Source: Oasisia sp. SBJ-2009
Taxonomy: Eukaryota > Annelida > Polychaeta > Sabellida > Siboglinidae
DNA length: 64,000 nt
NCBI GenBank assembly: GCA_964017155.1
Contig: OZ024861.1
Span: 19,065,213-19,129,212, forward strand
Direction of reading: 5' to 3'
Every line of letters starts with the position of its first letter. Position 1 is the first letter of the stretch. The notes below the pieces were generated by a model, which was not told the DNA's origin, searched no databases, and worked only from the letters and a program-made list of their open reading frames with translations. This document shows, piece by piece, positions 1-64,000 of the stretch. A program made the position numbers and the translations under genes.

Positions 1-150
1 AGAAATATTACTGACGTCATTACAGACGACTGACGTCATTCAAGTCAACAGACATGGCTATGCTTCTGAGAGACGCGCAGTCATGCTGCTGCTTCGTCTG
101 TCCGCCGTGACGTCAAATGTCGAGTGGGCGTCGACGAATGGGACGGGACG
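1..150. promoter_or_regulatory. CpG-rich segment with three perfect CRE octamers
   Basis: The palindromic octamer TGACGTCA occurs at 12-19, 31-38 and 108-115, and the surrounding 450 bases are much richer in CG than the rest of the window. This octamer is the classical CREB/ATF site, and clusters of it near CpG-rich sequence usually mark promoters. Which gene it would drive is not visible: the possible exon just to the right reads leftwards, so the sites would lie inside its intron, and a promoter for a gene left of the window is equally possible. No transcription start can be fixed. Confidence 0.45.
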
Positions 151-151
151 A

Positions 152-556
152 TCACTCACTGCGCCGCGGCGTCTCTACCGAACGGTTGCGGGAGAGGAAG
201 GTGGAGTGGTAGGTGGCGTTGTTGTGTAGGCCCACCTCGATGAAATGGAGGCAGAAGTGTACGTCATTGTGCATCTCACTGCCTAACCTAACGCTCGGTC
301 GAAGTCCACGGTAGCGTTCTTCATACGGGGAAATCAAAACGGATTTTGTTAAAAACAAAATCTTCTCCAGCGTACAGGTTGCGTGCCTGGATACCGGAGT
401 GCGTGAGGGCATAGCGAGAGTGCGTGCGCGACTGCCTGTCCGCTCGCCTACGTGGATGTAACCACAGAAGATGGTTTCACGAAGCATTTGTAAGGTCGGA
501 GCCGGAGCTGGAGGACTGACCGGATTCAAAACATTCGTTGTTAACGGATATGACAC
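152..556 (-). CDS. Unidentified minus-strand coding exon candidate
   Basis: A minus-strand open frame of 134 codons lies in CpG-rich sequence. Its downstream half is the more gene-like. Around 282-278 there is an acceptor (GGTTAG or GGCAG), followed by a stretch reading EMHNDVHFCLHFIEVGL and NNATYHSTFLSRN, and then a consensus donor CGCA|GTGAGT at 160-154. The open frame stops just inside that donor, as expected if the exon is spliced. I do not recognise the family. The upstream half (from MSYPLTT) may be another exon, 5' sequence or chance. If real, the gene continues off the left edge. Confidence 0.3.
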   Translation of the reverse strand: MSYPLTTNVLNPVSPPAPAPTLQMLRETIFCGYIHVGERTGSRARTLAMPSRTPVSRHATCTLEKILFLTKSVLISPYEERYRGLRPSVRLGSEMHNDVHFCLHFIEVGLHNNATYHSTFLSRNRSVETPRRSE

Positions 557-599
557 CAGAAGACGTACGGGTATTTTCGGCGGTTAGAGGTATTGCATT

Positions 600-1185
600 G
601 GCAGTTTGTCACTGCTCAGTCTCAGGGTGGAAATGTTGAAATTGTTTGCAGTTCAATGTCCGACCTTTCGCTACATATCTAACCTCAACAGTAGGCCTAA
701 CCCAATAATTACAATTTTTTTTATAAGTGGTTGTGTGCAAAGAAGCTATGCTTGAATGTTAAACAGATCTATACATGTTTGTGTTTTAGTACTAAAAATA
801 GCAACTATGAAGTAAAAATAGTTTTAAAATTAGTAATGAAGTTATGAATCTGTGACATTTCGAGGATTAAATATAAATAAACATTGAACATGGAAAGACC
901 ACATAAACATAATATGTTTGAAAATATTTACCATTTTTGGATTAAATTAAGTCATACCGATCCCATATGTTTAAGCAAAGTGATATCCATGCAATGTAAC
1001 ACACTGAATGTTGTATTTTTTCTGGTATATGTTGCGTTGTGAAATAAACTTACTTATACACATATTTCCTTGCGTGAGCTATGAATGTTTTAGTTCTTGA
1101 TAAGGTTTGGTCTCCGTCCGCCACGCTATCCGTGTGGTGTGGTTGCTTCGGGACGTACTATAATGTTGTTTTCCAAAACAACTGA
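600..1185. other. AT-rich stretch, no gene seen
   Basis: No supported open frame, RNA gene or repeat pattern was found here. Base composition drops to AT-rich right after the CpG-rich segment. Confidence 0.5.
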
Positions 1186-1195
1186 TCTCTAGGTC

Positions 1196-2250
1196 AGCGC
1201 CCAGCCGCTGACCGCATCCACACTGAGCCCACACCCACTAACTGCATACACACTGAGCCCACAGCCACTAACCGCATCCACACTGAGCCCATAGCCACTA
1301 ACCACATCCACCCTGAGCCCACAGCCACTAACCACATCCACACTGAGCCCATAACCACTGACTGCCTCCACACTGAGCCCACGGCCATTAACCGCATCCA
1401 GACTGAGCCCACGGCCACTAACCGCATCCACACTGAGCCCACAGCCACTAACTGCATCCACACTGAGCCCACAACCACTGACCGCATCCACACTGAGCCC
1501 ACAGTCACTAACCATATCCACACTGAGCCCACAGCCACTGACCGCATCCACACTGAGCCCACAACCACTGACCGCATCCACACTGAGCCCACAACCACTG
1601 ACTGCCTCCACACTGAGCCTACAGCCACTAACTTCATCCACACTGAGCCCACAGCCACAGACCGCATCCACACTGACCGCATCCACACTGAGCCCACAAC
1701 CATTAACCGCATCCACACTGAGCCCACAGCCACTGACTGCATCCACACTGAGACACAGCCACTGACCGCATCCACACTGAGCCCATAACCACTGACTGCA
1801 TCCACACTGAGCTCACGGCCATTAACCGCATCCACACTGAGCCCATAACCACTGACTGCATCCACACTGAGCCCACAACCACTGACCGCATCCACACTGA
1901 GCCCACAACCACTGACTGCCTCCACACTGAGCCTACAGCCACCGACTTCATCCACACTGAGCCCACGGCCACTGACCACATCCACACTGAGCCAACAGCC
2001 ACTGACCGCATCCACACTTAGCCCACGGCCACTGACCACATCCACACTGAGCCAACAACCACTGACCGCATCCACACTGAGCCCACGGCCACTGACCACA
2101 TCCACACTGAGCCCACGGCCACTGGCCACATCCACACTGAGCCCACGGCCTATAACTGTATCCACACTGAGCCCACAGCCACTAACCGCATCCAGACTGA
2201 GCCCACAGCCAGTAACCGCATCCACTTTGAGCCCATAGCCACTGACCCCT
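1196..2250. repeat. 30-bp minisatellite, about 35 copies
   Basis: The unit contains CCACACTGAGCCCACAGCC followed by an A-C-T-rich segment ending in GCATC or CCATC. Copies differ by point changes, and a few are shortened or carry an extra half unit (near 1670-1690 and 1745-1755). Because 30 is divisible by three, minus-strand frames stay open for 185 and 405 codons with a ten-residue period (SVDAVSGCGL). These follow from the repeat period; no start, splice or codon signal suggests they are translated. Confidence 0.95.
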
Positions 2251-2259
2251 AAAAACGTA

Positions 2260-2685
2260 ACTTGAACTAAAAGGGAATATGTTTTTTTTTTTAGTTTGCA
2301 TTGATATAGTATGTAAATAAGTATAAAAAACAATACTTGTAAACTATGGTCAAGTGAACAAATGTTAACGTCAAAACCCATTTTACCTGGGTATTGCTGT
2401 ACTTTAAACAAACTACCTCCATAAGGATATCTTGCCGTAAAAAAGGTTCAGGAATGTATGACAAGCGGTCTAAGTATACGTTAAGACAAACTCTTTTAAA
2501 TGGTTGTAACTTGAATAGTTATCACTTGAAACCAATTAAAACATGTCAACCAAAATAAATGTACCCTGAAAATTGACATTTTTGGCCATTTTATTTAGCC
2601 AAATGACACCATAACAATTAAGACACAGTTAGAGGTAACCAATTATGCGTTCATGTTATACTACACATTGTTACAACATTGCAGC
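2260..2685. other. AT-rich stretch, no gene seen
   Basis: Nothing beyond oligo-T and AT-rich sequence was recognised between the minisatellite and the decayed element to its right. Confidence 0.5.
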
Positions 2686-2689
2686 TGAT

Positions 2690-4780
2690 GAATCAATGTG
2701 ACATTGAGAAGTACAATCGGTCCGAATCAGAGCATTCTGCCTCACGACATCTTGAATCAACAGAGTCAAATAACCCCCCGTCCTCCTCTGTACATAATCA
2801 TCTGCCTCATCCTCATCCTCCTCCTCGCTGCCATCTTCCCCGCTCTCTTCTGCTGGCCCTGGTGCAGGTAGATGCATCGGGAGAGCAGGTCGCGTGTGGC
2901 GGACAGGGCGAGAGCCACCACTTACCAGCTCCCTGCCATGTCCGAGTGGCGAGGGTGGTGCTTCAGGGACGGGTAGCGCATTAGATACGCCAAGTAGTTG
3001 GCGCCGAGGCAGTGTTGGCGTAGGCTATCTGCATCTGGATGGAAACGGATGATATGTTCTTCATTCTTTTCTACTTCGCGGCACGGGCCTCAGCAATGGT
3101 GCTACCTTTGTTGTCGCCGTAGATGACATGTCGTGTGACCACCTTCTCCTCTAGGTCAAGGCTCTCTCCGCACCGCGACAGCTGCCGTCGCGCCACAGGG
3201 CTCTTCGCCACCTGGTCATACCCCGACTTCTTACCCTTGCCCTAAGCATCTGTATCAGCAGCATCAATGACAACAGGGCCACTGTAGCCTGACTCGCGCA
3301 GAATTGCGTAAACGGAGACGAGGACAATGTCAGCCTGAGACTGGTCAAAGGTTGAGTTCTGCATCGGCTGCTAGGAGCCAACTGAGTATATAAGCTCTGT
3401 ATCAACACTCTGTGCTAGGTCGGTCAGGTAGCTGCATATCAATTTTTGCAGCCGACCCTTGTTTCTGACGCTACACAGCAGCATGTTTGAACGCTCTGAG
3501 GGGGGAAAGGTCTGCCAATTTCACGTATGTTGGGGATATTTGTCTTACCCTGCACTCGCAGGTCTCACTTGTGTCTTTAGTCGAGTATGCTGCGTCGTAC
3601 GGGTCGTTCACACAGATGATACGGTCAGCATTGCCATGGCGGGTACTTGTATGGGTGCCATCTTGCGTCTGCCGATCTTCTGCTGTTGGGGTTGTCATAC
3701 TCCAGATCATGCCCATGTCGACGAGAGCGACGTAGGGTTCCTGTAGGTCTACATATTTGCAGAGAGAGATTCTGGATGAGTTTGCTCTTTTGCGTCTTCC
3801 TGTATGTGCCGTTGGAGTTGAATGAGGCCATACACTCCTCCCTCAATAACACGATGTTCCGGCAACTGGGTTCACAAGTTGGCTGACTTCAACCAGGTTG
3901 ATCACTGCGGCCCGCTACATCTCAGCAGCTATCGCCGTTAGTTCCTCCGCGGGCTTCTTCGTGCCTGGTTCCTCGGCCAAACGTCAATCGTTTGCTCAGA
4001 GGAACGGATGGATGGAGGGAGACATTCTTACTGAACACCCGCGCTCGCAAAAAACTGGTAAATTTGCAGCACGGGCTGAGTTGAAGGCCGCAACGAGCTT
4101 ATCAGATGCAGGCATGGCTGACTGTAGGGTGCGGAGGGTGGATGAGGCCGGGTCGAACAGGAGGGAGTCGAATTCTTGCATGCATGTGACCAGATACTGC
4201 ACGCACTGCTCATCGTTTCGTATCCGTTTTGGGCCGCATTCCACGTGTTCCTCTTGGCATCTTTTCGGTTGGCCAGGACGGTGTGAGACGCCCTGGTCCG
4301 AGCCACATTGTTCACATCTCTGGAGTGCACTTCTCATTCTGGAGGATGGAGAGCCAGCCAGACTTCAGCAGGGTAATGAGGACGTACACGGGATGATCTC
4401 CAACTAAGAAGGCGAAGGGCATGCGCTTAATACCGATGATGATAGTCAGCTTGTCCATGATGTCCTACACAACTGACTTGTTGGGCGGTTGACTGTAAGA
4501 CATATGGAAACAAGCCTTGCTCTTCCATTGCTCCATGTTCAAGCCAGCGTGAAACCCGTTATAGGAAGGGATTGACTGCTCGGCTCCATCAGGGCGGTCA
4601 TCTTTCACATCCGCGCGAGCAAGGGCATGAACTTGCCCTGAAGGTATGTACTTGATGCGAACCGCGTTGGATGGTTCTATATGGTGTAACTGCCTGCATC
4701 TCAAACACCTTCTTAGTCAGTGCCTGCGACACAGTCGGCGTCTTTGGATGTTTGCCCCGTACTCCTGAACAAGACGTTCT
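2690..4780 (-). pseudogene. Decayed protein-coding dispersed element (uncharacterised invertebrate family)
   Basis: Reading the minus strand from about 4700 down to 2690, one long protein can be followed through frameshifts and stops. In order the recognisable blocks are PPNKSVV...DIMDKLTIIIG with VGDHPVYVLITLLKSG (about 4500-4350), YLVTCMQEFDSLLFDPASS (4200), LLCSVRNKGRLQKLICSYL (3480), QADIVLVSVYAILRESGY with GPVVIDAADTDA (3340-3240), VAKSPVARRQLSRCGESL (3200), VIYGDNKGSTIAEARAAK (3120-3070), an LRQHCLGANYLAYLMRYP-like block (3000-2950) and an acidic tail. I recall this block order from long, multicopy uncharacterised proteins of cnidarians and other marine invertebrates. The many in-frame stops mean the copy is dead. 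Confidence 0.6.
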
Positions 4781-4919
4781 AAACGCTGCAGAAACATCCA
4801 GTTACTGCTGTATGCAATTAATTAAACTGAAAAGCAATTGTGCTTCATTAAAACAAATCAGATCTTTTGTTGTGCTAAACAAGAGATTTGTACCCTCGTT
4901 AAAAAAATTCAGCTAATAT

Positions 4920-5590
4920 GGCACGCATCCCAAAAGGAGCTCACTTCTAGAACCCTTATTCATCATATCCGGCAGAGGGGCTCTCGCTCATTTTATATTA
5001 ATTGGGTCCAGGACTTCGATTCCATTATATATTACTTTGAAGATGACCTTTGAATAACCTTGAACTTACCACGTGACCTTGATCTTAGTTGGATCTGTCA
5101 CCTTCATAAATTCCATCAGCACATCGATTTAGCGGAAATAATGTGTCTTGGTCAATGTACTCCGAAAAAACCTCTTCATACATGGTTCTAGGTGCTCTGG
5201 TTCAAACGTTACGTGTTCTTTTTACCAGATGGCGGCCATCTTGGATCTATGGGTTAAAATGATGTCATAGCGTTAAATTGATGCCAGAATCGGAATCCTC
5301 GTGGACGACTTACCAAAAAATTCGTACGTGAATTTTGCCGTTTTGGTTCAAATGATAATTTTTCGAGATGATGCCAGCGGCCATTTTGGATTTGGCCCTG
5401 TGGCGGAAAACGCCAGCATATTTTAGAGGGACCGGGGGGGCTAACTCTTGTTTAAATGGTCCATAGAAGTCAAATCAGTCGTCAAACCTTAGTAGCCAGA
5501 GAATGGTCACGAAACTGCAATTCTAGACCCTACTATATGTGTAATAAATAACTATATGTTTTATTTGCATGGATTTTGTATTAATCTACT
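4920..5590. other. Non-coding stretch with fragments of dispersed repeats
   Basis: No gene is supported. An odd palindrome AGATGGCGGCCATCT sits near 5228-5242, and a related AGCGGCCATTTTGGAT occurs near 5376. They look like parts of an old dispersed repeat. Confidence 0.4.
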
Positions 5591-5591
5591 C

Positions 5592-5831
5592 TCAGTCATC
5601 CAGTAAAACAAATTCATCCCGACAATTTATAAATTGTCGTAAGAAATAATTAGCATCTGGACTAGACAAAAATATATAAATTTGAGTATCGTCTGCATAA
5701 AGATGATGACTCAAAATGTCAAATGATGAAATATTAAGTGGTGACGAAAGGGAATCCCCAATCTTAACCAACGTCCATGTTGTACCACGTGAGTATAGTG
5801 TTAACTGTGTCTCTTCCTGCGCTGAAGCCAC
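5592..5831 (-). mobile_element. LINE reverse-transcriptase fragment
   Basis: The minus-strand frame contains HLYADDTQIYIFLSSPDA, the YADD catalytic box of non-LTR reverse transcriptase with the TQ-Y context typical of jockey/CR1-type LINEs, preceded by SSPLNISSFDILSHH. Only the C-terminal palm region survives. There is no intact start or endonuclease, so this is a truncated relic. Confidence 0.75.
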
Positions 5832-5932
5832 ACTGGCTCTCTAGAAAAAGATGAGGTTGTTTAGGAGTACGCGAGAAAAGTCTTTCTTGCGATAGACAAC
5901 CGGGAGATTTAACGTTTTACGGTTGTCGTAGG

Positions 5933-6080
5933 CAGTGGAGTACCCAGGGGGGGGGGGGGGGGGTAGGGGGCATACCCTCCCTAATCCCGGGAAAATTAGG
6001 AAGGTGGGGAACGGAGGACCAAAAAATGGCTTCCTGATTCACATAGTCACCAAGTACGGAGGGTACAAGGATGCCTGTGT
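5933..6080. mobile_element. Dispersed repeat with G-run terminus, copy 1
   Basis: The segment opens with GTGGAGTACCCAGG and a run of about 16 G, then CCCTAATCCCGGGAAAATTAGG, AGGTGGGGAACGGAGGACC and GGCTTCCTGATTCACATAG. The same order of blocks recurs at 53868-54010, where the start reads GTGGCGTAGCCAGA plus a G run. Such GTGGCGTA-type ends are common on hAT-like DNA elements, but neither end nor target duplication could be delimited, so the class is uncertain. Confidence 0.55.
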
Positions 6081-6139
6081 GAAGTATTCTCTTTGTAGTC
6101 AAAACAATTAATCTAGTCGATTTTCCACTGGATGTCACT

Positions 6140-6515
6140 TCTTCTCGTAAGTTTATAAACTGTAATAAGCAACGTTACGTGTTGTAAAGTTACTGGTTGA
6201 ACGCCAACGCCACACCGGGAGGTAGGAATGTTTAATTATTGTTTCATTAGAGTAAGTGAAAACTTATATTGGTATTTGTCGTGGGTGTTGTCTTTAGGTT
6301 TGGAAGATGTAGCGCGAGGAATGTGGTGGCCGGATATACGCGGATATTATGTGGGGGCTTGGGGTTCGTGTCTATTTAATAATAATGTTATCGTTTGTCT
6401 CTAACATTACAACGTTGACGCCTTCTGTGAATGGTTTTACTCAACTGCAAGCTACTTTGGTCAGTGAGCTTGGTTATCATGTCGGTATTCATTTTAAGCG
6501 AGTTGAGTTTGAATT
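6140..6515. other. No gene seen
   Basis: Unremarkable non-coding sequence between two repeats. Plus-strand open frames starting here owe their length to the adjoining GT tract. Confidence 0.4.
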
Positions 6516-6516
6516 G

Positions 6517-6522
6517 TGTGTG

Positions 6523-6566
<44 letters not shown>

Positions 6567-6658
6567 GGTGTGGGTGTGTGGGTGTGTGCGTATGGGTTTG
6601 CGCGTGCGTGCGCGCGTGCGCGCATGCGTGCGTGCGTGCGTGCGTGCGTACGTACATA
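6517..6658. repeat. GT / GTGC microsatellite
   Basis: About 9 GT units grade into GCGTGCGT tetranucleotides and mixed GTGTGG/GCGC motifs, ending in CGTACGTACATAG. Alternating purine-pyrimidine over 140 bases is a classic Z-DNA-prone composition. Confidence 0.95.
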
Positions 6659-6870
6659 GGGGAAACCCGGGCAATATGGGAGAGTTAACGTTCCACTGTT
6701 CGTCGCACCCACATTTTGCCAAACACACCAAAACACAACAGGGCATATGGTATTGTTTTTTTGTTGACATCATTATTTTTTAATAAATACGGATTATCCC
6801 GTTTGACATTTTCCCCGCATATACGGGTAAAATGGGATTTTGATCCGGGAAATATGGGAATGGGATGCAT
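6650..6870. mobile_element. Microsatellite-associated dispersed repeat (TAGGGGAAACCCGGG type)
   Basis: Directly after the GT tract comes TAGGGGAAACCCGGGCAA and TATGGGAGAG, later GGGTAAAATGGGA and CCGGGAAATATGGGAATG. The reverse complement of the same flank (ACCCGGATTTCCCCTACAT) abuts the tetranucleotide array at about 7494-7513, and CCCATTTTGCCCGGAATATG at 7110-7130 is related. Two different microsatellites joined to the same flank suggest a small mobile element with an internal microsatellite. Confidence 0.5.
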
Positions 6871-7515
6871 ATTTAGTTGTGTCATTTGGTAATGTACGTG
6901 GTCCTACATATTCAGAATAGTTATTTTTAGTAACTGATATATTAGAACTAGTAAACTACAATAAGAATAGCCAAGATATGCGATATAGTAAGGTCGTATA
7001 AGCAAAGCGAAATGTCATACTTCTTTGTGAATTTGACTGAACTTGGGTGGATGACATTAAACAGGTATATTTTGTCTGGGCAAAAAGGGATAGTCTCATT
7101 TTGCCCGCATTAGTATATCCCATTTTGCCCGGAATATGCATGGTTTAATAAAACTGCGATACATTAATTATATATATACATCGTTCACTCTCACGAAAAA
7201 CTATTATACGCTGAAACACTCATAAACTAATATTACATCCTCGCGACATTCGAAGTTGAAATATGATCAGCTGTCACTTAGCAAACTTAGATGGATCGCC
7301 AAAAAACAATTTAGCAAGGGTTCAAAGCTAAGGATTACTAACGATTGTTTCAATCCGCGCGAAGAATTGCATACCAATTGGTTTGTATAGTAGTACTCAG
7401 ATGCCGCTACGATAGCTACGCTAGATAGATAGATACGCTTTGTGGCAGCACTATTCTTTGCATATAGCGATTTCCCATATTACCCGAATATCCCGTTTTA
7501 CCCGGATTTCCCCTA

Positions 7516-7516
7516 C

Positions 7517-7551
<35 letters not shown>

Positions 7552-7797
7552 TGTATGTATGTATGTATGTATGTATGTATGTATGTATGTATGCATGCAT
7601 GCATGCATGCATGCATGCATGCATGCATGCATGCATGCATGCATGCATGCATGCATACATACATACATACATACATACATACATACATACATACATACAT
7701 ACATACATACATACATACATACATACATACATACATACATACATACATACATACATACATACATACATACATACATACATACATACATACATACATG
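7516..7797. repeat. ATGT-ATGC-ATAC tetranucleotide array forming one large palindrome
   Basis: The tract runs about 70 bases of ATGT, about 65 of ATGC and about 145 of ATAC units. ATGT and ATAC are reverse complements in register and ATGC is self-complementary, so the whole tract can fold back on itself. Open frames in all directions here (repeated MYVC, MHAC, IHTY) are products of the repeat. Confidence 0.97.
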
Positions 7798-7799
7798 TA

Positions 7800-7870
7800 T
7801 ACAGAGTTTGCGAAATTGTTGGATGGCCCCCTCCAATGGCAATGCAAAATCACGGCTCCGCCACTGGTCG
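7800..7870 (-). mobile_element. hAT-like terminus (GGCTCCGCCACTG)
   Basis: The sequence TGGCCCCCTCCAATGG is followed by CACGGCTCCGCCACTG; read on the minus strand this is CAGTGGCGGAGCC, the shape of a hAT-family inverted terminus. The partner end could not be placed with confidence, so only a terminus-like motif is claimed. Confidence 0.35.
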
Positions 7871-7874
7871 TAGG

Positions 7875-8520
7875 ACGCTTGTCAATTGTTCTTTAATTCT
7901 CCTGTACCTACACAACAAAAGCTTCGATTCTTCAATTCCTGATGGCCCACTGCAGTGAAATGTTCAACAACGCATGGAAAAGTAGTTTACTAAACCTACG
8001 TTATTATAGCAAGCTAGCAACACTCTTCCAGGGCATTTGCGCACTGCTGAGTAGAGTGGTTGCCTTCAATGCCTCAGAGCTCTAGTACTGTATTGTGTAT
8101 TCTGCCATGTTTAATACACAACCGTGACAAATCACATAGCTGTATTTCTTATTTCAGCAAGCGGTTGGGGCATTATGTATTACAAAATGTATTACATAAA
8201 ACATAACATGTAAACGTCGCATAATTATACAATGACTGACGAAATAGACGTTCAAAAATTCACGTCAATTCCAGAGGAGCAATTATAGTGCATCCTCACT
8301 TAAACAACAGACCGCACAGAGTGCTAAAGAACATTCATAGCTGTCAAGTCCTCATATTTTCCCTTACAGATAGGCCATAATATATTGTATTAATCACCTA
8401 CTGTTTGTGGACTGCAAGCATAGATCGAGTCACCTGGACTGGAGCCACTAGGTATAACGGTTAGGGAGCGTACAATGAACAGCACAACATAGTTTTGCAT
8501 TCCTTAGGAAGCTGATGATT
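7875..8520. other. No gene seen
   Basis: Ordinary AT-rich non-coding sequence. No repeat family, splice-framed exon or RNA gene was recognised. Confidence 0.4.
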
Positions 8521-8521
8521 T

Positions 8522-8881
8522 TTACACATTGTAAGTAATAATGATGCACAAATATCGTAGTGCATTATTCAGAGATTTATATGGCATTTGGCAAAGATAA
8601 TCCCGTAACTGCCATAGCATTCTATCAGCTGACTTATCATAGTCTAGATGCTCTAGCCAGGGTATGTTATTGAATATCTTATAATATCGCTCACTCTGTC
8701 GAAGATACTGTCTGTATCTGTAACTGGCAAAATGCCCTGGGAACACATCACGCCAGTATGTATTACTGGCCTCTACTGAGCCTGCAGCATTTGTCCAACC
8801 TGTCCCGACATGGTCACATATAAACAAGTGAAGTGTATTATTATTAATATTGCAAAGTTTGAAAGCTGTTGAATTGACCAC
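8522..8881 (-). CDS. Unidentified minus-strand open frame, 119 codons
   Basis: Its composition is protein-like, unlike most frames nearby: HLFICDHVGTGWTNAAG, YWRDVFPGHFASYRYRQYL, FNNIPWLEHLDYDKSADRM and WQLRDYLCQMPYKSLNN, then a stop. There is no low-complexity bias. I recognise no domain. It could be a terminal exon of a minus-strand gene, a short intronless gene, or a fragment of a mobile-element protein. No partner exon was found within several kilobases, so the call is weak. Confidence 0.3.
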   Translation of the reverse strand: MVNSTAFKLCNINNNTLHLFICDHVGTGWTNAAGSVEASNTYWRDVFPGHFASYRYRQYLRQSERYYKIFNNIPWLEHLDYDKSADRMLWQLRDYLCQMPYKSLNNALRYLCIIITYNV

Positions 8882-8889
8882 ATTTTGTT

Positions 8890-9585
8890 TACAAATTGCA
8901 TGCTTATATTATAAACATATCATTATTCGTGGACATTGTTGCATTTAAAATGTTGAGATTGCCCGCTAATTATCACCTATTAACTAATTAATTTATTATT
9001 ACATGACTAGTTAATATGTATTTATTCTCATAATCAATGTGGTTATGCGCAGAGCATAATATGTATAAATATCTTCATATTTATGGACTTTGCTGGTCTT
9101 AATTAGAATGTGTTGGACTGTTAACTTGGTGCACTACTAATATTAACTAATTAATTGAATTAATTAGTATGAACAATTATTGAATGTTATAACATTTATT
9201 ATTCCATTCAATGCATTTCAAAACACTGGAAACTGTATTTTAATTGCCATACAAATAACAAAGTTATGCCATTTTAGAGTTGTTTTTATTGAAATATTTA
9301 TCAACAGAAAACTAAAAAATGGGCTAATTTTGTCATTATAGAGATACACCAATTCTATGACATTTTCCCATCACTTTTGATCTAATAATTTAGGTATTGT
9401 AATAAAATTAACGATTATGTGATTTATTACCTATTACCTTTAATTTAGGCCTATTTCGTAAATCCTATGATGATAATAATGTTTTGGTTGAAGTGCCTAT
9501 ACATATATATCGAAGTGTCTTTGCGTATGACGTGAACCCTATCTTTAAACCTGTGGCATACATGAGGATGCATGGGCATCGTGCC
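8890..9585. other. AT-rich stretch, no gene seen
   Basis: Very AT-rich with repeated TTAATTAATTA-like words. No coding or structural feature is supported. Confidence 0.45.
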
Positions 9586-9587
9586 TG

Positions 9588-10950
9588 ACATCACCAACTT
9601 AAAAACAAACAAATCTACAGGAGCTGATGAAGTCCCAGCCATACTATAAGTACGATACACCTTGCTGCCAATGAATTAGCTCCCGTCCTCAGAATAATCT
9701 TCCACAAATTCACTTACCACAGTTGAACTTCCCTTCTTCTGGTTGCATGCCAGCTTCACCCCAGTCTTTAAGAAGGGAGACTGGTCCCTTCCGTGAAATT
9801 CCAATTCCAGCTCCACAACTTCAATATGTTGCCAACTCCATGAACACATTATCTGCTCTAAAACAATGGACTAAACACTCACACTAAATGCAGTGAACAG
9901 AAACTTTGTTAATACTCACCACACAATGGCATACATGAACTAGCAATGTTTCTAAATAATAAATTGCAAACGCATTTGATAAAACTGTTCTCCATAACTG
10001 CTTCCTAAACATATTAAAGAGATGGCATCCACAACAAAACACATCTGGATGTCTAACTTTCTCATGTCAATTTCTTTGAATCAGTGAGTGATCACCTACC
10101 TGCCCTGACAGTTGACAATGACTACCTACACCTCGAAATAACATGTGTGCCATCTAAATATGTTATCCCAGTTGAGAAGGTGGAAAAGCAGTTACGCAAA
10201 CTAGACATGAGTAAAGCACCTCTTTGTTACATCAGATTGTTACATCTGGTGTACCACAAGGCACAGATGGTACAGGAACACTTCTCTTCCTGATATATCA
10301 CCAATGATTTATCTGACAATATCCACTCCACAGTCCATCTGTTTGCAGATGACTGTGTCCTCTACAGGGAAATCAAAAATCAGTCAGACTCACAAGAACT
10401 TCACCAAGACCTAGATGAGTTAGCAAAATGCTGACATGACTAGCAAATGCACTTTAACCTTCTAAAACTGCTTTGTGATGAGACTAATGGCAAGTTCTTA
10501 TATAGCGCAGTATCCAGTCCTCAGGACTGTTCAAAGCGCTTTACACTTTACTTCCCTGACAGACCTGTTAACTCAGACACCATCTCGGCTTCTCTGGGAA
10601 GCATCCAGCCATATGCTACAATTAATGCACATATGCTGCTTGTACACATATCAGCCACTGTCTATAGCCAGGTACTCATACAGCTGAGTGAACTGGGGCA
10701 ATGTAGAGTGAAAAAACTTGCCCAAGGTTTTAACACTGCACACAGGATTCGTACCCGGGTTCTCATAGTCGAGAGACCGAAGCTCTACCCATTGCGCTCT
10801 ATGAACTAACTCATATAAAAAATGTAAAACAAATGCAATGTTGCAGGAAATGGACAGTCATCCTTATCTTAGAGTATGCATCACCAAAAATCTAATCTGG
10901 AACAAACATATCCATCAGGCTACCTGTTTAACTTATTGTATTTCCTTTCA
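9588..10950 (+). mobile_element. LINE reverse-transcriptase relic, interrupted by a short repeat
   Basis: Plus-strand fragments can be ordered along a non-LTR reverse transcriptase: LKTNKSTGADEVPA at 9600, a WLHASFTPVFKKGDWS-like block at 9745-9790 (finger/palm), HNCFLNILKRW at 9990, an ITNDLSDNIHSTVHLFADDC block with the FADD catalytic box and VLYREIKNQSDSQELHQDL at 10300-10420, QMHFNLLKL at 10443, and after a 330-base gap HPYLRVCITKNLIWNKHI at 10860-10910. Stops and frameshifts make it inactive. The gap is filled by a separate SINE/MITE-like repeat, showing nested insertion. Confidence 0.8.
10487..10810 (+). mobile_element. SINE/MITE-like dispersed repeat inserted in the LINE
   Basis: The element starts near TTATATAGCGCAGTATCC and continues with TCAGGACTGTTCAAAGCGC, CTTCTCTGGGAAGC, CACTGTCTATAGCCAGGTAC, CAGCTGAGTGAACTGG and a tail with GGATTCGTACCCGGGTTCT. 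The same blocks recur in this window at 31813-32110 (same strand) and inverted at 33930-34110 and 62128-62320. It splits a LINE open frame, so its insertion is younger than that LINE copy. Confidence 0.7.
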
Positions 10951-11149
10951 ACACACCTATACACTGTTTTTGTTATTGTACTGTATAGTGTTTGTGTATC
11001 CACTGCAACTAGATCCTGTGTTTAAATTCATTTTTTATGTGTTACTTACAAATCCACCTTGTATATATGTTTTTTGTTTGTTTAATAAATTCAATTCACT
11101 AATATTGTCTTTATCTGAATCTGGTGCAATGTCCACATTCTACTGATAA

Positions 11150-11650
11150 CGCAATAATAATGTTTATTCAGCAGAATATTGCCAGTGACTTTCGCTACTG
11201 TGTGCTGCCATTTTTGTTATTGCCTTGTTATTATATTAATGATTGCAAATTATTTAGCCAATAGTGACATGTTTGGTGGCCATATTTACTTACCAGGTAA
11301 ATTATTTTATATACTAATTTGTAGACTAATAATTATAGTACTACCATACAGCCTGTAATATAAACAAATGTTCATGACTGCTTCACTTGCGATGTGAATA
11401 TACATTTACCTCAAGCAGTCAAGCTGCTGTTAGTAAATCAAAATACTGTCAGTTTAAAAAATACTGCAAAATACTGTCCTAGAAATTGGTTAATTTAGAA
11501 AAGTTGGGAAGGAATGCTCCATGATAGAAGAGAACGGTTTAAGATGTAAATGATTTGCGTTAGTTATTTCCTGTGCATACTTTTTATGGAGGTGTATGCA
11601 CATGTTGTTTATAACTGAATACAAATATTTGTATTTAATATTCTCTCTGT
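11150..11650. other. No gene seen; possible 5' region of the GNB1L gene
   Basis: No exon was recognised. A 5' untranslated exon of the gene to the right could lie here or further left, because that gene's first coding exon begins at a splice acceptor, but no donor could be singled out. Confidence 0.35.
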
Positions 11651-11657
11651 CTTTTAG

Positions 11658-11763
11658 ATGGCTTTGCCACCAGACCCAGACTTTGTGTTGCGAGGCAGTC
11701 AGTCAGCAGTGACCTGTCTCACCTATTTCTCCAACAGCCATCAATGCAACAGTCTTGTGTCAG
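11658..11763 (+). CDS. GNB1L: GNB1L coding exon 1
   Basis: The ATG follows the acceptor TCTGTCTTTTAG with no base between, so at least one 5' untranslated exon must lie upstream. It encodes 35 residues plus one base (MALPPDPDFVLRG to NSLVS) and ends TCAG|GTACAT. Just after the donor, degenerate copies of ACATAGACAACC and CAGTGTGACAGTC alternate to about 11935. Confidence 0.88.
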
Positions 11764-14700
11764 GTACATAGACAACCCTGTCAGTGTGACAGTCACATGT
11801 TTGGTATTAGATAACCTTGTCAGTGTGCCAGTCTCGTGTCTGTTACATAGACATCCCTGACATTCCTGGTCAGTGCGGCTGTCTCATGTCACGGCAGAGC
11901 CAGGAACATAGACAACCATGTCTGTGCAAATCTGACATAATCTTACAAGTAAACATTGCAATAAATATAAAATGCCAGGAAGAACAGACCAAGTGGCTTG
12001 ACACTCACTGAGGACAGACCAAGTGACACAACACTCACTGAGGACAGACCAAGTGACACAACACTCACTGAGGACAGACCAAGTGACACGAGCCTCACTG
12101 AGGACAGACCAAATGACACAACACTCACTGACGACAGACCAAGTGACACAACACTCACTGAGGACAGACCAAATGACACAACACTCACTGAGGACAGACC
12201 AAGTGACACGACCCTCACTGAGGACAGACCAAGTGACACGACCGTCACTGAGGACAGACCAATTGACATGACACTCACTGAGGACAGACCAAGTGACACG
12301 GCGCTCACTGAGGACAGACCAAGTGACATGACCGTCACTGAGGACAAACCAAGTAACACAACGCTCACTGAGGACAGACCAAGTGACATGACCGTCACTG
12401 AGGACAGACCAATTGACACGACACTCACTGAGGACAGACCAAGTGACACGACGCTCACTGAGGACAGACCAAGTGACATGACCCTCACTGTGGACAGACC
12501 AAGTGACATGACCCTCACTGAGGACAGACCAAGTGACATGACCGTCACTGAGGACAGACCAAGTGACACGACCCTCACTGTAGACAGACCAAGTGACACG
12601 ACCCTCACTGTAGACAGACCAAGTGACACGACCCTCACTGTGGACAGACAAAGTGACATGACCCTCACTGTGGACAAACCAAGTGACATGACCCTCACTG
12701 TGGATAGACCAAGTGACATGACCCTCACTGAGGACAGACCAAGTGACACAACCCTCACTGTGGATAAACGAAGTGACACGACCCTCACTGTGGATAAACC
12801 AAGTGACACGACCCTCACTGAGGACAGACCAAGTGACACGACCCTCACTCTGGATAAACCAAGTGACACGACCCTCACTGTGGACAGACAAAGTGACATG
12901 ACCCTCACTGTGGACAAACCAAATGACAGGACCCTCACAATGGACAGACAAAGTGACATGACCCTCACTGTGGATAAACCAAGTGACACGACCCTCACTC
13001 TGGATAAACCAAGTGACACGACCCTCATTCTGGATAAACCAAGTGACACGACCCTCACTGTGGATAAACCAAGTGACACGACCCTCACTGTGGATAAACC
13101 AAGTGACACGACCCTCACTGAGGATAAACCAAGTGACACGACCCTCACTCTGGATAAACCAAGTGACACGACCCTCACTGTGGACAGACCAAGTGACACG
13201 ACCCTCACTCTGGATAAACCAAGTGACACGACCCTCACTCTGGATAAACCAAGTGACACGACCCTCACTCTGGATAAACCAAGTGACACGACCCTCACTG
13301 TGGACAGACAAAGTGACACGACCCTCACTCTGGATAAACCAAGTGACACGACCCTCACTCTGGATAAACCAAGTGACACGACCCTCACTGTGGACAGACA
13401 AAGTGACATGACCCTCACGGTGGACAAACCAAGTGACAGGACCCTCACTATGGACAGACAAAGTGACATGACCCTCACTGTGGATAAACCAAGTGACACG
13501 ACCCTCAATGTGGACAGACCAAGTGACACGACCCTCACTGTGGATAAACCAAGTGACACGACCCTCACTCTGGATAAACCAAGTGACACGACCCTCATTC
13601 TGGATAAACCAAGTGACACGACCCTCACTCTGGATAAACCAAGTGACACGACCCTCACTGTGGATAAACCAAGTGACACGACCCTCACTGAGGATAAACC
13701 AAGTGACACGACCCTCACTCTGGATAAACCAAGTGACACGACCCTCACTGTGGACAGACCAAGTGACACGACCCTCACTCTGGATAAACCAAGTGACACG
13801 ACCCTCACCGAGGACAGACCAAGTGACACGACCCTCACTGTGGACAGACCAAGTGACACGACCCTCACTGTGGACAGACCAAGTGACACGACCCTCACTG
13901 TGGACAGACCAAGTGACACGACCCTAACTGTGGACAGACCAAGTGACAGGACCCTCACTGTGGACAGACTAAGTGACATGACCCTCACTGTGGACAGACC
14001 AAGTGACAGGACCCTCACTGTGGACAGACCAAGTGACACGACCCTCACTCTGGATAAACCAAGTGACATGACCCTCACTGTGGACAGACCAAGTGACATG
14101 ACCCTCACTGTGGACAGACCAAGTGACAGGACCCTCACTGTGGACAGACCAGGTGACATGACCCTCACTGTTGATAAACCAAGTGACACGACCCTCACTG
14201 TGGACAGACCAAGTGACACGACCCTCACTTTGGACAGACCAAGTGACAAGAGCCTCACTGTGGACAGACCAAGTGACATGACCCTCACTGTGGACAGACC
14301 AAGTGACATGACCCTCACTGTGGACAGACCAAGTGACACGACCCTCACTGTGGACAGACCAAGTGACACGACCCTCACTTTGGACAGACCAAGTGACAAG
14401 AGCCTCACTGTGGACAGACCAAGTGACATGACCCTCACTGTGGACAGACCAAGTGACATGACCCTCACTGTGGACAGACCAAGTGACAAGAGCCTCACTG
14501 TGGACAGACCAAGTGACAGGACCCTCACTGTGGACAGACCAAGTGACAAGAGCCTCACTGTGGACAGACCAAGTGACATGACCCTCACTGTGGACAGACC
14601 AAGTGACATGACCCTCACTGTGGACAGACCAAGTGACAAGAGCCTCACTGTGGACAGACCAAGTGACACGACCCTCACTGTGGACAGACCAAGTGACAGG

Positions 14701-17700
14701 ACCCTCACTGTGGACAGACCAAGTGACAAGAGCCTCACTGTGGACAGACCAAGTGACACGACCCTCACTGTGGACAGACCAAGTGACAGGACCCTCACTG
14801 TGGACAGACCAAGTGACAAGAGCCTCACTGTGGACAGACCAAGTGACACGACCCTCACTGTGGACAGACCAAGTGACAAGAGCCTCACTGTGGACAGACC
14901 AAGTGACAGGACCCTCACTGTGGACAGACCAAGTGACAAGAGCCTCACTGTGGACAGACCAAGTGACACGACCCTCACTGTGGACAGACCAAGTGTCACG
15001 ACCCTCACTGTAGACAGACCAAGTGACATGACCCTCACAGAATGGGTTGCGTATGTTTTAGGCAATGCAGATGGTGTCCTTCACACCTGGTGTATGCGCA
15101 GTCACCGGCCACAGTGTGTCACAGACACACACCGGGGCAGTGCCATGCTCAATGTGGAGCAGTTTGGTGTTGATGGGATGGTAACACACAGCAGGGGAAT
15201 TTGTGTGGATGTCTGGAAGAATCCGGGAGCTGGCTGGATACGGCAAGGTTCAGCATTCTTTTAATCTCTACTCAAGGTGCATGTTCCAAAGCATACGTAA
15301 ATTTACATGTTGGATGTCATGAATTAATTTCAGTGTTGAAGGCAAACTTCTATGAGTAGCAAAACATGTTTGGGCATCCCTCTCCCTCTCTCTATTATAC
15401 AGGCCTGTCTACAATGAGCAGTTTTGAAAGTGCTATGTTACTAGGTTGCATTGTCCACTGCCTGTCCATAACTGTCACATGGCCATGATTAGGGACACAT
15501 TGCACTGTCCCAATGATGGCTACTCATAAGGACAGGTTATACCGTAATGACATTTCATTATAATTGATTTTATAATATATTTCAAATTTTTTCCTTTTGG
15601 CCGAAGGTCCAATGAACTTATGGCATCATATGGCATCTGCCGTCCTCCATCCAACATTAACTCTCACATCACAGAAACTGCTGAAGATATGTTTTTCAAT
15701 GTGTGCATAAAAACTATTTTATAATTTTGTTAACAAATAACATATTCTGGCTGGATAGAAAGAATGCTTTGACTGGGCACTTTATGCATAGGAGCTGTTA
15801 ATTCCATGTATGTAACATACACACTTATAAAAAGGCAGTGGTCAAGGAAGATAAATTTGAATGAACAGGAAACTGTTCGTCATAAAATGAGTCCATGACC
15901 AACATGCAGTATAAGCAGATACACTGATGGGCAGCAGAGCTACAGAATGCTCCCAAGCCAGAGGGAGGACTGACGGGGCGGGGCTACTGATGAACAAAGG
16001 CTATCAGGACCAGTCAGCAACTAAGAACAGCAGCAATGCCATGAGTTATGCAAAATAGTAGATTAGGCAACCTGGGTACACATTATAACAGTGTAGTCCA
16101 GCACAGAACAAATAAGGAACCCAGCACATCCTGTTTTCCCCTTGAAATGAGGTAGGAACCCTGGTCTATGGCTGGCTTACACAAGACATTTGTAGTTCGC
16201 TAGTCTTTTGCAAAGGTATCTCTGACTATCTCAGGGCCTCCCCAAAAATCAAAATATTAAAATGTTTCTGTTTTGCTGTGTTGCTCTCCCGTAGCAGTGG
16301 CAGGGGCTGTATCAATAACCCAGTAGATCCCTGTTAATCTGGACAGTTGCTGCCTGCATGTTTTATTCAGTTTTAAGCTATATCTTCCTTTAAACTACCA
16401 ATTTATATGCAAGTTGTGGTTATTTTGATGTTTAATTGTCCTTACAATGATGCAACTTTGGTGTCTACTGGCTAAATATATACTTTCACCTGAAAGTGAA
16501 AATTGACAAAGATAGAAAACTATAGAGTGAGAATTCATACACTTTATTAATATTTTCTGCTGCATTCACACAATATGGCTTTGTTATTGGTCATCTCATA
16601 TGAATAACCAGAGAAAATACCAATTAGGTGATTATGGTGAAGATACTACAATTTGTATTCGAGTGACTGTTTCTAAGGGCACCTCAGAGCCATGCCAAAA
16701 AGCTATGATGTATGTCCATGTGTTGCCAATGTCTGCCTGAACAGGGTGGGAAAGATTACTTGTTTATTCGGAACTGCCTGGTTTGACCTCCAATCTGCAA
16801 GCTATATGGCCTGCCATGAACCATGGCTAATTCGTTATTGTAGAGTTTGTAGCTTCCCGCGGCCATGCACTGAAGGCCAGCTGGCATGGGTGTAAAATTT
16901 ATATTTTAAACAACCTTAATAAAAAATATAATCAAATATATACTTTATTGGTATCATCTGCCTTCTGGTTACATGGCTGGTAGAGTGGATTGGTAGTAGA
17001 TAACTCCATCTTGACTAAAAACCACTAATTACAAGTCCTGGTGTTGCATTCACACAATTTGGCTGTGTTCTGGTCATCTCATATGGGTAACCAGATAAAT
17101 TGTCTTGAAAACGATCTGTCTGTGCTGTTTATTGGTTAGAGATATTGTCACCTATGAGTGACAATTGACAAAGATAGAAAATTAATATTGTAGACAACTA
17201 TAAAAAATACACTTATTGATATACCTGCTGTTTTCACCCAATTTGGCTATTTCAGGTCACACAGACAAAATGACTATTAGAAGATTATCGTTAAGAGACC
17301 AGTTGGTGATTATTATTTATCAAAACACATTAATTTCATTCATAATTACCAACTCACTATATAGTCCAAGGGACTTCAAGGCTACTTGGCACATTTTTCA
17401 TTATTGTGGATTATTCTCATATTAAAATTGATTAAAATATATTTTGTTCTACGACCATATGCTCTTGTATAAAATACTATACATTATTCTTGCAAATAGC
17501 ATAATGAAGCACACATAAATTGTTCTTGGCCTGTAGTAGACATCACAGTTGTGGCTATATGTCACAGAGTTTTTGCTCAACTGCACAGCACGAGTGGTTT
17601 ATTTCTTTTGAGGTGTCCCGTAGTACACATTTTCTGCATAAGTTCCTTGAGTGATTCCTCCACACTGGTGCCAGGTCATCAATATTCTTTATAATGTGGC

Positions 17701-20700
17701 TGTTTCCACAAAGGTCAAAATGTCACTTGTGAAACAGCAAAGTAGGATGGTAAGGGATGATGTCAGAATATGTAACTGTAAGTGATACCCAGAGTAAATA
17801 ACACTTATTAGATAGTTATACATTTTTTCTACTGCTTATGCAGGGTCTTTTATAAAATAAGATTATGACCATTGTGTAGAAGAAGCATTCATATTTCAAA
17901 GATATTTATTGAAGTTATATAATTTAGTGTTGTATATGTTTACATGTGGTCAATCAACTTATTTTTTATTGTAATTTATTATTTTATGTAATTGGACAAA
18001 TTATATCAAATCAATTACGATCAATTAGAATTTACTGACATCACATACTTTATTTAAAAAAAGGGCCAAGTGGCCCTGAGGTGCTTTGGACTATATTATG
18101 AGTTTGTAATAATGAATGAACTACCAGGTACCCTTTAGTGTGTTATAGTCACTGTCTAGTCTTTCACTATAATCACCTAAAGTTCACGTTTTTCTGGTTA
18201 TTTGTATAAGAGGACTAGAAACACGATAACATTTTGTGAATGCAGCAGACAATATTGTAAATAAGATGCATGATATTACACTCTGTAGTTGTGCAGAATA
18301 TACATTTCCTATATGTGTCACATACTAGTGACAATATATCTTTGGCCAGTGTACACCACAGTCACATCATTTTAAAGGTAATTAATTAAACAAACATCAA
18401 ACAATTTTTTTTGCATTGATAACAGTTTTTAAAGGCAAAAAAAAGTTAACTGTTTCATGGCATACACCTAATAGAGTTAATATAAAGTAACAATTTCCAC
18501 ATATACTCAATTTTTTAACGTCTGCGGTTTACTCAGAATGTGACTTTAAAGTCTAAAATTCTAACGAAATCCACGATGGTCTAGACGCCGCCATTAAGTG
18601 AAGGGTTAAATTGACTTGGCCATTCAGTGCGCAGCATTCTATGTCTGACCCTTAACCTGCGACGTTGTTAAGGGTCAACAACTTCGAGTCTTCGACAGTT
18701 CGTTCAGTTGGCGTGACATCTAGCAGCTGCTTATAGACGTGTATCTAAATCTGTGGTTAAATCTATGGTAAACTTGAGTAATTATGCCTTACTGTTCGGC
18801 ATACGGTTGCAATAATAGTTGAAACAACCGGTAGTATTGAAGAAATTGATTCATATTTGCGGGCGTACTGTTCGGAATCCCTCCAGTCCAAGTACAGTTC
18901 ACTTTGCTCGGTCCATTTTTAGGAGAAATGCTTTGAAGTAAACATGTAGTCATGTATCATCAGTTGATGGGATGATTTCAGCGATAACAATAATAGACAA
19001 CTTTATATTTACCGTCATCAGCATGTTACGCGCGTTGCCGAATTGCAGCCATTTCATGACAACAGCCAAACCCCATGCAGTGAATCTGCGTGGAGAGCGC
19101 CTCGATCACCGTCGTGACGTCATTCTTCGTCTAAGATGGAGTAGCGCGTAGTATTTGGATGGCTGGGTGTTAAAAAATATTTTTCTGGTAAACCGCTGGC
19201 GTAAAAAAATTGAGTATATGTGGAAATTGTTACTTTATATTAACTCTATTAGGTGTATGCCACGAAACAGTTAACTTTGTTTTGCCTTTAAGATATAACT
19301 TAACAATATGCAGACAGGCAATTGTCCAGTTTAACAGGATCTACTATTATTGACACTGTTCCTACCACTGCGGCCAGGGAACATTAGACAAGGTGCCCAG
19401 TGCAACAGAAGTGATCAGAGAGTGTCGGGCCTCCCTGGAGGGGTGGGTGAGTCAGCCTCTACTGGTTCAAGATCTACTGTCACCTGAAAATAACAATTGA
19501 CATAGATACAAACATTAATATTCTAGACAACTATAGACTGAAAAATTATACACTTTATTGATACTGTCTGCTGTTTTCAAAATGCCAATTAGGTGATTAC
19601 AGTGAAGAGACTAACTAGGCAGTGAGTATGATTCACCAAAACACATTTCATTCATAATTACCAACTTACTATATAATGCAAAGGACTTCAGGGGTGTAAT
19701 GTACCAGTTCGTTGGTTGGAACCAAGTTACTATTTTATGTATATTCCATAGGCTGGAGCCAGATTACCGTGTTGTATGTGAGAGGCCAGAGTGCGGGAAT
19801 ACATGTGCATAGTTTGTAACGTCGTTCTCTTGTGATTTGATAACACAAACATAACAAAGGGCACTTGGGCCATTTTTTATTTGTATATTTTTATGTCTTA
19901 ATACTTATGGGAGTTACTCTTCTTCGTTAAATTTAGTGTGTTCATAGCATTGGCAGCCATGTTTGAGGTTCCCACCCACCTGCCCCAGCTACACCTGTGT
20001 ATGTGTGATAATTGTTTGATATGTTGGAGAGGAACAAAATATAATCTATTAATATGTACCATGGGTTTTAGGGTGCTAGGACGCTTTCCCCTTGTTTCAT
20101 CATAGTATCTATGTGGTGATTGGCTTCTCCCATCTTTGCTGTTGAGGTTAACTTCTGTATTACATATATGATTCATAATACACAACAATTACATTGTATC
20201 TGGATTTGTTATGAACTATGTGGATCTTGTTATTGTGTGTATAAACGAGTCGCGTTATAAACAAGAAGCATTGTCCTACATAAAGTAACGTATATCGTAT
20301 AGATAATATATGTTTATTTAGCTATTTTATAACCTGTATTTGTCTTGTATACCATGTAACATTCCAAGAATAATGAAAAATTGGATATGATGCTATATCA
20401 AATAAAACATACTTTTTTGCAGATTCCTTCGCCTGCACGTCACTTAGCTTCTGTGCTGCAGTGACGTTCCGTTTAGGTGGCGCCACTGTGATTGCCATGC
20501 CGACACACCACCAGTCGCAGGTTGATGTTGTATCCATGGATACAAAACAGACAATATGTAGTTTAACTCCACGGAACACTAATGCAGCACATGACATGTG
20601 CATGCAGATTAGAGTCCTTCATGGCCAGTCGGAACAGCCAATGCTTCTGATTGGCTATGAGAGTGGGAACATTGCATTGTGGGATATTCATCAAGCTGTG

Positions 20701-21081
20701 GAACTGAGTCGACTGCAATGCTGTACTGACCCTGTGATGAGCCTTGATTACAGCCATGAAGAAAACCTTGGTGTATCTGGCTCAGTTGATGCAGTATTGA
20801 GGACGTGGAGAATCAGTGAACAACAATGTATTGTCAGCATGGAAGACATCGAGATTAGAAACACAGGAGTGGGTTGTGTGAAGATCCGGGATGATGGCAA
20901 GTTGTTTGCCAGTGGTGGCTGGGACTCAAGGCTAAGACTGTTTAGTGTCAAGACTCTCAGACCCCTCGCAGTGTTACGTCAGCACACAGGGACCGTTCAA
21001 TGCCTGGCATTTGCTGCAGATAACACACTCGCTGCAGGGAGCAGTGATTGCACAATCAGTGTGTGGAGTATCTACAAATAA
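11658..21081 (+). CDS. GNB1L: GNB1L-like WD40 protein, three coding exons
   Basis: Joining 11658-11763, 15062-15247 and 20423-21081 gives one frame of about 316 residues; human GNB1L has 327. Both junctions are phase 1 with GT-AG borders. The product starts MALPPDPDFVLRGSQS, matching the remembered human start region PPDPQFVLRG. Later landmarks are SGNADGVLHTW, PMLLIGYESGNIALWD, GGWDSRLRLFSVKTLRPLAV and a final SSDCTISVWSIYK, all WD40-type strands ending in W-D or W-S. The human protein is a WD40-repeat propeller in the 22q11 deletion region, reported to act with the TTT co-chaperone in stabilising PIKK kinases. The first intron is dominated by a minisatellite and the second contains a THAP-derived TIR element. 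Identity rests on recall, not a search. Confidence 0.9.
11764..11984. repeat. Short degenerate tandem repeat behind the exon 1 donor
   Basis: The word ACATAGACAACC or ACATAGACATCC recurs at roughly 50- to 85-base spacing with CCTGTCAGTGTG between copies. The pattern starts within the donor itself (GTACATAGACAACC), another repeat beginning at a splice site, but copies are few and diverged. Confidence 0.55.
11985..15044. repeat. 30-bp minisatellite in GNB1L intron 1, about 102 copies
   Basis: The unit reads roughly GACCAAGTGACACGACCC then TCACTGTGGACA. The register is perfect: about 3.06 kb with no insertion or deletion, only substitutions (ACACAA/ACACGA/ACATGA, GAGGAC/GTGGAC/CTGGAT, AGCCTC/ACCCTC). 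Variants form blocks, with early GAGGACAGACC copies, middle TGGATAAACC copies and late ACAAGAGCCTC copies. Marked copies recur 17-19 units apart in the middle and 5 units apart near 14221 and 14371. Frames stay open on both strands because the unit is divisible by three. The array ends 17 bases before the exon 2 acceptor. Confidence 0.97.
15062..15247 (+). CDS. GNB1L: GNB1L coding exon 2
   Basis: The acceptor GTATGTTTTAG precedes it and the donor is CGGCAAG|GTTCAG. With one base from exon 1 it encodes G-NADGVLHTWCMRSHRPQ through WKNPGAGWIRQ, 61 full codons, covering the end of the first WD40 repeat and the second. The upstream frame, in register with this exon, stays open back through the whole minisatellite to 11998, so retention of the 3' part of the intron would not meet a stop. 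Confidence 0.88.
15600..16400. mobile_element. Dispersed repeat, 'TCTCAGGGCCTCC' family, copy 1
   Basis: Blocks CCAATGAACTTATGGCATC, then TCACATCACAGAAACTGCTG, then (after a gap) ATCTCAGGGCCTCCCC and CAATAACCCAGTAGATC with GGACAGTTGC recur at 24830-25160 and, in part, at 30990, 31768, 32540-32790, 38700-38930 and 52370-52480. None has a coding frame. This is an abundant non-autonomous family whose ends I could not define. Confidence 0.6.
16530..17300. mobile_element. Dispersed repeat, 'CACACAATTTGGCTGT' family, several adjacent copies
   Basis: The word series ACACTTTATTGATATC, CATTCACACAATTTGGCTG, GGTCATCTCATATGAATAACC and CAATTAGGTGATTA recurs at about 16540-16650, 17030-17105, 17205-17300, 19545-19690 and 31445-31690. 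The local clustering suggests either nested insertions or tandem duplication of one element. Confidence 0.6.
17450..18425. other. AT-rich intron sequence, no further feature seen
   Basis: Only AT-rich intronic sequence was recognised here; there is no open frame above background. Confidence 0.4.
18428..19291 (+). mobile_element. TIR DNA element carrying a broken THAP domain
   Basis: About 100-base inverted repeats bound the element. The left arm (18430-18533) reads AAAGGCAAA, AGTTAACTGTTTCATGG, CATACACCTAATAGAG, ATATACTCAATTTTTTAACG and GCGGTTTAC; the right arm (19185-19290) is its near-perfect reverse complement. Between them, ATG at 18784 opens MPYCSAYGCNNS, and 18889-18931 reads SKYSSLCSVHF, stop, EKCFE. 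These are the first cysteine pair and the C-x2-H pair of a THAP zinc finger, the DNA-binding domain of P-element/THAP9 transposases. Stops and frame changes make it a pseudogene. A perfect CRE octamer (TGACGTCA) lies inside near 19115. No clear target-site duplication was found. Confidence 0.75.
20423..21081 (+). CDS. GNB1L: GNB1L terminal coding exon
   Basis: The acceptor CTTTTTTGCAG precedes it. Completing the split codon gives DSFACTSLSFCAAVTFRLGG, so a start inside this exon is not needed. It runs 218 codons to TAA and carries most of the propeller: QPMLLIGYESGNIALWD, DPVMSLDYSHEENLG, SGSVDAVLRTWRIS, GVGCVKIRDDGKLFASGGWD, RLRLFSVKTLRPLAVL, HTGTVQCLAFAADNTLAAG and DCTISVWSIYK. AATAAA overlaps the stop codon (21077-21082), and another lies at about 21699. 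Confidence 0.92.
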
Positions 21082-21554
21082 ATGTCTTCTCCTGTTTTAA
21101 TAGCTATTACTGATGTATACATATCAAGCAAAATGAGAATATGCAGCATTATAGCTGAGCCATTGGTGAATACATGTACGACACTTACTGGGTAAACATT
21201 GGGTGTATGTCACAATACGTCACAGTCAATTGACAGGAGCTAAGCTACTTCAATGGAATGTGCTTCAGTCAGAACTTTAGCCGTGTGACATTGTTAATTA
21301 TAGTTGCAAATGGTTTGGTTTTTATTAAAACATTGTATATTTGAATTTTGTTACATTTTATTATCTTGAACTTGTGTTTGGTATTAACTGCCGACACTGA
21401 TACATCAGTGACCTTATTTTGGGTAGTCTGGTGACTTTGCCGGCTTTTGAATATTATCTGTGTGGGGCTAAACAATGCTGCCATCTCACAGATACTGGTT
21501 AATCCTGCTGTAATTCATATTTTATAAACAACTGGAGATTTGTATAATTTCTAT

Positions 21555-21605
21555 TTATTTAAAAAGTGCTGCCACCTCACGGAGCCTGGGTAATCAAAGG
21601 GTACA
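21555..21605. mobile_element. Dispersed repeat terminus 'AAAAGTGCTGCCACCTCACGG', copy 1
   Basis: The block AGTGCTGCCACCTCACGGAG with a following TGGGTAATC is repeated at 22990-23035 and 59918-59960, with a diverged copy near 21475. In all cases it is followed by a CGAGGCTA- or AAAGG-like word. This looks like the shared end of a mobile-element family. Confidence 0.55.
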
Positions 21606-21694
21606 TTTTGGGCTACTCAACTCCAAATAATTTACATTATGTGGTTGTTTTCAAGTTCCACATGCATCATCACCGTCGATCTGCTCACATATAC

Positions 21695-21706
21695 TTAAAA
21701 TAAATA
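21695..21706 (+). terminator. Candidate polyadenylation signal for GNB1L
   Basis: AATAAA occurs in TTAAAATAAATATC about 620 bases after the stop, a plausible 3' untranslated length. A second AATAAA overlaps the stop codon and is less likely to be the main signal. Neither has been tested against transcripts. Confidence 0.4.
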
Positions 21707-22084
21707 TCTAACTGTATACTACAAAATGTACGTGTTTTATTTAATATACAGTAGAAGGGTGGTCATGTACAGGAACATGTAATTCTGCTTGAAATGCAGG
21801 CAGGAGGCAGTGACTGACACCGGCTTGTGCTGTGTAACTTGCAGCAGTGATCAGTCCATGACGTATAGTACGTACACTGTGCACTCTCTGGGTACATGGC
21901 ACAGCAATAACTGACTCCCACAGGCTGTCGCTGTACAACACATTTATCAATGAAAACAAATATGTCATACTATCATTTGATAAATTCACAACAGGAAGTA
22001 CACATTTATAATGAGGATTACAGCCGGGGCAAACGCTTGGAGGAAAGTCGTAAAGGAAATTAATTAATGTGCTCAGCTCGTGTG

Positions 22085-22990
22085 TTACGCGAAACGAACG
22101 CGTGCGTGCTATTGACGACACTCCCAGGAAAGAACTAGCTGGATTACGTAGAGGATGAGGATCCACATACCAAATATTTACCATCCGCAACATCATCGAA
22201 CAGTGTTCAGAATGGCAAAGACAGCTATATATATACTTTATTGACGTTGAAAAGGCATTTGATAGCATACACATGAAAAGTCTATATAGCGAATATTGAA
22301 AGCATGCGGGATTCCGATCGAAATTGTCGATATCATTCGAAAGTTCTATTCAAACTTCACGTGCAGCATATGGTCTAAGTGATAAGTTGTTTTGAAGTGA
22401 AAACCGGAGTCTTCAACATTGTCATTGACTGGGTACTAGTTACGACTGTACCACAGAACACAAACCTTCGCCACTCTAGAAGACCTATATTTTGGTGATG
22501 ACCTTGCTCTCTTGTCGCACATTGAATTATCATATACAAGAAAAGACAACAAAGCTCAACACTTTCATCCAACAAACGTTGGCCTTAGAATTAGCCACAA
22601 GAAAACAAAAGTGATGACTGAGCATCCCAACTGCTTCGGGCCGTCTGAACTAACAAGTACTACCACCTTCACATACTTAGGTAGCGTCATTAGTCAGGAT
22701 ACAGGTGCAAGCATGGACATTCAGAGCACATTTGAATAAGGCTATAGCCGGTGTTTTCATGAGCATGAAGGCAGTATGGACATTTATATAGCTATAATCA
22801 GAGTTGTAATTAACTTAGTTTTTGCGTACCGTTCTTTATAGATCAGAGTGCTGGCGTATGATAGAACAGTATAAATAAATATGGAGGAAGCGGGACACAT
22901 TTGAGGCATCATCGAGAAATTGGCAAGGGATATAGATAAATGTGAAGGAACCTGTCGGTTACATGGCAGCCCAGGCGGAGCCGAGATTGA
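22085..22990 (+). mobile_element. LINE reverse-transcriptase relic
   Basis: Ordered reverse-transcriptase blocks are readable in changing frames: RKELAGLRRG, YQIFTIRNIIEQCSEWQRQ, FIDVEKAFDSIHMKSLY (22245-22290, the conserved DxEKAFDS strand), VALLS/LVMTLLS near 22500, ISHKKTKVMTEH at 22595, TYLGSVISQDTGASMDIQ (22670-22720) and RSECWRM near 22850. This order matches CR1/RTE-type non-LTR elements. Frameshifts and stops show it is dead. It lies between GNB1L and SIAE. Confidence 0.82.
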
Positions 22991-23039
22991 AAAGTGCTGC
23001 CACCTTACGGAGTCTGGTTATTCGAGGCTACGCGTTAGC

Positions 23040-23214
23040 AGAGCACTAACCGTCCGCTAGGCGCGCCAGGGTCGAGTGTAATAAAACCTTGTCGGCTTTG
23101 TTATGTGTTGCTGGATTTCGAGGATTTTGCCAGTAGACAGTTATACAGATCATCATTATTTCATAGTCCTGATATACGCAGAATAAAGACAGAACGGTGC
23201 AGATATTGTTTACG
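23040..23214 (+). promoter_or_regulatory. SIAE: Candidate SIAE promoter and 5' untranslated exon
   Basis: A locally GC-richer patch (CCGTCCGCTAGGCGCGCC) is followed about 150 bases later by a consensus donor, TTTACG|GTAAGT, at 23214/23215. The next splice acceptor, TGTTTTGCAG, is at 23702, just upstream of the first coding ATG. This fits a non-coding first exon. The transcription start cannot be placed. Confidence 0.4.
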
Positions 23215-23739
23215 GTAAGTTAAATTTACTGAATATGCTTTACATGGTGTTTGATCTAAGCAGGTGTAAGGGTGTTCGCCGCGATAATGTCAAAGGACAG
23301 CCCAAACCTCGGGCAAGGCTGAAGGCAGGAGCCGGCCAGCCCTAAGACTAAGTTAGGCTGAGGAAAATTGACTTTACACTGTCACTGTAGGAAGTGTAGC
23401 CACGTCACTATACACTGTTAGTGTTCTAATGTTCTAGGTGTGATGCAAATTATAATAATAACACAATTATATTATAGATCTAGATGTCAGATCCAGGACT
23501 AGGCTAGGATCTAGCCCTAGGTCGGATAATTTTATCTAAAATTTTATGTCAGATCTAGAAGTTTTGATAATGATGCCGATTTTTAGTAACTTACGTTACT
23601 GTCTTAGTCAAAGTGTTAGAATACTAAGAATTATTCTTATTTTGTGATACAGGAGTGTTCCAGGTTTGAAGTTGTATAATTTTATGAAATTGTGTTTTGC
23701 AGTGGTTGTTATCTGCAAGTGCAGCAACTGGCAGTGACA

Positions 23740-23973
23740 ATGACTGTGCAGGAGCACTGCAGCAGTGGGGACGCGTCCGAGTCGAAGACGAACTCTGACT
23801 CAACCATGGGCAGTGAAGGCACAGGTGAGAGGCCTGTGGAAGGAAACCAGAAGGAAAGGGAGGAGCCAGTGGCAATGAACAACATCACATCGATTGAGAT
23901 GGAGACTGGGAAGAAAGAGGATGTGGATGAGAGTGACAGTGACTGTGCTGCCGCAGAGACACAGCCATTGAAG
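23740..23973 (+). CDS. SIAE: SIAE coding exon 1 (acidic N-terminal region)
   Basis: The ATG is preceded by TGGCAGTGACA within an exon whose acceptor ends at 23702. An in-frame ATG further left (23692) would lie across that acceptor and is not used. The exon encodes 78 residues rich in E, D, S, K (MTVQEHCSSGDASE, NQKEREEPVAMNN, DVDESDSDCAAAETQPLK), with no fold visible. It ends in phase 0 at CCATTGAAG|GTTTGTG. Human SIAE has nothing like it. The link to exon 2 rests on phase match and shared acidic character. Confidence 0.7.
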
Positions 23974-25607
23974 GTTTGTGCATTACAAGCACGTATCAGT
24001 CTTTTCTAGTGGAATGTGTATTGAAGTTTAGCATGGACATCTCATATATTGCATTATCTCAGTGTATTTAACTTGCCACCAGCAGTCAGTCAGAATTGTC
24101 ATAACTAACATCTTATTTAGGTGTCACTTGTAAACAATTGCAATTGATTTATCGATGCAGGACCCCTACAACACAGGCGTGATCAGGACCGTGTTATAAT
24201 GGATCAGTAAGCAGTAACTGACTAATAATATTTAATAACATTCTTAGGTAGTCAAGACCCAAAAAAGTGTATACATGACCACTCTATTTGTGCCTTATAA
24301 AATTGTGTGCAGTTTTTACCTGCAGTTTTTGAAATCGTTCAGCAACATGTCAAAATATTAGTAAGAATAACTTTTTTCATCAGTGCCATGCAAACAATAT
24401 TCGTTGGCGTTAGATGTTAAATCCCTTCACGCAACAAATGAAAACACTCAGTTTCTGCCTCATCACATGTGGTCAAAGTTATCACTGTGACAAAATGCAA
24501 CACATTAACTATAAACACCATGGGCTGTACTTTAACTTCCCTATGGTAATTTGGGTGAACAGTTGGTTATTTTGTTGCAATATGTAGGCATTGTTTACTC
24601 ACAATGTGTGATACATCTGACTAAAATTAAGATGTATTTAATACGATATCCAGTGAATGGCAGCGATACAATGATAATGAGGCAGAAAGTGAGAAATCAG
24701 ATGTTTAGCACATTAAGAATGAGAATGAGTGTCTGAGACACAACTGTTTGGAGTGGGGCCATAAGGCCAGGGTACTGAGGGTAGTACTAGTAGACTGAAG
24801 AAGGACATTACAGTCATTTTTTAGGCTTTTGAGCAGAAAGTCCTTCGCTCTGCACCAGCATTAGCTCTCATATATCTCAAACTGTTGAAGACGTATAAAT
24901 TTGATTTTTTTCAAAAACTCTTCTGTAGCTTTACGTCTAATTTTGCATAGGCATATTTTCATTGTACAAAAAAAAATTGTAATTGACTGATCTTTTGTAA
25001 CCTTGGGCATCTCGGGGCCTCCCAACTGAGTCGCAAGAAAGCAAAATGTTTCAATGTTGCCAGTTTCTGGACTTGTATGTTCCCTGGCAGCAATGGTAGA
25101 GGCTGTGTCAATAACCCAGTAGATCTTTGTTACACTGGACAGTTGCCTGTTTGCATATTTTAAACTATATCTTCAAAACTACTTGTTATTTATAAATGCA
25201 AGTTGAGAAGTCCGAGAACTGTTACTCTCTTGGGAGACCACCCCTTCTGCCCAGCAAAACCAATCTCTCAAGAGAGATACCAAAAAATCATATTGGTATA
25301 ATTATGAGTATGTACATGTTTTCCTAACTACTAAATTGTTATTAACATGTTTTGTTTACAAATTAATGAATAGATAACTATTGTATGTATGTTTATGTAC
25401 AAATAATTATATTGCAAATTAAAAAACACCATGATGTTTTAGTCAGGAATTAATTGAGCTAAGTTTTTTTGTACACAAAAGTAGTTTATTAGAAATGCCA
25501 TAAGTTTGATTTTGATTCATATAAAAAAGTTAGACTGGTTTTCTTAAATCACACTAAGTTATCAGATAAAACAACATGCAAAACATGGCAGGTGCTAGGG
25601 CAACAAA

Positions 25608-25652
<45 letters not shown>

Positions 25653-28600
25653 AAATAACAGGTATTTTCTAAGCAATAGTACATATGCTTGAAAGTTGTA
25701 AGATATTTGTAGTTTCTATGTCTGTGTTTACTGGTGTGTTTGTGTAGGACAGGGGTGAGGAGGGAGGTGTGGAGGATCTATGTGTACTGGTGTGTTTGTT
25801 CAGGACAGGGATGGGGAGGAAGGTGTGGAGGATCTATGTGTACTGGTGTGTTTGTGTAGGACAGGGATGGGGAGGGAGGTGTGGAGGATCTATGTGTACT
25901 GGTGTGTTTGTTCAGGACAGGGATGGGGAGGAAGGTGTGGAGGATCTATGTGTACTGGTGTGTTTGTGCAGGACAGGGATGGGGAGGGAGGTGTGGAGGA
26001 TCTATGTGTACTGGTGTGTTTGTGCAGGACAGGGATGGGGAGGGAGGTGTGGAGGATCTATGTGTACTGGTGTGTTTGTTCAGGACAGGGATGGGGAGGA
26101 AGGTGTGGAGGATCTATGTGTACTGGTGTGTTTGTGCAGGACAGGGATGGGGAGGGAGGTGTGGAGGATCTATGTGTACTGGTGTGTTTGTGCAGGACAG
26201 GGATGGGGAGGGAGGTGTGGAGGATCTATGTGTACTGGTGTGTTTGTTCAGGACAGTGATGGGGAGGAAGGTGTGGAGGATCTATGTGTACTGGTGTGTT
26301 TGTTCAGGACAGGGATGGGGAGGGAGGTGTGGAGGATCTATATGTACTGGTGTGTTTGTGCAGGACAGTGATGGGGAGGAAGGTGTGGAGGATCTATGTG
26401 TACTGGTGTGTTTGTTCAGGACAGTGATGGGGAGGGAGGTGTGGAGGATCTATGTGTACTGGTGTGTTTGTGCAGGACAGTGATGGGGAGGGAGGTGTGG
26501 AGGATCTATGTGTACTGGTGTGTTTGTTCAGGACAGTGATGGGGAGGAAGGTGTGGAGGATCTATGTGTACTGGTGTGTTTGTTCAGGACAGGGATGGGG
26601 AGGGAGGTGTGGAGGATCTATGTGTACTGGTGTGTTTGTTCAGGACAGTGATGGGGAGGAAGGTGTGGAGGATCTATGTGTACTGGTGTGTTTGTTCAGG
26701 ACAGGGATGGGGAGGGAGGTGGGGAGGGAGGTGTGGAGGATCTATGTGTACTGGTGTGTTTGTTCAGGACAGGGATGGGGAGGGAGGTGTGGAGGATCTA
26801 TGTGTACTGGTGTGTTTGTGCAGGACAGGGATGGGGAGGGAGGTGTGGAGGATCTATGTGTACTGGTGTGTTTGTGCAGGACAGGGATGGGGAGGGAGGT
26901 GTGGAGGATCTATGTGTACTGGTGTGTTTGTGCAGGACAGGGATGGGGAGGAAGGTGTGGAGGATCTATGTGTACTGGTGTGTTTGTGCAGGATGGGGAG
27001 GGAGGTGTGGAGGATCTATGTGTACTGGTGTGTTTGTTCAGGACAGGGATGGGGAGGAAGGTGTGGAGGATCTATGTGTACTGGTGTGTTTGTGTAGGAC
27101 AGGGATGGGGAGGGAGGTGTGGAGGATCTATGTGTACTGGTGTGTTTGTGTAGGACAGGGATGGGGAGGGAGGTGTGGAGGATCTATGTGTACTGGTGTG
27201 TTTGTTCAGGACAGGGATGGGGAGGAAGGTGTGGAGGATCTATGTGTACTGGTGTGTTTGTGTAGGACAGGGATGGGGAGGAAGGTGTGGAGGATCTATG
27301 TGTACTGGTGTGTTTGTTCAGGACAGGGGTGGTGAGGGAGGTGTGGAGGATCTATGTGTACTGGTGTGTTTGTGTAGGACAGGGGTGGTGAGGGAGGTGT
27401 GGAGGATCTATGTGTACTGATGTGTTTGTGCAGGGCAGGGGTGGTGAGGGGGGTGTGGAGGATCTATGTGTACTGGTGTGTTTGTGTGGGATGGGGAGGG
27501 AGGTGTGGAGGATCTATGTGTACTGGTGTGTTTGTGCAGGACAGGGATGGGGAGGGAGGTGTGGAGGATCTATGTGTACTGGTGTGTTTGTGCAGGACAG
27601 GGATGGGGAGGGAGGTGTGGAGGATCTATGTGTACTGGTGTGTTTGTTCAGGACAGTGATGGGGAGGAAGGTGTGGAGGATCTATGTGTACTGGTGTGTT
27701 TGTTCAGGACAGGGATGGGGAGGGAGGTGTGGAGGATCTATATGTACTGGTGTGTTTGTGCAGGACAGTGATGGGGAGGAAGGTGTGGAGGATCTATGTG
27801 TACTGGTGTGTTTGTTCAGGACAGTGATGGGGAGGGAGGTGTGGAGGATCTATGTGTACTGGTGTGTTTGTGCAGGACAGTGATGGGGAGGGAGGTGTGG
27901 AGGATCTATGTGTACTGGTGTGTTTGTTCAGGACAGTGATGGGGAGGAAGGTGTGGAGGATCTATGTGTACTGGTGTGTTTGTTCAGGACAGGGATGGGG
28001 AGGGAGGTGGGGAGGGAGGTGTGGAGGATCTATGTGTACTGGTGTGTTTGTTCAGGACAGTGATGGGGAGGAAGGTGTGGAGGATCTATGTGTACTGGTG
28101 TGTTTGTTCAGGACAGGGATGGGGAGGGAGGTGGGGAGGGAGGTGTGGAGGATCTATGTGTACTGGTGTGTTTGTTCAGGACAGGGATGGGGAGGGAGGT
28201 GTGGAGGATCTATGTGTACTGGTGTGTTTGTGCAGGACAGGGATGGGGAGGGAGGTGTGGAGGATCTATGTGTACTGGTGTGTTTGTGCAGGACAGGGAT
28301 GGGGAGGGAGGTGTGGAGGATCTATGTGTACTGGTGTGTTTGTGCAGGACAGGGATGGGGAGGAAGGTGTGGAGGATCTATGTGTACTGGTGTGTTTGTG
28401 CAGGATGGGGAGGGAGGTGTGGAGGATCTATGTGTACTGGTGTGTTTGTTCAGGACAGGGATGGGGAGGAAGGTGTGGAGGATCTATGTGTACTGGTGTG
28501 TTTGTGTAGGACAGGGATGGGGAGGGAGGTGTGGAGGATCTATGTGTACTGGTGTGTTTGTGTAGGACAGGGATGGGGAGGGAGGTGTGGAGGATCTATG

Positions 28601-31600
28601 TGTACTGGTGTGTTTGTTCAGGACAGGGATGGGGAGGAAGGTGTGGAGGATCTATGTGTACTGGTGTGTTTGTGTAGGACAGGGATGGGGAGGAAGGTGT
28701 GGAGGATCTATGTGTACTGGTGTGTTTGTTCAGGACAGGGGTGGTGAGGGAGGTGTGGAGGATCTATGTGTACTGGTGTGTTTGTGTAGGACAGGGGTGG
28801 TGAGGGAGGTGTGGAGGATCTATGTGTACTGATGTGTTTGTGCAGGGCAGGGGTGGTGAGGGGGGTGTGGAGGATCTATGTGTACTGGTGTGTTTGTGTG
28901 GGATGGGGAGGGAGGTGTGGAGGATCTATGTGTACTGGTGTGTTTGTTCAGGACAGGGGTGAGGAGGGAGGTGTGGAGGATCTATGTGTACTGGTGTGTT
29001 TGTTCAGGACAGGGGTGAGGAGGGAGGTGTGGAGGATCTATGTGTACTGGTGTGTTTGTTCAGGACAGGGGTGAGGAGGGAGGTGTGGAGGATCTATGTG
29101 TACTGGTGTGTTTGTTCAGGACAGGGATGGGGAGGGAGGTGTGGAGGATCTATGTGTACTGGTGTGTTTGTTCAGGACAGGGATGGGGAGGGAGGTGTGG
29201 AGGATCTATGTGTACTGGTGTGTTTGTACGGGATGGGGAGGGAGGTGTGGAGGATCTATGTGTACTGGTGTGTTTGTACGGGATGGGGAGGGAGGTGTGG
29301 AGGATCTATGTGTACTGGTGTGTTTGTACGGGATGGGGAGGGAGGTGTGGAGGATCTATGTGTACTGGTGTGTTTGTGCAGGACAGGGATGGGGAGGAAG
29401 GTGTGGAGGATCTATGTGTACTGGTGTGTTTGTGCAGGACAGGGATGGGGAGGAAGGTGTGGAGGATCTATGTGTACTGGTGTGTTTGTGCAGGACAGGG
29501 ATGGGGAGGGAGGTGTGGAGGATCTATGGGTACTGGTGTGTTTGTGTAGGACAGGGATGGGGAGGAAGGTGTGGAGGATCTATGTGTACTGGTGTGTTTG
29601 TTCAGGACTGGGATGAGGAGGGAGGTGTGGAGGATCTATGTGTACTGGTGTGTTTGTTCAGGACTGGGATGAGGAGGGAGGTGTGGAGGATCTATGTGTA
29701 CTGGTGTGTTTGTTCAGGACTGGGATGAGGAGGGAGGTGTGGAGGATCTATGTGTACTGGTGTGTTTGTTCAGGACTGGGATGAGGAGGGAGGTGTGGAG
29801 GATCTATGTGTACTGGTGTGTTTGTTCAGGACTGGGATGAGGAGGGAGGTGTGGAGGATCTATGTGTACTGGTGTGTTTGTTCAGGACAGGGGTGAGGAG
29901 GGAGGTGTGGAGGATCTATGTTTACTGGTGTGTTTGTGCAGGACAGGGATGGGGAGGGAGGTGTGGAGGATCTATGTATACTGGTGTGTTTGTGTAGGAC
30001 AGGGATGGGGAGGGAGGTGTGGAGGATCTATGTGTACTGGTGTGTTTGTGTAGGACAGGGATGGGGAGGGAGGTGTGGAGGTTCTATGTGTACTGGTGTG
30101 TTTGTGCAGGACAGGGATGGGGAGGGAGGTGTGGAGGATCTATGTATACTGGTGTGTTTGTGCAGGACAGGGATGGGGAGAGAGGTGTGGAGGATCTATG
30201 TGTACTGGTGTGTTTGTGCAGGACAGGGATGGGGAGGGAGGTGTGGAGGATCTATGTATACTGGTGTGTTTGTGCAGGACAGGGATGGGGAGAGAGGTGT
30301 GGAGGATCTATGTGTACTGGTGTGTTTGTGCAGGACAGGGATGAGGAGGGAGGTGTGGAGGATCTATGTATACTGATGTGTTTGTGTAGGACAGGGATGG
30401 GGAGGGAGGTGTGGAGGATCTATGTGTACTGGTGTGTTTGTGTAGGACAGGGATGGGGAGGGAGATGTGGAGGATCTATGTGTACTGATGTGTTTGTGTA
30501 GGACAGGGATGAGGAGGGAGGTGTGGAGGACCTTGACTGTGATGACAGCCCTGATGTCTTCACCAAGGACTGTGACAGTACGGCGGGCAAGAAAGGCCTG
30601 TGGGACAAGCGCTGTATGACGGTGGGCGTCGTTGTGCTCGCCCTCATTGTGTGTGGAGCCATTGCTGCTATACTCATGCATCGGTTCACAGGTAAGGGGC
30701 CACCCGTTTATGATGGCAACATCTGGGATGTGTGTTTATATATAATGTGGTGTGTTTTCTTTGCTTGATATCATGTTTCTCAGGCCTTTGTGCTGAAGAT
30801 CCAGTGTTTATGGCATCACCTCTGTATCAACACTTTTATGTTACTTTTTCTCTAATTTTGTACACATATATCTTAGGGTATACAAAACTATGCATACGTA
30901 GTACACAACATAGTATACAATACAGACATATCTTAGGGTATACATACGTAATACACAATACATTTGTAGTAGATTGGATGTTTCAATGTCTACCTCAGGG
31001 CCTCCCGCTCCCAGAAAGCTACATGTCCACATTTTGTTTGTGTCTGTCTGGACTGGCTTGGAGACAATACTTTTGTATTCAAGACTGTGTCCCTGAACCC
31101 AACTCTTCAGGCTAGGTGGCCTGACATGGATAATGGTTAATTTATAATTTACGGTATCTGTTTATTGGAGTGACACTAATCTGCCAAACACTGAAGGTGA
31201 AGTGGTCTGCCTGGATAGCACAGTTACCAGTAGTTGGTATTCCATCTCATGGTCTGTGGCGCACGGTGACAGCTGCTTCTGCAGATATTAATTAAGCTAT
31301 ATCTTCAAAACTATTGATTTTCTGTCAATACCAGTTGAGTTTATTTGATGCTTATTTACTTATCTTTAAAATGGCGACAGGTTAGACTGGTGTATTGTCA
31401 CCTGTAGATGAAAAACATATAAGAATTATTCTAAACAACTATAAAATGAAATATCACACACTTTATTGATATCAGTTGCATTCTGATCACTGGGCTGAGT
31501 GGAGTTGAACTCCATCTTGACTAAAACCACTAATGACGAGTCCTCTCACTACCAGGGTACATTCACACAATTTGGCTGTTTCTCTTGTCATCTCGTATGA

Positions 31601-34600
31601 ATAACCAGAGAAAATGTCAATTAGATGATTACGGTGAAGAGACTAGCAGTGACTATGATTCACCAAAACACAGTCCATTCATAATTATAAAATCACTATG
31701 CAATAGTCCAAAGGATTTAGATCCCTTGGCCCACTGTTTAGTGCTTTGGTCTGTAGGACCATACTCGTCCATTGAACTTATGGCATCTTTTTGTGTTCGC
31801 TGTCCACCGTAAAAAAAACAAGTTATTATATAGCGCAGTATCCAATCCTCAGGATTGCTAAAAGGTGTTTTACATTTTATTCCCTGACAGACCTGGTCAA
31901 TTGAACACCATCTCGGCTTCTCTGGGAAGCTTTCAGCCATGTAACAATTAATTTGCGAAGACTGCTTGTGCATAAATATCCACCACTGTCTACAGCCATG
32001 GACTGATTTATACAGCTAAGTGAACTGGAGCAATATAGAGTGAAAGAACTTGCCCAAGGTTTTGCACAGCAGCACAGAGTTTGAACCCTGTGTCTTATCA
32101 TACAGCATATTGACTCAGTTGAAAAGTGTCCCAGGGCCACTATTCTATGTAGAATAATGACCCGAGGTCACTATTCTATGTAGAATAATGACCCCTGGGT
32201 CACTTTTCCATTGATTTTCAGTTGTAGAAGAATTACCCACCCTATAGAAAAATGACTCATCCCATATTTTTAGGGATATTTGAAATAATGGTTTTGATTA
32301 TAATGTAAAATTACAGCACATAACCAAATATTTTACTTCAAAAGACAATATCTAGTCTTAGAGTTGGGCCACAAAATAATGATGAATTTTTTTATTAATT
32401 TCTTTATTGGACCTTGTAGATTTATTATACGAGCATCACAGTGAAATGTCTATTTGGCAATAATAAAAAGTTTGTTTTGTGTGGCTGTAGGGGTGGGGGG
32501 TCATGTTTATATGGTATAGTACATTCACCTGTGACTCCTTCTTAGGGTATTGTCACAATGCACAACGAATGTAAATTTGATTGACACATATTTAAACCTC
32601 CTAGGGTTCTTTAGGGCTTAACACTGGTACATTTTAACTTTTCCTATTTTATTCAAAAACATTTCTGAAACTTTCCTCTAATTTTGCATCAAGATATCTG
32701 AGGGTATTTTCATTGTACACTATAAATGTGTACTTCATCAGTCTTTTTAATGACATCTCAGGGCCTCCCAAAAAAGCAAGCAGTTAAAATGTTGCCTGAA
32801 ATAAACCAATTAAAGTATATAAAGATTGTTTCTAGAAAAGCACCCTGGGTAATCATGTCAGATATTACATTCCAAGAATATAGAATCAGGCTGAATCAAG
32901 TATTGATATCATATTACCACAGCATATACATTGAAAGTGTGTTAAGAAAGCAATCGCCAACAGACACCACAGTTAGGAAATTATTCAAATCATGGCAATA
33001 TGTGAGCTCTGGTAGAAGCACACATTACATGTAATGCAGCCTGAAACGTGAACAGATGACACACATACATGCACACACTGACATACGTGCGCCACTGCCA
33101 CATTCCCTGGTTTAAATTGGCCAGGCGGCGTTTTGCTGCGGTAATGCATAAGGAAATGTGATGGAAGATGGTAAAGCCAGGAAAAAATGCATGCCAAACA
33201 TTAGTTGAAATAAGTTGAAATATGATATCCCTGAAGCTGAGCACCAGGCAGCAATGTGGCTTCAGAAGGTGAAAATAAAACTTACACAGGCGGCACAGTG
33301 ACAGCTGACTGGGGTGGTAGGCAGAGTAACATGGACACACATCTGTGGCAGTGACAGCTGACTGGGGTGGTAGGCAGAGTAACATGGACACACATCTGTG
33401 GCAGTGACAGCTGACTGGGGTGGTAGGCAGAGTAACATGAGCAAACATCTGTGACAGTGACAGCTGACTGGGGTGGTAGGCAGAGTAACATGAGCACACA
33501 TCTGTGGCAGTTACAAGTTGAATGTAGTAGCCAGAAACATGGAGAATCTACAACTTAAATATAATTGTTTTGCCGAAGCCCAAGTGAGTCAAATATCAGT
33601 TACACAAAACATTGAAACAACAGGAACAATTGTCACAGCCATTCCAAAAGTTACAAATGAGTTCATTCAGAACTTTTTGTAGTACCATTTTTTCTTGACT
33701 TTGGATATAATATTATATATATATATTATGTATTTTGCACTACATAAAACATTCCTGATGTATCTGACAAAACATACTACAGAAATGCATGGATAAAGCG
33801 TGATTAGCTAAAATTTGATAAACATTTAATATTTGAAACTGCTCAGTGACTAATGTATTGGACTCGATCAAGATAATCCAATATGAAATCGTGTGTAGCT
33901 GTGTCGAACCTTGGGCTAGTTCATTCGCTCTACATGGCTTCAGTTGACTGACCTATACGAATGAGTACCTGGCTATGGACAGTGGTTTCTGGGAAGATTC
34001 CAGCCACGCTGCAATTCCTGCGCAAAGACTATTCGTATACAAGTATCTACCACTGTTTGTAGCCAGGTACTTACTCACTCAGCTGAGTGAATCAGTTCAG
34101 TATGTATTCACATTCAAATTAACCTGTTTTGTAGAGAAGTGCACATTTGAGTTTGTCATGTTGTGTTTGTAATCAGCGCGGGACTACCATGAGCTGCAGT
34201 TTGCGTCCTACTACACGGACCACATGGTGCTACAGCGGGCGCCCAGTAGGGCCGTGTTGTGGGGGTACAGCTCCATCACTGACGACAACATCACCATCAC
34301 ACTTCACCTGAAGGGTGACAGTGTCAACATGGTCTACAAGACTTCAGTTCATGCTACAGGTTTGTTACTGTCACTTGATGACATTTCAAGTCTCATTGTA
34401 TTATATGAAATTAAAATGTCTGCAAAATGAATCAACACCAGATAATGCAGTGAAGTAGAATCCTACTAAAATCTGCCATCTGACTCTTTAGAATTTTTTA
34501 CTATCTGAGTAGCAGAACTCAGTGTTGTTCTCTTGCATCATGCAAAAATGCATAGTGACATAAGTTATAATTTGTGACTTTATCTTGTCTTGTTTGGATT

Positions 34601-37600
34601 GTGGTTGAATATAATTAGTGTTGATACTGTGGAATTGGTATAGGTTGTGACTTGGGAATTAACTTGCATGGTTGTGAATTAATTGTGTAAAGTTGGCATG
34701 GAGTATGAATGTATTGTGTCAAGTTAGCTTGGACTATGAATTGATTGTGTCAAGTTAGCATGGGCTATGAATTGATTGTGTCAAGTTAGCATGGGCTATG
34801 AATTGATTGTGTCAAGTTAGCATGGGCTATGAATTGATTGTGTCAAGTTAGCATAGACTATGAATTGATTGTGTCAAGTTAGCATGGGCTATGAATTGAT
34901 TGTGTCAAGTTAGCATGAGCTATAATTTCCCTATGAATTGATTGGGCTAAGTTGGCATAGACTATGAATTTATTGTAGTAACCATTTCAATGCTACAGCC
35001 CTGTGATGACTGAATAATGCATTCCCAGTGACTTTATCAACAAGAACACCATATTATATTCTGAAAGTTTAATACTCAATAAGTAATGCAATTAGGATAT
35101 ATTTTAATTTCCTAATAGTAAACCTGGCAAATAAATGATTCGCAATGAGCATGAAGACCAAGCACACTGCCACTGGTAGTTGCAGGTTTGCTTCTGCCGG
35201 TAATGTTTATAAAGCCTTTTATCACCAGCAATTGTTTACATATTACGATCGTTACTGTCTATATACAACAAAATATATCACTAATATTATATAAATATTC
35301 TTTCTAAGGAGTTACTTGGCAACTTGCCGTTGCTGACTCGTCAACAAAATTTGTAATCAATGACATAAAAAATACACAAATAAAAAATCAATGGGCATGA
35401 TTAGCAGTACAGTAGTCACCCTCTTCAGCGGACACTCCTGTATCCAAGCAAGTGTCCCTACATTGAGGGTGTTCCCCTCATCAGGGGGACAGACATTCTG
35501 GAAAGGGGGAAAGGTGGGGCAGTGGGGGGCTTTGGCTATGGGTACGAAAAATGCATGGTGTGCATAAAGAAAACTGGAACGTTGCCATTGGGAAGACACA
35601 GAAAACAGGCGAGACAGAAATAAAACTAATTATCCACACCCAATTAGGTAAATTAGGCAGAATATGTTTGTTTTGGTTTCATATGAAGTTTACCTTTTTT
35701 CGCAGGTCCGCTGCCCACTTCCATGGGTTATCCCCTCATCGGGGGAAATTTACATGGCAAAACAATCCGTACATTGTCCAATAACCAAGAGGGTCCGCTC
35801 CAATGCCATTGCTAAATTGCTAAGGCATTAGACTTAAAGGCGATATATAACATGTGCCTTGCCTTCACATAGCTGATAATTGTATGTAAAAATGCTTTGA
35901 ATAGCTGACAATTATATATTATTATTATTATCATCAATGCTGTTGTTGCGGCCTGTGGCATTCAAGTGTCACACACTGTAGCCACAGTAGCAGACTGAAA
36001 CTGAAATGAATTATATGAATTATGAACATATGAATTAATTGTGTCGTCAGTTGGCATGGTCTGTAGAAGTGGTAGTGTCAAGGTGACATGGGTTGTGAAT
36101 TAATTGTGTCGTCAGTTGGCATGGTCTGTAGAAGTGGTAGTGTCAAGGTGACATGGGTTGTGAATTAATTGTGTCGTCAGTTGGCATGGTCTGTAGAAGT
36201 GGTAGTGTCAAGGTGACATGGGTTGTGAATTAATTGTGTCGTCAGTTGGCATGGTCTGTAGAAGTGGTTGTGTCAAGGTGACATGGGTTGTGAATTAATT
36301 GTGTCGTCAGTTGGCATGGTCTGTAGAAGTGGTAGTGTCAAGGTGACATGGGTTGTGAATTAATTGTGTCGTCAGTTGGCATGGTCTGTAGAAGTGGTAG
36401 TGTCAAGGTGACATGGGTTGTGAATTAATTGTGTCGTCAGTTGGCATGGTCTGTAGAAGTGGTAGTGTCAAGGTGACATGGGTTGTGCATTAATTGTGTC
36501 GTCAGTTGGCATGGTCTGTAGAAGTGGTAGTGTCAAGGTGACATGGGTTGTGAATTAATTGTGTCGTCAGTTGGCATGGTCTGTAGAAGTGGTTGTGTCA
36601 AGGTGACATGGGTTGTGAATTAATTGTGTCGTCAGTTGGCATGGTCTGTAGAAGTGGTTGTGTCAAGGTGACATGGGTTGTGAATTAATTGTGTCGTCAG
36701 TTGGCATGGTCTGTAGAAGTGGTTGTGTCAAGGTGACATGGGTTGTGAATTAATTGTGTCGTCAGTTGGCATGGTCTGTAGAAGTGGTAGTGTCAAGGTG
36801 ACATGGGTTGTGAATTAATTGTGTCGTCAGTTGGCATGGTCTGTAGAAGTGGTTGTGTCAAGGTGACATGGGTTGTGAATTAATTGTGTCAGGTTGGTCA
36901 TGTGGTGTGAACTGATCCTATCCTAGAGTATATCTGACCACTGACCAGTGAGTGAGCACTGACCAGTGAGTGACCACTGAGTGACCACTGACTAAAGTGG
37001 ATGGGATCTGTTGCAGATGGCAACCCCGTGTGGCGCGTTGTCCTTGATCCGGTCAGCGACCCAGGGCCATTTGTCATCACTGTCACCATAGACCACCAAC
37101 CAGGCAGCACACTGCAGCTGACAGATGTCTTGTTTGGTGACGTATGGATGTGTGCTGGACAGTCCAACATGCAGTACCCAGTCAGCATGGTAAGTGTCCA
37201 GACAGTCCAACATGCAGTACCCAGTCAGCATGGTAAGTGTCCAGACAGTCCAACATGTAGTACCCAGTCAGCATGGTAAGTGTCCAGACAGTCCAACATG
37301 TAGTACCCAGTCAGCATGGTAAGTGTCCAGACAGTCCAACATGCAGTACCCAGTCAGCATGGTAAGTGTCCAGACAGTCCAACATGTAGTACCCAGTCAG
37401 CATGGTAAGTGTCCAGACAGTCCAACATGCAGTACCCAGTCAGCATGGTAAGTGTCCAGACAGTCCAACATGCATTACCCAGTCAGCATGGTAAGTGTCC
37501 AGACAGTCCAACATGCAGTACCCAGTCAGCATGGTAAGTGTCCAGACAGTCCAACATGTAGTACCCAGTCAGCATGGTAAGTGTCCAGACAGTCCAACAT

Positions 37601-40600
37601 GCAGTACCCAGTCAGCATGGTAAGTGTCCAGACAGTCCAACATGCAGTACCCAGTCAGCATGGTAAGTGTCCAGACAGTCCAACATGCAGTACCCAGTCA
37701 GCATGGTAAGTGTCCAGACAGTCCAACATGCATTACCCAGTCAGCATGGTAAGTGTCCATACAGTCCAACATGCAGTACCCAGTCAGCATGGTAAGTGTC
37801 CAGACAGTCCAACACGCAGTACCCAGTCAGCATGGTAAGTGTCCAGACAGTCCAACACGCAGTACCCAATCAGCATGGTAAGTGTCCAGACAGTCCAACA
37901 CGCAGTACCCAATCAGCATGGTAAGTGTCCAGACAGTCCAACACGCAGTACCCAGTCAGCATGGTAAGTGTCCAGACAGTCCAACACGCAGTACCCAGTC
38001 AGCATGGTAAGTGTCCAGACAGTCCAGTATGCGGTACCCAGTCAGCATGGTAAGTGTCCAGACAGTCCAACACGCAGTACCCAGTCAGCATGGTAAGTGT
38101 CCAGACAGTCCAGTATGCGGTACCCAGTCAGCATGGTAAGTGTCCAGACAGTCCAGTATGCGGTACCCAGTGTAGTTGTTCTCCTTGTTGTTGCTTAAGT
38201 ATACCATATTACATGTGTGCTACATTGGACATATTTGTGTCAATTGAAGAATACATGTGTTTGTTACTATACTAAAATGTCAGAATATTGTCCAGTTTAA
38301 ATATCCATTTATTGGTGCAGATACAAATGCTGTTGCTGTAGCATGCCTGAACTAACTATTTAGGTTGTGTCTAACTGTTCTTGCAGTTGTCCAACAGCAG
38401 TGAGGAGCTGGCCAATTTGGAGCAGTTCTCCACAGTGCGCCTGTTTGTCGTCGGCTCACACAAGTCTCCCTTCAGTAACTATGACTTGCAGAAGATACAG
38501 CTGCCTTGGTCAATACCTAGCAAGGGTAGGTGACAGCATATTCATTATGTTGAACAAACTAAGCCAAACAAACTAATGGCTTCATTGCCTGGCACAGCTC
38601 CACTGCCACAGTGTTCAGGTTAATTGTATAGAATGCAACCCATGGAGATCATCTTCATCATCATACATAGCAAACAGATATTTTATTCAGCTTCAGAAAG
38701 AAACGTATTTAGGGTTCTATACTGTCACAATGGTGGTACAATGCACAAGAAATGTACATTTGATTAACACATTTTTAGCCTCCTAGGATATTCTAGGACT
38801 TTAAGTTTGTAGCTTTCCTCTCATTTTGCATAGACATATGTAAGGACATTTTCAGTGTACACAAGAAACCTATAGTTCACTACTCTTTTTCAAGATTATC
38901 TCAGGGCCCCCCAAAAAGCGAAATCTTAAAATTATGCATGTTTCTGCCTGGGTTTTCGTTGATATAAGAAAATGACATATCTGTCTAGGGCAACTAGAGG
39001 TGGCTGTCACCACAGCACCAGTGACATGTTTAGGACGGACAGTGAACATCTTGTAGTGTTTGTTGTTTCTTTGACAGAGACACTATCTGGAGTGACAGTG
39101 AACATCTTGTAGTGTTTGTTGTTTCTTTGACAGAGACACTATCGGGAGTGACAGTGAACATCTTGTAGTGTTTGTTGTTTCTTTGACAGAGACACTAACT
39201 GGAGTGACAGTGAACATCTTGTAGTGTTTGTTGTTTCTTTGACAGAGACACTATCGGGAGTGACAGTGAACATCTTGTAGTGTTTGTTGTTTCTTTGACA
39301 GAGACACTATCTGGAGTGACAGTGAACATCTTGTAGTGTTTGTTGTTTCTTTGACAGAGACACTATCTGGAGTGACAGTGAACATCTTGTAGTATATGTT
39401 GTTTCTTCGACAGAGACACTATCGGGACTGACAGTGAACGTGTTGTAGTGTTTATTTGCCAGAGACACTGATGGGGAGCTATGTGTTTGTTTGACAGAGA
39501 CACTGATGGGGAGCTATGTGTTTGTTTGACAGAGACACTGATGGGGAGCTATGTGTTTGTTTGACAGAGACACTGATGGGGAGCTATGTGTTTGTTTGAC
39601 AGAGACACTGATGGGGAGCTATGTGTTTGTTTGACAGAGACACTGATGGGGAGCTATGTGTTTGTTTGACAGAGACACTGATGGGGAGCTATGTGTTTGT
39701 TTGACAGAGACACTGATGGGGAGCTATGTGTTTGTTTGACAGAGACACTGATGGGGAGCTATGTGCCCCAGGGTCAGTTCAGTTCCCACTTCTCCGCCCT
39801 GTGCTGGCTGTATGGCAAGCAACTGCAGCAGAGACTACACTACCCTATTGGACTAATAGAGGCGACCTACAGCTCCAGCAACATTGATGAGTGGGCTCCT
39901 CTCAATGTGCTGGAAGAATGTGGCGTGGCTGCTGGAAGGTAACTACTCTTGTTGTCCAACATTCTACAGAGTTACCTGTCTGTGTGTGTATGTTTTGGTC
40001 ACTAATGTATGACAGATTTATATTATAGTATGTCATTCATCAAGATAGTCTTGCTCAGCACATTATATCCAGGCTAACCACTATACGCTTGGACTGACAA
40101 TCATCACTACAACCATGTCATGTTTAATGATTCTTTTTTAGACAAACAACATATTTTGGTTTAACCAATAACATATTTTGGCATTTATGTCTGTGGACAG
40201 AGGTCTTTCAATCATGATGTAGTTAGCAATAACAATACTCATATATTGAAACTAGATGTCTCAATATATGAGTTGCTTTTCTTTTACCTACACAGTAATG
40301 AATACCCTTAGTAATACATCCTGAAAATGAAAAGTACAGTGTATTTGAAAAAGTAATTGGAATACTTTCCAATGTATTTGTTTTTAAATACATTTGTATT
40401 TATACTTAATTGTATTTGTATCGCTCAAGAGTATAAATTTGTATTTAAATATATTCGTGAAAATGTTCATCAAGTTTGCAGTATATTATTCAAAACAAAT
40501 TTCGTAATTACTATTGCTAGTTGTGTAATTATGAAATTTGTTTCGAATATTTAAATATATTTCAATATAAAATTATTTTACCCCATGTAACACAGAATAA

Positions 40601-43600
40601 TTGTGGATTTAGACAGGTTTACAGTTTGCACTTAATTAATATAACATAATAGGCAGGGATTGACCAGCTCAGACCCAGTCAGGAGTCTAGATATAGGAAG
40701 TTAGGAACCATGACCAGTCATTCACACCATACTGACAGACCTTGTAACATTATAAAGCAACATGTTAGGGCCGTTGTAGCTGTAGGCTGTAGGGACACCT
40801 CAACTACAGTGTCTACAGCTTGCAGAGAAGGTGATGTTATCCAGGTGTTTTTGGCAAGTGATGTCTTCTGCTTCACCAAGGACTTAGCCAGGAGTGACTC
40901 AAACTTGGGTGTCATCATTGTCATGCCCCACTCTTCTTGTATGCGGTTTGCCTGTCAGATGATGTTAGTTCTTTCGATGCTTTGGTTGTTAGTGACCACT
41001 CAGTCACGCAGTGGTTTGTTATACTGAATGTAGTTAGATGCTTTGGTTGTTAGTGACCACTCAGTCACGCAGTGGTTTGTTATGTTGAATGTAGTTAGAT
41101 GCTTTGGTTGTTAGTGACCACTCAGTCAAGCAGTGGTTTGTTATGTTGAATGTAGTTAGATGCTTTGGTTGTTAGTGACCACTCAGTCAAGCAGTGGTTT
41201 GTTATACTGAATGTAGTTAGATGCTTTGGTTGTTAGTGACCATCAGTCAAGCAGTGGTGTGTTATGTTGAATGTAGTTGATGTCCCTGTGTTTCAGTACG
41301 TCTGCCGTGTGGAATGCCATGGTGAGTCCTCTCCTCCACCTCTCCCTCTACGGTGTCATCTGGTACCAAGGTGAGTTACACAGCCCAACCAAACACCTAC
41401 CAGGTACTATGCTTCTACTTTGACAAACTTTACCCAGTATATATGTGTTTCCCAGTTTCATAGTTATATCTGAATTAGCATGAGTTAGATAATGTTCACA
41501 ACTACCACAGTACAGACATGGTGAACATGTAAGATTGTAGTAGCTGAGACAGTGAAGTGCCTCACTATTACAAGTGCAGTTTTCTATAGAAACACACACA
41601 CACTGGTGGATTAATCGCCTAGTGTTTGCATTAGTTAATTTGATTTGAAACCAGTGTCAGAATATAATGGTGCATTTTCAATATAATATCAGAAATGTTA
41701 TTTATAAAATATATTTAGTATCACAACTGACAGTTTCTGTTGAAAATCGTAGTTTAATAATTTACTATAGCAAACTAATTACACAGGTGAATTTGCATAT
41801 AATATAATCTATGTTAGTAATTAAAAATATATGTAAACAAAGCAAGCAAAACAAATTATTAAAGATTGTGAATTCCACTATATTTCTGTAAGCCGAGGAT
41901 TAGTTTTAGGAAGTTGTCTTTTTAACCTTACAAGGAACATGAACTGAATTGCTCTCATGTGGGATATTCCTGTTGTAGGAGAATCTGATGCTCTTGCATT
42001 GTCTCGCAACTACAACTGTACCTTTGTGAAGATGGTGACGTCGTGGCGACAGAAGCTGTACGATGGCACCAATGGAGCGACAGATCTCACCTTCCCCTTC
42101 GGCTTCGTTCAGGTGAGACTGTCAGGGCAACCCACTAGTTATCACTTCCCAACCTGTGGTGTTGCAGGGATACACACCTAAGATCATTTGAAGCCAATAA
42201 AGAATATCACAAAGTCGTTTACATTAAAAAGTGTGTTGGATGCCCAGATTCTATATTTTAGGATCAGTTCATTCTCATTTTTGTGAGGTAGCGGGTAGTT
42301 TGATATCACAAGAGCTTCAACTAAGGTAATCATCCAATCACATTAACTTGTTTCTTAGATCTGTGTGTACCAAAATCATAGTCTAGTATTAAATATTTCT
42401 GAAAATATTTTAATTAGAAGTAAAATGCATGTATTTCACTGGGACCATTAAAAATATTAATTGAAATTGCTTACTTCATGTGATACACAAACATTCATAC
42501 AAGCACTGAAAGCATACATGCATGGCCAGAAAGCGAGAGAGCCAGACAGGGCTGACTGTGGGTGTGTGTGCAGCTGGGTGCCAACCGACCAGGAGACCAC
42601 CTCACATATGGCTACACAGACATCCGCTGGCGACAGACGGCCAACTACGGCTTCGTTCCCAATCCACACCTTCAGAAAGTCTTCATGGCCGTTGCAATGG
42701 ACCTACCTGATTTAAACTCAACCCACAGAAGGCAAGTAATTGTCCACACACAGAAGGCAAGTAATTGTCCACACACAGAAGGCAAGTAATTGTCCACACA
42801 CAGAAGGCAAGTAATTGTCCACACACAGAAGGCAAGTAATTGTCCACACACAGAAGGCAAGTAATTGTCCACACACAGAAGGCAAGTAATTGTCCACACA
42901 CAGAAGGCAAGTAATTGTCCACACACAGAAGGCAAGTAATTGTCCACACACAGAAGGCAAGTAATTGTCCACACACAGAAGGCAAGTAATTGTCCACACA
43001 CAGAAGGCAAGTAATTGTCCACACACAGAAGGCAAGTAATTGTCCACACACAGAAGGCAAGTAATTGTCCACACACAGAAGCTGAGATTCTTTTAGCAAT
43101 GAGCAATGATAACAATATAAGCTGTATTTAAAGATCAAAGTAAGCTGTAGAGATGACAATAAATTACTTTGAGTTTTACCTTAACTCATATAAATTCTTA
43201 CATTCTCACATTCTTAAAGGAAATGAAAACAAGGCATTTGTTTTCCATGTATACATAAAAAGAATGTTTGTGTGCATTTAACAACATTGAACAAAGAAAT
43301 AAGAATACAATGTGTGTATTGTAGTATAAATTCGGTTTTAAACCCATCTGTGTAGCGATTCCTGTGGAACCTTGGTGATTATATAATGTATTGTACGTGT
43401 GAGATGACACCCACTGGCATAGAACGCACCCTATCTACATATTCAGAGCATGTTTACAAGGATAGCTTTTGGGTCGAAATGAGTGTTGGCATAAATTAGT
43501 GTATGGTATTCTGATGTAATATAAACACTACCCTAGTCATCATATGGAACAAATATTTATCTTACGGTTCCATATGAATAAAAAAATTGGATCGAGACGT

Positions 43601-46600
43601 TTTGCGTAGGCCAGGCTCATGAGCCTAGGGGTCATTTTCAGAGTATTTGTATCAATTGCAACCCACTAAAGATAATCCACACAAGGACACATACATAACA
43701 AACATATTATATTTAATTTTATATTATGTAATCCATTAATCGCACTAGTATGTTGATGGAGGAGTTATAAATGTAACATAACACTTTAAATTCGTGTAAC
43801 GGAATCCCAGTTGTTACCTTAGCTCACAGTTGGCAGATCCTACATTAGGTGTCTTCACATTTACAATCAGAAGTACACTGGCCAGTTCTAACCTGACACA
43901 AAACCATTGATTTTTTATACATTTTATGTTTGTGTTATCACAAAATAATTATAAACTGAATCATTTTAAAACAATAAATAGTGTACTGACTGTGAGATTA
44001 ATGGTCAAACAGGGGTCCTTCCGATTGTAAAAGCCAACACACCTAATGAATATGTCAATGAATTGAGCTATGGCAACAACCGGGATTCCACTCCCAGATT
44101 TAAAATGTTAGGTTACATTTACAAGTCCATCCATACCCCCTTTTGTTACATGCAGCATACACCCTTTGTTACATGCAACATACACCCTTTGTTTCATACA
44201 GCATACCCCCTTTGTTACATGCAGCATACACCCTTTGTTTCATACAGCATACCCCCTTTGTTTCATACAGCATACCCCCTTTGTAACGAACAGCATATAC
44301 CATTTGCTACATAGAGCATATACCCTTTGTTACCTTTGTTACATGCGACATACACCCTTTGTTTCATACAGCATACACCCTTTGTTTCATACAGCATACA
44401 CCCTTTGTTTCATACAGCATACCCCCTTTGTAACGAACAGCATATACCATTTGCTACATAGAGCATATACCCTTTGTTACCTTTGTTACATGCGACATAC
44501 ATCCTTTGTTACATACAACATACATCCTTTGTTACATACAACATACACCCTTTGTTACATGCTACATACACCCTTTGTTACATGCTACATACATCCTTTG
44601 TTACATGCAACATACATCCTTTGTTACATGCAACATACACCCTTTGTTACATGCAACATACATCCTTTGTTACATGCAACATACACCCTTTGTTACATGC
44701 AACATACACCCTTTGTTACATGCAACATACACCCTTTGTTACATGCAACATACATCCTTTGTTACATGCAACATACATCCTTTGTTACATGCAACATACA
44801 TCCTTTGTTACATGCAACATACATCCTTTGTTACATACAACATACATCCTTTGTTACATACAACATACATCCTTTGTTACATGCAACATACACCCTTTGT
44901 TACGTACAGCATACACCCATTGTTATGTACAGCATACACCCGTTGTTATGTACAACATTTTACACCCTTTGTTATGTACAACATACACCCTTTGTTATGT
45001 ACCGTATACACCCTTGTTACATGCAGCATACACCCATTGCTACATTCATTATATGATTCATGAAACATACACCCTTTGTTACGTGCAGCATACACCCATT
45101 GCTACATTCATTATATGATTCATGATACATACACCCTTTGTTACGTGCAGCATACACCCATTGCTACATTCATTATATGATTCATGAAACATACACCCTT
45201 TGTTATGTGCAGCATACACCCATTGCTACATTCATTATATGATTCATGAAACATACACCCTTTGTTACGTGCAGCATACACCCATTGCTACATTCATTAT
45301 ATGATTCATGAAACATACACCCTTTGTTACGTACAGCATACACCCACTGCTACATTCATTATATGATTCATGAAACATACACCCTTTGTTATGTGCAGCA
45401 TACACCCATTGCTACATTCATTATATGATTCATGAAACATACACCCTTTGTTACGTACAGCATACACCCTCGGTTCAAGAGAGTTGTTGCCTCCAGACTG
45501 GTGAGAGGGGCCCTGTCGGTGGCATATCGACAGAGAAACATAACGTTTGCTGGACCAACACCAACCAAGTATGCCGCATTTAAGCACAACCACACATTGC
45601 TTCTTCACCTCGACTCGACACAGGTAGATGTCCGTGACAAGAACGGATTTGAGGTAAGAAAAATATCAGTAGAAAGAAGCTTTTGTATAGTACATTAGTG
45701 CTATATGCTGGTATTCCCTGACTATTCCCAGACTAGAGGCTGGACAACCTCTGTTATCTTTGTATTCCCTGACTAGAGGCTGGACAACCTCTGTTATCTT
45801 TGTATTCCCCGACTAGAGGCTGGACAACCTCTGTTATCTTTCTATTCCCCGACTAGAGGCTGGACAACCTCTGTTATCTTTGTATTCCCCGACTAGAGGC
45901 TGGACAACCTCTGTTATCTTTGTATTCCCCGACTAGAGGCTGGACAACCTCTGTTAACTTTGTATTCCCCGACTAGAGGTTGGACAAACTCTGTTATCTT
46001 TGTATTCCCCGACTAGAGGTTGGACAACCTCTGTTATCTTTGTATTCCCCGACTAGAGGCTGGACAACCTCTGTTATCTCTGTATTCCCCGACTAGAGGT
46101 TGGACAACCTCTGTTAACTTTGTATTCCCCGACTAGAGGTTGGACAACCTCTGTTATCTTTGTATTCCCCGACTAGAGGTTGGACAACCTCTGTTAACTT
46201 TGTATTCCCCGACTAGAGGTTGGACAACCTCTGTTAACTTTGTATTCCCCGACTAGAGGCTGGACAACCTCTGTTATCTCTGTATTCCCCGACTAGAGGC
46301 TGGACAACCTCTGTTAACTTTGTATTCCCCGACTAGAGGTTGGACAACCTCTGTTAACTTTGTATTCCCCGACTAGAGGCTGGACAACCTCTGTTATCTC
46401 TGTATTCCCCGACTAGAGGTTGGACAACCTCTGTTAACTTTGTATTCCCCGACTAGAGGTTGGACAACCTCTGTTAACTTTGTATTCCCCGACTAGAGGC
46501 TGGACAACCTCTGTTATCTCTGTATTCCCCGACTAGAGGTTGGACAACCTCTGTTAACTTTGTATTCCCCGACTAGAGGTTGGACAACCTCTGTTATCTT

Positions 46601-48002
46601 TGTATTCCCCGACTAGAGGTTGGACAACCTCTGTTAACTTTGTATTCCCCGACTAGAGGTTGGACAACCTCTGTTATCTTTGTATTCCCCGACTAGAGGC
46701 TGGACAACCTCTGTTATCTTTGTATTCCCCAACTAGAGGTTGGACAACCTCTGTTATCTTTGTATTCCCCGACTAGAGGCTGGACAACATCTGTTATCTT
46801 TGTATTCCCCGACTAGAGGCTGGACAACCTCTGTTATCTTTGTATTCCCCGACTAGAGGCTGGACAACCTCTGTTATCTTTGTATTCCCCGACTAGAGGC
46901 TGGACAACCTCTGTTATCTTTGTATTCCCAGACTAGAGGCTGGACAACCGCTGTTATCTTTGTATTCCCCGACTAGAGGCTGGACAACCTCTGTTATCTT
47001 TGTATTCCCTGACTAGAGGCTGGACAACTGCTGTTATCTTTGTATTCCCCGACTAGAGGCTGGACAACCTCTGTTATCTTTGTATTCCCCGACTAGAGGC
47101 TGGACAACCTCTGTTATCTTTGTTGTTATCTTTGTATTCCCAGACTAGAGGCTGGACAACCGCTGTTATCTTTGTATTCCCTGACTAGAGGTTGGACAAC
47201 CTCTGTTATCTTTGTATTCCCTGACTAGAGGCTGGACAACCTCTGTTATCTTTGTATTCCCCAACTAGAGGCTGGACAACCTCTGTTATCTTTGTATTCC
47301 CTGACTAGAGGTTGGACAACCTCTGTTATCTTTGTATTCCCCAACTAGAGGCTGGACAACCTCTGTTATCTTTGTATTCCCCAACTAGAGGCTGGACAAC
47401 CTCTGTTATCTTTGTATTCCCAGACTAGAGGCTGGACAACCTCTGTTATCTTTGTATTCCCAGACTAGAGGCTGGACAACCTCTGTTATCTTTGTATTCC
47501 CCAACTAGAGGCTGGACAACCTCTGTTATCTTTGTATTCCCAGACTAGAGGCTGGACAACCTCTGTTATAAGGAATAATAATCAGACCCTTATTCCAGTG
47601 CGCCTTGTATTATTAATTTGACCACTAATTAGACTATTAGTTAACAATTGCAGTAAGGTTGATTTCTATCATGGTTCGTTGCAGGTGTGCTGTTCTGATG
47701 ATGTCAACCTCTTCTGCCCATCATCCTTCATCAAGACGAGCTACGCGCCAGGGAGAGAGTGGGTGGCTGCCCCAGTGGTGGCCCACTCTGGGCACACGGT
47801 GGCACTGTCCTGGGCGGCATGTGCCGCCAACCAGCACATGGTGGGGCTGCGATATGCATGGCGTGAAACACCATGCCTGTACACCCAATGTGCCATCTAC
47901 GATGCCACTTCTAGTCTACCAATGCCGCCATACATTCACCTCGGACTGCTTGACACAGGCAAAACTATGATATTACCTCGCACGCAACTGAACATTCTAT
48001 GA
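23740..48002 (+). CDS. SIAE: Sialate O-acetylesterase-like protein with N-terminal signal anchor, 11 coding exons
   Basis: Exons 23740-23973, 30502-30691, 34177-34359, 37017-37189, 38387-38525, 39743-39938, 41297-41370, 41979-42112, 42574-42731, 45461-45653 and 47685-48002 join in frame to 1992 bases (663 residues). Residues 1-116 are acidic and cytosol-like; about 117-137 are a hydrophobic anchor; the esterase follows from FASYYTDHMVLQRAP. Landmarks are DVLFGDVWMCAGQSNMQ (nucleophile Ser about 252), LYGVIWYQGESDA, FPFGFVQLGANRPGDH, MAVAMDLPDLN, RSIHPRFK (catalytic-type His about 496) and LRYAWRETPCLYTQC. Human SIAE (523 residues) removes 9-O-acetyl groups from sialic acids and has a cleaved signal peptide; here the fusion implies a type II membrane form. 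Several N-x-S/T sites fit a secretory-route protein. Introns hold at least nine minisatellites. Confidence 0.9.
24060..25600. other. SIAE intron 1, 5' part: dispersed repeat copy, otherwise nothing
   Basis: A copy of the TCTCAGGGCCTCC dispersed family occupies about 24830-25160 (CATCTCGGGGCCTCCC, CAATAACCCAGTAGATC). The rest is AT-rich with no exon signals. Confidence 0.5.
25612..25647. repeat. TA dinucleotide microsatellite
   Basis: About 18 TA units lie upstream of the large 56-bp array. Confidence 0.95.
25748..30535. repeat. 56-bp minisatellite that runs across the SIAE exon 2 acceptor, about 85 copies
   Basis: Each unit is TGTGTACTGGTGTGTTTG, then TGCAG, TTCAG or TGTAG, then GACAGGGATGGGGAGGG and AGGTGTGGAGGATCTA. 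The last copy is the real exon border: GTGTTTGTGTAG|GACAGGGATGAGGAGG, encoding D-R-D-E-E-G-G-V-E-D. So nearly every unit holds a pyrimidine-poor but AG-ended acceptor plus the first ~30 coding bases. Variants include 44-bp units lacking GACAGG and 68-bp units with a duplicated GGGAGGGAGGTG. A block of about 1.41 kb is duplicated: the rare copy with TACTGATGTG at 27419 recurs at 28831. The stop TAG sits in frame just before exon 2, which forces use of the last acceptor for this reading frame. Confidence 0.95.
30502..30691 (+). CDS. SIAE: SIAE coding exon 2 (signal anchor)
   Basis: It begins in the final minisatellite copy and ends TTCACAG|GTAAGG, phase 1. After the acidic DRDEEGGVEDLDCDD comes a cysteine-containing linker and KKGLWDKRC, then the hydrophobic MTVGVVVLALIVCGAIAAI with LMHRF on the other side. 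Basic residues on the N-terminal side favour cytosolic N, luminal C (type II). It joins exon 3 as TG-ARDYHELQFASYYTDH. Confidence 0.82.
30700..33250. other. SIAE intron 2: dispersed repeats
   Basis: Pieces of the TCTCAGGGCCTCC family lie near 30990, 31768 and 32540-32790, a CACACAATTTGGCTGT family copy near 31445-31690, and a SINE/MITE-like copy at 31813-32110. TATTCTATGTAGAATAATGACC is repeated twice at 32138-32195. No exon was seen. Confidence 0.55.
31813..32110 (+). mobile_element. SINE/MITE-like dispersed repeat, copy 2
   Basis: It shares TTATATAGCGCAGTATCCA, ATCCTCAGGATTGCT, CTCGGCTTCTCTGGGAAGC, AGTGAACTGGAGCAATAT and AACTTGCCCAAGGTTTTG with the copy at 10487-10810, at lower identity. 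Confidence 0.65.
33288..33515. repeat. 53-bp minisatellite, about 4 copies
   Basis: The unit contains GTGACAGCTGACTGGGG, TGGTAGGCAGAGTAACATG and an ACACATCTGTGGCA end; the third and fourth copies differ at AGCAAACATC and AGCACACATC. It lies within SIAE intron 2. Confidence 0.93.
33930..34110 (-). mobile_element. SINE/MITE-like dispersed repeat, inverted copy
   Basis: It contains GAGTACCTGGCTATGGACAG, GGGAAGATTCCAGCC and GTAGCCAGGTACTTACTCAC; it shares words with the minus strand of the copy at 10487-10810 and with 62128-62320. It ends about 65 bases before the SIAE exon 3 acceptor. Confidence 0.5.
34177..34359 (+). CDS. SIAE: SIAE coding exon 3
   Basis: Bounded by TTTGTAATCAG and ACAG|GTTTGT, phases 1 and 1. 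It encodes the first esterase-domain strands: FASYYTDHMVLQRAPSRAVL, WGYSSITDDNITITLHLKG and SVNMVYKTSVHATG, matching the human FASYINNDMVLQ region. An N-x-T sequon (DDNITI) is present. Confidence 0.92.
34690..34975. repeat. 31-bp minisatellite in SIAE intron 3, about 9 copies
   Basis: The unit is ATGAATTGATTGTGTCAAG followed by TTAGCATGGGCT. The core GAATTGATTGTGTC and AGTTAGCATGG is recognisably related to the GAATTAATTGTGTC / AGTTGGCATGG core of the 65-bp array 1.1 kb further on in the same intron. Confidence 0.93.
35000..36025. other. SIAE intron 3, middle: dispersed repeat fragments
   Basis: Two segments contain CCCCTCATCAGGGGGACAG (35475) and TCCCCTCATCGGGGGAAA (35732), short hairpins of one type, with GCATTAGACTTAAAGGCG nearby. 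These look like a small dispersed element. No exon was seen. Confidence 0.4.
36030..36896. repeat. 65-bp minisatellite in SIAE intron 3, about 13 copies
   Basis: The unit contains TTGGCATGGTCTGTAGAAG, TGGTAGTGTCAAGGTGACAT and GGGTTGTGAATTAATTGTG plus TCGTCAG. Copies are nearly identical, the main variant being GGTAGTG against GGTTGTG, so the array is young or well homogenised. Confidence 0.96.
37017..37189 (+). CDS. SIAE: SIAE coding exon 4 (catalytic serine)
   Basis: The acceptor is GATCTGTTGCAG. It encodes DGNPVWRVVLDPVSDPG, PFVITVTIDHQPGSTLQL and TDVLFGDVWMCAGQSNMQ-YPVSM, and ends phase 0 at AGCATG|GTAAGT. GQSNM is the nucleophile block of the SIAE/SASA-type SGNH esterases. The last 34 coding bases are the founding copy of the 43-bp array behind the exon. 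Confidence 0.93.
37156..38170. repeat. 43-bp minisatellite that runs across the SIAE exon 4 donor, about 23 copies
   Basis: The unit is GTAAGTGTCCAG, then ACAGTCCAACATGCAGT, then ACCCAGTCAGCATG. Every copy repeats the exon end that encodes Q-S-N-M-Q-Y-P-V-S-M and a perfect GTAAGT donor; GTCCAG in each unit could even serve as an acceptor, framing 31-base pseudo-exons. Variants have ATGTAG for ATGCAG, ATGCATT, AACACGCAG and, at the far end, AGTATGCGG. Read-through from exon 4 meets a stop within about two to three units. Confidence 0.96.
38387..38525 (+). CDS. SIAE: SIAE coding exon 5
   Basis: The acceptor is CTGTTCTTGCAG and the donor AGCAAGG|GTAGGT, phase 0 in, phase 1 out. It encodes LSNSSEELANLEQFSTVRL, FVVGSHKSPFSNYDLQ and KIQLPWSIPSK, corresponding to the human stretch that includes LSNTAAYQSVRI and LQWSKP. 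Confidence 0.92.
38680..38935. mobile_element. Dispersed repeat, 'TCTCAGGGCCTCC' family, copy in SIAE intron 5
   Basis: It shares TGCACAAGAAATGTACATTT, CCTCCTAGGATATTC, CTCTCATTTTGCATAGACAT and ATCTCAGGGCCCCCCAAAAA with the copy at 32540-32790. Confidence 0.6.
39030..39450. repeat. 56-bp minisatellite in SIAE intron 5, about 7 copies
   Basis: The unit contains AGTGACAGTGAACATCTTG, TAGTGTTTGTTGTTTC and TTTGACAGAGACACTATCTGG. The TTTGACAGAGACACT part equals the exon 6 border (TTTGACAG|AGACACTG), so this is a second, longer-period array grown from the same junction and placed next to the 35-bp one. Confidence 0.93.
39461..39765. repeat. 35-bp minisatellite that runs across the SIAE exon 6 acceptor, 9 copies
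   Basis: Copies start at 39461, 39496, 39531, 39566, 39601, 39636, 39671, 39706 and 39741. Each is AGAGACACTGATGGGG, AGCTATGTG, TTTGTTTGAC; the last continues into coding sequence CCCCAGGGTCAG. Using any upstream TTTGACAG in the proper phase reads E-T-L-M-G-S-Y-V-F-V and then TGA, so only the last acceptor gives a full protein. Confidence 0.97.
39743..39938 (+). CDS. SIAE: SIAE coding exon 6
   Basis: It encodes E-TLMGSYVPQGQFSSHFSAL, CWLYGKQLQQRLHYPIGLIE and WAPLNVLEECGVAAGR, phases 1 and 2. It corresponds to the human block with SAVCWLFGRHL and YPIGLIASSWGGTPIEAW; here the strand after IGLI reads EATYSSSNIDEW, so the usual S-x-W-G-G-T segment is replaced. That is a real departure from the usual family block and may alter the active-site rim. 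Confidence 0.92.
40000..40970. other. SIAE intron 6: AT-rich sequence, no exon seen
   Basis: 40380-40560 is strongly AT-rich with ATTTGTATTTA words. The 105-codon plus-strand frame at 40710 shows no family resemblance and no splice-framed borders. Confidence 0.4.
40976..41285. repeat. 61-bp minisatellite ending just before the SIAE exon 7 acceptor, about 5 copies
   Basis: The unit contains ATGCTTTGGTTGTTAGTGAC, CACTCAGTCAAGCAGTGG and TTTGTTATGTTGAATGTAG. It stops about 15 bases before the exon 7 polypyrimidine tract (TGTCCCTGTGTTTCAG) and does not include coding bases. Confidence 0.93.
41297..41370 (+). CDS. SIAE: SIAE coding exon 7
   Basis: This small 74-base exon encodes STSAVWNAMVSPLLHLSLYG and VIWYQG, phases 2 and 1, from CTGTGTTTCAG to ACCAAG|GTGAGT. 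It matches human SVLWNAMIHPL and GVVWYQGE almost residue for residue. Confidence 0.94.
41979..42112 (+). CDS. SIAE: SIAE coding exon 8
   Basis: The acceptor is CTGTTGTAG and the donor GTTCAG|GTGAGA, phase 1 in, phase 0 out. It encodes ESDALALSRNYNCTFVKM, VTSWRQKLYDGTNGATDL and TFPFGFVQ, matching human NTDLYNCTFPALIEDWR and FFPFGLVQL. The NCT sequon is conserved. Confidence 0.94.
42574..42731 (+). CDS. SIAE: SIAE coding exon 9, GC donor
   Basis: It begins after GGGTGTGTGTGCAG and encodes LGANRPGDHLTYGYTDIRW, RQTANYGFVPNPHLQKVF and MAVAMDLPDLNSTHR. The only donor that keeps frame with exon 10 is CACAGAAG|GCAAGT, a GC-AG intron; the spliced product reads MDLPDLNSTHRSIHPR, equal in length to human MDLCDRDSPFGSIHPR. 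A GT four bases later (GTAATT) would shift the frame. The exon end is the first unit of the 25-bp array. Confidence 0.9.
42724..43085. repeat. 25-bp minisatellite that runs across the SIAE exon 9 GC donor, 14 copies
   Basis: The unit is GCAAGTAATTGTCCACAC plus ACAGAAG. All 14 copies keep AGAAG|GCAAGT with no sequence change, so the array is a perfect row of GC donors. Minus-strand frames stay open (repeating W-T-I-T-C-L-L-C-V-D-N-Y-L-P-S) only because of the period. Confidence 0.98.
43090..44110. other. SIAE intron 9, middle: nothing recognised
   Basis: AT-rich, single-copy-looking sequence between the donor-side and acceptor-side arrays. No exon or repeat family was seen. Confidence 0.45.
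44130..45470. repeat. 23-bp and 62-bp minisatellite that runs across the SIAE exon 10 acceptor
   Basis: From about 44150 to 44920 the unit is CATACACCCTTTGTTACATG plus CAA or CAG, about 23 bases, with 44200-44480 showing a longer block repeated twice (CATATACCATTTGCTACATA). From about 45010 to 45450 a 62-bp unit takes over, combining CAGCATACACCCATTGC, TACATTCATTATATGATTC and ATGAAACATACACCCTTTG, about seven copies. The final CAG|CATACACCC is the exon 10 acceptor and first codons (S-I-H-P). The plus frames stay open for up to 296 codons across the 23-bp part. Confidence 0.95.
45461..45653 (+). CDS. SIAE: SIAE coding exon 10
   Basis: Completing the AGC codon gives S-IHPRFKRVVASRLVRGAL, SVAYRQRNITFAGPTPTKY and LLLHLDSTQVDVRDKNGFE, ending phase 0 at TTTGAG|GTAAGA. 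It corresponds to human SIHPRDKQTVAYRLHLGARAL and NLTFEGPLPEKI, including the conserved IHP histidine. Confidence 0.92.
45714..47568. repeat. 40-bp minisatellite in SIAE intron 10, about 46 copies
   Basis: The unit is GACTAGAGGCTGGACAACC, TCTGTTATCTTTGTATTCCCC. In the T variant, GAGGTTGGACAACCTC is a perfect 7-base hairpin stem; the C variant has one mismatch. TAACTT against TATCTT and CCCC/CCCA/CCCT are the other common variants and alternate in blocks. It begins about 60 bases after the exon 10 donor and does not cross it. Confidence 0.97.
47685..48002 (+). CDS. SIAE: SIAE terminal coding exon
   Basis: The acceptor is TGGTTCGTTGCAG. It encodes VCCSDDVNLFCPSSFIKTSY, VVAHSGHTVALSWAACA, GLRYAWRETPCLYTQCAIY and SSLPMPPYIHLGLLDTGKT up to the stop TGA, 105 residues. 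It aligns by eye with human ISCCSDHRC, VALRYAWTTWPCEYKQCPLY and LPAPPFI. No canonical AATAAA is close behind the stop. Confidence 0.93.
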   Translation: MCCSDDVNLFCPSSFIKTSYAPGREWVAAPVVAHSGHTVALSWAACAANQHMVGLRYAWRETPCLYTQCAIYDATSSLPMPPYIHLGLLDTGKTMILPRTQLNIL

Positions 48003-48309
48003 GGTGTCCCATGGTGACACTTCCACTGCCAACGTGAGATTACTGCAGCATGTGTCATATGCCTTCTAAGTCTGCTCACACATACCCACATTGTCAGTCT
48101 CACCAGGCTGGTGACATGGAATAATATTGACACTGTCAACAGTTTGATGACATTGATTGTCACTGTCAGTCTTACCAGTATGATGTCAACTATTGACATT
48201 GCCTGTGTCACATGCCTGGTGACACAGACTGGCATTGTAAGCAAGTGCAGTCTAGGACCAAAATCAGTTTGAGTTGCTATAAACCAAAGGTAGCCTGATG
48301 TTGTGTAGC

Positions 48310-48570
48310 TAGGACACTGTCGTGACAGTCCTGGGACACTGTCGTGACAGTCCTGGGACACTGTCGTGACAGTCCTGGGACACTGTCGTGACAGTCCTGG
48401 GACACTGTCGTGACAGTCCTGGGACACTGTCGTGACAGTCCTGGGACACTGTCGTGACAGTCCTGGGACACTGTCGTGACAGTCCTGGGACACTGTCGTG
48501 ACAGTCCTGGGACACTGTCGTGACAGTCCTGGGACACTGTCGTGACAGTCCTGGGACACTGTCGTGACAG
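48310..48570. repeat. 22-bp minisatellite downstream of SIAE, about 12 copies
   Basis: The unit is GGGACACTGTCGTGACAGTC plus CT; CTGTCGTGACAG is a short hairpin. Copies are practically identical. It begins about 310 bases after the SIAE stop and may lie in the 3' untranslated region. Confidence 0.97.
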
Positions 48571-48905
48571 TATTGTGAGTGTTAAGACAGTGCTGCGACA
48601 GTACTAGGACAGTGCTGTGCCAGAACTGTGCTGTGACAAGTTTGTAATAATGCTAGGACAGCCCTATGATAGTGCCAGGGCAGTGTTGTGTCTGCTATGA
48701 TAGTGCTAGGACATTGTTGTGTCGGTACTATGAAAATGCCAGGAAAGTGCTGTGAAAAATGCTATGACCTTGCTGTGTCAGTGTTGTGATATTGCTGTGT
48801 CAATGCTATGATAGTGCTAGGACATTGTTGTGTCAGCACTATGACAGTGCTGTGTCATTACTATGACAGTGCTGTGTTAGTGCTAGGACAGTGCTGAGAC
48901 AAAGA
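48571..48905. repeat. Degenerate continuation of the 22-bp array
   Basis: Words such as ACAGTGCTGTGTCAGTGCT and TATGATAGTGCTAGGACA recur irregularly. They look like an aged, diverged edge of the neighbouring homogeneous array. Confidence 0.65.
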
Positions 48906-49490
48906 GCACTGCTATGATATTGTTAGATGTAGTACATTTGTGCGGGTGAGTTGCGTCAATGAGACTGCTACAGTTGGTGATAAAGAACACCAAGGAGATA
49001 TCAGAGAAATATAACAAACATAAGCAACAGGTAGATGTATGCTTAGATGAGACGTATAAGAAATGTTATTCTAACAATGTTTGTTCCTGGACACAGGACA
49101 AACTGTTCTCCATAATGTTGTGCAAGGTTGCTGCTAGGGAGAAGTTATTAGCACACAATTATGAGTGTCTTTCCTTGCCTCTGTCTCCCTGCCAAATGTG
49201 TTAAGTCCAATATAGCATTCTTACTCAAAGGTGCTTACGTCATTTGTGTTATGGTTTCTTTGTATACATGCATAATAATTATTTTATAAAGCACCTTATT
49301 TGTGCAGATTTGTATAATTTTACATTTTATAATCATTCATGTTGTCATTGGACAATGGAGATGGTGTATTGAGTCCTCTCTTGGGGACATTGTTGCTAGT
49401 GGCCAAGCCACACACATCCACTTTTTTATGAAACATCCAAACACTTTGGACATTTACACATATGCAGCAAGTGTGAGTTTATATTTTATC
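48906..49490. other. No gene seen
   Basis: An 81-codon plus frame at 48959 (MRLLQLVIKNTKEISEKYN) has no recognised domain. It may be 3' untranslated or intergenic sequence. Confidence 0.35.
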
Positions 49491-49494
49491 GTAG

Positions 49495-49927
49495 AATATT
49501 GGTATAGTGAATATATTGTTCATGGCTCCAAGAATGGTTTATTGTAATATAATTAACTTACTTTGGAGCTTAAAGTCGAAGCTGAGTACGACGTTTCGAC
49601 CCGTCATCTATGGGCCTTGTTCACGTACTGGTGTCACGTGTGTTGCCTCAGATTTCGGTAGGATAATTTGATTGTAGATGGCAGGCATATGGTATCCCTT
49701 ATCTTTGTTCATGGTAGGGGCTCTCTGTCTGATGTATATGGCCTCAGAGAGATCAGGGATACCATCTGCCTACCATCTACAATCAAATTATCCCACCGAA
49801 ATCTGAGGCAATACACGTGACACCAATACGTGAACAAGGCCCATAGATGACGGGTCGAAACGTCGTTCTCAGCTTCGACTTTAAGCTCCAAAGTAAGTTA
49901 ATTATATTACAATAATATTGGTATAGT
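49495..49927. mobile_element. Fold-back element with about 165-base inverted arms
   Basis: The left arm 49541-49711 (ATTGTAATATAATTAACTT, GAGCTTAAAGTCGAAGC, ACGTTTCGACCCGTCATC, TAGATGGCAGG) is the reverse complement of the right arm 49750-49913, with few mismatches and a loop of about 45 bases. The direct repeat AATATTGGTATAGT at 49495-49508 and 49914-49927 brackets the structure and could be a 14-base target duplication. No open frame is present, so it would be non-autonomous. Confidence 0.85.
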
Positions 49928-49929
49928 TT

Positions 49930-50960
49930 TGATTCTTTGCAACAGTAGTCTGTTAATTATAGATAGTATTTATATGCTGTGTCTCGTTGGGGTTGTATTT
50001 ATCATAGTTCTTATCATAATGTGAGTTTATAACTATTTATAAGGGAACAAGTTATTCACTGTAGTGCTTCCACCTGTTTATTTATGGTATTAGGTATTAT
50101 AGGTAGTATATTAGTACTCAAAGCATGCATGCTTTGTCCTTGTTACAAGACAGACTGTATTACTATTGAAAGAAGGCGTAATATGTAGGTACACTTAATA
50201 GATATAGCTTTGCTTGTCTCAGCAGACACTGCTCTAGATGTATGCATCTATGAGCCATCATTTATTTAACAATTAAATTTATTACATTTGAAACATCTTG
50301 TGAATATGCTCACTCATAGTGTGAAATCGGTTACATTTTTTTAAACAAAATTCTACTGTCATTTAAATGTTTATCTTGACAATCTTGCTTTATCCACCAT
50401 AGTTCCTTAGCATCTAGCATGTCTGTTGACAGCTGGAATACTATTTACAAATTTTTTGATTGATCAGTTCTTTTGTCTTGATGCACCTCTGAACTTGGTT
50501 TCCAAGGATTTATGCATAATAGATGTTATCTGATTATTATTAATATTTATTTAACAAATATTGTTGAAATATCATGTTAACATGAAGATATTATGTCTTA
50601 ATTTACCTTGCAAGTGAGTGACAAGCCCACAGCTACATGTGGAACACAGCTGTGGCGAGATAAGTTATTAATACAAATGCTATATATAATATATATTCTA
50701 GTATAGCTTTACATGTGTGATAGAACCATGCTATGTCAGTAGGTTGCCTGATTAGATGGGCCAGTATGACGCCACTCACTCTAATTCTATTTACACAAGT
50801 CATCTTTTGAAACCACAACAATACAGTATGAATCCATGGTGGTTTTCATCATGTTATGTAATTGTTGTAACAGAATGGAAATATAAAACATGTTATGCCA
50901 CGATAGTATGTATTGTGAGGTACTGTATGACATGCGAGAAGAAGGTGTACTGCGGGATAC
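49930..50960. other. AT-rich, no gene seen
   Basis: Only AT-rich unique-looking sequence was seen; short open frames show no family features. Confidence 0.4.
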
Positions 50961-50964
50961 AATG

Positions 50965-51540
50965 GATATGCCAGGGCAAGTATATCCGTCAAGTATATAT
51001 ACCGTCAGGTATAATCTGACATGTCAAGGCAGTACATATTGCCAGGTGAAATGTGACATGTCAAGGCAGTACATACTGCCAAGTGAAATGTGACATGTCA
51101 AGGCAGTACATACTGCCAGGTGAAATGTGACATGTCAAGGCAGTACATACTGCCAGGTGAAATGTGACATGTCAAGGCAGTACATACTGCCAGGTGAAAT
51201 GTGACATGCCAAGGCAGTACATACTGCCAGGTGAAATGTGACATGTCAAGGCAGTACATACTGCCAAGTGAAATGTGACATGTCAAGGCAGTACATACTG
51301 CCAGGTGAAACGTGACATGCCAAGGCAGTACATACTGCCAGGTGAAATGTGACATGTCAAGGCAGTACATACTGCCAAGTGAAATGTGACATGTCAAGGC
51401 AGTACATACTGCCAGGTGAAATGTGACATGCCAAGGCAGTACATACTGCCAGGTATAATATGACATGCCAGAGCAGTATATACCATTAGGTTCGGTATAT
51501 ATACTGTCAGGTATAAGATGACATGTCAGGGCAATGTATA
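50965..51540. repeat. 37-bp minisatellite with two palindromes per unit, about 13 copies
   Basis: The unit is CCAGGTGAAATGTGACATGT, CAAGGCAGTACATACTG. It contains GGCAGTACATACTGCC (7-base arms across the unit boundary) and GACATGTC. Variants are GACATGCC and CCAAGTG. The left edge (50965-51020) and right edge (51450-51540, GTATATACCATTAGG) are diverged. Confidence 0.95.
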
Positions 51541-51599
51541 CATCAAGCAAAATGCTTTGTAATGTATATTTAAGAGTAAACACATTTCTTATTTTTGCT

Positions 51600-53140
51600 A
51601 TTATTACCAAGGTAAGCTGTTAAACAGGGTGATTGTGTTCAAGCTTGTCATATTTTATATTGTAACCTAAATGGGAGTAACTGCTTTGTTGTAAATAACA
51701 TGTCCAGGATTAGTGCTACTGCTGTTTAGTTAGTCATTGTTAATAAACAGGATACATTAATAATGATATGATGGCCGTTTAATTATTTCATTCCAATTAC
51801 ATGTACATCTTGTGTACTTAGTACTACTTACCATGCATTCAAATTGTAATGTGTATTACTAAATGTATTTCATGTTGATATTGACAGATAAAACCGGAAA
51901 TATCATGTTGAAATTTGGCATTTAATATAGTGAAGTATGGACATTATTTCAAATTCACTCCAAAAGACTATTATTCATTTAAACATTACACTAAAAACAC
52001 AAATTTGTCTTCACTTACACATTAAAATGCCAGTAATGAGGTTGATTCAGATGCTGTTAATGCATTATAATAATAATCGGCCCTAAATTGGTAACAAATT
52101 TAAATAAGTAAAATAATAGTAGATAAATAAACATGTAATATCATCATACAATTCTTTGTACAGGAACTATGTGGTATACAATTCACTTTTATGTGGTATA
52201 CAATTCACTTTTTTTAATTAAACAGAACAAAATATCAATGTTTTCTTAAATAAAAAAAAAAATTGGTCCAATGGAGTAATGACATCACACTGAGTCCACT
52301 GTACACTGTTAGCATCCATATCTAAACAAAGAAAACGTTGAGGATCCAATTTTATTATTTGCATAGACATGTCTTGGGGCACTCCCAGTATGCATGAATT
52401 TTTGTCCTTTGAGTTTAAGGTGAAATGAATTTATGGCGTCATTTTGTGTGCGCTGTTAACTCCTAAATCTCAGAAACCATTGAGGGTCACTTTTTATTTA
52501 TTTTATTAAAAATAACCTGACACTGTATTTTATTTTCCATGCATTATAGATTCCTTATTTGTCATATAAAATTTAAATTGTACATATCATTTAATTCGTT
52601 TTTCATGAGTTCTTTCAGGGAATGTGTATTGTATTGTTTCTCAAAAGAAGGTATGCTAATTCCTGCTAGAATAGCCAAAATACACTTTCTATTGTTTGTT
52701 TTTACTTATAATGCCTCTGTAAAAATACAAAATAATGAACATTTTCACAGTACTAATCTAAGAGAAACTATATAATAAAGGTTCATCACCCATGTGACAG
52801 TATTCCAAATGAATTAATTTTAACCGTTAATATCGTTCTGGAAGCTGTATATACCGGGTATTCAATTTATTTATGAAAATGTTGTTTCATAAGTCTTTTT
52901 TATAGTGTTTGTAAAGCTTAATTTTGTTTTATTAAAAAAAAATTGCCATACTTTAACTGGTTACGCCTGATACCAAGCTGTAATGACAACCGACAAATAA
53001 TGACCATAACTACTTCCAAATCTATCAACGAGTAACAAATAATGTTTATTAGATGCCTGAATTGTTGTATTTTAATTAAAACATGTTCCATAAAAATGGG
53101 AGAATTTTGTGGAGAAGTATGAAAAGAAATATGTTGATGC
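51600..53140. other. AT-rich intergenic sequence with one dispersed-repeat fragment
   Basis: 52360-52480 holds GTCTTGGGGCACTCCC, AATTTATGGCGTCATTTTG and TCTCAGAAACCATTGAGG, a diverged member of the TCTCAGGGCCTCC family. ATGTGGTATACAATTCACTT is directly repeated at 52168-52212. Otherwise nothing was recognised. Confidence 0.45.
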
Positions 53141-53149
53141 GCTACTGCA

Positions 53150-53765
53150 TAACATAACAGATCCAGTCACTCTCTCCGAATGGAAATGAATCCATATAGA
53201 AAACGGGTCAAAAAGATATCTTGTAGAATAGGATGTATCCACTTCAGACTTCTAGTTCTAGAACAAGTTTTCCCAGGAATATCCCATACTTGTCAAATAC
53301 AAAGAATGCATCACAAATCAGTATGCTGTGGTGCATATTGTCAATGGTAACCTTAATGATAAGACACAATGTAAAAATAGACTAAAGAGAACTTTGTTTC
53401 TACTCACGGTGAAGAAGTCCTCATTTTCTTGCATTTCAACAAAAACTCTGCCTCACTGCATCCAGTTGTAGTGCATTACAAGAGGAACGTTCAGGATGAG
53501 GAAAATGAGGAAGATCTAGGATGCCTATTATACGTCCATTCTGGATGATGGAGCACACAATGCAAGCATCGTGTCTGCCATACTGTCAATACTGAAGAAA
53601 AGATTCCAAGCATCAGACATATTCACTGTCTTAAAGATTCGCCACCGAGTCAGTATAGAAATGTCTTCATCATCACGATGCACCTGACTGGTTGTTCTTT
53701 GAGGCCAGTCATGAAAGAGACCACTTTTGGTTATGGACGTACATGCAAACACTAATTTGTATTCG
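53150..53765 (+). pseudogene. Decayed element protein with DSPPSQYRN / FFEASH motifs
   Basis: Coding fragments run on the plus strand through several frameshifts: ISHTCQIQRMHHKSV or YPILVKYKECITNQYAVV (53285-53340), THGEEVLIFLHFNKNSASL with HPVVVHYKRNVQDEENEEDL (53400-53515), DDGAHNASIVSAILSILKK (53545-53600), KDSPPSQYRN (53632-53664) and DWLFFEASHE (53685-53715). S-D-S-x-x-S-Q-Y-R-N followed by F-F-E-x-x-H-G-K is a signature I recall from multicopy transposase-like proteins of bivalves and cnidarians. Stops and frame changes rule out function. Confidence 0.6.
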
Positions 53766-53867
53766 GGAAAACGTATTTGTCCTCTAGACAGACGTGTTGG
53801 TGTAGTCTATGCAAATTAAAAATTCATAACTACGTGCTCATATCATCTACTGATTAGGTACTTGAAT

Positions 53868-54010
53868 TAGTGGCGTAGCCAGAGGGGGGGGGGCCATGGC
53901 CCCCAATCCTGGAAAAATAGGATGGTGGGGAACAGAGAACCAATAACTGGCTGCCTGATTCATAGAGTCACAAAGTGCAGTGGGTTTCAAGATGCCTGTA
54001 CAAGATTTTC
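53868..54010. mobile_element. Dispersed repeat with G-run terminus, copy 2
   Basis: It opens GTGGCGTAGCCAGA with a G run, then CCCCCAATCCTGGAAAAATAGG, TGGTGGGGAACAGAGAACC and TGCCTGATTCATAGAGTCAC, the same order as the copy at 5933-6080. Confidence 0.6.
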
Positions 54011-54269
54011 CTTCCCACATCTGCCCTTTCACAACAATTGTCATCATTCAAATAGGATTAAGTTAGGATTTCTCCACTTCTGTCGCTGGCTGCAGCATAA
54101 GAGTTGACAGAACAATGAAAATGTCATTATTCTCGATGTGCTAAGACATCATGTCTTATGGCTATTAAGTATGACATTGATTAAATGATCATTAAGGAAA
54201 AAAGCTAAAACATCATCAATGTTCCAGATGCAGGTCACAAGCAGGTCACTGGGGCTGTGAATCAGGATC

Positions 54270-57200
54270 CTACCTGTAGACCCTGCTGGCCCATAAGGAT
54301 CCTACCTATAGACCCCTGCTGGCCCATAAGGATGCCACCTATAAACCCCTGCTGGTCCACAAGGATGCCACCTATAAACCCCTGCTGGCCCACAAGGATG
54401 CTACCTATAGACCCCTGCTGGCCAATAAGAATGCCACCTATAAACCCCTGCTGGTCCACAAGGATCCTACCTATAGACCCCTGGCCCACAAGGATGCTAC
54501 CTATAGACCCCTGCTGGCCCATAAGAATGCCACCTATAAACCCCTGCTGGTCCACAAGGATGCTACCTATAGACCCCTGCTGGCCAATAAGAATGCCACC
54601 TATAAACCCCTGCTGGTCCACAAGGATGCTACCTATAGACCCCTGCTGGCCCATAAGAATGCCACCTATAAACCCCTGCTGGTCCACAAGGATGCTACCT
54701 ATAGACCCCTGGCCCACAAAGATGCTACCTATAGACCCCTGCTGGCCCACAAGGATGCTACCCATAGACCACTGCTGGCCCACAAGGATGCTACCCATAG
54801 ACCCTGCTGGCCCACAAGGATGCTACCTATAGACCACTGCTGGCCCACAAGGATGCTACCCATAGACCCCTGCTGGCCCACAAGGATGCTACCCATAGAC
54901 CACTGCTGGCCCACAAGGATGCTACCCATAGACCACTGCTGGCCCACAAGGATGCTACCCATAGACCCCTGCTGGCCCACAAGGATGCTACCTATACACC
55001 ACTGCTGGCCCACAAGGATGCTACCCATAGACCCCTGCTGGCCCACAAGGATGCTACCTATAGACCACTGCTGGCCCACAAGGATGCTACCCATAGACCC
55101 CTGCTGGCCCACAAGGATGCTACCCATAGACCACTGCTGGCCCACAAGGATGCTACCCATAGACCCCTGCTGGCCCACAAGGATGCTACCTATAGACCAC
55201 TGCTGGCCCACAAGGATGCTACCCATAGACCACTGCTGGCCCACAAGGATGCTACCCATAGACCCCTGCTGGCCAACAAGGATGCTACCCATAGACCCCT
55301 GCTGGCCCACAAGGTTGCTACCTATAGACCCATGCTGGCCCACAAGGATGTTACCTATAGACCCCTGCTGGCCCACAAGGATGCTATCTATAGACTTCTG
55401 GTCCACAAGGATGCTACCAATGGACCCATGGCCCATGAACAACGCCACCTATAGCCGCTGCTGGCCCACAAAGATGCTACATATAGACTCCTGCTGGCGC
55501 ACAAGGATGCTACCTTTGGCCCCTGGCCCACAAGGATGCTACCTATAGACCTTTGCTGGCCCAAAAGAATGCTACCCATATACCCCTGCTGGCCCACAAG
55601 GATGCTATAGACCCATGATGGCCCACAAGGATGCAACCTATTGACCCCTGCTGGCCCACAAGGACGCTACCCATAGACCCCTACTGGCCCTCAAGGATGC
55701 TACCTATAGACCCCCGCGACAAGGATGCTACCTGTAGACCCAATGGTACACAAGGATGCTACCTATAGAGGCCTGGCCTACAAGGATGCTACCTTTAGAC
55801 CCCTGCTGGCCCACAAGGATGCTACTCATAGATCCCTGGTGGCCAACAATGATGCTACCTATAGACCCCTGCTGGCCAACAATGGTGCTACCTATAGAAA
55901 CCTGCTGGCCCACAAGGTTGCTACCTATAGACCCATGCTGGCCCACAAGGATGCTACCCATAGACCACTGCTGGCCCACAAGGATGCTACCCATAGACCC
56001 CTGCTGGCCCACAAGGATGCTACCCATAGACCCCTGCTGGCCCACAAGGATGCTACCTATAGACCCCTGCTGGCCCACAAGGATGCTACCTATAGACCAC
56101 TGCTGGCCCACAAGGATGCTACCCATAGACCCCTGCTGGCCCACAAGGATGCTACCCATAGACCCCTGCTGGCCCACAAGGTTGCTACCTATAGACCCTT
56201 GCTGGCCCACAAGGATGCTATCTATAGACTTCTGGTCCACAAGGATGCCACCAATGGACCCATGGCCCATGAACAATGCCACCTATAGCCGCTGCTGGCC
56301 CACAAATATGCTACATATAGACTCCTGCTGGCGCACAAGGATGCTACCTTTTGCCCCTGGCCCACAAGGATGCTACCTATAGACCTTTGCTGGCCCAAAA
56401 GAATGCTACCCATATACCCCTGCTGGCCCACAAGGATGCTATAGACCCATGATGGCCCACAAGGATGCAACCTATTGACCCCTGCTGGCCCACAAGGACG
56501 CTACCCATAGACCCCTACTGGCCCTCAAGGATGCTACCTATAGACCCCCGGCGACAAGGATGCTACCTGTAGACCCAATGGTACACAAGGATGCTACCTA
56601 TAGAGGCCTGGCCTACAAGGATGCTACCTTTAGACCCCTGCTGGCCCACAAGGATGCTACTCATAGATCCCTGCTGGCCAACAATGATGCTACCTATAGA
56701 CCCCTGCTGGCCAACAATGGTGCTACCTATAGAAACCTGCTGGCCCACAAGGATGCTACCTATAGACCCATGCTGGCCCACAAGGTTCCTACATATAGAC
56801 CCCTGCTGGCCCACAAGGATGCTATCTATAGACTTCTGGTCCACAAGGATGCTACCAATGGACCCATGGCCCATAAAGAATGCCATCTATGGCCGCTGCT
56901 GGCCCACAAAGATGCTACCTATTGACCCCTGGCCCACAAAGATGCTACCTATAGACCCCTGGCCCACAAAGATGCTACCTATAGACCCCTGGCCCACAAA
57001 GATGCTACCTATACACCCCTGCTGGCCCACAAAGATGCTACCTATAGACCCCTGGCCCACAAAGATGCTACCTATAGACCCCTGGCCCACAAGGATGCTA
57101 CCTATAGACCTTTGCTGGCCCAAAAGGATGCTACCTATAGACCCCTGCTTGCCCACAAAGATGTTACCTATAGACCCCTGCTGGCACGCAAGGATGTTAC

Positions 57201-57910
57201 CTGTAGACCCTTGCTGGCCCACAAGGATACTACCTGTAGACCCCTGGCCTACAAGGATGCTACCTGTAGACCCCTGCTGGCCCACAAGGATGCTACCTAT
57301 AGACCCCTGGCCCACAACGATGCTACCTATAGACCCTTGCTGGCCCACAAGGATGCTACCTATAGACCTCTGCTCCCCACAAAAATGCTACATATAGACC
57401 CCTGGCCCACAAGGATGCTACCTATAGACCCCTGGCCCACAAGGATGCTACCTGTAGACCCCTGGCCCACAAGGATGCTACCTATAAACCCCTGCTGGCC
57501 CACAAGGATGCTACCTATAGACCCTTGCTGGCCCACAAGGATGCTACGTATAGACCCCTGCTGGCCCACAAGGATGCTACCTATAGACCCCTGCTGGCCC
57601 ACAGGGATGCTATCTATAGACCCCTGCTGGCACACAGGGATGCTACCTATAAACCCCTGCTGGCCCACAAGGATGCTACCTATAGACCCTTGCTGGCCCA
57701 CAAGGATGCTACGTATAGACCCCTGCTGCCCACAAGGATGCTACCTATAGACCCAATGGTACACAAGGATGGTATCTATAGACCCAATGGTACACAAGGA
57801 TGCTACCTATAGACCCAATGGTACACAAGGATGCTACCTATAGACCCAATGGTACACAAGGATGCTACCTATAGACCCAATGGTACACAAGGATGGTATC
57901 TATAGAGGCC
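54270..57910. repeat. 33-bp minisatellite, about 110 copies, with higher-order structure
   Basis: The unit is CTACCTATAGACCCCTGCTG, GCCCACAAGGATG; shorter units lack CTG or CTGCTG. Because 33 is divisible by three, both strands carry long open frames with an 11-residue period (plus MLPIDPCWPTR, minus GSIGSILVGQQ). A block with TCTATAGACTTCTGGTCCAC, CCAATGGACCCATGGCCCAT and AGCCGCTGCTGG occurs at 55387, 56221 and 56825, giving offsets of about 834 and 604 bases. The right edge switches to a CAATGGTACACAAGGATG variant. Confidence 0.96.
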
Positions 57911-58530
57911 TGGCCACTGATTTATACACAACTGGATAGCACTTTGGACTTCGCTGCCTGCCGAGAAATGAAGCCATCCAGCCGGCGGAGTCCGCCATTA
58001 AATCTCTCCCAAAACAAACGCACGTGTACATGCGGTGCGGTGCTATGAACAGTCTGCAGGCAACATCACGTGCTTAAATTCGATGTCATATTCCCATGTA
58101 ATGATAGCTTAAATACTAAATACTAATATCCACCAAATGTAGGGTATTGTAATAATTACATCAGACAAAAATTGCAGCAAAACCTGCATCTACATGTATG
58201 TGTATGCGATTAAAAGCTACAATAATGTCAATCAGTAAATTGCAATTTACATTTTAACACCAGTATACATGTATATTCCAAAAAAAAATTATTTAGCTTG
58301 TTTACATTTGCACTGCCAATAATTACAACAAAGCACATGTACTGCATGCAGATTATTTGTTTTTGGTCATGATTTAGTAGATGCATTGAAATACAATTTG
58401 AAAACTGTACTCACTTTTAAAGAAAAGACAAGTACATGTAACAACTATCATATTTTGAATGAAATGTATCAACATGTTCAAGTAAATCAGTATCTTGTGC
58501 ATTATCATGTTATATACAGTATACGTATCC
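57911..58530. other. No gene seen; short GC-rich patch at the left end
   Basis: 57940-58070 is GC-richer (CAGCCGGCGGAGTCCGCC) and could be a promoter or exon fragment, but no frame or splice signal supports a gene. Confidence 0.35.
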
Positions 58531-58534
58531 CAGA

Positions 58535-59345
58535 TAGCAAGCCTACGTTGGCCCAATGTTGGCCCAACTATGATACCGTTGGCATAATGTTGGCGTTGGG
58601 TGAACAACGTTGGGCCAACATTGGGCCAATGATGTACTGCCAACATAATTTTGAAAAAATAAACTGAGTTTGATATTATTAATGTTGGTACAGGGGTGGT
58701 TCAATTAATGACACAATCCACATAATTATACAGTTAAATTTTCAGTTATACAAATTTGGAGTAAAGTTGGGCCAACGTTGGCATTTTACATTGGGCCAAC
58801 GTTGGCACAATACATTGGGCCAATGTCACTTTGCTCATTGGCCCAACATGTTGGGCCAATATTGGGCCAACATTGGCATATTATAATCCAATGTTGGGCC
58901 AAAGTTGGGCCAAAGTTGGCAATATAAATTGGGCCAACGTTGGCAACATACGTTGGGCCAACATAGTTTTGCTCATTGGCCCTACGTTCGCCCAACATGT
59001 TGGGCCAAAGTTGGGCCAATATTGGCAAATTATAATCCAATGTTGGGCCAACATTGGACCAACGTTAGCATTTTATATTGTTCCAACATTGGCAACATAC
59101 GTTGGGCCAAAGTAATTTTGCTCGTTGGCCCTACGTCGTTGGCCCAATACATTGGGCCAACGTTGGCAAATTATAATCCAATGTTAGGCCAACGTTGGCA
59201 ACTTATAATCCAACGATGGGCCAACGTTGGTTTTGTGTTGGGCCAACATTGGCCCAATGTTGGGCCAACATAAGCTTCTTATGTGCAGCATGTGTTTTTT
59301 TGTGTTGTGCCAATGTTGTTTTGGGCCAACGTAAGCTAAATATGT
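58535..59345. repeat. Irregular palindromic tract of TTGGGCCAACGTTGGC words
   Basis: The words TTGGGCCAA, CAACGTTGGC and TTGGCCCAA recur dozens of times at uneven spacing, often with TATAATCCAATG between them. TTGGGCCAACGTTGGCCCAA-type joins are near-perfect palindromes. Unlike the other arrays there is no single fixed period; it looks like repeated duplication and inversion of one palindromic seed. The open frames repeating W-A-N-V-G-P-T are by-products. Confidence 0.9.
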
Positions 59346-59489
59346 GTATGTAGTTTTTATGTTCGGCCACCGTAACGAACATATTTTTTGGTCTTGTGTT
59401 TAGAAGCTACACGTTTCTTATATAGCACACTGGTCTTGGTGTGTAATAATGGTTTATTAATATGGAACTGCTCATAACATATGATCACA

Positions 59490-59818
59490 TCACTACACTT
59501 AAATACACCCACACACAAGCACACACTCACACACATCTACATACACACCATCACAGCTACACTTACACAACAGCATAGCACACAACACACTCACTCACTC
59601 GCTCACTCACACACCCACACACACATGTAACCCAAACACTCACACACATCTACATACACACCACCACAGCTACATGCACACAACAGCATAGCACACACAC
59701 ACTCACACACACATACATGTACACACACATACACACACTCATTCACATACTCAGTCACTCACACATACACACATGTGTACACACACACTAGCACACACTC
59801 GATCACTCACACACACGT

Positions 59819-59898
<80 letters not shown>

Positions 59899-59915
59899 AC
59901 ACACACACACACACT
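59490..59915. repeat. CA-rich microsatellite region
   Basis: Interrupted CACA words from 59500 are followed by a pure (CA)n tract at about 59820-59912. A near-duplicate segment (CTCACACACATCTACATACA, ACACCACAGCTAC) appears near 59525 and 59638, about 112 bases apart. Confidence 0.93.
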
Positions 59916-59959
59916 TAAAAGTGCTGCCACCTCACGGAGTCTGAGTAACCGAGGCTAAG

Positions 59960-60019
59960 TAATCACTGGAAGAGGAAAGGTTACTTCCGGAAAGTGGACA
60001 ACGCGTCGTTCCAGCAACG
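59960..60019 (+). promoter_or_regulatory. Candidate MBIP promoter with ETS site and 5' exon donor
   Basis: ACTTCCGGAAAG at 59983-59994 is a strong ETS/GABP-type site, common in housekeeping promoters. It is followed by CpG-containing sequence and a donor, CAGCAACG|GTGAGC, at 60019/60020. The MBIP coding exon 1.1 kb away needs an upstream 5' exon, so the placement fits. A copy of the GTGCTGCCACCTCACGG repeat ends just upstream. Confidence 0.4.
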
Positions 60020-60267
60020 GTGAGCAAGTCATTAACCTTCTTTTTGGTAATAGCAGCGGCTCTGTCGGTTACGCAAAGTTGGTAGTGTGTAGACATTTTA
60101 TTGGACATGTATTTGTGATCTTCAGAATCGGCGTTTGTATATCGCCGGAGCGGATCTGGTGTTAAAAAGGTGGGCGTGAGACTCGGCGGGACGCTGAATT
60201 TGCAAAAAAATAAATATTATTTATATAACATACGCACGCACACACGCACGCGCTTTCTCTCTCTCTC

Positions 60268-60269
60268 CA

Positions 60270-60333
<64 letters not shown>
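60268..60333. repeat. (CA)n microsatellite
   Basis: A pure CA run of about 32 units within the presumed first intron of the MBIP-like gene. Confidence 0.97.
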
Positions 60334-60344
60334 CATAACCAGTC

Positions 60345-61060
60345 ACTCTGAGTCTGACTCTGTCAGAATGGAAATGAATCCAGATGGAAAACAGGGCAAA
60401 AAAGATATCTTGTAACACAGAAATGAATGTATCCGCTGCGAATACGATATCCCATCCTTGTCAAACACAAAGAACGCATCACAAATCCGTATGCTATGCC
60501 TATGGTGCATATAGCCGTGCAAGTCGCGCGCGCGAAAACGAGGCTGAGGGCAGTTAGGGGCAGGTAGTACATAGTCCCTATGTTAACATATAGGACTTTG
60601 TTTTGGATGTAATAATCGAACTGTTCCCAAATAGTGTATTTCAGTTATTTTGTCCAAAGGATTATTACAAACAGAAGCAATGGAACACTTTGCTGGTGAC
60701 AATGATCACGGAAATCATGAATTTTAATCGATTATTATGGTGGTTGCCATGGCAATAGCGGCAAGTACTTGTGTTTGGGCGATCTTGACTAATAATGAAG
60801 AGTGCCATTTTTCGCGCAGTACAACCTGTTTGGGACAATCGTATACATGTGTTATGATTATATGCATTTAGACAACTTGTCAGATATAAGTGCTTATCGA
60901 AACCACAACGTATTCTTGTGTCCAGTCCACAATCAGTTCCATTTGCGCAGAGTCTCGCCATGTATCATGACCCTTACAGGTCCTATTGTGCAGACAACTT
61001 TGTGTTTATTCATGGTGAAGAAGTCCACTTCTTCACCCAGCCCTGGTGCTCACACCTTTA
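60345..61060 (+). pseudogene. Second partial copy of the 53.2-kb decayed element
   Basis: GAATGGAAATGAATCCA, AAAAAGATATCTTGTA, TATCCCATCCTTGTCAAA and ACGCATCACAAATCCGTATG match 53170-53330, and TTCATGGTGAAGAAGTCC (61010) matches 53407. In one frame the latter reads FVFIHGEEVHFF, the counterpart of THGEEVLIF. The copy is broken and has a large unrelated or diverged middle. Confidence 0.55.
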
Positions 61061-61104
61061 GTGCTGATGGTTTTCAATATCAGTTAATTATTCCAGGTTA
61101 GTAC

Positions 61105-61233
61105 ATGCAAAATATGTCAACCAAACTGAGTGACAAGCCACCAGATTTGACTTCAAATGACAGCAGGCAGACAGAACACGACGGCTGCTCAGTTGATCCA
61201 GCACTAGTTCAAATCCATGCAAGTAGGTCACAG
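61105..61233 (+). CDS. MBIP: MBIP coding exon 1 (43 codons)
   Basis: The exon follows ATTATTCCAG (61096) or GGTTAG (61101) and ends AGGTCACAG|GTATGT in phase 0. A second in-frame ATG is at 61114. The first 28 residues are polar and unstructured-looking; the conserved block starts at DPALVQI. Confidence 0.68.
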
Positions 61234-62443
61234 GTATGTCAAATATTGTTAGATGTTGACTATATGATGTTAAACTAGTTTTATTTCTTTTGACAATCAT
61301 ATATGGATAATGGGTTCATAAAAACATGAACATTTACATTTGTTAAAACTAGAATGGAATAATAGACAATTCAAGACATTAGCATATAAATAATTATAAT
61401 TTAACTTTGATGAGGTTGTCAGTAACTAAATAGTCCAGTCATTGTAAAAATATTATAACTAAAATGTTATAATAACAACAATAATAATGTGTTTGTTTAA
61501 GAAAAACAACATCGATATAAAAAATAGATACATGCATCGCTGTAAAAAAAGTACATTAAGAAATTGTTTTTTGAACCCAATGTAATCACAAATTTGAAGT
61601 ACAGTGTGTGTTATTTTTAAAGGGGCTGAAATGCTTGAACAACCATTGCCCAAACATAAAAATACCATTTTGAGAAGATGTTACTCAAAATGGTCTGTTC
61701 TTATGTTTGGGCAATATTCTAAGCCTCTCAGCCTTGTTTTAAGATGCTCTGGATAACAGGCCTTGCAGTGTAATTTATTATTATTTAGTTTCTTTCCTGT
61801 CGCTGTTACATGCTGAATGGATTTGATGCAATATTTCACAATGTTTGGGTGAAAGCCTCATATTATTGTTGTGTAAGGCAGAAACCAAGTAGAACAATAT
61901 AGTGAGTGTACTTACTCACACAGTGAGTACATTACACTCTAGCACTTGCTAGAGTATAAGTAATATTGTGCAAGCCAAGATGTTGATCTTCATTCTTGTA
62001 GTGTTTTGCCCATACAGCAGAGGATTATAGAAGGAGTGCAGGACAAAATCCCTATGGTCAAAACCCCAACCGCTTATTGCAAATTTGGACAAAACCCCAA
62101 CAAACAAAACCCCAGCCACAGATTTTATGCCAGTCACTCCTGAATGAGTAACTGGCTATAGACTGTGGTGGATATTGATGTATGAATAGTCTCTGCACAT
62201 TAATTGCAGTGTGACTGGATGCTTCCTAGATAAATTGAGATGGTGTTTGATTGAACAGATATTGCTGTGTGTTAACTTCTGTTAAGTGCTTTGAGCAATC
62301 CTCAGGACTAGATATTAGAACTTAGCATTTATATGTTTCTATTTAGATTGAACGTCGTATTGAAGCATTCATGCAGAGGAAACAGATTCAAGTGGATAAT
62401 GCCAACCGTCAACTCTTCTGTGGTTCTAGTCAACATGACGAAG
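61105..62443 (+). CDS. MBIP: MBIP-like protein, first two coding exons; gene continues past the right edge
   Basis: Exons 61105-61233 and 62347-62443 join in phase 0. The product starts MQNMSTKLSDKPPDLTSNDS and contains VDPALVQIHASRSQIERRI, EAFMQRKQIQVDNANRQLFC, against remembered human FDPEVVQIKAGKAEIDRRI and SAFIERKQAEINENNVREFC. Human MBIP is a subunit of the ATAC histone acetyltransferase complex and binds the kinase DLK. Human MBIP has about 150 residues before this block; here a stop (TAG, 61099-61101) lies in frame just before the first ATG, so the N-terminus looks short unless the acceptor is GGTTAG at 61101 and coding exons lie upstream. Later exons are outside the window. Confidence 0.7.
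61300..62340. other. MBIP intron with a SINE/MITE-like repeat
   Basis: 61640-61715 holds an inverted pair around CAAACATAAAAATACCATT and CATTTTGAG (CCCAAACATAA against TTATGTTTGGG, about 44 bases apart). 62128-62320 is an inverted SINE/MITE-like copy. The rest is AT-rich. Confidence 0.5.
62128..62320 (-). mobile_element. SINE/MITE-like dispersed repeat, inverted copy
   Basis: Read on the minus strand it gives AGTCCTGAGGATTGCTCAAAGC-type words and later CACTGTCTATAGCCAG; on the plus strand GAGTAACTGGCTATAGACTG and GTGCTTTGAGCAATCCTCAG are visible. It belongs with the copies at 10487, 31813 and 33930. Confidence 0.6.
62347..62443 (+). CDS. MBIP: MBIP coding exon 2
   Basis: Bounded by TTCTATTTAG and GACGAAG|GTAAGA, phase 0 in, phase 1 out. 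It encodes IERRIEAFMQRKQIQVDNA and NRQLFCGSSQHDE. The IxRRIxAFxxRKQ pattern is the best evidence for the family. Confidence 0.78.
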
Positions 62444-62449
62444 GTAAGA

Positions 62450-64000
62450 GTGCATCATAACAGAGACATTTGCAACATTCAAAACATTTAGGTAAACTTA
62501 GGTGGCATACTGAAATGGTAAACTAACTAAATAATGGTTAAAGGCAGAGTTGGCATGTTTTTACACTTAGGGCAGAAACAGTGTGGCAGAAATACCTTTC
62601 TCCCCAAGATTCAGCCCTAAGGGCAGAAGCTTTCAAATGTTTTAATTTTTCTAGTTGGTATTAAAGTTCCTATTTCACAATCACATGTAATATCTGCCAA
62701 AACTGGTTACCTTCACTGCAAATTACCTTTCACCACACCAGTTGTTTTCAGTCTTGGCAGCAGATGTCCCCTAGGGCACTGGCAGTGACCAACTGTGTTT
62801 GCTCAGAGCCAGAGGATGGATTACCACCTACCAGTGACCGAATCCAGCACGTAACCCACTTGGAAAAAACACTGGAAAAACCCACTAGCAAATAAGAATA
62901 ATGGACAAAATGGACACCACTGTGCAAATGTTATACATAACTATGAAAACAAATATATTATGATATAGAAAAAACCAACATGTGTATTTTGAAAAAATAT
63001 AATTATAACCTTGAAGTCTTTGATTAGGCATTGATTGCCCATATTGATCAGGCCAAGTAGGAACATTGATTGTAGAATGTAGGTAATAGTCACTAGTCAG
63101 AAGAAAAACGTCAGAGGAAAAAGTCACTGATAGTGAAGTCACAGGAAAGAATCAAAAACTTGAAAGACAACACTTTAAAGTTAAACCAACATATCATTAA
63201 TGCTAATCACTATACTGTAAGAGCACTGACCAAAATGTTGTATTGCTGTTAATGGCGCACAGATATGTAATAGCTTAAATAAAAAATTAAGAAACTCCAA
63301 CTCTCTGTCTGTGTTTAATAAGGCATATCGGCACTGATTCTGCAGAATGTGTTAAGTAGAAAACAGTGGCGTACAGTGCAATGAACATTTCGTACAAAAT
63401 GTCTTTATTATATTAATTGATGCTATTTATCCTGTTTTTCTTTTCATTTTGTACAATTCCAATTTTTACATGAATTTTTATTCACCATATTTTAACTGCA
63501 TTAAAAAATGATTCAGTAAACTATTCAGTTGTTTAGCATATCTACATTATGCTCTATGTACAGTTGTGTTAACAATCACGACCCTTGGAAAGATCAAATG
63601 TATATTTTATAAGGTTATCATGAATAAATAATTATATTATATATATATATATATATATACTGTTTATTTAAATATATTTGCATGAGTAAGACTTGGGCCT
63701 CCAGTCATGTTTGTATCGTGTTACTGTCTCACATTGACTAGCACTGTGCTGCTGCCAACAACGTGGGTCAATCCTTGTGCTCGTTTGGCTCATTTATCCA
63801 TTATGAGCATACCCAGGTACTAGTATCAAAATGACAAATAATGAAATAAGTAAAATATCTTAATTTGGCTTAAATATATGTATATTATTATATCAAGAAT
63901 GTCCAGTGGCAAAGTACAAAATGTGTTTCTAATTCATTTTTTTGCTTGGTGGATCTAATATAATATGAATTCAAAGAACATGTGTTTTTATTTCCATTAA
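62450..64000. other. MBIP intron or downstream sequence, no exon seen
   Basis: AT-rich sequence with a TA microsatellite at about 63636-63658 and a CAGTGGCGTACAGTG motif near 63365. No further MBIP exon was recognised before the window ends. Confidence 0.4.

Follow-up and report, generated by a model that had tools for sequence, protein, structure and literature searches.

Minisatellites resembling amphioxus mirages span splice junctions of two adjacent genes in a vestimentiferan tubeworm

Minisatellites that span exon-intron boundaries are known from amphioxus, where these mirage minisatellites were described in Adh3, the globins BflGb6 and BflGb9, troponin C and PGBD5 (available sections of PMC3087553 and PMC3902484). 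According to those sections, amphioxus mirages cross both donors and acceptors, many copies carry splice signals, and splicing is undisturbed where it was looked at. In the available text of PMC3087553, splice signals occur in many, not all, copies of the globin mirages, and units measure 10-72 bp in Adh3 and 150-160 bp in the globins. Other described systems share single features with this class. Excerpts of PMC2812944 report variable internal tandem repeats at exon-intron borders of human segmental-duplication genes, intron gain by tandem duplication likewise copies splice signals (PMC4974935, in part), and minisatellites lie in intron 1 of an annelid gene, earthworm metallothionein, for which the available portion of PMC12783039 does not describe the crossing of splice junctions found in the tubeworm arrays below. 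A literature search limited to open-licence texts found no report of mirage-type minisatellites in annelids, and the word minisatellite is absent from the accessible parts of the tubeworm genome papers PMC9921365 and PMC8789280.

The locus described here lies in a 64,000-nucleotide stretch of the vestimentiferan Oasisia sp. SBJ-2009 (contig OZ024861.1; hereafter the window), and all features are on its forward strand. Its central gene, named SIAE-like (sialate O-acetylesterase) in a preliminary description, has a coding span of 23740..48002, modelled by in-phase joining, Pfam and Ridgeia homology. Eleven coding exons (23740-23973, 30502-30691, 34177-34359, 37017-37189, 38387-38525, 39743-39938, 41297-41370, 41979-42112, 42574-42731, 45461-45653 and 47685-48002), all joined in phase, give 663 aa without a stop. 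The product has the Pfam SASA domain PF03629 (44.3 bits against a cut-off of 24.8) and full-length homology to SIAE proteins, confirming the name. Among the matches listed, the closest protein is P0001 of the vent tubeworm Ridgeia, 94% identical over residues 130-663; the amphioxus proteins in that list are 40% identical, and an amphioxus origin of the window was rejected on this basis. When a 305-aa piece was searched at E <= 1e-70, the best 120 of 226 matches were 40-49% identical, with no high-identity tubeworm among them. No DNA of relatives was confirmed in viral and prokaryote contigs, and none of ten open frames elsewhere matched Pfam at E <= 0.01.

Five arrays had been placed at the acceptors of exons 2, 6 and 10 and the donors of exons 4 and 9 of this gene; all five are present and cross the named junctions. 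At the exon 2 acceptor is a 56-bp array of 86 copies (25721..30533; 29 exonic and 27 intronic bases per unit), with AG in register in 76 of the 86 copies and, by a looser pattern, 81 acceptor sites. The exon 4 donor is crossed by a 43-bp array of about 23.6 copies (37144..38171; 32 exonic and 11 intronic bases per unit), whose exon copy encodes the segment GQSNM; GTAAGT is present in 23 of 24 copies, the remaining one being the last, partial copy. The compound array at the exon 6 acceptor (39019..39765) consists of a 56-bp part (39019-39456) and a 35-bp part (39448-39765; 23 exonic and 12 intronic bases per unit, AG in 9/9 copies), both of which carry the acceptor and the start of exon 6. A 25-bp array of 14.3 identical copies (42718..43081; 8 exonic and 17 intronic bases per unit) spans the exon 9 donor, a GC donor (GAAG|GCAAGT) whose GC recurs in 14/14 copies. 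The exon 10 acceptor lies in a compound 23/62-bp array (44132..45475; 9 exonic and 53 intronic bases per unit), where all seven copies of the 62-bp unit have AG. A further 61-bp array (40973..41282) stops 15 bases before exon 7 begins and does not span the acceptor; similarity past its end was not above that of shuffled sequence (score 13, maximum 23), and we rejected it as a border array.

The preliminary description considered the sequences of the arrays unrelated, and this does not hold at exon 6. The 35-bp array and its upstream 56-bp neighbour share the exon 6 border, matching at 26 of 29 aligned bases with one gap (score 38; the highest among 300 shuffles was 22). From this alignment, border arrays seem to have arisen at exon 6 twice in succession.

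A sixth border array, beyond those first noticed, lies in the neighbouring GNB1L-like gene (coding span 11658..21081). Its coding exons (11658-11763, 15062-15247 and 20423-21081) join to 316 aa with no internal stop; exons 1 and 3 are backed by tblastn of sea-cucumber GNB1L proteins and exon 2 by reading frame and full-length protein alignment. A degenerate 40-bp array of 3.1 copies (11741..11862; relaxed TRF, 72% matches) crosses the donor of coding exon 1, and self-alignment at this donor scored 43, the 200 shuffles giving at most 25. The relaxed-TRF table and the junction scan used GNB1L-like borders 1-2 bases off. This array is older and more decayed than those of the SIAE-like gene. A 30-bp array of 102 copies fills most of intron 1 (11984..15038); the exon 2 acceptor was ruled out as array-spanned, the array ending at 15038, 24 bases upstream of the exon, and the first exon base being 15062.

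The arrays compare closely with the amphioxus class, a link that the preliminary description had drawn and that the published Adh3 and other cases, as far as the available sections of PMC3087553 and PMC3902484 go, uphold. Six tubeworm arrays span exon-intron boundaries, copies of the five SIAE-like arrays contain splice signals, and units of 23 to 62 bp fall in the published size range. Unlike the amphioxus mirages, they occur in an annelid, as six arrays in two adjacent genes with up to 86 copies, and are known from DNA alone. The human case, in the excerpts of PMC2812944, concerns paralogs with transcripts showing changed introns, whereas the tubeworm has one gene model keeping the ancestral protein. 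In contrast to intron gain as described in part of PMC4974935, the tubeworm arrays lie within existing introns and exon edges, and we infer no new intron from them. In the papers found, mirages come from lancelets and related cases from human duplicated genes; the tubeworm adds a dense occurrence in an annelid. The high density first claimed was borne out, with 5 of 20 junctions crossed in the SIAE-like gene and 6 of 24 over both genes.

We consider it probable that these are mirage-type minisatellites, tolerated in this vestimentiferan because the exon-proximal copy is spliced and the others leave as intron. The unit of each border array includes the exon edge with its splice site, and most copies keep that site. 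Each array would have arisen when a short stretch straddling an exon edge was duplicated in tandem, and slippage or unequal exchange would have extended it. Splicing of the exon-proximal copy would give the shortest exon, in line with exon definition, with the remaining copies removed as intron; any mis-spliced RNA would contain a premature stop, leading to its degradation.

Consistent with tolerance, none of 137 alternative sites in the SIAE-like arrays, each tried singly, kept the full reading frame. By length, 44 of the 137 do stay in frame, contrary to the earlier statement that only one copy does so. Each of these 44 introduces a stop, however, and the full SIAE-like protein is obtained from the exon-proximal copy alone. 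For exons 9 and 10, the sole array pair combined, only the canonical pair among 280 site pairs yielded the full ORF. We also examined the junctions in 205 listed homologs, using local alignment able to step over long inserts. The exon 4/5 and exon 9/10 junctions were each free of indels in 204 of 205 homologs, the exon 5/6 junction in 169 of 198. Only five listed homologs aligned at exon 1/2, two without an indel, and the exon 2 border therefore rests mainly on reading frame and Ridgeia. At the conserved junctions, then, homologous proteins agree with the proposed use of the exon-proximal copy, and the alignments are consistent with undisturbed regular splicing of the SIAE-like gene. A tandem-repeat scan flagged 4 of the 205 homolog proteins; P0016 and P0034, two homologs with tandem repeats, had no flag at the junctions. 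The lone exception at exon 9/10 is the deposited Ridgeia protein P0001, which contains 18 array-like residues, apparently a translation of two of the arrays described here; they could reflect real splicing. Tolerance of duplication at exon edges, one of two explanations first offered, is thus well supported, since all alternative copies tried break the frame and the homologous proteins fit.

The arrays, known from one haplotype, differ in how far turnover has gone: the exon 9 array has 14 identical copies, exon 6 carries the nested 56/35-bp pair, and the array of the GNB1L-like gene has decayed to 72% matches. In the exon 4 array divergence from the exon copy grows with distance (Spearman -0.63, p = 0.0014, 23 copies), and the exon 2 array showed no polarity from the exon (Spearman -0.12, p = 0.28). 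Over 70 full-length 56-mers of the latter, divergence per site is similar in the exon-derived (0.034) and intron-derived (0.030) parts, the pattern that silent copies should show. The invariant AG of these 70 units could reflect selection on the sites, although in 10 of the 86 copies no AG stands in register.

Tolerance alone leaves the excess over purely intronic arrays unexplained. Over both genes 6 of 14 arrays span a border, where uniform placement predicts 0.87 (P = 1e-4) and GC-weighted placement 1.5-2.0 (P = 0.002-0.008); these tests used corrected GNB1L-like borders and gave nearly the same result with borders 1-2 bases off. For the SIAE-like gene alone, five arrays compare with 0.95 expected (uniform) or 2.45 (GC-weighted, P = 0.08), P values that are post hoc because the window was chosen for its pattern. 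The argument that five in one gene is a pattern and not chance thus holds under uniform placement and weakens with GC weighting. There may also be no genuine excess: minisatellites would be common in this genome and favour GC-rich sequence, one gene having collected five at its borders by chance. We find this conceivable but doubtful: array units are as GC-rich at borders (mean 0.47, n=6) as elsewhere (0.47, n=12) and border windows exceed introns in GC (0.477 versus 0.361), yet weighting accounts for only 1.5-2.0 of the six arrays, and the sixth lies in the neighbouring gene. The excess is probably compositional in part, array units and exon edges both being GC-rich and exonic sequence multiplying harmlessly at borders. 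A junction-specific push beyond composition is possible.

Such a push, the second explanation first offered, might come from a process in this lineage, for example replication stalling or mispairing of short splice-signal repeats, that seeds tandem duplication at junctions. The excess remaining after GC weighting and the two successive arrays apparently derived from exon 6 point this way, as does the junction scan, with a crossing neighbour duplicate at 6 of 24 junctions versus 7 in 800 directional tests made at 400 random intron points outside arrays, a background not strictly comparable because arrays were excluded and 60 rather than 200 shuffles used. GC preference covers only part of the excess, but seeding is not proven, since there are only 14 arrays in two genes, one chosen for its pattern; we regard it as rather unlikely. 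That the arrays are functional, their splice-site rows tuning splicing or diversifying the protein, is very improbable despite the in-frame residues of the Ridgeia model and the well-kept dinucleotides of young arrays, because no alternative site tried keeps the ORF, homogenisation could explain the kept dinucleotides and, in the old GNB1L-like array, use of the second copy's GT would cause a 40-base frame shift leading to a stop, later copies (by eye) having no GT.

Dense mirages in an annelid suggest that lancelets are not the only animals in which the process occurs. Annotation may misread such arrays, as the Ridgeia model may show, and border arrays are raw material for intron gain. In rows of identical splice sites (14/14 at exon 9), local sequence gives the spliceosome no cue, which raises the question of how a single copy is selected. 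It is an unlikely prospect that in vestimentiferan genomes a junction-directed process keeps generating border-spanning minisatellites, a sizeable share of splice sites across the genome being rows of duplicates. If this were true, splicing would choose among them by position alone, exon definition could be tested in a natural setting, and new introns would have a permanent source.

The sialate O-acetylesterase-like (SIAE-like) gene lies on the plus strand of the window (64,000 bases, 42.5% GC, zero N). Its exon borders were placed by eye and then checked by script, and the 11 exons join in phase into a stop-free frame of 663 residues, in whose product Pfam identifies a SASA domain. The top protein among the matches listed is P0001 from the vent tubeworm Ridgeia piscesae, a siboglinid annelid (94% over residues 130-663), while amphioxus SIAE proteins among the matches listed are 40% identical to the window's protein. 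The DNA thus comes from a near relation of Ridgeia, and an amphioxus source is rejected. TRF recovered in the window every one of the five arrays that the preliminary description had placed across splice junctions of the gene. In register with the exon copy, the splice dinucleotide is found in 76/86 copies of the exon 2 acceptor array (29 exonic bases per unit), 23/24 copies at the exon 4 donor (32 exonic bases), 9/9 at the exon 6 acceptor (23 exonic bases) and 7/7 at the exon 10 acceptor (9 exonic bases), and a GC donor is found in 14/14 copies at the exon 9 donor (8 exonic bases). The exon 6 acceptor and exon start are present in both a 56-bp and a 35-bp array, and at exon 10 a 23-bp unit is nested within a 62-bp unit. 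Divergence from the exon copy rises with distance in the exon 4 array (23 copies, Spearman -0.63, p = 0.0014); the exon 2 array has no such trend relative to its exon copy (Spearman -0.12, p = 0.28). Within the latter, a block of about 1.2 kb is duplicated (26596-27764 and 28008-29176) at an offset of 1,412 bases, with 99% identity and an exact run of 940 bases.

A border array is also found in the GNB1L-like gene upstream, whose three coding exons encode 316 residues. Its first coding exon donor is crossed by a 40-bp array (11741-11862; 3.1 copies, 72% matches, relaxed TRF), and self-alignment across this junction reaches a score of 43, the best of 200 shuffles being 25. The border array has aged, and its gene lies beyond the original finding. 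TTTTAG stands immediately 5' of the ATG (11652-11663); judged from sequence, an upstream noncoding exon is likely, and the junction before the ATG was left out of the junction count. Most of intron 1 is occupied by a 30-bp array of 102 copies (11984-15038) that stops 24 bases before the following exon begins. Elsewhere in the window are a 33-bp array of about 113 copies around which no gene was identified (54264-57906), degenerate TTGGGCCAA-rich repeats (58766-59230), what by eye is an inverted repeat carrying GACGGGTCGAAACGTCG as its motif and resembling a small mobile element (49570-49900), and an open frame that by eye resembles a reverse-transcriptase remnant (YFGDDLALLSH; 22440-22736) and has zero Pfam matches.

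By self-alignment, 6 of the 24 junctions in both genes carry a crossing duplicate, against 7/800 for 400 random intron points taken in both directions, which lay outside arrays and had fewer shuffles per test. For the placement test each array was reduced to a single unit (relaxed TRF, score of at least 100, period of at least 20, compounds merged by hand). Under uniform placement, 6 of 14 arrays over the two genes together span a junction versus 0.87 expected (P = 1e-4), 5/12 versus 0.95 in the SIAE-like gene alone (P = 0.0015) and 1/2 versus 0.05 in the GNB1L-like gene alone (P = 0.05), although the placement P values are not clean probabilities because the window was chosen for the pattern. 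Strict TRF gave 5/10 versus 0.80 in the SIAE-like gene (P = 6e-4). Base composition bears on this excess: border windows have a GC of 0.477 versus 0.361 for introns, and mean unit GC is 0.47 in border arrays (n=6) and 0.47 in the others (n=12). GC weighting raises the expectation to 1.5-2.0 for both genes (P = 0.002-0.008, two weightings) and to 2.45 for the SIAE-like gene alone (P = 0.08, one weighting); GC therefore explains about 1/10 to 1/5 of the two-gene excess and more than 1/3 of that in the SIAE-like gene alone. The proposal that five arrays in one gene form a pattern thus holds under uniform placement and is weaker once GC is weighted. Exon edges may be sought out, or they may be just GC-rich spots that tolerate duplication.

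It had further been claimed that one copy only keeps the protein frame. By length this fails, as 44 of the 137 alternative sites (80, 22, 14, 13 and 8 for exons 2, 4, 6, 9 and 10) also keep frame; for the full ORF it stands, with 0/137 retaining it. For exon 10 these counts take in just 8 sites upstream, those that agree with the recent unit, and arrays were varied pairwise for exon 9 x exon 10 only. We read the loss of the full ORF as a consequence and not as evidence of selection, because finding a stop in one frame or another of units like these is in itself unsurprising. The copy taken as used is in the six border arrays of the two genes the one giving the shortest exon, which would fit exon definition. 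The homologs compared were the 120 listed out of 1381 matches plus 85 more listed from a second search (n=205). Among these, local alignment, which may skip long inserts as with the tandem-repeat proteins P0016 and P0034, gave no indel in 204/205 at exon 4/5, 169/198 at exon 5/6 and 204/205 at exon 9/10; at exon 1/2 just 5 aligned, 2 of them without an indel.

The sole exception at exon 9/10 is Ridgeia P0001, with 18 extra residues between the two exon equivalents. We read these residues as matching the translation of a second copy of the 25-bp donor unit and, after it, some 29 bases from the exon 10 array, which suggests that both arrays are present in Ridgeia; they may reflect either real splicing or misprediction. 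Comparable is lancelet PGBD5, for which repeat copies annotated as an exon have been described (PMC3902484). In P0016, a Branchiostoma belcheri SIAE model, a 48-residue GQSNM-bearing segment stands in tandem, and every copy finishes close to where the exon 4/5 junction falls; from this protein model, the lancelet SIAE gene possibly has a mirage at that junction. The model of a Lamellibrachia satsuma SIAE paralog, P0034, has a long basic Lys/Arg/Gly-rich repeat, placed by eye near the exon 5/6 position.

The amphioxus class of border-spanning "mirage" minisatellites is indeed published, and the border arrays of both the SIAE-like and GNB1L-like genes fit the features described there (PMC3087553, PMC3902484). 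Repeats at borders, like the arrays here, are also on record for human duplicated genes (PMC2812944). Young, nested and decayed array stages are present in the window. A border array would likely start as a small duplication spanning an exon edge and probably grow via slippage or unequal exchange; its extra copies would likely leave with the intron, mis-spliced RNA would in all likelihood be lost, and the array would probably decay in time.
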